NCBI RefSeq assembly: GCF_037975245.1
Contig: NC_092572.1
Location: 5,967,501 to 6,031,500, forward strand
DNA length: 64,000 bases
Direction of reading: 5' to 3'
From: Apostichopus japonicus
Taxonomy: Eukaryota > Echinodermata > Holothuroidea > Aspidochirotida > Stichopodidae
Positions 1-64,000 of the stretch are shown in pieces (position 1 is the stretch's first letter; each line of letters begins with the position of its first letter). The position numbers were made by a program, and so were the translations under genes. Below the pieces are notes generated by a model. That model searched no databases. It was not told where the DNA came from and was given only the letters and a program-made list of their open reading frames with translations.

Positions 1-3
1 TAA

Positions 4-90
4 AGTTTGGTCCTAATTACCGGTGGTGATGTTGAGTTGAATCCCGGCCCATCTGTGCATCACTGTGTCAGCTGCCAACTAAATATGTGA
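4..90 (+). mobile_element. 2A-like peptide remnant, probably of a non-LTR retrotransposon
   Basis: Reading frame 1 contains the residues ITGGDVELNPGP (codons 16-51), matching the D-V/I-E-x-N-P-G-P consensus of ribosome-skipping 2A peptides. In that family the ribosome fails to form the Gly-Pro bond and releases two proteins from one ORF. The hydrophobic lead (LVLIT) is usual for 2A. After the final Pro the frame continues with a C-x2-C pair (CVSC) and stops at 88-90. A TAA sits at 1-3. Known 2A sequences in echinoderms and amphioxus occur mainly at the N-terminus of non-LTR retrotransposon ORFs and in some NLR genes. Here only a fragment is left, so the element type is inferred. The motif is clear; function here is unlikely. 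Confidence 0.75.
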
Positions 91-3000
91 CGGAACAGTT
101 CAGCATTATTTTGTGATATTTGTGATTAGTGGACTCATGTAAAATGTTCTAAAGTGAGCATTCAATGATACAGCTGTCTTGCATTGTCTGGTGATGATTT
201 TACTCTTCATTATGTGAAGTGTACTTTACCTTCTGAATATACTCACTTGTTCCAAGAGGACCCAGTTGTATAATCCTGTTAATTCTATCATTGGGAAGCC
301 TCATGATCTTTATTGCACTTAAAAGCGTACCTCTGATATGACTGGTGATTTTACTCTTGTCGATATATTGCAACCAATTTCCTCATCTAAATCTTATAAT
401 TTGGAAAGGGAATCAATATATACGCGTACCACTGTATATGGCAGGGATGCCAAGGAGATGAAGTGGGTAATGCCGGGATTTCTATGGTGCATGTGGTAAA
501 GGTGGTTACAAAATAATTCTGCCACCCTCCCCCTATCCCCCTTAATAAGAAAATGATGTAGACACTCCCAAAGGGAACCCCGTGAGACCACCCTGTACTA
601 ATAACCACAATCTCAAGGGCTTGAAACAGGGATGCCAGGTGTCTACAAGTATTTCTTTGTATTAACAGAGCATTTGATCACCACACTCTCTGAATTACCA
701 GTTATATTTTATTTAAAGAAAGTCATTGGAATATCCAGCGAGCAACTCGAAAATACTTCTCTGCTATCTGCTATTACATCATGAAAACAGTATTGCTTTT
801 TGTAACTATAACAAACTGTTGAACAGTTGGAAAAGGTATGTTTGAATTTCCCGAATGTTGTTATGCTACACATTTATCAAATTATATGTGACTCCAAGGT
901 TTTATGTTTCATTTAGGTTTCATTTAATGTATGCTACTTAACAATACAAACGTGTCGTAATAACATGTGGTGTGCAATGATTTAGCTGCCAACTGTTATT
1001 TTTAATCCGACATATCCACATCTACTTTTTTTCCATACTTTTATTTTTTATTTTTTTGCAGCTACCATAGCGACACTTTAACAACAACCTACCACTGATT
1101 CTCAGTCGTTAGGTGTGTGGATTTTTGATGTTTCCTTTTCTGTTAAATTGCATTATTTATTAGAAAACCGACTTGGTATTCAAGCCAATACTATTACTTT
1201 TATCAAAGTCCTGTATCACCCTTGAACGTTTGAACACCGTGCATGATTTATATATGTAGGAGAGTTAAGAGGGGTTGAACAGTTTTATCAGAACATAAGT
1301 AATGTGTTACCAGATATGAAAGTGCTAATGTCCATTTGAAATTAAAAATTAAAGATTTGTAACAGCAGGGCTTCTTTTCGTTAAGAATTCACAAGTCTTG
1401 GCGAGAGGAAGTACCATGATTCAAATTAAGTATATTCATCTATGTAATAATAATGTACACAATATAGATGTTCGTGTATGCGGTTATGAAATTTACAAAT
1501 TGTTTAACACTATCATAGAACTCTCAAAGCATTAACACGTTTTGCAGACCAATAATGATTATATTCAATACATCCTGCTTCACAAATTGTTCATGTGCTT
1601 GTGTGCCGCATTATGTTGGATATTCTGCACTCCCCACGATATAAAAGTCCAACTAGGGTTTCATACAAACTGTTTTTCTGAAGTTTGTGTTATTAACACT
1701 TACTTCAATATTGTTCATTGCTACTATTTACCTCCTTTCTTTGAAATCCATCAATGACCCACGGCACAAAGCAATTTTTACTACATTTGACACACTTATA
1801 ATATGAAACTCATTTGGAGTTTAATGATTGATTGTCAATCAGGAAATATATTTCTCAACGTTTTTCATATATTGTATACTCTATACCATTTATTACGATT
1901 TAGTTCCCGCGAAATTCCGTGGATCACTATTTTCATTTTTTTCGTATAATTCCAAAACTTGCAGCAAGCACAACTACAAAAGAAAAAATATCTACCAATG
2001 ATGATATGTTTATATGTAAGACTAGTTTGCAGTCTCTCATTATCAGTTAACTTTCATTGCTAGAAATCAGATTGGTATTGCAATGAGTATGACTAATCTT
2101 TAGAGAAGTTTTTATCACTGATGACGGTTTGAATACCAGCATTATATACTCATGCTAGAGAGAGGTGTTAAAGATGTCTCTCTCGTTCTACTAGATATGT
2201 GTAAGCGTATATTAAAAAAATATCCTCTTGCTAATCTGGGATTGATAGCCGACCTATACGTTTATCAGATACATTAGAGAGTTGCATACTAAGGGTGGGC
2301 TCCTTATGATACCATTGGATACTTAACAGAGAAAAGATCGGTGTCATTTGCAACAAGAACCTCGCTTCAAAGATGGGATATCTTGCCTGGTCACGCACTT
2401 CTGGTGTAAAGAGTCGTATAATGCTTCGGAGAAGACACCAACACAAATTCAGAAGTGGATTTTCCTCTACCTTTTATTTACTAACAAATGAGGATCAACG
2501 AAATGTACATAATGTCATTTCTTAATATGTTTTCTTGCACTACTCAATATATGCAGAACTTTAAGTATCAATGGCTGTTTGACCCTCCTTCAAACTTTTG
2601 TTCGTATCGAAGAACAAACATCTAAGCACAGCTGTCTCCACCAAATATCCTCTACATTTACATAGTACATCAGCTTTTCGTTAATTCTCACGATTTCCTA
2701 TAAAAATATATAACTTTTCTGCAGTATAATAACATGTAACACTTAAGGTATTCTATCAGCAAATCTCATCTAAAATAATTCCCCAAATCTCACTTGTCCG
2801 TATCATAACGTCAACTATACTCAATTGATAGTTTACTGAAGAAATAAGAGTAAAGGTGATTTTCATTGCATCTCAAGAACGTATCTACTACACTCAAGCA
2901 ACCATCTATATCCCCGACATAGTACATTTTACCAATGCCTTTTTGTATCTTACCATTTCGATTGTATCAAGGTTAAGACGAATAAAGGAAAAGAGAAAGT

Positions 3001-3120
3001 ATTAAAATTGGATTTCAGAGACAGACTAATTATTAACTTGGGTCTTTCGAGTTGCTCACCATCTCTATGATATGAATATATGATGATCATTCGAAACCAA
3101 TTGTTACATTAATTAATAAA
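91..3120. other. Gene-free AT-rich stretch
   Basis: No open frame with recognisable protein content and no clear exon is seen on either strand. Upstream extracellular exons of the receptor gene that begins to be readable at 4061 could lie here, but none could be identified. Confidence 0.5.
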
Positions 3121-3140
3121 ACCACTGCCACGTAGACCAA

Positions 3141-3867
3141 CAATACACTGATGATATCTCTTGGGTATCAACTGGTCAGCATATAATGCAAGATGTCGAA
3201 AAACGAGTTTCTGAGAAACTGAAAGGAACGAATCTGAGAATCAATTGCACAAAAACTGGGAAATTTTCAGTCACAAGAAAAGGAAATGAAAGTTGGAAGA
3301 AGTGTAAATATGTTGGAAGCTTGCTGGGGACCGAAGAAGGTATTAACCGAAGAATTGGTATAACCAACGGTGCTTTCAACACACTGTCAAGTATTTCCAA
3401 AAGCAAAAATATAAGCCGAAACATTAAGCTTAGATTTTTTGAGGCTTTATTAAAGAGTTTTTTTTTTGTACAATTGCGAACTTTAGGGCACATCGAAGGA
3501 TCTTGATCGCAAAATTTACACTTTTCAAAGGAGACTACTTCGTAATATTCTCAACATTAGATGAACCAATAACAATCGGTTATCAAACGATGAGCTCTAC
3601 AATAAAAACCAGCCAAACACCTTGGTCATCCATAGTCGCACATAGAAGATTGAGATTTTTCGGTCATGTAGCAAGACTCCAAGAGGACGCTCCAGCAAAG
3701 GTTGCATTAAGAGAAGCATTGAGACCTACTGCTAAACCAGTAGGAAGGCCCGTAACTACCTTGCTTGGAGAAATAAAGTCGCAATTAAACGACGTTAACA
3801 TTAACAATTTCGAGGAAGCAATAAACTTTGCACAAGATCGTGATACGTGTCGGGGGTTGACTCAACT

Positions 3868-3900
<33 letters not shown>

Positions 3901-3906
3901 CACGTG
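3141..3906 (+). mobile_element. Decayed non-LTR retrotransposon, RT 3' end
   Basis: The frame starting at 3141 reads QYTDDISW, a reverse transcriptase Y-x-D-D catalytic motif (YTDD), and runs on with the C-terminal RT pattern (KCKYVGSLLGTEE, then NRRIG). Near 3470-3510 the frame breaks. A second frame at about 3640-3860 gives RRLRFFGHVARL, KPVGRP and QDRDTCRGL, which is the usual C-terminal tail of such elements. The piece is 5'-truncated and carries at least one frameshift and several stops, so it is dead. It ends in a short (TAC)n tract, as many non-LTR elements end in a simple repeat. The clade cannot be named by eye. It is probably a different element from the 2A relic 3 kb upstream, since nothing between them looks like RT or endonuclease. 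Confidence 0.8.
3868..3900 (+). repeat. (TAC)n simple repeat, retrotransposon tail
   Basis: About eleven TAC units directly follow the last recognisable codons of the RT relic and probably mark its 3' end. Confidence 0.85.
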
Positions 3907-4060
3907 ACTAAGACTTCGCCTTAAAGCATTCTTCAGTAATTCGCATTTGTTACAACGTAATGTGCTAATGCGGAACATTTTGTTTGACATTTCTTCTCAA
4001 TTTTAACGTGCATGGTAGTTCATAGTTACAATTATAAACGTATTCTTTCTGTAATTTCAG

Positions 4061-11887
<7,827 letters not shown>

Positions 11888-12330
11888 CATAATCTACCAT
11901 AACTAACTTTGAACCGCATCGTTTGAATTTAAAAAATGAAGTGATTTCAAAGACAATGAGAGAAATGTATTTGTCATCAAACAAATGTTTCTTGAAAGTA
12001 ATTGTGAAATCGATTTGAGCTCTGTAATGAAATGAGTAGTATGGTAGTAGCTTTAAAATAAATGCAGTATATGATGCGAACACTAACCTGAGAGTCTTAT
12101 TAAAAGCATAAGCTTGGGAGTGGTTAATTGGCACTTTTATTTATCTAAGATGGGATGGTCATTTGGTTACGTGTAGTAAACGTTTCTCCTCGTGATTGAT
12201 GTTCAGTAATATATTTGCAACAGAGTCAAAAGTGACTTTCTTGTTTTAATTTGCATCACAATTCTTTAAAAACTTTCCATGTTTATATGATTTAGTAGTG
12301 ATTCCTTTTAATATATAATTGCTTCAACAC

Positions 12331-12700
12331 ATTAAAGGTGTCCCTAATGTGTGCTTATTCGAAGCAGTGCATCAATACCATTTTGGTGTCATTAGACTCC
12401 TGATAATGGGTCTTCAGGTAAGCATGTCAAAAGTTACTGGACACTCCAAGGGGATCACTACTACATCCTAAACACCTTTGTGTGATAACCTGTAAGATAC
12501 ATCCTGGACATCTTAAAGGTGTCTCTTGATACCCATATTGGTGTCATTTGACTCCTCTGAAAATGGGTCTTCAGGTAAGCACATAAAGGTGTCAGTGGTG
12601 ACTGGACACCCTGACGTAGTCTGAAATACACCTTAAAGGTCACATAGACACCTTTGTGTGCTCACCCAAAAGTTATAAATTTACACCTTAAAGGTGTCTC
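12331..12700. repeat. Two ~180-bp tandem units with ACACCTTAAAGGTGT palindromes
   Basis: GGGTCTTCAGGTAAGCA occurs at about 12408 and 12564. Phrases built on CACCTTAAAGGTGTC and CACCTTTGTGTG recur in both units. The short self-complementary motif suggests a MITE or satellite fragment. No protein is seen. Confidence 0.6.
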
Positions 12701-12960
12701 TTGTTTTTGAAAGCCCCTGCAAGTACTTAAAGTTACATATAAGTATACTAGTACATTATACACGCACTAAATCATATACATCAATGTGTCAGTAGTATGT
12801 GAGGAAAGACCAACCCAGGTTCACACTAATTTCAATTCACTGAGTTGCTCATTAAACTGTACTCAACTTCAATGACGTAATATTATTGGTCCCAGGCTTA
12901 TGCTGTATTTATTATCGTTTGTAGCAATTGTTTCGTCACAGGCGTTGGTTGCCTATTTAC

Positions 12961-15900
12961 TTGTCACTTATGAAGTAGGTTGAGTTTCTTTGACAACCGT
13001 CAGTGATTTTACAATATAACACGTAGCACACAATAAAGGAACCGTTTCTACTTCCTTAAGCAATCGTATTACTGTATGAAAAAGGCCTTTTCTACATAGA
13101 CATATGAATGATAATGTAATATGATCCAACGTAGCTCTATCATAATAACCAAACTAGTGGGCTTTAACAAACAATAGTTTCCTGGGAACGTAAATGCAAA
13201 CATTCAAACAGTATCTTTATTTTCATAGGTTGTCGTCTATTTGTAACCTTTACACCTCTTATCACTTGTTATACTGCACCAGTGTTTGTATTACCGTGGT
13301 CGTAAATCTTTTGACTAGGTGAGGGCGGTATTTTAGAAAGGATTACCTCATAGTGTAAGTATAGATAACCTAGTTATGCTGCTTTGGCAATTGCTGTTGT
13401 TTCTGTTTTGCTGTAACTGTGATTGATGCTAGCATGATAACTATTCAATCCCGTCGGGCGTTATTTTGAAGTAGCAACGTGCCCTAATTTAGTAGTACTT
13501 GTGTGACCCGCATGTCATATGAGAAGGCAAACCCTCATGCAACAATGAAAACACTAATGCAAATAAATATAATTCGGAATTTACAGCATTCTCATTTTGC
13601 CGTTTTGCTTGACATTCATAGTATGAAGAAACTAAATAACTAACATTAAAATGATATACATCACTAGGGGCAAAAATGAGGGCAAAGAAAAAGACAGTAG
13701 TTGAGAAACTTTGTATAACAACAAAAAATAAACATATGAACATGTCCTCTTACTTAAATCGATATATAAATATAAAACTAAAAGTGAAGCAAACTTATTC
13801 AAGATAAAATTCAAATAAAATATTTTAGTTAACTTCACATAAGTATAAGTTTCTGAACAATAATATTTACCGCAGTATGAGCAAAAAGGAAGGTAAACAA
13901 ATATATTAGTTGAGAAACTATGTATAACAACAAATAAGCATATGCCATATTACTTTACTTGGAATATAATTATCAAACTGAACATGTAGCAGTTGCAAGA
14001 ACTCTTTTCCGTTGTAAAATCATCAATTTTCCAATTTCAAACCTACCCAACCCCCCCCCCACCCAAAAATAAGCCGGGCCATGTATGCAAGGAATCATTG
14101 TTTGGTAGACAGCTGACCATAATTTAACCCTCCAAAGTTTTCAATCCGGCTTGCGAAAAGGGTTGTCCCACATTTTTACACTAATATGTTATAGAGGCCC
14201 TTAATGCCTTTTGTAATCATCACCCTATCCGGCCTGCAATTAATATTATTCAATTTAATAAATATTGCTAGACTTTTCGTTCTCTCTGGCCCTCTTCTCA
14301 AAACGATATTTATCAGTGCTGAATGTACGCAATATTCTGACACCCTGCAGTTGACAATACATTGTTATTTGTAAATGTGGGGAGTGGCTAATTTAGAGGA
14401 TTGATATCTAGTTCCACGCACATGCTTTCGCATTTGGTTGTAAGTTTAACAGCAGTAAGAAATACACCATAACTATTAAATAAGCTGTGCCAACATATGT
14501 CAAATATGAACAAAAAACAGTATACTTACTCCAATACCGTATGAATTTTAATGTTATATCCTACTTAACCAACAACTATATACAACAGTACAGCTCGCAT
14601 AAACCACATTAAATTCTTTAGATTAAACCTTTTTGAGAAAATTCACCAATATAAGAGACTGTACACAAACATCAATCAGTTTTATTATCCACTCTCATCC
14701 CGAGACCTTTACACCGAGACTATAACTGTAAAATCACTCGTATTGTTAACATGTTAGACAATGCTTACATCATGGAGTCTGGTTAATTAAGTACAACAAA
14801 AGAAGAAGGTCAATATTGCGATTTACTTAATACTAAGGCGAAAACAAAATTCTTAATTTGCTTTGGCTAATAACAAATTTTACACAAAAACCAAATCATC
14901 TAATAATAAAGACATACATAGGCTTTTGTAGACAAAGTGTGGCAGATACATTTATGTACTGTACACAGTATGAGAACAGAGCACAAAGGTTTATCAATTA
15001 AGAGTATAGCGACTTTCTCCAAGCGCGTAGCAGGGAGAGATGTGTGATCCCCCCTCCCCACCAAAAAAAGAGAAAAAACGTGGACCATGAACGAGGACAA
15101 TTTGGAGAACAACGTAGATAGATCTCACACAAAGTTTCAGAAGTGTGGAATCTCGTTCCTACTTATGACTATAAATTCATTTCAGAGGCATGGCGGAATA
15201 TTTAAGCCTTTTGTCACCTACAATTTTGAAAAGCTACCTACGCCGGCAGCCTTCAAAGAGCCATTCTATGCAAAAGGAATGCAAACAACTAAAGTTTAGG
15301 CTACGTCAACAGGGGCAGAAATCGAACAAAAATGTCTTTGGCCTTTATTCTCTAAATACGACCGGTTGTATTACAGGAAAAAAAAATCAACACTGCTGTA
15401 TCACACCGTTACACCATCGTATTGTTTGGTTTTATTACTGGCTATTGCCACAGTGCCACGGGTTAGGCCACCATAGAATTTAAGTGAGTCATTAGCTACT
15501 TGAATAACTTCTACCCAACGAATCAATATTAGGTTAATCATATGCAGTATTTTGAACATTGTACTATTATTTTACATGGTTATCTCGAAGCATTTAGTTG
15601 ACAGGTCAATAAATTGAATCCGCCACTAATATGAAATCCTGGCTACGCGCTTGACTTTCTCTACAATATATCAAGTTCATATTTTGAGTTTGACTCTCCC
15701 TTCAACAATTTAGCGAATGGAACTCAGAAAATAAACTTTTTTTATTAGGGTAACGAAGCATTCGTGACAGTACCATTAGCATGGTTTCAAGTGCTTCGGA
15801 ATGGGGCATATTGCAAAAGTACCTAACATGACCGAAATAGTAAGGCGCGAACATTTCCCCCATTCCAACCCCCAACCCCGAAAAAGTTTCGCAACACAAC

Positions 15901-18222
15901 TGCCAATTGCCCAGAAAACGGCAGGCAAGGCTTTTCATTTAGCAGATAATGAATAACGGAAAACTCATATAGAAATTTGAGACAATCGCAAGGACCAAAG
16001 ATATTTATGGCTGAACAGGACTCCAACCAGTGACCTCTGACTTACAAACTGGCTTGGTATTAGATACATTGCTCCTTTCCATTGTCTGATATTTACCGGT
16101 CAGTTTTTCATTATTCATTAACTTGTATGTTTCTTTATTAAGGCAGCAATGTAATACTGAAGTTATTCAGTTATCATTTCTTGAAACTAGCCGCACTTAC
16201 ATCTTCCACTTTATAAAATAGCGTTATCATTTCTGCTTCTTTGGCGGAATTTGAATTAAAGTTCATATCATTGCATCATCGCACTTTGGAATCCCGTACC
16301 TTTCACTTTAAAAGCGATGCCTTCTTTAGTTGCTTTTAGAAAAAGCTTACAAAAGCACTCCATCAACATGTACTAGAACTGCGAAATGAAACTGGAGGAG
16401 GGAGGAAAGGGAAGGGAGAGAAAGGGGTTGTTCTGTTTGTTTGTTTTTTGTTGTTCTCTTTTCTAATTGTAAAGCTCTGTATTTTTTTCAGGGAGTGTCA
16501 CTACCCGACAAGCCTTATAGTGTTTTTTAGTACACTTCCTTTCAAAAGTTTTGTTTCGTATTCCCTTCTATGTCATATGTCATACTGATGTTGTGATAGA
16601 ACCAAAATAAATAAATGAAAAAAAAAAAAAAATGAAATCTGAAAAATTATGGGGGTTGTAGTTTGGCTTAGCAGTAGTGAAGTAAAAGTTCATCAATTGC
16701 TCTCAAGGCAAACGTATTATACAAACTATTTAGTCTGATCGGACATAATGTCATTATATTTTGTCCTTAAGACCACATACAATCTGAGGGGTATATTAAA
16801 TATATGTTGTTTCTTTCGACTTTCCATATTTTATTTGTACAATAAATCCGTCCCGGACACCTTTTTAACAAATTGGTAACAAACTTGTTTTGTACCAGCG
16901 CGAGTAACGTTTCTCCTAATGACATTCTTTCCTATCGGGTACATTAGCTTTTATTAATTAAATGGTCAGCATATTTGCCTAGTTGTGTTTACCCTTCACA
17001 GGAAAAAAATAACCTACATCCTACAAGCTGATGATCAAATACAAAAACTGTCCCCTCAGTTACAAATATTGCATTTACAAATGAAATTGTTGTTCACCCT
17101 ACAGTCAATAGAAAGCACTTTTAGAAAACTTGTAACATGTATCATTCTTTCTGTGTCTGTGTAGGACAGATGGGCATGAATAGAAATCCATTTATAACAG
17201 ACATCCGATCATAACATTAAAGAAGCCTTTAACAAGGATTGACGTTTGTTAACGAACGGCTGCGGAATTCAGCATCAAAGATTGAAATTGAAATTCCTAC
17301 CCAGTTCTCGTTGTTTGGTAGAGCAGAAGTCAGAGTAAAAATCCAGCAATCTCTGTAAATCATTCCCTATAAGGGAAACAAGTATAAACAACCTTGACAT
17401 ATTTTTGGTATCATGTTTCATGTAGTACTGGATAAGTAGCAAGCTCCTCTTTTTCCCTAGCATATACTTTAGCATATACTTTTTTATACACCGTTAATTG
17501 AATGCAGGCTATAAAGTTAATGGACAAATCTGTAGGAATAATAATTTAGTAGTCGTCTAAAATTTCCGACCGACAGCAACAAGCAACTATAGCAAACTAC
17601 AACATCACCGTAACTACTGTTAAGGTAAATTCACCTTCTATGAGTGCACACCACATTCTTTATTTAATCATTATCATATTTAAGCAACAAAAATAGACAT
17701 CCGGATAATTTAACATTGCTTAACCACATAAAGTGATGTTTTTTAAGACATTTTACAAAATTATATTACTGTCGAAGAGAAAATAAAAAAACTCTGGAAA
17801 AAAGGGAAAAACAAAATATAAACAAGGTTGATTTCCTATCATCAAAATATTCCAAACATAATTGTTCGTCCTAGTATTACCATTGTGCATAACAGCCAAG
17901 ACAATCCTTCCATATAACGTTTAGTTAAAGTACAAGTTTGTTATAAGATTCTCTCCTCCTATATGAAGTTCGGCTAAACGAGTACAATCCTTTTAAAATC
18001 ATCGGTACAAACATTATACTTAACGACACTTATAATTGTTTCAATGACATTAGGACGTCTAACGTTTCGTTGATATTCATTGTGGGCAACAACGACATTG
18101 TTTCCTTCTCTTTTTAAATATTTGTTGCGGCTTTTGTTTTTATTATACTGCATAATTATTTTACACGTCAGCTTTCCAACCAGCTTTACACATGAGAGAT
18201 GCCGGTAATCTCTGGAGTAGGG
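12961..18222. other. 5.2 kb without recognisable genes
   Basis: No recognisable exon or RNA gene on either strand. A local duplication is visible: TAGTTGAGAAACT-TGTATAAC at about 13700 and 13905. There are homopolymer tracts at 14050 and 16620. Open frames here are short and show no family pattern. Confidence 0.5.
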
Positions 18223-18447
18223 CCAATATGTCACCAAAAACAGAACTAATATTGTTCGATACAGGTGACAAACGCCTACAGTGGAATTACGACCTTCCTT
18301 ACCGGTTTGGAACCTCTGGACATACAATCAGCGTCCATAGCCTAGTGGTTAGAGTGTCCGCATATAAAGCGTGAGGCCCGGTTTGGAACCCCGCTGGAGG
18401 CTGGAAGGTTTTTTACTGTTCTTGATTTTCCAACTCCTTACGATTTC

Positions 18448-18452
<5 letters not shown>
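18223..18452 (+). mobile_element. tRNA-derived SINE, copy 2
   Basis: Same family as 8355-8585, about 90% alike by eye. The tRNA-like body is 18331-18401. The A-box region is intact (TAGCCTAGTGGTTAGAGTG). The B box is damaged (GGTTTGGAACC), so this copy is less likely to be transcribed. Its tail runs directly into the palindrome at 18423-18524. Confidence 0.75.
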
Positions 18453-18499
<47 letters not shown>

Positions 18500-18524
18500 G
18501 AAATCGTAAGGAGTTGGAAAATCA
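18423..18524. repeat. 102-bp perfect AT-cored palindrome
   Basis: The SINE 3' sequence (TGATTTTCCAACTCCTTACG and on to TTTCAAT) is followed by a long (TA)n core and then by its exact reverse complement, ending at 18524. It can fold into a cruciform or hairpin. The right arm is a copied-back piece of the SINE tail. Confidence 0.9.
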
Positions 18525-18596
18525 GTACATAAAAAACATTTTTTTATCTCTGAAAACACGCAACGAGCTTTATGGAGGGATGAGACCATCGATATT

Positions 18597-18779
18597 GATT
18601 TTTTGTTGTTGTAAATCTACGAGAAATACATAGTAATTTCAAATTCCCTTACACTGCAAGTAGCAAATTCAACTCCGTTATCAAAATTGTTCAAGCGGAT
18701 AATGCAGGTGTCCATATATACGATGTGTACGAAGACGGTAACGTTACTGTTACTACTAGATACACAGTAATCGTTGAAG
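18597..18779 (+). CDS. Candidate Ig-like domain exon, partial
   Basis: The frame ends at a good donor (GAAG|GTAGGT) in phase 1, the same phase needed by the membrane exon of the receptor at 4061. It reads VIKIVQADNAGVHIYDVYED then VTTRYTVIVE, the F and G strands of an Ig fold (D-x-A-G-x-Y pattern), with Tyr where the usual Cys would be. No clear acceptor could be fixed upstream. It is probably an extracellular exon of a second receptor-like gene whose kinase-like exon remnant lies at 19759. Confidence 0.45.
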
Positions 18780-19758
18780 GTAGGTCCATCTTCAATACCA
18801 TGTCGATATAAGTAAGCTATAAGTAATATCGATGCAGCCTAACTTTGCTTCTTTACGCCTCATGGATGTGTAGCATATTCCAACAAAAATAACAGCATTA
18901 CGGTAATCGCAGTTAAATAAAATTCCAAGTGTTTCGCTAAACAAGTACATTTATTTGATCAAGAAAAAGAAGTAACACGCTTTTGATTTTCCCGGGGCTC
19001 ATTTTTGCTCTGTTCTTTGTTGCGTATTCTTCGACGTTGAGTATAGTCTAAAACTTGAATCAAAAATAGAACGAAATACACGTAATTAACTTAAGCTATA
19101 TGCAAGCATACTTTACTACTATAAGCAGGCAGAACTGCATTTATAATTCGGCACTGCTGCAGCATTTATTAAAGTCAATCAATGAATTTCTTATGTATTC
19201 CTCTTATTAGAGTTCCTATATGATTTTAACTTGTTCTGCTTCGTTCCCTCCGGTGGCGACTGTCCAGGACCAGCCGAAACTCTTCCATCTGCGCATGTAT
19301 ATGCGAAGCTACCGGTGTTCGTCCAGCGACATTGTATCTAGATTTTCCTGATGTTATTAAATTCATAAGAAATGAAACTAACAGTAATAATGGCTCATTT
19401 AATATGCTCCTTGAATGAGAGGTGTCGCTTTCTGACACCACGACAGAGGTAAGAAGCGAAGTGGATTGGTACTACGTTGCGGAGCCAGTTCCATCAAATT
19501 TCACTAGGACAGATGCCATTTTATGTATGTTAACAAACTTTTATCTTTGATGCATCTTATTTACAACTCTTTGTGAACCGTTTATCACTTATATAAAAAG
19601 TGTTATGACGACATTAATAATGCTGCAATGGAGTCATGTCCGTGCATTTTATCAGATATGATTGGTGAAATTACTCCCCATCATGTCCTCCAATTATGTA
19701 CAAAATCCCTTATAACATTTCAATGAATTGCTCTCTTACATCCCGTCCCATTCCTCAG

Positions 19759-19905
19759 TACCAAACTATGTCATCCATGAGGACATGCGTGGACGGCATA
19801 TGTCGGATCACCCTAAAAAAGAGCTTAGATCCCATAAAGTTCAATACTGTATACGGAAATGGAACTTTCGATGTGGCTGAGAGAGGATATGTTATATATT
19901 TGCTG
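19759..19905 (+). pseudogene. Decayed copy of receptor pseudokinase exon
   Basis: After CCTCAG at 19758 the sequence reads VPNYVIHEDMRGRHMSDHPK, aligned from its first base with the exon at 7307 (VPNYLICEYLSGGSLSDHLT). Downstream, similarity continues only after a frame change: FDVAERG corresponds to FQVAEKG. A stop follows. The frameshift makes this a pseudogene. With the Ig-like exon at 18597 it suggests an older tandem copy of the receptor gene. Confidence 0.6.
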
Positions 19906-19909
19906 TAAA

Positions 19910-22011
19910 GTATCATGACGAACGACGAAGATGTTAGAGAATATAAAACATTCTGGATTATTAAGTTATTTTCAAATATACACTCAGAAAACTAGGTTGG
20001 TATAGTATCTCAAAATTAGTCATATAAGAAGGACAGGGAAAGAAGTTTGTCATATTCAAGATTCATTTTGAGTAATTTTATCCACCAAATTTTCTCAATG
20101 TATGGTTTGATGGAAAAAAATATTTTAAAGCAAACTTTTCCATAAGCACATTTTGGATTGTGATGTTCAGAAAGGTGAATAACTTCAGTTCCTGCTTTTC
20201 AATCATTGTTTCATTATAATAAAATAAATATTAATCACATTTTGAACCTAACAAGAGCATCAATGACGCAGTATCTCAATACTGGAAGTTCTAATTTCGA
20301 TTCCTAGTTTCTTATCTTTGCTCTGTCTCTACAATTATCAATATCAATGTATATAATATTTTTGGTCATATAGTTTGACGTCAATGACAACAGTCAAATA
20401 AGAAGAGGCGAACAATTCGACCATATTCTTGATGCCCGCCTTGAGAAAGCTAGGCCTATCGACCTATTGTAGGTCACTGTAGACTGTAGTGGTGACTACC
20501 ATCAAAACTGTGTACACTTCCAATTATCAAAACAACCCACGTTTTTCCATCTCAATAATTTTGACATAAAGATTTCGTGGATTTATGACTTGGAAAAAAT
20601 GATGTACATATGTAGAATATAAGTTTTAAATTGAAAGTGATGGGTGGCCTCCTCCTCCCCTAATAGCCACCCCAGTTCCTCTCCATTTTAGTATTTTCTT
20701 TTAATTCTTTGTATATTTGATGTCAAACATCACAGGTTCAAAAGAAAGCTAAACATACTTCTTATAACCTTATTATATCCTTATAAATAAGACATAACCT
20801 TATCCAATTTTTATAGTCTTATAAAAGTTGTAATGCTATGGCCGGCTCTTTTATACATACTCCAGTGAAAATAAAATGTGATAGATTATAATTTTTGTTT
20901 TTAATTCTTTTTTTTGGGGGGGGGGGTTAAAGAAATATACCAAACAAGCTGTTAATTCATAATGATGCTTCATTCTAGAAATGCACAATATACACTCTAT
21001 TCCAAATGAATAGTTGTTGTATTATCCCATTAACATTATGTTAAATTTATGGAGTCACAGATAATATAAGTTGGAAACTTAACTTAAAAATTAAAACACA
21101 CTAAGGCAATCAAACAAACTTACTGTACCATGGCCCAAAACTGCCTGAACACCACCAGTACAATGCTAATGTGGCTATTACTAAATGAAGGCCTAATATA
21201 GAATGCATTAGGCCTAGCCTAAACTTGTAGCCTTCAGCAGCACAACAAAGTGTATACGTAATTATACAAAATACCTGATGGGCAATCAAACAAACTTATC
21301 ATGACTCTTGCTCTGAAAAACTACCTGAACAAAAGAACAATCTTTAAATTGATATTACTAAAACCATGGAGCTATAAACAGACGAAGTCCTAATATAAAT
21401 TAAATGCACAACAATGTGTATATGGAATTAGTGTGCATTGGTCGTGAGGGTGACCATTTTCGTATATCTAACATGTAGCTGCCATGAGGCATAGCCAATC
21501 TGCTACAAACCAGACTTGGAGGCGGGGCTTGAGTCATAGCCAATCTGCTACACAAGACTTGGAGGCGGGGCTTAATCATCAAAAACAATGAAACAAACAA
21601 GTTTTGGAGCGTGTGCAAAAAGGCCTCATTTCAACTGTTTTTCAGAGGGATTTGGCCAAATTTGGACATAAATCGGTGAAAAAGTCATAGAATGAGATAC
21701 AATTCTGGAATAAAAAATAGTAACTTTTGTTGGCCTATATGATGTATACTTGCTCTGGAAATTCCAGAGAAAAAGAACTTTGTATGAAGACGCTGAAAAA
21801 TTTTTAAGAGAAGAGAGAGTCCCACTTACTGTTACAATATCTCTATACATGTAATGTATTGAGATAAAAATGTTCAAACAATTCAACCAAGAAGAAAGTG
21901 CATTACCGATCCCTTTTTTTTGGGGGGGGGGGGCTGTTGAGCTCTTTATATGTTAATTTATTCTTAGAAATATACCAATTGTGCAAACATTCCGCATATT
22001 AAAGAAGTTAT
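19910..22011. other. Gene-free stretch with a small tandem duplication
   Basis: No coding region recognised. At 21490-21572 a ~45-bp segment (CATAGCCAATCTGCTACA followed by CTTGGAGGCGGGGCTT) is present twice. G homopolymers lie at 20917 and 21922. Confidence 0.5.
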
Positions 22012-22039
22012 CGCAGTGAAAACTTAAATTGGTTCACCG

Positions 22040-22350
22040 ACTAACATAACGTTAGTCCATCTGGTGCCTCTCCCGACTAACATAGCCTTAGTCAGTCGCT
22101 ATACCGACTAATTTATTCCTTAGTCAGTTGGATTTCTTAGTCGGTCATCTTAGTCCGTCATCTTAGTCGATCAACAATTTCTTAGTCGGTAAATGTATAT
22201 TAGTCAGTTACATTAGTTGGTGACATTAGTCGGTCTTTACCGACTAATTTATATGAGCCACCGACTAGTTTATAGCAGGTTTTACATTAGTCAGGATGGT
22301 GCCTCTCCCGACTAACCTTTCTTAGTCGGTATCGACTGACTAGTTGCACT
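22040..22350. repeat. Left subterminal array, TTAGTCGGT motif
   Basis: More than ten copies of TTAGTCGGT, TTAGTCAGT or their complements in both orientations within about 300 bp. Subterminal arrays of this kind are binding sites for CACTA transposase in known elements. Binding here is inferred. Confidence 0.75.
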
Positions 22351-23026
22351 GACTAGAATCACTGAAAGAATTAAACCCGACTAGTTTCACTGACTAGCAT
22401 CACTGAGAGAAAAGAGAGCAGAAGAAACACAAATAATGTGTACGTTGGCAGTATTTATTTCTGATAAAACTTCTGATGTCTACAAAGGCTGACTTTCGAC
22501 AGATAGAGAAGAAATCACTGTAAACAAAATCTGAAAATATGATTTTATTCCAACAAAGTTAAGACAAGTTAATGGACCAAACATGAATCGCAAAAGTATA
22601 GCACTGCACAATAATGCAAAGTTGATTCTTGGGCAAGGGTTCCTCATGACTTTCGTTTTAAAGTGGTACCCCAAATCGACACCAGTTAAGTCTTCACGAA
22701 CAAAGAATGTTTCTCTTAACTACAAATGGCCTCCCACTTGTCTTCAGGAAGCCAAAATCTGCACCATTATTGACCTGTGAACAGAAAATATGATATACGT
22801 GTAAGCACAGATACAGATATAGCACATGATAACTCACATTATCATAAACATACATTTACATTAAAACTTTATAACATATTGGGAGGTATACATTTAAATC
22901 TAGGTCCCTCAAATTATAAGCCAGGAATAGCAGCTTTACCAAATAATTATTAGCTTTGCACAGCATAACACCAAGTTATTTTTCAAAGCTTAATAATTAT
23001 GTTAATCATGTTAATAATGATCCCAA

Positions 23027-25137
23027 TAGACCGGGAGCCCAGAGGGTTTGGTTAGCTGGGAAGGTAACCAATTGCCTTGTACATCACAATGTTCACAGTG
23101 CATTCCTGTATATGAAACCAGACGACTGGCAAACCGACTGTGGTGGGTGTGGCTGGGAGAGCAATTTTAAAGTCACCTGATAGCTAACCTAGATCAGTTT
23201 TTATGGTAACACATCAAAGTAAATGTGTCAGGTATGGCCCCAAGAGCAACAAATGGCCATTGCCAGTAATTATTGGTGGTGGGGTACCCCTGCCAGTGAA
23301 CTATAATTGACCCCTCAAGGCTGACCTAGGTCAGCTCATGAGGTAACCACTTGAAACCTACTGGAAAGTGTTGGTTAGGACTTCAGATACAAGGGATGGG
23401 CATTGCCAGTAATTTTTATTGGTGGGGTAGCCCTGCCAGTAGACCCCCAAAATGCCCATCCCCCATTGACCTAGATGAGCTCATGATGTAACCAGTTGAA
23501 AACTACTGGAAAATGGTATCACTTCATATGTAAGGGATGGGCATTTCCAGTAATTTATATTGGGGGGGGGGGGTTCCCCTGCCAGTAGACCCCCAAAATG
23601 CCCATTCCCTCATTGACCTAGGTCAGCTCATGAGATAACCAGTTGAAAAATTACTGGAAAATGATAGGTATCACTTCATATGTAAGGGATGGGCATTTCC
23701 AGTCATTTACATTGGTGGGGTAACCCTGCCAGTAGACCCCCAAAATGCCCATCCCTCATTGACCTAGGTCAGCTCATGATGTAACCAGTTGAAAACTACT
23801 GGAAAATGGTATCACTTCATATGTAAGGGATGGGCATTTCCAGTCATTTACATTGGTGGGGTAACCCTGCCAGTAGACCCCCAAAATGCCCATCCCCCAT
23901 TGACCTAGATTAGCTCATGATGTAACCAGTTGAAAACTACTGGAAAATGGTATCACTTCATATGTAAGGGATGGGCATTTCCAGTAATTTATATTGGGGG
24001 GGGGGCGTACCCCTGCCAGTAGACCCCCAAAATGCCCATTCCCTCATTGACCTAGGTCAGCTCATGAGATAACCAGTTGAAAAATTACTGGAAAATGATA
24101 GGTATCACTTCATATGTAAGGGATGGGCATTTCCAGTCATTTACATTGGTGGGGTAACCCTGCCAGTAGACCCCCAAAATGCCCATCCCCATTGACCTAG
24201 ATTAGCTCATGATGTAACCAGTTGAAAACTACTGTAAAATGATTGGCAGGACTCTATATGTAAGGGATGGGCATTTCCAGTAATTTATATTAGTGGGGTA
24301 CCCCTGCCAGTAGACCCCCAAAATGCCCCCCCCCCCCTCATTGATCTAGGTCAGCTCATGATTTAACCAGTTGAAAACTACTGGAAAATGATTGGCAGGA
24401 CTCTGTATGTAAGGGATGGGCATTTCCAGTAATTTATATTAGTGGGGTACCCTTGCCAGTAGACCCCCAAAATGCCCCCCCCCCCTCATTGATCTAGGTC
24501 AGCTCATGATTTAACCAGTTGAAAACTACTGGAAAATGATTGACAGGATTCTATATGTAAGGGATGGGCGGACTCTGGCAGTGGTGGCCCACCAATATAA
24601 ATTACTGGAAATGCCCATCCTTACATATGAAGTGATACCTATCATTTTCCTGTAGGTTTCAACTGGTCAAATCATGAGCTCACCTAGGTCAATGAGGGGA
24701 TGGGCATATTGGGGGTCTACTGGCAGGGGTACCCCACCAATAAAAATTACTGGCAATGCCCATCCCTTGTATCTGAAGTCCTTACCAACATTTTCCAGTA
24801 GGTTTCAAGTGGTTACCTCATGAGCTGACCTAGGTCAGCCGTGAGGGGTCAATTGTTGATCACTGGCAGGGGTACCCCACCACCAATAATTACTGGCGAT
24901 GGCCATTTGTTGCTCTTGGGCCATACCTGACACATTGTTCTTACTTTGATGTGGTTACCATGAAAGCTGATCTAGGTTAGCTATTAGGTGACTTTAAAAT
25001 TGCTCTCCCAGCCACATCCACCACAGTCGGTTTGCCAGTCGTCAGGTTTCATATACAGGAATGCATTGTGAACATTGTGATGTACCAGGCAATTGGTTAC
25101 CTTCCCAGCTAACCAAACCCTCTGGACTCCCGCTCTA
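23027..25137. mobile_element. Foldback (long inverted repeat) element
   Basis: Inverted arms of about 550 bp: the left begins TAGACCGGGAGCCCAGAGGG, the right (complement) TAGAGCGGGAGTCCAGAGGG. Both then share GTTTGGTTAGCTGGGAAGGT and several hundred further bases. Both arms carry the same open stretch (RVWLAGKVTNCLVHHNVH), which is a result of the repeat rather than a gene. Between the arms lies a tandem array. TA at both ends could be a TA target duplication as in Tc1/mariner-type MITEs; that assignment is weak. It lies within the 22014-28439 CACTA element. Confidence 0.75.
23391..24570. repeat. Eight ~145-bp tandem units inside the foldback element
   Basis: AAGGGATGGGCAT starts recur at about 23391, 23532, 23683, 23825, 23966, 24118, 24262, 24411 and 24559 (spacing 141-152 bp). 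Units share CCAGTAGACCCCCAAAATGC and GACCTAGGTCAGCTCATGA. After 24570 about two units follow in the opposite orientation. Confidence 0.9.
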
Positions 25138-25354
25138 CAGATCAGTGAAAATTTGACCAAACTTATGAAGCTTGCAAGTAAATGATATACTAGACTGTTT
25201 TTTTTTAAAAACAGGTTATGAAAAGTATCTTTAATATCATTAAACAGTTGGGTACAATAGTTAAACTCACTCTTCCATCTTTTTTCTCTATGGTACTTGT
25301 TCCTTTGCTTTTTGGACTCTTGGATAAACTCTTTTGTTCTGCGAAGGGTACCAA

Positions 25355-25492
25355 CTACCAATATATCATCTTAAAACATGTCTTTAAGCCATATATAACA
25401 CAGTTCTCCTCTTCTGTTGTTGCCTCCACACTGGTGTCGTACATCACAGGAAACCTCACCCTTGACTTAGACATTTGGCTTTTCAATTCCTG
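25355..25492 (-). other. Possible remnant coding exon
   Basis: After TTCCAG on the minus strand the frame reads QELKSQMSKSRVRFPVMYDT and continues about 25 codons to TAG. Composition is protein-like, but no family is recognised. It could be a leftover exon of the surrounding element or chance. Confidence 0.25.
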
Positions 25493-26536
25493 CTGGAAGA
25501 AAGAAACAGCAAAGTATTCATCATTTGAAAAAAAAATTACATAAAGTTGTCACCACAAAGTTATGTGAGATTTGCTTCCAATATAGTCTCAAAACACAAT
25601 CCCAAAGTTTGAAGCAGACTGTATAAAGCTGAAAATTTGAACGAGAGTGTCATCACCATTGCAACCAGAATCAAATGCCCAGATTACAGAGATAATAAAA
25701 CATGGGCTAAATCTTTGTTTGTTTTTATGATCTTTAAAAATATAAAATTTTAGAAACAGAAATGCACTGAGCCAACTTATTTATAGGCCTAATCGTTTTT
25801 AGTTGTTATTTTGCTTGCTCACATAACAAGCCTGTTTAGACCTAGGCTAGAGGAGAATCAGTACTTTTACACACTAAGTTTGTTTTGATTTAGTCTTACT
25901 AGTAGTACTAAAGTATATAATGGACCGGCGAAGACTAGAGAATACCCAGAGTTTTAGCAACTGCGTTAAACTGTATCATCTGATCTATTATTTACGTCAA
26001 TGAGTTTCATTCAATCTAGGATCAAAAAGAGAAAACTAATTAATCTTAACCTTTAAACTTTGCTACTAAACAGATATGCTTGAATTACAAATAAATGTCA
26101 AAAAACATCATAATCTACGAATCGATGCATATACATATACATAAACAGAATAATTTGAATTCGCGCAAGTGAACCCTGCACTACATGTACTGGACAGAAA
26201 AAAAAACCTGCAATTAGACCAAACTAAACATACTAAATTTTCCGTTACTTCTACATAAAATATCAATACAAATACAACAACTTACTCTTTTGGCAGTATA
26301 CTAAAAGCACATGTTATAATAACTTCAGACTATCAAGCTTTCCTGAGAAAAAACGGTTAATACTTCTTACAGTAAACAAGTCGACCGTGAAGGATGTCGC
26401 AATTGTTTCCTGGGCGTGACCGGAAATTAAATACTAAAAAATGATAAATGAAAAGGTTAAATAGAACTGAAGCGTGCATCCTGACTGCTTTTTGTTCAGC
26501 CTACTGTGACTGTACGTTTGAAGGTCTAGCCTTGCT

Positions 26537-27627
26537 CAGTGGCGGCGGAACCGGGGGGGCTTGGGGGGCTCAGCCCCCCCAATGAAAAAGTTGAGGGGGC
26601 AAATGCATGATAAGCCCCCCCAATATTTACCAAGGCTCCGAAACGTGCATCTGCCCATTTTTCAATGCATACTTGTCGATCTGTCCGATGCACACATATA
26701 CTATATAGGTGTAATAATTTTAGTAATTGCTGGGGGACCCTCGGCCCGTCCCCTGGCTATAGACCACATTGTCACCCCAACCGCGTCTTCACACCCTGTG
26801 AAAAGTGGAAGCAGTGAGTGTGAGTACCAGTAAGCGTAACACAACTTCGTCTTAGGCCAATGACTTGCCTCATTTCAGCCAGTTCTCCAACATCCCCTTA
26901 CTTAGTGGCGGAGCGTCCATATATACAGTCAGGGGGCGGATGCCCCCCCCCCCCCCTGACAGACTCAAATGGACTGCTGGCGCCCTTTTCAGCTTTTCAC
27001 TATACTTTTTACTTATTCGCTATTATTGACTATTTTATTGCGCTCTCATATACCTATTGACATTTGTCATATTCTGTTGGTGTAATTTTCCGACAAAATG
27101 GCGACGACACCTATTTATTCTCCGTTTATCTGCAAATTAGCAAGGCCCGGAAAGGGTCATTTCCTGCAATCTAGGGAGTATCTTTACTCAAAATGTTTAT
27201 GTACGCTCCGCGCCAACCTGTGGTGGCGCTCCGCTTAGATAGTGTCGAAAGCGCCCCTACAGACCATTCTTGCCCCCCCCCCGACCAATACCCCTAGCTC
27301 CGCCACTGCCCTTACTACACTCAAAAACGTCTTTGCGAGTACACTACGAGTATAATAGCTACTCTCGTAAAACACCATCGAATACACAAATTACAATATT
27401 TTTACAGACTTTTACGTGCAATCTGAGAAATTGCAAACTTGAGACCCATATTTTAGGGCTAGGTATTCGCAGCATAAAACACACGGGAAGTGCCGTTTCC
27501 AGCCATCTGGGGGTTTGAAATAACCCAAAATTTTCTTGTACGCTCCGCGCCAACTGATGGTGGCGCTCCGCTTAGATAGTCTCCACACATTAGCCCCCCC
27601 AATAATTTTTCCGTTCCGCCGCGCCTG
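26537..27627. mobile_element. hAT-type MITE, outer
   Basis: Flanked by a perfect 8-bp direct repeat GCCTTGCT (26529-26536 and 27628-27635). The termini are related inverted repeats: CAGTGGCGGCGGAACCGG on the left, and CAGGCGCGGCGGAACGG as complement on the right. CAG-like ends with an 8-bp duplication are the hAT signature. No transposase is present. A second, related element is inserted at 26903-27308. Confidence 0.85.
26903..27308. mobile_element. hAT-type MITE, nested
   Basis: A 406-bp element with a perfect 8-bp duplication CCCTTACT (26895-26902 and 27309-27316). Its ends are TAGTGGCGGAGC and the complement of CAGTGGCGGAGC. It shares an internal phrase (GGTGGCGCTCCGCTTAGATA, about 27217 and 27556) with the outer element, so both belong to one family. 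Confidence 0.85.
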
Positions 27628-28043
27628 GCCTTGCTTATTCAATATCACAAAGCCTACCCATTTAGATTCACATGGGAAATTACAGGAAATCTTTACCAAA
27701 TGAGTGTAGACTTCAAATAAACTATTGAGACTTATAGTTCCAGCATTTGCTTGGGAATAAATTAGAAGATTATGTGCCACTGTTCAATTTAGCCCAATTC
27801 ACACATAATACATTGTTAATTGGTGTTTAGAATGCACACTTTAGTGTTGAGAATGCACTGCAGTACCTAGTAGAAGCCTATAGGCTACTCGCTGTCATTG
27901 CACTTGTGTATTGCGAAACGCCAGCGTGACAACGGTAGCGTTACACTAACCATAATACAGTACTAGTGCCAGTGGCCTAACAATTAACTTTAATTTTACC
28001 TTCAAGTTAAAGGAATAACAGGTAGGCCGATGATGGCAGTTAA

Positions 28044-28160
28044 TACCTCCATTCTTCTAAAGACCTTCTTGGGTGATTTACGGTTGAAAGTTGCTTAGAG
28101 TGATCGTATGAAACTATGCCAAGTCCAGCAAGCTGCCGTTGCCTCTCGGTTTCCAAATTG
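28044..28160 (-). other. Possible remnant coding exon
   Basis: The minus strand reads ETERQRQLAGLGIVSYDHSK and goes on to NHPRRSLEEW, with a possible donor (GGAG|GTATTA) just before a stop. No family is recognised. Its position near the right end would fit a first exon of a leftward gene in the element. Confidence 0.25.
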
Positions 28161-28185
28161 AAGTGAATCGAATTGGGTTAAAATA

Positions 28186-28435
28186 CATTAGTCCGTGGAC
28201 ACCGACTAAGCTACGATTATGGCGTAAATCGGGTGTCCGTATCGTTCTTAGTCCATGGGTTAAAATACCTTAGTCCGTCGCCACCGACTAAGCTGCGATT
28301 ATATTTTCCTTAATCAGTGTAAACTGACTGAGAAGCAGCGATGAAACGAAGATTTTTGATAGTCCGTGTGCATTGACTAATGTTACAGACTAATTTAACG
28401 TTAGTCCGTCGCAATATTGACTAGTTTATTTTTTC
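28186..28435. repeat. Right subterminal array, TTAGTCCGT motif
   Basis: Several copies of TTAGTCCGT and ACCGACTAAG in both orientations, matching the array at 22040-22350 and ending at the CACTG terminus. Confidence 0.75.
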
Positions 28436-28441
28436 AGTGCG

Positions 28442-29579
28442 TTACAAATTGAATTGTCGTAGAATTCTCGAATTGTCGCGAATTGTCGTTATAGGCTATC
28501 TACAGCTCCACCAGATTGCGAACTGAGCATTTCGTATAACGATGACTGCACTGATTCCAAGCTGACTTGCTTTGTGCTAATGCATCACCAGGTGTTGGAA
28601 CACTGTTAAGTTTTTTTCAATCATGCTGGTGAACTCATTCAAGGTCCAATTAAATCCCCATACAGCACACGATACTTATGTAAAAGCTAACGTGGAGTTG
28701 GCGTATGGTTGTAGAGGATGTATTAGCCTTTTCAACGGAAATACTTCGTATGTATCGAAAACATCAATTTGAACCATAGGTATGACACCACACTATCTTC
28801 ACTCAATATTCAAAATGTTTAATTGTTTTGTTTTGTCCTTTTCTTATTTGCTTTAAGGGATGATGTGTGGTCAGCTACTCTTATTAATGAGACTCTGGTG
28901 GTCTTCATTTGTTCCAAACTAACGATAAACAAGTACCTGAAATAGTCCGAAAGACATATTATGCAAAGAAAATCAAAATTATGTAATAACCTTCCTAAAA
29001 TAGTTTTAAAGAGAGATCCGATATTTCCTTATAGGTAAATGTATGTTTAAATCTCGATTTCTGTCAACATTTTTAATGTGTTTACATCCTTTAATAACAA
29101 AGGGGAATCATAAACAGCCATTAATATCCGCTATTGTAAAATATTTTACTCTGTAAATTTTCAATACTGTAAATTCCTGCAAAAAAATATTCACCTTGCT
29201 ATATCATGTGAACTTTCAGCGTCAAGTGTGACATTTTTACATCACTCTGTCTTAATGTAACTCGTAATATGTCAATGGTACTTTCTATTACTATATTGGA
29301 AAAAAAAGTTGATATCGATTAATTTATTAATTTATTTTAAATGGCTTCAAACTCAACGGAATACATTCACTCATTATATTCAGACGCGTACTTCCAAATA
29401 TTAAAGAAAAATATTTCTTGTCCAGTTATTCGAACTTTCGACTTTTTACTTTTTACCGTTTGTTGACCTTGTTTTCAAATGAATGAAACAGCTTTCATTT
29501 TTCTTTTTCCTTTTTCATTCTATCTTAGTTTTCTCAGAAGAATATACCGGGCTCTTTACTGTTGGCACGAGTGCTTTAC
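28442..29579. other. Gene-free spacer between two CACTA elements
   Basis: AT-rich; nothing coding recognised on either strand. Confidence 0.5.
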
Positions 29580-29668
29580 TGCACTGTTAAAAAAAATTCT
29601 GTTAAAATACAGAATTTCTCTGGCAGCAGAGTTTCCAGGAAATGTCTGTTATTTCCAACTGCAGATAA

Positions 29669-30290
29669 TCTATGTAAAATAAACAGTCTAAAACTGTTAT
29701 TAATACAGTTTATTTCTTTCATTATAACAGTTTTTGTCCGTAAACTTACTGTACGACGACCGTTATTTTACACCATATTCTATGTAAAATAAACAGTCTG
29801 AAACTGTTATTTATACAGTTTTTTCCCCCAATTATAACAGTTTCTGTCCGTAAAATTACTGTACGTCAACCGTTATTTTACACCATATTCTATGTAAAAT
29901 AAACAGTCTGAAACTGTTATTTACACAGTTTTCCCCCCAATTATAACAGTTTCTGTCCGTAAAATCACTGTACGTCAACCGTTATTTTACACCATATTCT
30001 ATGTAAAATAAACAGTTTAAACTGTTATTATACAGTTTTTATTTTGCATTATAAAAGTCTTTGTCCGTAAAATTACTGTACGACGACCGTAATTTTACAC
30101 TGAATTCTATGTTAAATACACAGTATGAGAGCGTAATTCATACAGTTTTTCTTTGCATTATAAAAGTTTTCATCCGTAAATTACTATATGATAGCCGTTA
30201 TTTTACACTACATTCTATGTAAAATAAAGTCTGAAATGGTTATTTACACAGTTTTTCTTGAAATACAGTATGTCTTTTTCTCTGTAAAAT
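29669..30290. repeat. Outer subterminal array, left copy
   Basis: About six units of roughly 110 bp starting at TCTATGTAAAATAAACAG (29669, 29779, 29889, 29998, then more diverged). Each holds short AACTGTTAT and TTACTGTACG-like motifs. These are likely transposase-binding sites at the element's 3' end. Confidence 0.85.
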
Positions 30291-31801
30291 AACTGTATTG
30301 TGACTTTTAATTTACTGTATCTTTTAGGTAAAGTCTAGTCTTTAATGTTATCTATAGTCTTTTTCCTTGCAATAAATAGGTCTTTGTCTGTAAAATTGGC
30401 TGTCAGATGGAATTACTATTATCAGTGAGATTATAAAATAAAAAACAACTTATTGTTCTCTGAAACTTTTATTTACAACTTTAAAACTTGTTGAAACATA
30501 TTTTTGAACGTCAAAACCTTAAAAGTAATATATAAGACTGAACATCATAAGGCAATCTCTTATTGATGGCTGGGAATTTGCTGGGTGCCCCAGCCTTTCT
30601 TTTGGAAAAGGTTTTGTTATACAGACGATACTTTCATTGTTTGGAAATATACTGATAAGTCTGTATGTGGCCATATTTGTCTCTTCGGCCACTTCAGGAA
30701 ATCCTGGATCAGCCACTGAAAGTTTTCACAATTGACTGATCATAAAACACTAAGCTTTGACACCTGCTAGTTCCTGGCCCTTTCATTGCTCTACAACAAA
30801 GTTCCTTTCCCTCTTATTTACAGATGCACTTGAAGTATGCAAAGTTCACTCAAGGTCACTGTATTATGTGACCACAGAAACTTAGGTGTCTTCACTATTC
30901 TTCACTTAACTTTATTACAACTATGTTCATTTCATGTATTTTTAAATGTTCTAGCAGTATTAAATATATCGCTCATATACCATATTCACTTTAATGGGCA
31001 TATCAATGTTCACAGAAAATTAATACCTGTAACTGTGGTAACTCCTCTATTGCTGATAAGGATTGTATACTTTTTCTAATTTTCGTGACCTTCTTTAGCC
31101 CTTAAAGTTCAAAGTGGAAGTTAAAGACAAGGATATGTTACAATAGGTAAGAATAAAGATTAACTAATCTGTTAACCAAAGATATTGTAAATCATCTGAT
31201 CAAAAGATATATAAACAATGATTTGACCTTTGTACCCGTAAATGATTAAAAAAGTTGTCCTTATATTCCTGTGCTTCTGCTTGAGTGGAAGGAGCAGTTT
31301 TATGAAAAGATTTCATGTTAAAATTTAGCATAGAGATTTTATATTTTGACAACAAAATATAATTTAGATATCAAGCTTATAGCATTAACAAAATGAACAG
31401 AATGACTTGACATCTGAAACTATTATGGATTCAAAACTTTTCTAACATTTGTGAACCTGCTTGGAAGAGTTTCAGAGTTTATGGAGTTATTGGAAAGGTG
31501 TCATAATAGCACCAAATAATAGTCTGTAACAAGTTTGTCAACAAGTAAAACCTTGTAAATATCCACCAACAAAGTTAAACACAATAGTTTGAACTCTGTA
31601 TAAATGTTTAACTGTTCATTTGTAAATGAGACTTCTCTGTAGCTGGAGAGTCAATGGTTCCAGTTAAGGAGGCTCAAGAGGCTCGCTAACATTTTCTCAA
31701 CTAGGAACACCTTAAATCAACTAAGTGACCTAGATTTATAATTCAACGTTACCAAATTGTCAGACTAATGTGACGAATCATGGGAAGTGCCTGAAAAGCA
31801 T

Positions 31802-34800
31802 TTAGACTGTCCAATCTGACTCAAATTCTTTCAGGTTTCCAACCAAAGCCAAAATTTTTGGGTTGACAGGATAGCTCTTCTTGGATTTGGGGGTCTTTCT
31901 TCCCTTTTCTGGATTCAATCCAACAAAGCAGCTGCAAAGAGGAGCAAAAATTAGAACTGTGAAATCATAAAGTTCAAATAAGTTAGCAATTATTAAACCA
32001 TTTAACAATTAATTTCCTTTGGTCTCAAATTTACACTACAGTATGACATACATGATAGTAAGATATGGTCAAAATATGTGATGTGACACAACTCAGTTTC
32101 CAATTGTATGTGTGCTCACTGGTGTTGATAGAAGCAATTGAGATGGCTACCTGTCTTAATTTACAAGCCTTTGGAATTCAACAGTTTTCTAGGAAATCAT
32201 GATCTGAAAAGAAGAGCTAATTTGTGAATCCTCTTTTAATTTCAATTTTGTTCAGTTTAAGCTGATACCCTATAGTTGTAACAAATTGTGAAGGTGTTCT
32301 CAGTAATTAACCAAACTCATACATTCCCACCCTTCTCCAAAATAATAAAACATGCCATTCAACTATTTACACTAACTTTCCATTGGTGAAAATTATGTAA
32401 AGGTCATCAATGTTTACAAAAGGTTACCAAAGCTGCTGTTATTCTTGGACCACAACAAACAGTACAAAATAAGTAAATCAGCTGTAACTGAGAACAGAGT
32501 ATGATTTATTTCAATGATCTGCCCAGGAGTTGAGTTAACTGCAATTTGTTGATTTTTTTTCTATATTGGTACCTTTATGATCGGCTGATCTTTGGAAGGT
32601 GGCTAATAATATGCATACACTCTTACATTCCATGTCAAGGGAATGCCCACACAAAATAACAATGGTTAACTATTACTAGGGTACTTTCAGCCTACTCACC
32701 GCTGGATAAACTCCATTAAAGTTGCACCTTCAGATGGATGCTCAATGTTTTAGATGAAAAACATTGCAAACAGCATGATCATTGCACTTTCAAAAGTTTG
32801 AATGTGGTCATTAACAATAACCATATCTACTGCCAACATAAACTTTCTTCCAGTGTACATGTTTGGACCTGCAAAAAATAAATATCAATTAGAACTATTA
32901 AGAGAATGTTCATTTAAAGTTAATGCCACTGCTACCACTACTTAACAGTTGCAGCGTGAATATACTCCAACTCGCGTGTACTAATGGGTCATTATTTTTT
33001 ATTCAATATTATTTTTACCGGTATTCAAGGTTTGCTTCGGATGTATTTCGATATATTCGTTGATGGCAGATTTCATTTTTGTCGGTGTGGATATGAAAGA
33101 AAAAACGGTTTATCTGATATATCGATTTACTGAGGCACCCTAGATCAGCAACACAAAAATGACATTGAAAATGTTGCAATGGTCAACCAAAATGTTTTTA
33201 CCACATATGAAGTAAAAAATGGGCTATAGTTCTTGAGTTTCATGTTACATGCTGAGCATCAAATGCACACATACATGCTGAATTGATGCTGTAACAGAGT
33301 TTTCCCAGTTAAATCTCAGATTGACCCATGACTTTGTCTTCCACAGGTGATAGTGCACTATGAGGTGTCATTGACACACTTGCCAACATATAACTTCCTA
33401 GGTTTCTTTAATCAAAGATTCTCAAATTTTGACCACTGTTGATTCAAGTGACCACACCTACATACCACATGAGATCTGTCCAAGATTCCCTTCTTGAGAT
33501 ATCATGTTTACAAAGTATTCACAGTTTCACCTCTGTTGACCCCAAATGATCTTTGACCTTTGCCAAAAACAATAGGCTTCTTGTACTCTATCGGGTACAC
33601 CCACATGCCAACTATGAAATCTATCTAAGCTTCCTTTCATGAGAAATTGTGTTTACAAGGTAGGCATCAGTAAAATACATACACACGCACAAATACTCAC
33701 CATCACAAATTTCAAAGGTTACAACTATCATCCAAACCAAAAAGGGGAAAAAGAGCAGTGTATATGTACTGGAGGAAATGCATATTAGAGCAAAATCCTC
33801 CAAATGCTTCTCACCTTGAATAATGATGCATGGGAATGTTGACTTCAGATCCTTAGTAATATTCTGCACAGTACTGGTTTCCTGAACATAATGTAAATGT
33901 AGGAACATTAAAATTGTTTGGAATACTTATCTTATTATGTGGGACAAAACATTCAAGATGCCATCTGGGAAAACAGTAGTATCTTCCAAAGCATAACATA
34001 AAATAAATGAAACTGAGGGACAATATGCATCCCTGAAATCAAAATGATGACAATGGGGAAGATCTTAATCAACTGATGGCATATGATGTACTGAACTTTG
34101 GACTTCAGAGTCCCAATACACAACAATTACAGCTGACCTACAAACAGTGAACATCGCAGAGGAAAATCGTTATAAAGTCAATCAACTTGACCAATACATC
34201 TACATAACTGTAAGTGTAAGAACGACAAACCAGAGAAAAACACAGACAAATAGTGCTATTCTGATAGTGCTAGTTCACAAATAGTGCTAGTTCACAAGCT
34301 TAATGATTTATAAAGGTAGCTTCTTCTTACCTTTGCAAGGTAGAAAAGATCATCCCATTTATCTCCAAGGTGATTGCAGAGGAGGAGGAGAATAAGTCCT
34401 GGAACATCAGGGGAATGATCACCACTTTCCTTCTTAGCACTCTCCACATCAGCTATTATATTTTGCACCTCCTTCTTCTTCTTTGCTGACACTTGCAGAA
34501 ACTTCTGAATTCAACTGATTTCAGTTTGATGCCCACTAAATCTTCAAAATGTCCCATCATCCCAACCTCCTCAAACAAGAAAGGATATTCATCAAGGAGA
34601 GCACATACAGGAACTTGCTGACTGTTTATCTTGGCACGGATGGTTGGAAATACATTTTTCATGAGGAAAACAAACTCATTGTCATCCCATATGTTAAGTT
34701 CATGCATCACCTTTAAGTCATCTGTCTTTTTTCTCTGCGTGTCTCAATCCTCCCCTTCAGGTAGGTCCTCTGGTTGCCAGTTTTTGCAGCCATATGAGGT

Positions 34801-36701
34801 GCTGAGTTTACGCTTCTTTGTTAGTGCTTCATTCTGTTCACCCTCTACAAACAGGGGGTAACCAACATTTAGGTGAAATTTGCCTCTATTGAGATTGCTC
34901 ATACGGTTTTCCAACTGTGTAAGAAGGGATGCATATCCACTACCAACAACAAGTCCTTCAATGTCATCTTTAAAGGGTTCTGGAAACTCACGAACGATCT
35001 TCTGTGCAATAATAGAAAGGTGCTTTCGTCCTGGACTTGACTCAACTTTCATTATATATGTCATTGCATAATATTCTGATCATTTCACGCCGATCTTTGG
35101 GAGTGGGTCTCTGTTTCTTCTGGAGTGATTTTGTGAGGCTTTTAGGCATTTTATCCCAATCAACTTTAAATGACTCTGCCCAATCTGCAATTACCACTGC
35201 TGGACTTGATCCTGCTGAACTGGGCACCCAGCTGCATCCTGGTGAACTGGCCACAGAGTCGGGTTCAGATGATTGTGAAGATGCTGATCCAAGCAACTTT
35301 TCTTTAAGAATGAAAATATGTCACATCAATGAAAGTAGATTATATGAAATGAATAAACATCCTTGATAAATTATTTCCTGATAACAGACATATATTGCAT
35401 TAAGGTACTAGTTTTTTGGACACTCACAGAACACAATAAACACAATAAAATAACATAATATACACAATAAACAGGGGCAGCACTCAAGCTCTCAATCTAT
35501 CGAATCAAGCATATCTTCAATTGGCAACAGGGGCATTCTCTGACAGGTCTGTTTCGGTTAAGTCGCTGCTTGTTTGTTGACGTAGGCAATGGCTTTGTAC
35601 ACATGTACACACCGTACCGTATGCCATATGGACCTTGTGCATAAGCATCGGACAAGGCGTGCTTCATAGTTTGTTAAGTTGTTGAGGTGTATTCTTATAC
35701 TGTATGGAAAGCAAGCCATTGCCACAGTTCCCTGCATCTTTCAATCAGTATAGCCAAAGTGTGAAATTATTGGGGCAATTTTTGTTGATTATTGGTATAC
35801 AAGTGTTTTTGGGGCAAAGTAACACTCACACATATCAAATTGTTGAGTCCATGGCGATATTTGGTCACTGCAGACGTTTGCGTAGTGCCCGCTTATTTGG
35901 ACCCCAAAGTGGGGGCAAGGATGATCCCAGAGTAGAGGTACTGTACCCCATACTAACCCATAGTGGTTGTTTTTCAAGGTGACCTTTAGCCTTGTCATAC
36001 TCTCATATGAACTTCAACATACTCTACAAACAACATAGAACGTACGTTCTATGTTTAATTTGAATTGAAAATAAGGGTTTCCTCTTTTCTTGTTGATAAA
36101 TATTTTAGTTTGGGTATGTGGTGTATCATTTCATTAGTTTGACCTGGTGTTTTCTATTTGCTCACTACTTGAAAACTGCTTAAAAAAAAGTTCAAATCTA
36201 ATGTATAATACTAATAATTAACCCAGAAAATTTTCTTTAGAGAATTACAAAAATGCTAATGATGTACTATGAGACCAGTTTCCTTATTCAATTTGTGGTA
36301 CCAGCAACTGTCTTAGACAATAAGAGAAACTTCTGTGTATCACATGTACTTACTATTTAGAAATGTTTCCATCTCCTCTTGTAACTTACTTCTTAACCTC
36401 CCCTTTCACCTCTCCATTCCTCAAAAAAAGGAGGATAATCATATTTAGAAAGTGCAATTATATTTCTGCTTACCTGCCTTGTTTGCCCATGCTATTAACA
36501 GCTTTCTCCTCTGTATTGGCTTCAGTACACTGGAAAGGTCCTCATCAGTGATCAGCTTGAGATCGCACACACTTTCCACACCAGCAGCTGTTCAACTACT
36601 TTGTCCACCATTTCAAGTGGCAGTGAAGGAAGATGCTGCATTATGGATAAAGCAAAATCTTCAAGACAAATTGTATCATCTGATTGTTCTGACACGCTCA
36701 T
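31802..36701 (-). pseudogene. CACTA accessory gene, decayed, left copy
   Basis: Mirror of 48214-53113. Exons: 36701-36474, 35301-34331, 33881-33815, 32868-32700, 31931-31802. It carries the same frame breaks and stops as the right copy. Confidence 0.75.
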
Positions 36702-36744
36702 TTTAACAAGAGAACCTCAGACCTGAGTAATGGAAGTGAAGGTT

Positions 36745-39432
36745 TTAGTTCCTTCTCAATTCAGAATAATTCATATGCCACATTTGCTTACTATAAGTTT
36801 CTTTGTAAGGCCCATTATATACTCCTAGTTGTTCCATAATTGAGCTAGCACTCAAACATAGTTCTTTTTGGCTTTCAACAACTACAAACAAAATGCAACC
36901 CAATTTAAGACTTGAAAAGCATGTATCAGAACACTGACATATTACAAAGAAACCCTTCTGGTAAGAAGTGCCAAACATCTTAACTCTGTCACTGATAACA
37001 GAATCATCAAACTTTGCATTTGCTGCCTGCAAAGCATGCTTTATTTCAGGCATGAAGCATTCTATATTGAGGGATGTGGCATTTTCAATAACCAATCTAT
37101 CAGGATATATTTTCCCTGAGCTGTTATAAGCTTGAAAGTACTGGTGTTGATTTGCTAAAGACTGTGTAACATTGATGAAATTTTGTGCAGATCTGGCACA
37201 ACGTTTGAAATAGGAGTGCTTACTTTCGAAGCATAGAGTCCACACTCTCATTAATGGTCCAAACTTAATAATTAAATCTGGATAGTGGCTCAGGAAATGA
37301 TGTTTTGGTCTGAAGGGAGTATCAGCAAAGAGTTGTTTTCTCTCAGTCAAGTATTCCTCCATTATCACCCTTAAATATGCAAGTTGCTCATGTGAAATCT
37401 TTGGAGAACACACATACTCAACAACTTCTCGTAAAAGAAGAAAGAGTCTCCATACAAGGTCATTATGATCTTTAACATATGCACTCAAAATAATTGGAAG
37501 AAGTCTCAAAAGGTTCCAGTTTTCAACGGCTTGACCACCTAAGCGGTTACCTGATAAATTTACAAATGCAGGTTTATTGTTTGCATCGCGTCCTTGAAAT
37601 TTAAACTGTACCATCGCGTCCTTGAAATTTAAACTGTACCAACATTATATTCAAATCTGCATATGTGAACCAATGTTTTTGTTTAATCCAGTATTGAATA
37701 AACATGGCTACATTGTAATCAACAACTCCTTCAAACAAGTCGTGCCCCAGGCATGGTGGCAAACCAGGTGCACACACATGAAAATACCTCAAAGAATTAA
37801 AACATGAATTAAATTTAATTCCTTGATGATGATTTTCTTCATGATCTTCAAGGTGTGCAATGCAAGAATCATACTCCTCCTTGGTTCTAGGCTTCCCAAC
37901 AGCATATGGTGCGTTACATTTAAAGTCATGTGAAGTTATTAAACAGTAGCGGCACATGTTAGTTCCTGAAAAACTCTCAATGAAACCCCAATACAATGGG
38001 AACCTAAATTATCCCCTAATATACAAGACAGCGCACCTTTCCAGACCACCCCGTCACTTGTTTCTATTCCAACTTCCTCTAATGTTTTCAAATCATTTAT
38101 CACTCTCTCAAAAACCTTCTGCTGCCCAAAGACCTTAAAATCAACTTCTTTACAAAAAAACACAAGCTGCATTGCATCAACAACAGATCTGTACTCAGGT
38201 TGGGTGTTTCCAAGTGTAAAGTACATTGCTAGTATTTTGTGTTTTATTCTTGCCGACCCAAGTGGGTTTACAATTTCAAATGAGTCTTCATAGAGAATGA
38301 TGGACAAAGATCTTTCACAACTTTGAAACAAACTATTTTTTTTAAAAACTGTATCATCCACTATGTCAGTAAGAACAGATGAGTCTTCACTGTGATGCCT
38401 ACTTTGACATTGTCCCAACACAAAATCATCCGAAAGGAGCAATTGAATGCTCTCCTTGATTGGAATGTAATGATAGTATTGCATTTTTTGTGCTGAATCT
38501 CTCCCTAGTGATATTGCAATTGGAGCAACAAACTTGAATGCTGATTTATAGTAAATTACTCTTTTCTACAGTGCTGCGCCTGAGTTTTCCTTTACAACTA
38601 TAGCAATCCATGCATCTATCTCATTCATATAATCGGCTACACATTTGATACGTTCTTCTGCTAAACCCTCATCTCTCAATTTTTGAGTAATTTTCAAAAC
38701 CTGATCTTGTTGACATAAACTGTGAATAGTTTGAAGCTCCTCAACAATCATTTGAATTGTTTGTGATGGAACAAGTTGTTTTGCCTGAAGTTTCAGAAGA
38801 AACAAGGCAAAATTTTGTTGAAATTGAAGCCTAGACTGACCTGTTTCTTGCACCCTACCTTGGCAATTGTTACTGTTTTCGAAATCACAGCTTATGTCAT
38901 TTTCAATGACAAATCTATCAGTCTCTGTAGACACATCAAAGCAGTTAGTGTCTAGAGGTATATCTTGATCCAAAGAGCAATGATCACGAGTAGAAAGTTT
39001 GTATTTATCCAAAATGTTTACAGCTCACCAGTTTCTGTGACGTGACAAATGTGCTGTAAATGAACTGGTTTTTGAAAAATCTCTTTTGCACTTCTTATAT
39101 GGACAAGATACAACTTGTCCTTTTCTAATATGTGCTTTTAAGTGTGCCAAATATGAGGACAGATCTGTGAGTTCTTTTTGACAGATTTCATACATACAAA
39201 TCAATGACAGGTTAACTGACTGAAGTTTTGCTGCAACTGCTGTTTGCTTTTGAATATGGCGGTGATACCTAGTCACATGAATCTTCATTGCAGCAAAAGT
39301 TGATAGGGTATAGCCACAATTAACAAAACAACATGGAAATCTCACTCGAGGTATATTCCTATGGGAACTCACATGATCAACATAGCCACGGATAGTAGCT
39401 GTTAGTGTATTGCATATTTTACAGGTGTACAT
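36745..39432 (-). pseudogene. CACTA transposase pseudogene, left copy
   Basis: Same gene as 45483-48170, in mirror position. The N-terminal four C2H2 fingers occupy 39025-39432 and the transposase core 36745-38484. Lesions: TGA at 39025-39027, TAG at 38566-38568, a one-base loss in a C/G run near 37986-37989, and a 28-bp tandem duplication at 37585-37640. All four are shared with the right copy. See the right copy for domain details. Confidence 0.85.
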
Positions 39433-40079
39433 TTCTGCCCTGCTTCACTATTGATAATTTGAAAGAGACATGAATTATGCCTTTTCAAATTCAGCCATGT
39501 TCTAAAAGTCTAATTAACCTTGGCTAATCTAAAGACTGCATATTACATGCCAGATGAGAGCCAATATCATCCATGTATGCAGGCTACCAGCACCAATTAA
39601 CTTACAAGTTACAATGTACCCACCCTTAAATCATATTAACCTAAACAACATGAAGCAAGGCTAAGCTTCACACGCACATATCAAAATGCACGGTAGGGTG
39701 ACGATAGGTAGTCTAATACAGCGCCAGTGTTACTATAGTGATAGTCTAACTCTTAATTATCGTTCGTCTGGTCTACGTTATATAGGCAAACTAACGGTAG
39801 TACTAGGCTAGGCCCTACGGTAAGAACTAAAATATAAACTAACTTTTTGTTATGACAGGCTTTCAAAGTTGTTTTGTTGATTATGATAATACAAATGTGG
39901 CATATGGTTAAAATAAATTTACCACTCACGTCTGACGAAGTACTCAATGAAGTCCTGTTCTGGTGTGGAAATGTGCGTAGCCTACTGGACAGCAACGGCA
40001 GTTGTTTTCCTCTCGTGTAGACGTACTTTGAAGCGCTGTAGTATTGTATTGTGCAATCTATACACTTCATACGTACGTT

Positions 40080-40330
40080 AATGCGAGATGCGATCAATCA
40101 TAATGTACAGAACAGCGCAGCATGTACTGGACGTTCTGACATCGCGCGCCAACTTGGGTCATGTGACTGCATGCTGGACTGTAGCCAAGTTTTCCGGGAA
40201 AGCCAACGGCAGCCGCCCAGAATGTATCAAAAGAATTCCCGCCTGTGCGCGAGACGTCATAGCTGTTACAGACACGTTGACGCCAATCATCGAGTTAGAC
40301 CGGCTGGGTCGAATGGGAGGAGGGGTTGAA
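40080..40330 (-). promoter_or_regulatory. Possible CACTA promoter region, left copy (mirror 44585-44835)
   Basis: A GC- and CpG-rich island (GCGCGCCAACTTGG, CCGCCC-like stretches) lies 0.65-0.9 kb before the transposase ATG, upstream of the possible 5' UTR intron, in otherwise AT-rich DNA. A promoter is inferred from position and composition only. Confidence 0.35.
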
Positions 40331-41099
40331 GGGGGGTGGGCGGTTCAGATGAATGAAATGACATTTACTGTACTAGACATATTTAACAACATTTTGATAC
40401 GTTCGGTGACCCATTTAGCTATAAATAGCTGCATGTGTGTGACCCAGTGATCGTACATTGAGCACACGGAATTGTCATCGGTTCATGTTTTACTGACAAT
40501 ACAAGTTAACATAAAACAACAATAAATTAGACTACATCTTGAAGGCTGGGCATTGTATTCTTGGCAGCTCACAGCAGTTATTGTTTTGATAGGATTTCGG
40601 AAGTTGTATACTCCTTAAACAAACGGTAAACCAATTGGAACAGTACCATCTATTGTAAAATTATGTTTTCATTAGTTAACACGTTAGGCATTTACAAATA
40701 ATTCGTTTCTAAAACTCTAAATGGTTAGATTTCACATATTTGACCTACAGACCCTTCAAAGTTACCTTTCACATTGGTTTCGTTCGCTGGATAATTAAGG
40801 GTCATTGATGAGCCTCACGGGGTTGGGGGTTGTTGCTCAAATGTAACACTAAGGCAGAAAACGACTGTAGGGACAAAGTTAACTGGTAATTGTGGGTTGG
40901 ATCATGGAGCTATCGGTAATAGCTTCATGGTTGGATTTCATTCTTTTCTTTGCCAAACGGTAATGTTACTGCACAATGGATTTTGTTGTATACCATTGTA
41001 TATTGGTAACGTGTTCCACCTTCAAGTATATTTTCGTATAACACTCTTCAAATTCCAATTTACATGCATTAGATTGCAAAAAAAAAAAAAAAAAAAACT

Positions 41100-41500
41100 T
41101 ATTCTGTAAAGTACATGACACATATAACGTCTGTAAAAATCACATAAGTTTACATGTAACTGACATATTCTGGAAAATTTTACAGAATTATCCTGTAAAT
41201 TTTCAGTGGAGGGAAAAATACTACAATTTTTTGTAAACCACTTGCTGTAACATAAAACGTCTGTAAAAATCACAGAATTTTACATGTAAATATTAAAAAC
41301 TGACATATTCTGGAAAATTTTACAGGATTTTCCTGTAAATTTTCTTTGGAGGGAAAAATACTACAATTTTGTGTAAACCACTTGCTGTACAGAAAACGTC
41401 TGTTAAAATAACAGACGTTTACATGTAAATATAGAAAACCGGCTTTTTCTGTAAAAATCGACAGGAATTAACTGTAAATTTACAGAAATTTTTAACAGTG
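41100..41500. repeat. Inner subterminal array and TIR, left copy
   Basis: About three units of 115-135 bp sharing AAACGTCTGT, TACATGTAA, TTTTCCTGTAAATTTTC-like phrases and CCACTTGCTGTA, ending at the CAGTG terminus. The units differ from the outer array, so the two ends of the element are structurally distinct. Confidence 0.85.
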
Positions 41501-41502
41501 TG

Positions 41503-43411
41503 ACTGACACTGACCGTATCGTTGAAGAGAAGCGCGAGGGGGAGGGGGGGGGGGGGATTTTCTGGCTCTAACTGGCTCCAATTTTCTGTCGGAATTTTCA
41601 GGCTCCGAAACCCATCCAGTTGGAATTTCAGCCACTACACCCCCTCAATCACCAGGCCTTAGCTACGTCCCTGTGTGGCTTACTCATTATTACATAACTT
41701 ATTGTTTTGGGTGGCGGTCAAAGGTCCAAATGTCAAATTATCAAAGTGTTTTATCTTGAGGACTTTACCTTCAAAAGAGATTATATATGCATGGTAGATT
41801 ACCCAAATGTAAAAAGTAAAATTTCTCCAAAATTTGGTATATGTGAAAGCCCATGTAAGGTTTGCGGTCAAAACCTACGAAAAAGGTAAGGTCTAAACGC
41901 AGATGTTGATTTGACTTCCCCATATTTAGTAGAACCTCCTTACTGTTTTAAGTGGAGATCAAAGATCGACTTAGGTATATGCGGTATGAACTTCAGCCAT
42001 GGTTCGCCTGCGAACTACTCTTGTGCTGTATATGTTAGGCTACGTATTTAAAGGCAAGGAATCCTCTGTAGGAATTAACCTCTGGTTATAACACCGCACT
42101 TCATGTAAAAATGCTATTTATAGAGCGTTTTCGCTGAATGAGTAACAAGCGGAGAGTATCGCACAAAGGCAGGAGAAAGAACAACAAGTGAGGTCAAATA
42201 TGTTGGTGTTAATTCCAACTCAACGATGTTTTCCACTCGAGTACCTACTCCACCTCATAAAGGGATCATTTCATCGGAAATAAATCTTATTCTCACATTT
42301 GATATTTGTTGGTTATTCGTGTGGTCTGAAATCAACAACGTGCAGGGTTTGTTTCCTTTCTTGCTGACAAAGAGACCGATTTATACAAAATGAGAGAAAA
42401 ATAGAACGGATCATGCAAACCTTAACCAACCAAGAAATATGACTACTGTAGTGTGTGTCAACTTAAGAAGCACATCTTTCATGCCGAAACTGACATTTAA
42501 AACGCCGAAATTTTAAAAGAAATATACATCTTAGAACTCAATCTTTTTCAACTTTTTACCGACGATCACTTCAGCGGTTGATGTATCGAATTTTGTTCTT
42601 ATTTCATTTTAAATTACCACAGCAATTTCCGTTCTTTTATTATATCGGCTAGCAAAGTTTCATCTCGAACAGTGACAAGAAAAGGTCAAGAATTAAATTG
42701 ACGTGTGTTAAATGTTTTCATCTTCTATAAAATTGCCCCGAATTTCAATGTAACCCTCTTGTTTGAATTTCTGTTCGAGTACATTAAAAAAGAATGCTAA
42801 AAGCTCCTTACCCATTTAATTTTTTTCATAGAAAACCTAATAATAGATGTTTCAAGTTTTTGTTCAAAGTTCAAACCGTGGGGCCAGAGAGTCGGGTATT
42901 ATCAGACTTTTATCAAATGAGCTTCATTTTATGGATAAAACCGCACAATCCTTTTGAACATGTAAAAAGTATATTTGGACGATGGTTGGTCCTCGTTGTG
43001 TATTTTTACTTTTCTAAAATTGAATCCTTATATAACAATGTACCGGTACAGCCAACCAATACCGCGCATGTCTCCCACAAATACTAAATTACTTATTAAA
43101 TATTTTTGATGGTAAAAATAAAACAATCACATTTTCGGAGAACGGAAATTATTTGCTTGAAGAAAAAAATAAAATTGAATACATTTGACAATCTGAGTTA
43201 TTTTTTTCTGTTCCAACGTGATTGACAAATTACGATGCAAATATAATTAAGTAATACTATCCCTACGACTAGTTACGATGCAATACACCTAACGAAACCA
43301 GCGATTAATAACCTTATTATTTCCATATAACTGAAGTAAGTATATACATACCTCCTCTGAAGATAAAAAAGTAATTACACAGGTAATGACAATAATCATC
43401 ATGGCGATTAC
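41503..43411. other. Spacer between the two CACTA copies
   Basis: Unique sequence of 1.9 kb with no convincing gene. A G-rich tract (41545-41557) and a short end-like phrase TAGCTACGTCCCTG at about 41660, as in some hAT MITE ends, suggest a fragment of another element. The longest open stretch (42794-43087) has no family pattern. Confidence 0.55.
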
Positions 43412-43413
43412 CA

Positions 43414-43814
43414 CACTGTTAAAAATTTCTGTAAATTTACAGTTAATTCCTGTCGATTTTTACAGAAAAAGCCGGTTTTCTATATTTACATGTAAACGTC
43501 TGTTATTTTAACAGACGTTTTCTGTACAGCAAGTGGTTTACACAAAATTGTAGTATTTTTCCCTCCAAAGAAAATTTACAGGAAAATCCTGTAAAATTTT
43601 CCAGAATATGTCAGTTTTTAATATTTACATGTAAAATTCTGTGATTTTTACAGACGTTTTATGTTACAGCAAGTGGTTTACAAAAAATTGTAGTATTTTT
43701 CCCTCCACTGAAAATTTACAGGATAATTCTGTAAAATTTTCCAGAATATGTCAGTTACATGTAAACTTATGTGATTTTTACAGACGTTATATGTGTCATG
43801 TACTTTACAGAATA
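43414..43814. repeat. Inner subterminal array and TIR, right copy
   Basis: Mirror of 41100-41500; begins at CACTGTTAAAAATTTCTG. Confidence 0.85.
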
Positions 43815-45482
43815 AGTTTTTTTTTTTTTTTTTTTTTGCAATCTAATGCATGTAAATTGGAATTTGAAGAGTGTTATACGAAAATATACTTGAAGGTGGA
43901 ACACGTTACCAATATACAATGGTATACAACAAAATCCATTGTGCAGTAACATTACCGTTTGGCAAAGAAAAGAATGAAATCCAACCATGAAGCTATTACC
44001 GATAGCTCCATGATCCAACCCACAATTACCAGTTAACTTTGTCCCTACAGTCGTTTTCTGCCTTAGTGTTACATTTGAGCAACAACCCCCAACCCCGTGA
44101 GGCTCATCAATGACCCTTAATTATCCAGCGAACGAAACCAATGTGAAAGGTAACTTTGAAGGGTCTGTAGGTCAAATATGTGAAATCTAACCATTTAGAG
44201 TTTTAGAAACGAATTATTTGTAAATGCCTAACGTGTTAACTAATGAAAACATAATTTTACAATAGATGGTACTGTTCCAATTGGTTTACCGTTTGTTTAA
44301 GGAGTATACAACTTCCGAAATCCTATCAAAACAATAACTGCTGTGAGCTGCCAAGAATACAATGCCCAGCCTTCAAGATGTAGTCTAATTTATTGTTGTT
44401 TTATGTTAACTTGTATTGTCAGTAAAACATGAACCGATGACAATTCCGTGTGCTCAATGTACGATCACTGGGTCACACACATGCAGCTATTTATAGCTAA
44501 ATGGGTCACCGAACGTATCAAAATGTTGTTAAATATGTCTAGTACAGTAAATGTCATTTCATTCATCTGAACCGCCCACCCCCCTTCAACCCCTCCTCCC
44601 ATTCGACCCAGCCGGTCTAACTCGATGATTGGCGTCAACGTGTCTGTAACAGCTATGACGTCTCGCGCACAGGCGGGAATTCTTTTGATACATTCTGGGC
44701 GGCTGCCGTTGGCTTTCCCGGAAAACTTGGCTACAGTCCAGCATGCAGTCACATGACCCAAGTTGGCGCGCGATGTCAGAACGTCCAGTACATGCTGCGC
44801 TGTTCTGTACATTATGATTGATCGCATCTCGCATTAACGTACGTATGAAGTGTATAGATTGCACAATACAATACTACAGCGCTTCAAAGTACGTCTACAC
44901 GAGAGGAAAACAACTGCCGTTGCTGTCCAGTAGGCTACGCACATTTCCACACCAGAACAGGACTTCATTGAGTACTTCGTCAGACGTGAGTGGTAAATTT
45001 ATTTTAACCATATGCCACATTTGTATTATCATAATCAACAAAACAACTTTGAAAGCCTGTCATAACAAAAAGTTAGTTTATATTTTAGTTCTTACCGTAG
45101 GGCCTAGCCTAGTACTACCGTTAGTTTGCCTATATAACGTAGACCAGACGAACGATAATTAAGAGTTAGACTATCACTATAGTAACACTGGCGCTGTATT
45201 AGACTACCTATCGTCACCCTACCGTGCATTTTGATATGTGCGTGTGAAGCTTAGCCTTGCTTCATGTTGTTTAGGTTAATATGATTTAAGGGTGGGTACA
45301 TTGTAACTTGTAAGTTAATTGGTGCTGGTAGCCTGCATACATGGATGATATTGGCTCTCATCTGGCATGTAATATGCAGTCTTTAGATTAGCCAAGGTTA
45401 ATTAGACTTTTAGAACATGGCTGAATTTGAAAAGGCATAATTCATGTCTCTTTCAAATTATCAATAGTGAAGCAGGGCAGAA

Positions 45483-48170
45483 ATGTACACCTGTAAAATA
45501 TGCAATACACTAACAGCTACTATCCGTGGCTATGTTGATCATGTGAGTTCCCATAGGAATATACCTCGAGTGAGATTTCCATGTTGTTTTGTTAATTGTG
45601 GCTATACCCTATCAACTTTTGCTGCAATGAAGATTCATGTGACTAGGTATCACCGCCATATTCAAAAGCAAACAGCAGTTGCAGCAAAACTTCAGTCAGT
45701 TAACCTGTCATTGATTTGTATGTATGAAATCTGTCAAAAAGAACTCACAGATCTGTCCTCATATTTGGCACACTTAAAAGCACATATTAGAAAAGGACAA
45801 GTTGTATCTTGTCCATATAAGAAGTGCAAAAGAGATTTTTCAAAAACCAGTTCATTTACAGCACATTTGTCACGTCACAGAAACTGGTGAGCTTTAAACA
45901 TTTTGGATAAATACAAACTTTCTACTCGTGATCATTGCTCTTTGGATCAAGATATACCTCTAGACACTAACTGCTTTGATGTGTCTACAGAGACTGATAG
46001 ATTTGTCATTGAAAATGACATAAGCTGTGATTTCGAAAACAGTAACAATTGCCAAGGTAGGGTGCAAGAAACAGGTCAGTCTAGGCTTCAATTTCAACAA
46101 AATTTTGCCTTGTTTCTTCTGAAACTTCAGGCAAAACAACTTGTTCCATCACAAACAATTCAAATGATTGTTGAGGAGCTTCAAACTATTCACAGTTTAT
46201 GTCAACAAGATCAGGTTTTGAAAATTACTCAAAAATTGAGAGATGAGGGTTTAGCAGAAGAACGTATCAAATGTGTAGCCGATTATATGAATGAGATAGA
46301 TGCATGGATTGCTATAGTTGTAAAGGAAAACTCAGGCGCAGCACTGTAGAAAAGAGTAATTTACTATAAATCAGCATTCAAGTTTGTTGCTCCAATTGCA
46401 ATATCACTAGGGAGAGATTCAGCACAAAAAATGCAATACTATCATTACATTCCAATCAAGGAGAGCATTCAATTGCTCCTTTCGGATGATTTTGTGTTGG
46501 GACAATGTCAAAGTAGGCATCACAGTGAAGACTCATCTGTTCTTACTGACATAGTGGATGATACAGTTTTTAAAAAAAATAGTTTGTTTCAAAGTTGTGA
46601 AAGATCTTTGTCCATCATTCTCTATGAAGACTCATTTGAAATTGTAAACCCACTTGGGTCGGCAAGAATAAAACACAAAATACTAGCAATGTACTTTACA
46701 CTTGGAAACACCCAACCTGAGTACAGATCTGTTGTTGATGCAATGCAGCTTGTGTTTTTTTGTAAAGAAGTTGATTTTAAGGTCTTTGGGCAGCAGAAGG
46801 TTTTTGAGAGAGTGATAAATGATTTGAAAACATTAGAGGAAGTTGGAATAGAAACAAGTGACGGGGTGGTCTGGAAAGGTGCGCTGTCTTGTATATTAGG
46901 GGATAATTTAGGTTCCCATTGTATTGGGGTTTCATTGAGAGTTTTTCAGGAACTAACATGTGCCGCTACTGTTTAATAACTTCACATGACTTTAAATGTA
47001 ACGCACCATATGCTGTTGGGAAGCCTAGAACCAAGGAGGAGTATGATTCTTGCATTGCACACCTTGAAGATCATGAAGAAAATCATCATCAAGGAATTAA
47101 ATTTAATTCATGTTTTAATTCTTTGAGGTATTTTCATGTGTGTGCACCTGGTTTGCCACCATGCCTGGGGCACGACTTGTTTGAAGGAGTTGTTGATTAC
47201 AATGTAGCCATGTTTATTCAATACTGGATTAAACAAAAACATTGGTTCACATATGCAGATTTGAATATAATGTTGGTACAGTTTAAATTTCAAGGACGCG
47301 ATGGTACAGTTTAAATTTCAAGGACGCGATGCAAACAATAAACCTGCATTTGTAAATTTATCAGGTAACCGCTTAGGTGGTCAAGCCGTTGAAAACTGGA
47401 ACCTTTTGAGACTTCTTCCAATTATTTTGAGTGCATATGTTAAAGATCATAATGACCTTGTATGGAGACTCTTTCTTCTTTTACGAGAAGTTGTTGAGTA
47501 TGTGTGTTCTCCAAAGATTTCACATGAGCAACTTGCATATTTAAGGGTGATAATGGAGGAATACTTGACTGAGAGAAAACAACTCTTTGCTGATACTCCC
47601 TTCAGACCAAAACATCATTTCCTGAGCCACTATCCAGATTTAATTATTAAGTTTGGACCATTAATGAGAGTGTGGACTCTATGCTTCGAAAGTAAGCACT
47701 CCTATTTCAAACGTTGTGCCAGATCTGCACAAAATTTCATCAATGTTACACAGTCTTTAGCAAATCAACACCAGTACTTTCAAGCTTATAACAGCTCAGG
47801 GAAAATATATCCTGATAGATTGGTTATTGAAAATGCCACATCCCTCAATATAGAATGCTTCATGCCTGAAATAAAGCATGCTTTGCAGGCAGCAAATGCA
47901 AAGTTTGATGATTCTGTTATCAGTGACAGAGTTAAGATGTTTGGCACTTCTTACCAGAAGGGTTTCTTTGTAATATGTCAGTGTTCTGATACATGCTTTT
48001 CAAGTCTTAAATTGGGTTGCATTTTGTTTGTAGTTGTTGAAAGCCAAAAAGAACTATGTTTGAGTGCAAGCTCAATTATGGAACAACTAGGAGTATATAA
48101 TGGGCCTTACAAAGAAACTTATAGTAAGCAAATGTGGCATATGAATTATTCTGAATTGAGAAGGAACTAA
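45483..48170 (+). pseudogene. CACTA transposase pseudogene with C2H2 fingers, right copy
   Basis: The ATG at 45483 starts MYTCKIC and four C2H2 fingers of C-x2/4-C-x12-H-x3/4-H spacing, ending SFTAHLSRHRNW. The same frame runs on past TGA (45888-45890) and TAG (46347-46349) into FKFVAPIAISLGRDS and YHYIPIKESIQLL. A one-base loss in GGGG (46926-46929) moves the frame to GFIESFSGTNMCRYCLI and then PPCLGHDLFEGVV. A 28-bp tandem duplication (47275-47302 repeated at 47303-47330) shifts it back to NRLGGQAVENWNLLRLLP, then PKHHFLSHYPD, GPLMRVWTLCFESKHSYFK and the stop at 48170. The GP-x2-R-x-W-x3-FE-x6-K pattern resembles the C-terminal region of plant TNP2-type CACTA transposases, as recalled. Without the four lesions the frame would cover about 900 codons. 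A possible 5' UTR intron runs from 44986 (CAGAC|GTGAGT) to 45467. Confidence 0.85.
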
Positions 48171-48213
48171 AACCTTCACTTCCATTACTCAGGTCTGAGG
48201 TTCTCTTGTTAAA

Positions 48214-51200
48214 ATGAGCGTGTCAGAACAATCAGATGATACAATTTGTCTTGAAGATTTTGCTTTATCCATAATGCAGCATCTTCCTTCACTGCCACTT
48301 GAAATGGTGGACAAAGTAGTTGAACAGCTGCTGGTGTGGAAAGTGTGTGCGATCTCAAGCTGATCACTGATGAGGACCTTTCCAGTGTACTGAAGCCAAT
48401 ACAGAGGAGAAAGCTGTTAATAGCATGGGCAAACAAGGCAGGTAAGCAGAAATATAATTGCACTTTCTAAATATGATTATCCTCCTTTTTTTGAGGAATG
48501 GAGAGGTGAAAGGGGAGGTTAAGAAGTAAGTTACAAGAGGAGATGGAAACATTTCTAAATAGTAAGTACATGTGATACACAGAAGTTTCTCTTATTGTCT
48601 AAGACAGTTGCTGGTACCACAAATTGAATAAGGAAACTGGTCTCATAGTACATCATTAGCATTTTTGTAATTCTCTAAAGAAAATTTTCTGGGTTAATTA
48701 TTAGTATTATACATTAGATTTGAACTTTTTTTTAAGCAGTTTTCAAGTAGTGAGCAAATAGAAAACACCAGGTCAAACTAATGAAATGATACACCACATA
48801 CCCAAACTAAAATATTTATCAACAAGAAAAGAGGAAACCCTTATTTTCAATTCAAATTAAACATAGAACGTACGTTCTATGTTGTTTGTAGAGTATGTTG
48901 AAGTTCATATGAGAGTATGACAAGGCTAAAGGTCACCTTGAAAAACAACCACTATGGGTTAGTATGGGGTACAGTACCTCTACTCTGGGATCATCCTTGC
49001 CCCCACTTTGGGGTCCAAATAAGCGGGCACTACGCAAACGTCTGCAGTGACCAAATATCGCCATGGACTCAACAATTTGATATGTGTGAGTGTTACTTTG
49101 CCCCAAAAACACTTGTATACCAATAATCAACAAAAATTGCCCCAATAATTTCACACTTTGGCTATACTGATTGAAAGATGCAGGGAACTGTGGCAATGGC
49201 TTGCTTTCCATACAGTATAAGAATACACCTCAACAACTTAACAAACTATGAAGCACGCCTTGTCCGATGCTTATGCACAAGGTCCATATGGCATACGGTA
49301 CGGTGTGTACATGTGTACAAAGCCATTGCCTACGTCAACAAACAAGCAGCGACTTAACCGAAACAGACCTGTCAGAGAATGCCCCTGTTGCCAATTGAAG
49401 ATATGCTTGATTCGATAGATTGAGAGCTTGAGTGCTGCCCCTGTTTATTGTGTATATTATGTTATTTTATTGTGTTTATTGTGTTCTGTGAGTGTCCAAA
49501 AAACTAGTACCTTAATGCAATATATGTCTGTTATCAGGAAATAATTTATCAAGGATGTTTATTCATTTCATATAATCTACTTTCATTGATGTGACATATT
49601 TTCATTCTTAAAGAAAAGTTGCTTGGATCAGCATCTTCACAATCATCTGAACCCGACTCTGTGGCCAGTTCACCAGGATGCAGCTGGGTGCCCAGTTCAG
49701 CAGGATCAAGTCCAGCAGTGGTAATTGCAGATTGGGCAGAGTCATTTAAAGTTGATTGGGATAAAATGCCTAAAAGCCTCACAAAATCACTCCAGAAGAA
49801 ACAGAGACCCACTCCCAAAGATCGGCGTGAAATGATCAGAATATTATGCAATGACATATATAATGAAAGTTGAGTCAAGTCCAGGACGAAAGCACCTTTC
49901 TATTATTGCACAGAAGATCGTTCGTGAGTTTCCAGAACCCTTTAAAGATGACATTGAAGGACTTGTTGTTGGTAGTGGATATGCATCCCTTCTTACACAG
50001 TTGGAAAACCGTATGAGCAATCTCAATAGAGGCAAATTTCACCTAAATGTTGGTTACCCCCTGTTTGTAGAGGGTGAACAGAATGAAGCACTAACAAAGA
50101 AGCGTAAACTCAGCACCTCATATGGCTGCAAAAACTGGCAACCAGAGGACCTACCTGAAGGGGAGGATTGAGACACGCAGAGAAAAAAGACAGATGACTT
50201 AAAGGTGATGCATGAACTTAACATATGGGATGACAATGAGTTTGTTTTCCTCATGAAAAATGTATTTCCAACCATCCGTGCCAAGATAAACAGTCAGCAA
50301 GTTCCTGTATGTGCTCTCCTTGATGAATATCCTTTCTTGTTTGAGGAGGTTGGGATGATGGGACATTTTGAAGATTTAGTGGGCATCAAACTGAAATCAG
50401 TTGAATTCAGAAGTTTCTGCAAGTGTCAGCAAAGAAGAAGAAGGAGGTGCAAAATATAATAGCTGATGTGGAGAGTGCTAAGAAGGAAAGTGGTGATCAT
50501 TCCCCTGATGTTCCAGGACTTATTCTCCTCCTCCTCTGCAATCACCTTGGAGATAAATGGGATGATCTTTTCTACCTTGCAAAGGTAAGAAGAAGCTACC
50601 TTTATAAATCATTAAGCTTGTGAACTAGCACTATTTGTGAACTAGCACTATCAGAATAGCACTATTTGTCTGTGTTTTTCTCTGGTTTGTCGTTCTTACA
50701 CTTACAGTTATGTAGATGTATTGGTCAAGTTGATTGACTTTATAACGATTTTCCTCTGCGATGTTCACTGTTTGTAGGTCAGCTGTAATTGTTGTGTATT
50801 GGGACTCTGAAGTCCAAAGTTCAGTACATCATATGCCATCAGTTGATTAAGATCTTCCCCATTGTCATCATTTTGATTTCAGGGATGCATATTGTCCCTC
50901 AGTTTCATTTATTTTATGTTATGCTTTGGAAGATACTACTGTTTTCCCAGATGGCATCTTGAATGTTTTGTCCCACATAATAAGATAAGTATTCCAAACA
51001 ATTTTAATGTTCCTACATTTACATTATGTTCAGGAAACCAGTACTGTGCAGAATATTACTAAGGATCTGAAGTCAACATTCCCATGCATCATTATTCAAG
51101 GTGAGAAGCATTTGGAGGATTTTGCTCTAATATGCATTTCCTCCAGTACATATACACTGCTCTTTTTCCCCTTTTTGGTTTGGATGATAGTTGTAACCTT

Positions 51201-53113
51201 TGAAATTTGTGATGGTGAGTATTTGTGCGTGTGTATGTATTTTACTGATGCCTACCTTGTAAACACAATTTCTCATGAAAGGAAGCTTAGATAGATTTCA
51301 TAGTTGGCATGTGGGTGTACCCGATAGAGTACAAGAAGCCTATTGTTTTTGGCAAAGGTCAAAGATCATTTGGGGTCAACAGAGGTGAAACTGTGAATAC
51401 TTTGTAAACATGATATCTCAAGAAGGGAATCTTGGACAGATCTCATGTGGTATGTAGGTGTGGTCACTTGAATCAACAGTGGTCAAAATTTGAGAATCTT
51501 TGATTAAAGAAACCTAGGAAGTTATATGTTGGCAAGTGTGTCAATGACACCTCATAGTGCACTATCACCTGTGGAAGACAAAGTCATGGGTCAATCTGAG
51601 ATTTAACTGGGAAAACTCTGTTACAGCATCAATTCAGCATGTATGTGTGCATTTGATGCTCAGCATGTAACATGAAACTCAAGAACTATAGCCCATTTTT
51701 TACTTCATATGTGGTAAAAACATTTTGGTTGACCATTGCAACATTTTCAATGTCATTTTTGTGTTGCTGATCTAGGGTGCCTCAGTAAATCGATATATCA
51801 GATAAACCGTTTTTTCTTTCATATCCACACCGACAAAAATGAAATCTGCCATCAACGAATATATCGAAATACATCCGAAGCAAACCTTGAATACCGGTAA
51901 AAATAATATTGAATAAAAAATAATGACCCATTAGTACACGCGAGTTGGAGTATATTCACGCTGCAACTGTTAAGTAGTGGTAGCAGTGGCATTAACTTTA
52001 AATGAACATTCTCTTAATAGTTCTAATTGATATTTATTTTTTGCAGGTCCAAACATGTACACTGGAAGAAAGTTTATGTTGGCAGTAGATATGGTTATTG
52101 TTAATGACCACATTCAAACTTTTGAAAGTGCAATGATCATGCTGTTTGCAATGTTTTTCATCTAAAACATTGAGCATCCATCTGAAGGTGCAACTTTAAT
52201 GGAGTTTATCCAGCGGTGAGTAGGCTGAAAGTACCCTAGTAATAGTTAACCATTGTTATTTTGTGTGGGCATTCCCTTGACATGGAATGTAAGAGTGTAT
52301 GCATATTATTAGCCACCTTCCAAAGATCAGCCGATCATAAAGGTACCAATATAGAAAAAAAATCAACAAATTGCAGTTAACTCAACTCCTGGGCAGATCA
52401 TTGAAATAAATCATACTCTGTTCTCAGTTACAGCTGATTTACTTATTTTGTACTGTTTGTTGTGGTCCAAGAATAACAGCAGCTTTGGTAACCTTTTGTA
52501 AACATTGATGACCTTTACATAATTTTCACCAATGGAAAGTTAGTGTAAATAGTTGAATGGCATGTTTTATTATTTTGGAGAAGGGTGGGAATGTATGAGT
52601 TTGGTTAATTACTGAGAACACCTTCACAATTTGTTACAACTATAGGGTATCAGCTTAAACTGAACAAAATTGAAATTAAAAGAGGATTCACAAATTAGCT
52701 CTTCTTTTCAGATCATGATTTCCTAGAAAACTGTTGAATTCCAAAGGCTTGTAAATTAAGACAGGTAGCCATCTCAATTGCTTCTATCAACACCAGTGAG
52801 CACACATACAATTGGAAACTGAGTTGTGTCACATCACATATTTTGACCATATCTTACTATCATGTATGTCATACTGTAGTGTAAATTTGAGACCAAAGGA
52901 AATTAATTGTTAAATGGTTTAATAATTGCTAACTTATTTGAACTTTATGATTTCACAGTTCTAATTTTTGCTCCTCTTTGCAGCTGCTTTGTTGGATTGA
53001 ATCCAGAAAAGGGAAGAAAGACCCCCAAATCCAAGAAGAGCTATCCTGTCAACCCAAAAATTTTGGCTTTGGTTGGAAACCTGAAAGAATTTGAGTCAGA
53101 TTGGACAGTCTAA
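48214..53113 (+). pseudogene. CACTA accessory gene, five exons, decayed, right copy
   Basis: Starts 44 bp after the transposase stop: ATG 48214 (MSVSEQSDD). Exons 48214-48441, 49614-50584, 51034-51100, 52047-52215, 52984-53113 join in phase with GT/AG borders, ending CFVGLNPEKGRK and EFESDWTV. Exon 1 ends with a SAM-like helical stretch (DLKLITDEDLSSVLKPIQRR). Exon 2 has PTPKDRREMIRIL, IIAQKIVREFPEPF and GSGYASLLTQLENR. Exon 4 has LAVDMVIVNDHI. This arrangement recalls uncharacterised animal proteins found beside such transposases; its role (possibly a TnpA-like binding factor) is inference. Lesions: frame breaks near 48325, 49860 and 50415, TGA 50169-50171, TAA 52162-52164. Splice sites remain intact. 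Confidence 0.75.
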
Positions 53114-54624
53114 ATGCTTTTCAGGCACTTCCCATGATTCGTCACATTAGTCTGACAATTTGGTAACGTTGAATTATAAATCTAGGTCACTTAGTTGATT
53201 TAAGGTGTTCCTAGTTGAGAAAATGTTAGCGAGCCTCTTGAGCCTCCTTAACTGGAACCATTGACTCTCCAGCTACAGAGAAGTCTCATTTACAAATGAA
53301 CAGTTAAACATTTATACAGAGTTCAAACTATTGTGTTTAACTTTGTTGGTGGATATTTACAAGGTTTTACTTGTTGACAAACTTGTTACAGACTATTATT
53401 TGGTGCTATTATGACACCTTTCCAATAACTCCATAAACTCTGAAACTCTTCCAAGCAGGTTCACAAATGTTAGAAAAGTTTTGAATCCATAATAGTTTCA
53501 GATGTCAAGTCATTCTGTTCATTTTGTTAATGCTATAAGCTTGATATCTAAATTATATTTTGTTGTCAAAATATAAAATCTCTATGCTAAATTTTAACAT
53601 GAAATCTTTTCATAAAACTGCTCCTTCCACTCAAGCAGAAGCACAGGAATATAAGGACAACTTTTTTAATCATTTACGGGTACAAAGGTCAAATCATTGT
53701 TTATATTTCTTTTGATCAGATGATTTACAATATCTTTGGTTAACAGATTAGTTAATCTTTATTCTTACCTATTGTAACATATCCTTGTCTTTAACTTCCA
53801 CTTTGAACTTTAAGGGCTAAAGAAGGTCACGAAAATTAGAAAAAGTATACAATCCTTATCAGCAATAGAGGAGTTACCACAGTTACAGGTATTAATTTTC
53901 TGTGAACATTGATATGCCCATTAAAGTGAATATGGTATATGAGCGATATATTTAATACTGCTAGAACATTTAAAAATACATGAAATGAACATAGTTGTAA
54001 TAAAGTTAAGTGAAGAATAGTGAAGACACCTAAGTTTCTGTGGTCACATAATACAGTGACCTTGAGTGAACTTTGCATACTTCAAGTGCATCTGTAAATA
54101 AGAGGGAAAGGAACTTTGTTGTAGAGCAATGAAAGGGCCAGGAACTAGCAGGTGTCAAAGCTTAGTGTTTTATGATCAGTCAATTGTGAAAACTTTCAGT
54201 GGCTGATCCAGGATTTCCTGAAGTGGCCGAAGAGACAAATATGGCCACATACAGACTTATCAGTATATTTCCAAACAATGAAAGTATCGTCTGTATAACA
54301 AAACCTTTTCCAAAAGAAAGGCTGGGGCACCCAGCAAATTCCCAGCCATCAATAAGAGATTGCCTTATGATGTTCAGTCTTATATATTACTTTTAAGGTT
54401 TTGACGTTCAAAAATATGTTTCAACAAGTTTTAAAGTTGTAAATAAAAGTTTCAGAGAACAATAAGTTGTTTTTTATTTTATAATCTCACTGATAATAGT
54501 AATTCCATCTGACAGCCAATTTTACAGACAAAGACCTATTTATTGCAAGGAAAAAGACTATAGATAACATTAAAGACTAGACTTTACCTAAAAGATACAG
54601 TAAATTAAAAGTCACAATACAGTT

Positions 54625-55246
54625 ATTTTACAGAGAAAAAGACATACTGTATTTCAAGAAAAACTGTGTAAATAACCATTTCAGACTTTATTTTACATAG
54701 AATGTAGTGTAAAATAACGGCTATCATATAGTAATTTACGGATGAAAACTTTTATAATGCAAAGAAAAACTGTATGAATTACGCTCTCATACTGTGTATT
54801 TAACATAGAATTCAGTGTAAAATTACGGTCGTCGTACAGTAATTTTACGGACAAAGACTTTTATAATGCAAAATAAAAACTGTATAATAACAGTTTAAAC
54901 TGTTTATTTTACATAGAATATGGTGTAAAATAACGGTTGACGTACAGTGATTTTACGGACAGAAACTGTTATAATTGGGGGGAAAACTGTGTAAATAACA
55001 GTTTCAGACTGTTTATTTTACATAGAATATGGTGTAAAATAACGGTTGACGTACAGTAATTTTACGGACAGAAACTGTTATAATTGGGGGAAAAAACTGT
55101 ATAAATAACAGTTTCAGACTGTTTATTTTACATAGAATATGGTGTAAAATAACGGTCGTCGTACAGTAAGTTTACGGACAAAAACTGTTATAATGAAAGA
55201 AATAAACTGTATTAATAACAGTTTTAGACTGTTTATTTTACATAGA
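54625..55246. repeat. Outer subterminal array, right copy
   Basis: Mirror of 29669-30290, with the same ~110-bp units in reverse orientation. Confidence 0.85.
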
Positions 55247-55636
55247 TTATCTGCAGTTGGAAATAACAGACATTTCCTGGAAACTCTGCTGCCAGAGAAA
55301 TTCTGTATTTTAACAGAATTTTTTTTAACAGTGCAGACACCCCATCTTTCGTGACTGCACTTTTCAAATTTTTTCGATACATTTGTACCACTGGCCCTCA
55401 TCAAAAACTTATTCATCACTCTGGTTAAGCAAGTAAGCAACTGAGTATAAGTTATCTGCTTGAAGACTACTTACTACAAAAGCTATGTTAATGTACAATG
55501 GGGAGACCTTTTTTTTCTTCAACAAATTATATTCGAAGACATAGTGAATTACCCCAAAAAATACAGTGCCTTTTCCTAGGGCGCTTAATATTATTTTCTT
55601 GGGGGGGGGGGTTATCACTCACATGTAAATTTTTTC

Positions 55637-55684
55637 AATTGTTCACTTCATTCCAACTGAGCATTTGGAATGAAGTGAACAATT
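55637..55684. repeat. Hairpin, 20-bp perfect stem
   Basis: AATTGTTCACTTCATTCCAA, an 8-base loop, then its exact complement. The right-arm motif GGAATGAAGTGAACAATT appears again at about 55769-55786, so this is part of a small repeat. Confidence 0.9.
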
Positions 55685-56356
55685 CAAAATTTTGCAGAAA
55701 AATATTGAGTTGACGATATACGATTAGTTGTCAATTAAACATTTTGCAGAAAATGTTTCAATTGCTCAGTTGGAATGAAGTGAACAATTGAGCATTCATT
55801 TTGCAGCAAATTGCCCACTTGATGAGATATCATAAGTTGTCAATTAAACATATTGCAGAAAATTTTGTAATTGCTAAGTTAAAGCATCTGAGCAATCCAA
55901 CATTTTTCTGATTTTTGATAAGATTTTATCTTGTTATCTAAACAATTTACTGAATAATGTAAACTTATGGGCAGTTTTTCTTATGTTGATGGCCCTTTTA
56001 AGCTTCCGTTGATTAGCATTGAGCGTTTTATTGTATTCCATAGATACAATAGGCCTATATATCCTGAAATTACTTGAAGCTAGCAAACATGGTCAACCCA
56101 CCCAATAGCAAAATTAGTATATAAATAAACCGAATTGAAGCTGGCGAACGTTGTACAGTAGTTCTATAAGGCATTGTTTTTTAGAGTATTCAAAACCATA
56201 CGAAGTTTTGTACGGTGGAGTATAAGGATCGCGAGATACAATTTCTCAAAGTGGCAAGGAAAATGTGGTAAATATGACTGATTAAAGGTCAATTTTGACC
56301 GAAATGTTTAGGTCATTCACAATCACACGAATATATGAATAGGCCTAGGTAAATTA

Positions 56357-56391
56357 GAGTGCGACAGTCAGAAATTCTGACTGTCGCACTC
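56357..56391. repeat. 35-bp perfect palindrome
   Basis: GAGTGCGACAGTCAGAA, a single A, then its exact reverse complement. No tract follows that would mark it as a terminator-like element. Confidence 0.95.
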
Positions 56392-57945
56392 AAATTGTCC
56401 AACTAACGTCAGTTTCACCAAGATTGGGGGGGGGGTGGGGGTGAGACAACTTTTCGATACATTTATGCTATCCTACCATGCGTACATATGAGTTTCTTTA
56501 ATGTTCAGGTTCTTGAGCTTCTGGGCTGTTTGTAGATTGTAAACTTAACAAAACAGGATTTTCATAAACGAAAGCATTAATATTTAATAGCCCAATCATA
56601 AACAACTGAAGTTGTAATTTTCTGATTGCTTTTATTTTTTATCCAGCCAAGCAAGAAGATACAAGAGGGTGAAGGTGGAGGGTGAGGGGGTTAGGGGAGC
56701 TCCAGCCCAGTGTCTAGGGTCACTTAGAAATGTTGGATAACGAAGAATGTATACTCACTTATATAGTAATCTTAAGGAATTAAAAAGGGGAGGCGAGGGG
56801 GCTGGTGATTGATTTGATTTTTAGTTTCAAGGACAAATGGAAAAAATTGTTGGAAAAAATGGAAAAAAAATGGAAAAAATAGAAAAGTACAGCTATCAAT
56901 GATTATCCACCATGATGACATCACAGACCAACCACTGTGATCCACTCTTCAGGTAAGGAAGAATTTATCGGAGAAAATATTTTATATTCATCTGACCATA
57001 TCTATAATTATGGACATGATACTGAGATGATTTTTTTCCACCCACAGTGTACAACATACTAGTCTTCTATATAAGTTGTATGCCACCAGCATATCCTTTT
57101 AAGGCGGCACTTGTTAGCCTCTACTTTACCCTTCAACAAATAAACGCGAGAATAGGAAACACCAAAACAATAAAACAAAAATGCCAAACACAGAGAAAAC
57201 AAAGAGAAGAATTCAACGTGGTTTCAGTAATTACCGTTTCTCATTCTGACTCTATTTGTCTCTATTATCATCATTATATGGTCTTTATCAATGTCACATG
57301 ACTATGGTATTGGAATGTATTCAGTAAATAGCACACATAAGATCAGAAACCCCAACGTTTGTTGAGTAGATAAAAACAAACAATTGCAAGAAAAATGCTT
57401 TGAGGTTTCCATGATGATGTTATGAACTACATTTTTTAGGTATCACATCTGAAGGTTATTTGCTTGTCCTAATTTATTATAAAGTATAACAATGTCAAAA
57501 TTATAAATAATAATTTACATTTTGCACCTTTTCTTACACTGGTAACTGTTTCTTCAAGTGGTAGCAAGTGTGCTGTATATGTATATATTCCAGGTTTATA
57601 AGTTTCCTCCGTTCAAAAGTCAAAGCAATATTTCAGTACAGTTTGGTCATCATTGATCAAAACGGGAAACATAACAAGTTCCAACCTCAACAGACTTTTT
57701 AAGTTAATAAATTCACCAATTTTGACCCCCTTCATTTTCAGACACAACTAATCGGGACGCTATTTTGCTTGAATTCCCGTAGGGGTAGGTTTACTTTACC
57801 TCAAAATTCCAAAAAAACATTAAAAAAGAAAAAAAAAATGCATTCAGAAGATATAAAAGTTGGGTTTCAATATAACCACATTAATTGATTATCTTTTCTT
57901 TTTTCTTAACATAAGATGGTTTGCACTGTCTACCTAATTTCCATC

Positions 57946-58140
57946 ACCACGATTGACTAGGTATGTAATGGATCGTATTTTGATGACCACGATTGACTAG
58001 GTATGTAATGGATCATATTTTGATGACCATGATTGACTAGGTATGTAATGGATCATATTTTGATGATCACAATTGACTAGGTATGTAATGGATCATATTT
58101 TGATGATCACAATTGACTAGGTATGTAATGGATCATGCAC
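57946..58140. repeat. 40-bp minisatellite, five units
   Basis: GATTGACTAGGTATGTAATG and 20 more bases repeat with exact 40-bp spacing at 57951, 57991, 58031, 58071 and 58111. The last unit overlaps the end of the BMPER-like coding sequence. Confidence 0.95.
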
Positions 58141-61100
58141 TGGACAATCTTCTGGAAATATGCATTCGAATTCATGGAGGACCATTCCGGCTGGACACTG
58201 ACAAGCGGGGACGCAGTGGCTCTCTTCGCAGATTTCAGATATCGAATCTATGGTTTCACACGTCGGTATACACGGTGAGGTGCATTCCTGGTAGACTGCA
58301 CCCTTGGGGCATGACAAAGCTATTAAGAGGAATAAGAAGCGGTAGTTTAGGATAAATCGAAGACGTCGAAAACAAATTAAGCTATGGTGAAGGGCTGGAC
58401 GATTTTCAGTTTAGAGAGTGAATAACTTGATTTTGATTTGTCCTACTATGAGATGAAAGCAAACTGGTTGAAATACAATAGAAATAAAAAGGCACAAAAA
58501 TAGACAAGATTAGAACGAAATATAGTTACATAAAATAATAGAATAAGATAAGAATTAGATAAAGATGAATAAAGTAAATTATACTTAAGACACAAAAGAC
58601 AAATTTTAAAGTGCCCAGGGGTAGGTTATCTATCTCAAGCATGTATTACAGTTTTGGTGTGAAATAAAGATAGTCAAATTCAGTTCCTGGAGAAGCAAGC
58701 AGTGATTTCTAGGTTTGCTATTGCAGATTACTCATAAAAAAAACTTTAACTATTAATGATAAATCAATAAGTTAGACCACTTTCTAAATGTCTAACCTAA
58801 ACATATGCCAATATAAAATAAAACTGTTAGCAAACTGCTTATCCACTAGAGAGCCTGTGTAAGAGAATGTGTAAAAGTAAGTTGGCCTGACGTTTCGATC
58901 CTATCAGGATCTTCTTCAAATGCTAGATGACAAGTAGCAGTAACAGAAGGGACAAAAAACACGCACAGAATACAGACAGGTTAATGAGCATGGTGGACAC
59001 AAAGAGATAGATGTAAGGGGATTACTAGACATGGAGAGAAGAATGAAAGAAACCAACAGGGAAAGAGGAGATGTAGGAGATAAACAGTGGAGGGACAAAG
59101 AGAGGATTAAGGGACAGGGGTAGGGAATAACTAAATATTAATAAGCAAACAACAGACAAAATATAGCAAAACAAACTTGATAAAGGACTTAGAAAAAATT
59201 TAGGGAAGTAGAAAACGATTGTTTTATTTGAAATGAATAATCCTAAAGCATGAAGGGGGAGGGGAAAAATAGCTTAACATTTGCCAACAGATTTGGGAAG
59301 AAGTCAGGTTGGACTCACCGCAATAGTTCGTCCTCTGCCATTCAATATTGACACCTCTCTTCCTTGCTTCATGAGTATAGGCCAGTAAGATATGGCAGAG
59401 ACATCTCAGGTGTGTAGGACAGACACACATGTCGTACAGACAGGCATCGTAGAACTCTCGCGGATTGACTACGCTATGGGCTGGCTGGAAGAGGTCAGAC
59501 TATTCCAAAAACAAAGAAGAAAAAAGAGACCGGAGGTGATGTATGAACACCTTGAAACACCAATTTATATATAAAGTAGTTTTGAATGTGAGAGAAACTG
59601 TCAATATCATTTATAGAATCACCAGATTTGTTGCTTGACATATTGACTTGCCACGTACACATAACAGAAGGGCCACACATCGTGGGGTTGGGACCCGAAA
59701 AAAATGATGGGTTGCAAAAATATATTTGGTGGGTCTGGATAATTTTTACCAGACCTCCAGAAAACTTTAATGTCTACATCTTTTTGCGGCTTACGGTCAT
59801 ATATAAAGTCCGGGTGAATAGGTTCATACAATTTGAGGATCAATTCTGAGGGGTGGGCTTTGGTGGGTTGTGGATCAGTCCTCTCCGAAGATCCTGCATT
59901 TTTGTGGGCCTTCAAGTTTGAGGATTGCTGCTGCTCTAAACTGTCAGCAATTTCAACCTTTTATTTATGATTTAAGATGTTTGCATATTCATTATAGACG
60001 TGAAGCCAATCATCATTTTACAAGCTTTGTTTCTGACATTTGCCTTGTACATGAAGTCACCAGTGTTGTCAGCATCTTATCTGGTCATTTGTTATGTTAT
60101 TTCTGTGACAGACAAAGACCCATTAATGCTGTCACCATTTTATGTGACTGTCTGTGATATTTGATGTCACATATGCATGAAGCCACCAGTGGTTGTCAAT
60201 ATTTTAAGTCGAAGTTTGATATCGAGGGAGACATGATGTCACTTTAGAGGGTTGTTTGTGATATTTTTTCGGAGATGCAGATCTATGTAGCCCTGTTTAC
60301 TACACATTATATTGTTACATATTTTATTGCTTGTTGACCGTTGAATGTTGGTAAATTCTGACTTGAAATCTTTAAAGACTTTTGCCGCTTGACAATTGGT
60401 ACATTGGTTATTGCAGCCTTCACGGACAGAAACAACAAATTCAATATTCCATGAAAAAGGAAACAAGCTTCTGGAAATGAAGAATAAAACAAGACCAGAC
60501 TAAAACACAGCATAATATACTCACATAGAGTACTTGGCACTCCTCAATAGCTTCCATTTGTCCTCTTCTGTTATCAGCACATGGTGAAAGCTCACGTCCT
60601 TCCCTACAGGCACAGTCAGGGTAAGACCCATACAGGTAAGTGTTTCCAAATTCTGATGCTGTACTATAAACAGTGCCTTCCGCATCCCTAGAGCAATAAA
60701 GATTTCAAGTAAAGACACTTTAGCTTTTGCATTGCTCTACCTACCAGTCACAAAACCATATCGGTATGGGTTCACAAATTATTATGTTGTAATATAAACA
60801 TTGCCCTCCGCAACCTACCAACCACGAAACTCCTGCCAAATATCAGGATTCCAGAAACTTCCATGAATGTGAAACTTCATGACATTTTTGCATGATGATA
60901 TTACAAAACAAAAACCAAATCCATGACCTTTCTTATGGTACATGTCGTCTCTTTTGGGCAAATTGTGGGAGGTATAAGAAGAGGTACAGGCAGAAACAAT
61001 TTAAGAAAGCCACTCCATGTTCAATTACTTTTGGTATTTTTCCACCGTTTTCATGAATTATCCAGAACTTAAGGTTTTCAAGTTCTCATGAGTATTTTTT

Positions 61101-63908
61101 ATCTTCTTTTATTTGTTTATGCTCATTAAGCGTGATACAAAATACATTTATTGCAAGAAATGGGGTGTTTTGATAACAATTATAACGCCCTTTTCTTCCA
61201 ATTTTTGAAAACCTGTACACTACTCTGCCAATGCAACCATTTTACCAAGCTACACGTACATGAAGTCATCTGTGCTGTCTCCGTTGTAGTTACCGCAAAG
61301 ACCGCACATCTGGTCCTTCCAGATGCTATCCACAGCGACTTCTGCAAAATGATTGCCATCCCAGGAAACTCTAACACCAATGTTAGTATGTAGATACAGC
61401 AACAGACCTGCAGGTCAATAACAAGGGAAAAATAAATATATAAGGACAAGAAAAATATCGACTCATTAAAGTAACTTTTTATCATTTCTAAATCCACAAT
61501 AGATTGTATATAATGTATACAATGTATACAGGGAAGTGCTCAGGAATATTTGAGTGCCGGGCAGATTGTGCGGTAGTGTGATCCACACCCTGGGAGAGGG
61601 ATCTCATGGGTGGGGTACCGCCTCCCCACTGGACAAATTTTGCACATGAAGTATGCTATAGGTGGTACTATTTTCCTATTCTGTGCCATGTTTTCTCCCA
61701 GATTTTGGTTATGGTAAAATTTGTTAAATTATCATAATAAAAGTGCCAGGCGGATATGTTTAAAATACTGTTTGTGCTGGGAGGCATTCAGAACTGCTGG
61801 GCGCAGCCGCCCGGTGCCGCCCAGTGTGAGCACATCCCTGTATATATAATGTATATAATCTTTAATCTTATCTGTCTTCAAAAGTATTCTGGCGTTTAAC
61901 CTTATACTTAAAAGGAGGAAGACAAAAAAAAGTTATTTACATGTGGGATGTGTTTGAGTTGGTATTCTAGTTAATATATTGAAATTTGTTAATCGTTTGT
62001 TGTAAATTTCTCAATGAGTTCCTTGCAGTTTTTCAATTTTTTAGAACATGAAAGAGCAGAAGAAACTCACCCAACTTCTGCACGCTGAACAAAGGTTCCG
62101 CAAGGAAGGGAAGGGTTACTCTCTGACCATTAACAGCCACTTCAAAGTTTGGCAGCAGATCAATGGTATAGTTGAAGAATCTAAAAGATATGAGTCTAGT
62201 CCAAGATGCTTCGTATGTGCCCTTCCCGTCATTCTGTGCCACGACTTCAAAGCTCTCGGAGACACAATCTTTGGCCATGAGGTAGGAACAAGTTCCTTGG
62301 AATTCAAGGAAGTGACCGTCGAAAGTACGGTAATGAGGATCTCCAAAGACTATACAAGTGGCCATACCTGAGATGTTAGCAGAAAGAGCAAAAAATAAAA
62401 CAAGAAAAACAGGTGATTTTTTTTTCATTTTGTCATTATAATGCCATTATAATGTACAAAAAAAAAGCTTTCACTTTACAACAATAATTATAACTACAGT
62501 TTTTTTCCTACAATCAGAGTTTCAAAATAAACCTTAAAGATAATCCCTGTGCAAAAGGAAATACCAAATTTGTAGTTGGGTTAGCAGCGATCCCCTTAGT
62601 CTGAAATCTATGAAACAAGATATTGTTACACACCCATATCAAGTTTTCTACTGGGTTACTCCGGCAAATTTTGTCACATTTTACCTTGTCCCAATGAACT
62701 CCCTCCAGGCTAAGGTAATAACAACAGTGCTGCATGTCCCTTACCATTAATTCTTTTTATACTGTTTTTATAGTTAGGGATGTATGGGTGTCCCTGGGCA
62801 TGTTCATAACTTGTTGCATGGTATATACTTAGATCAAAGCTTGTTAACCGGTCAGTATTACAATTTAGCGCCCGACAATCTGGCGCTATGATGCTTCTGT
62901 TCTGACAGGAGGGGAGTGCCAGGGCTTATTATACAGAGCTGGGTGTATGTTCAAATCAATTTTGAAAGACAGTCCCATATAAGGCAGTGAACATGACATC
63001 TGGGAGGTTGTGGATATATGCTAAAGTAAGATGAGCTTTTCAAGCAGGAGAATTCTCTGATTTCCCAATCTGAAATGGTATTTTACGTTAAGTTCCGCCC
63101 ACTCATTTATATGCAAGATAGCCCTAACCAAAAACAAGAGGGATTATCTACTTACTATGACCAACATATAAAACCCAGTATGACATCAATCACATATTTC
63201 CTTCTACCTGGTTTACAAGTGAGGGCATCACATACACACAGACACATACACAAACTTAGTTTACAAGTAGGGCGTCACGTTCACACAGACACAAACATAG
63301 TTTACAAGTTGGGGCGTCACGTAAACACAAACACAAAATTAGTTGACAAGTTATGGCGTCACGTAAACACAGACACAAACACAAAGTTAGTTTACAAGTT
63401 AGGGGGTCACGTACACACAGACACATACACAAACTTAGTTTAAAAGTTACGGCTACACACAAACATATACGCAAACTTAACTGACTGTACAGGTTGGGAT
63501 GGATAACAACCATCGAAACCAAACTGCCATCCAGAAGGTACATGTCATGAAACGTTTAAATACTTACGAGGTACACAGACACGACAGCATTCTCCAGGTG
63601 GAACTATGAAGTCATCATCCTGATAAGAGGGAATAAAAAAAAGGAAACAGATAAACAGAGTCTGTGCATTTGGGGTTGAATGTTCCACAAAATTTGTGCA
63701 ATTTCTATAAATGTAGATTACGAATAAAAAACTGAGAGTTCTCTCACCATTTCACAGACCAGGTCTTCACAGTGAGGTGGTATGCAGAAAGTCTCCCCTA
63801 GAAAACATGTACATACTTCGCATCCCTGTTCCCAGGTAAAAGGTATCGCTAAATCGTCATAGAAACCAGCGGTACAATTCCTCTGTTCTTCTTTTATCAA
63901 TTCAGGGT
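58117..63908 (-). CDS. BMPER / crossveinless-2-like secreted protein, 3' part
   Basis: Seven exons join in phase: 63908-63748, 63619-63568, 62367-62071, 61407-61260, 60687-60525, 59499-59319, 58319-58117 (400 residues; the gene continues upstream, outside the window). Order: a von Willebrand C-type module (WEQGCEVCTCFLGETFC, then ECCRVC); a VWD domain (CIVFGDPHYRTFDG, later DQMCGLCGNYNGD); a C8 domain (FYDACLYDMCVC, CHILLAYTHEARKRG, WQRTNYC); and a TIL domain (CPKGAVYQECTSPCIPTCE to CPAGM). vWC followed by VWD-C8-TIL at the C-terminus is the BMPER/crossveinless-2 and Kielin/chordin-like layout. These are extracellular proteins that bind BMPs and tune their signalling, and GDPH is the known acid-cleavage site. 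SCO-spondin- or mucin-like proteins are less likely because the protein stops right after TIL. The last seven residues and stop come from a minisatellite unit. Confidence 0.85.
58385..59310. other. Last intron of the BMPER-like gene
   Basis: Purine-rich on the + strand at 58920-59110; no exon or RNA gene seen. Confidence 0.6.
63208..63475. repeat. ~43-bp minisatellite in BMPER-like intron
   Basis: About six imperfect units with GTCACGTACACACAGACAC and TTAGTTTACAAGTT phrases, between exons 63568 and 62367. Confidence 0.85.
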
Positions 63909-64000
63909 CTGAACAACAAAGATTGAGAATCATAACTAAATTAAGTCTTACATGTTGCTGATTAGAGAAAAATTTACACCAAAGCTTAGGACAGGAACTG

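Follow-up and report, generated by a model that had tools for sequence, protein, structure and literature searches.

The window, the whole 64,000-nucleotide stretch that was analysed, corresponds to C12:5967501-6031500 of a single Apostichopus japonicus assembly. When it was compared with itself a sole long inverted repeat was found, in which 29579-41502 matches 55336-43412 over 11,925 columns at 99.966% identity. Each arm is occupied by one complete element that starts with CACTG, ends with CAGTG and carries a perfect 12-bp terminal inverted repeat (Table 1). The initial annotation had placed the arm ends exactly at these termini plus a 2-bp duplication, and matched duplications (TG/TG at one arm, CA/CA at the other) were indeed observed. 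In register, homology between the flanks extends over 3 bp on the outer side (the duplication plus one base) and 2 bp on the inner side; past these bases the flanks agree at scattered positions only (60 compared). In the self-comparison the spacer gave no second match inside the window, and its six-frame translation had no Pfam match with E ≤ 0.01. Read in the element's own frame the four junction dinucleotides are identical, so that a flip of the spacer by recombination between the arms could not be distinguished by them.

Table 1. Features of the inverted pair of elements; positions are those of the window.
Feature	Position	Strand	Description
Element 1 (left arm)	29582-41500	-	11,919 bp, complete, CACTA/EnSpm-type; genes leftward
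Element 2 (right arm), inverted	43414-55333	+	11,920 bp; genes rightward
Spacer	41503-43411		1,909 bp
Element 1, outer target-site duplication (TG)	29580-29581		Pairs with 41501-41502
Element 1, inner target-site duplication (TG)	41501-41502
Element 2, inner target-site duplication (CA)	43412-43413
Element 2, outer target-site duplication (CA)	55334-55335
Outer ('A') end array, element 1	29665-30256		110-bp unit × 5.4, rich in CTGT/ACAG
Inner ('B') end array, element 1	41158-41485		140-bp unit × 2.4
Inner ('B') end array, element 2	43429-43756		140-bp unit
Outer ('A') end array, element 2	54655-55250		110-bp unit
Gene 1, element 1	36748-39444	-	C2H2 zinc-finger part 39444-39028; DDE transposase part ~38301-36748 (by homology)
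Gene 2, element 1	31820-36591	-	SAM-domain-type; pieces 36582-36487, ~35299-34498, 32881-32699, 31939-31820
Substitutions between arms (arm 1/arm 2)	31208/53707, 36847/48068, 39021/45894
Length difference between arms	41098		1 bp, poly-A

The arms were aligned base by base and differ by three substitutions and a 1-bp length difference in 11,919 aligned bases; the near-perfect 11.9-kb mirror described initially thus stands, and its count of two differences is corrected to these four. The substitution at 36847 is silent in the transposase frame, in which 299 of 299 residues are equal between the arms, and that at 39021 lies approximately 8 bases inside an apparent intron, the splice donor of which is our own reading. 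Two insertions had been proposed at the outset in place of an inverted duplication of host DNA. This holds: both arms have matched 2-bp duplications and unrelated flanks, and of 11 other copies fetched from the same genome (three of them unreadable at one end) the eight whose two ends could both be read all carry matched 2-bp duplications as well. An inverted host duplication was rejected because the flanks differ, and a fold-back artefact was rejected on the same ground.

The assignment of both arms to the CACTA/EnSpm type is supported by their ends and by the transposase. Within the outer 750 bp the tetranucleotide CTGT/ACAG reaches 43 occurrences per kb, and in the final 450 bp, at the B end, 40 per kb. 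Its densities elsewhere are 10.6 (mid-element), 6.3 (spacer) and 7.4 (left flank), so that it is about fourfold denser at both element ends than mid-element. Short repeated motifs near both ends are typical of CACTA elements. The termini have the EnSpm/CACTA form 5'-CAC...GTG-3' with terminal inverted repeats (here CACTG...CAGTG, 12 bp), and the duplication length of 2 bp, common to the arms and the eight readable copies, falls within the 2 to 5 bp described for the clade (PMC12730594). A C(2)C motif is listed for the clade in the same source. When the transposase pieces were aligned with their relatives the order YED, GDNLGSH, CRYC, GHDLFEG was found, and gene 1 would accordingly encode a DDE transposase with C(2)C between the second D and the E, the catalytic residues being assigned by our reading of the sequence. 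For H(3-4)H before the last E, a single H near the E (CLGHDLFEG) was seen by eye in the alignment with relatives. One relative of the transposase has the RAG1/Transib-like fold, the fold of the clade.

Both genes run from the B end to the A end, on the - strand in element 1 and on the + strand in element 2, and both arms are therefore read away from the spacer. A Pfam search with ten element pieces gave matches above the cut-off to C2H2 zinc fingers only (three families, on one of the ten pieces). For the transposase part 48 relatives were obtained at E ≤ 0.001 among 370 candidates; five of the 48 are named by organism (four fish and one brittle star), and the transposase part of P0023 of Merluccius polli covers 70% of the query at 48% identity. 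Gene 2 was recognised by way of the tail of this fish protein. The tail has 234 relatives and, among the 120 listed, those with names are nearly all from fish and two carry a SAM domain in the name. In tblastn, seven selected relatives of the tail (six fish, one frog) align with four distinct regions of the element. The gene 2 pieces themselves gave no Pfam match, and a 95-residue piece had one protein match, unnamed, at 97% identity over 68%. A search of viral contigs produced 142 pattern matches, none of them a relative of the element.

The genes are damaged alike in both arms. Gene 1 is interrupted twice, by a frame change of one base near 37987 and by a tandem duplication of 28 bp (37584-37641); in gene 2, stops fall in frame within the aligned stretches, near 34745 and inside 32881-32699. 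A further in-frame stop at 39025-39027, also in both arms, was considered as damage and rejected, as it reads as a splice donor (GGTGAGC, our reading). In 13 copies, the arms included, the 28-bp unit is present as two exact copies in six and as one in three, while four gave no exact match and were not scored; at the frame site five of the 13 have the form of the arms, seven have the other form and one was unmatched. Since the duplication and the frame change are common to other copies, both breaks are older than the pair. The lineage that carries these two breaks has multiplied, and copies without them exist. With the transposase gene broken before the arms split, the simplest account is that transposase came in trans.

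Further members of the family were sought in the animal's own genome (671.6 Mb, 35 contigs). The 29-bp B end has at least 19 exact matches, the arms included, and at least 19 more with three mismatches; the backward control gave none. Beside the 19 exact B ends, the arms again included, the dinucleotide is TA in 14 cases, CA in four and TG in one. Eleven copies were compared lengthwise with the arms. The nearest, L015, differs from the arms at 37-38 of 10,978 positions and the rest at 52-130: six copies (L011, L012, L014, L016, L018, L021) show 52-66 differences from arm 1 over ~11-11.9 kb, and four (L009, L010, L013, L017) show 118-128 over ~10.4-10.6 kb. The latter four form a subfamily that is 1.1-1.2% from the arms and is without ~1.2 kb (3889-5072 when element positions are counted from the B end). 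Two other copies, on C9 (L005-L006) and C8 (L007-L008), each contain a nested insert of ~4.8 kb; matches between the two inserts do not exceed 22 bp in length, and that on C9 has inverted terminal repeats of ~30 bp.

A tree built from 13 copies groups the two arms as sisters with 100% ultrafast bootstrap, and L015 joins next, also with 100%. Sites private to both arms number ten against 17 other copies, six of which were read over 1.5 kb, and 11 against 11 other copies. In a 52-bp test covering 28 listed copies the arm allele at 35341 was present in two (the arms) and that at 35360 in three (the arms and one copy on C13). Along the 1,071 bp that BLAST aligned, this C13 copy is free of substitutions relative to the arms, and it carries a further arm allele, so it is probably their next relative; in the multiple alignment its first 1,080 bp contain six mismatches, and it departs from the arms at ~1,071. 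Judged on those ~1,071 bp, it may be nearly as close to the arms as they are to each other. At 36847 and 39021 each arm has a private base that is absent from the others read at that site (seven copies at 36847, 11 at 39021). At 31208 arm 2 has the base of L015 and arm 1 that of ten other copies; this is the sole arm difference that does not follow the tree, and a repeat mutation or conversion would explain it.

We consider it likely that the pair was formed by two cut-and-paste insertions of one CACTA/EnSpm-type element, related by a very recent local hop in which an element with an already broken transposase was moved in trans. One arm would have begotten the other by a short-range hop, for example by excision from an already replicated strand followed by insertion ~2 kb away into DNA that was still unreplicated. 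The insertion would have taken place in the opposite orientation, each event leaving its own 2-bp duplication (TG and CA), and the transposase would have been supplied by another copy. Other cut-and-paste elements are described as hopping locally and as moving out of replicated into unreplicated DNA (PMC3878927, PMC3016246). Local hopping would be expected to leave sister copies next to each other; under uniform random placement, which ignores any regional preference, the expected number of such pairs is 0.0005 for 19 copies and 0.002 for 38. Against a hop stands the fact that there is one close pair among at least 19 exact-ended copies. Tip lengths in the tree are ~1.1e-4 to 1.6e-4 for the arms and ~0.9e-3 to 2.6e-3 for the other copies, which would make the arm split roughly ten times younger, unless conversion has reset it.

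Conversion bears directly on this estimate, because it would equally give 99.97% identity and sisterhood; the date is therefore insecure. The pair could instead consist of two older neighbouring insertions whose arms were kept alike by gene conversion, as in the human Y palindromes, where conversion results in arm identity above 99.9% (PMC3723533). In favour of this, the branch common to the arms before their split (~1.0e-3) is similar in length to the tips of the other copies, and the odd site at 31208 could be a trace of conversion. Two closely related insertions within 2 kb would still be needed, however, which random placement does not give, and at two of the three sites where the arms differ neither arm's private base was seen in other copies. 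We regard this origin as rather unlikely, although conversion between the arms may have helped to preserve their identity after a local hop.

The assembly itself might be at fault, with one element drawn twice or a misjoin made through an 11.9-kb repeat. Copies of the family are near identical, the junction dinucleotides are alike in the element frame and an inverted spacer is compatible with them. A fold-back read, however, would mirror the flanks, and these differ; both arms have matched duplications; at 36847 and 39021 each arm carries a base of its own that none of the other copies read there shows; and the contig that carries the pair, C12, is 34.6 Mb in length. An artefact of this kind is thus considered very unlikely. 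A one-step alternative transposition (of the sister-chromatid or reversed-ends type) in place of a standard hop is given hardly any credence: in maize such events are reported to yield inverted duplications and composite insertions (PMC8225341), but the composite insertions described carry flanking genomic DNA (PMC4270019), whereas the window shows no duplication of DNA beyond the elements. The local hop accordingly remains the preferred origin, and the inverted pair is an ordinary outcome for such elements that requires no new kind of system.

The flanks were searched with Pfam in six frames over 1-29578 and on the - strand over 55337-63999. Exons of tyrosine-kinase type were found on the + strand at 7309-8800, pointing toward the palindrome, with one of the two matches below Pfam's cut-off; exons with VWD, C8 and TIL domains were found on the - strand at 58144-62356, likewise pointing toward it. 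The types of these flanking genes, together with the named protein relatives, point to an animal source. Other repeats in the window are a tandem array at 23027-25137 (141-146-bp unit, about eight copies, after which the unit continues in inverted orientation), which forms a small palindromic cluster separate from the main palindrome; a minisatellite at 57946-58136 (40 bp × 4.8); and two repeat copies at 8361-8618 and 18225-18481 that are 89% identical and have TA runs at both ends. As the former of these contains a tRNA match (8467-8539), this repeat looks like a tRNA-derived SINE.

Two consequences had been suggested for the pair. One was that it could move as one composite unit, but both outer ends are of the 110-bp-array type and both inner ends of the 140-bp-array type, and complementary 5' and 3' outer ends, as in a macrotransposon, are not what was found. 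The Ac/fAc composites that were studied in maize have a 5' end at one border and a 3' end at the other (PMC4270019, PMC8225341). With outer ends of the same type two like ends would have to pair, so composite movement is not favoured; each arm could be moved singly, given a supply of transposase. The other was that read-through could yield double-stranded RNA or small RNAs. Because the element genes read away from the spacer this is not favoured either: their own read-through leaves the pair and yields sense RNA only, and a hairpin RNA could arise from the pair solely by transcription that enters from outside. We attach very little probability to the pair acting as a natural trap in an animal, of the kind of the Mu killer locus in maize, in which inward read-through from either flanking gene would run into the 11.9-kb complementary arms; were this so, the hairpin RNA could feed small-RNA silencing of the whole element family.

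Read as a local hop, the locus cleanly captures a transposition made very recently by a CACTA element of an animal. The multiplication of copies whose transposase gene is broken suggests that a source acting in trans is or was active. The long near-perfect inverted arms make it a useful site for testing conversion, spacer inversion and small-RNA silencing. Among the papers listed on inverted pairs of such elements, none names an arrangement like this one for CACTA elements in its title or abstract opening, which is no proof of its absence.

The pair was compared with its nearest known counterparts. ENS1_Cis of Ciona savignyi, as described in PMC6004678, is an EnSpm/CACTA element that likewise has CAC...GTG ends and a 2-bp duplication; it was compared by these two features only, and the present elements have a second, SAM-domain-type gene and a length of 11.9 kb. 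Unnamed elements of fish, represented by P0023 of Merluccius polli, hold both genes in the same order, there within one predicted protein; the comparison with these relatives covers their proteins. Human Y palindrome P6 also has long arms that are more than 99.9% identical (PMC3723533), whereas the arms here are transposons and stop at transposon ends. The Ac/fAc pairs of maize consist, as here, of two nearby cut-and-paste elements, but those composites have a 5' and a 3' border end, while the present pair has one end type outside on both sides (PMC4270019, PMC8225341). Mu killer of maize, for which a partial inverted duplication, a proposed hairpin RNA and silencing are described (PMC3440606), resembles the present locus in holding inverted transposase DNA at one place; it differs in being a partial duplication, whereas here two complete elements each carry their own target-site duplication.
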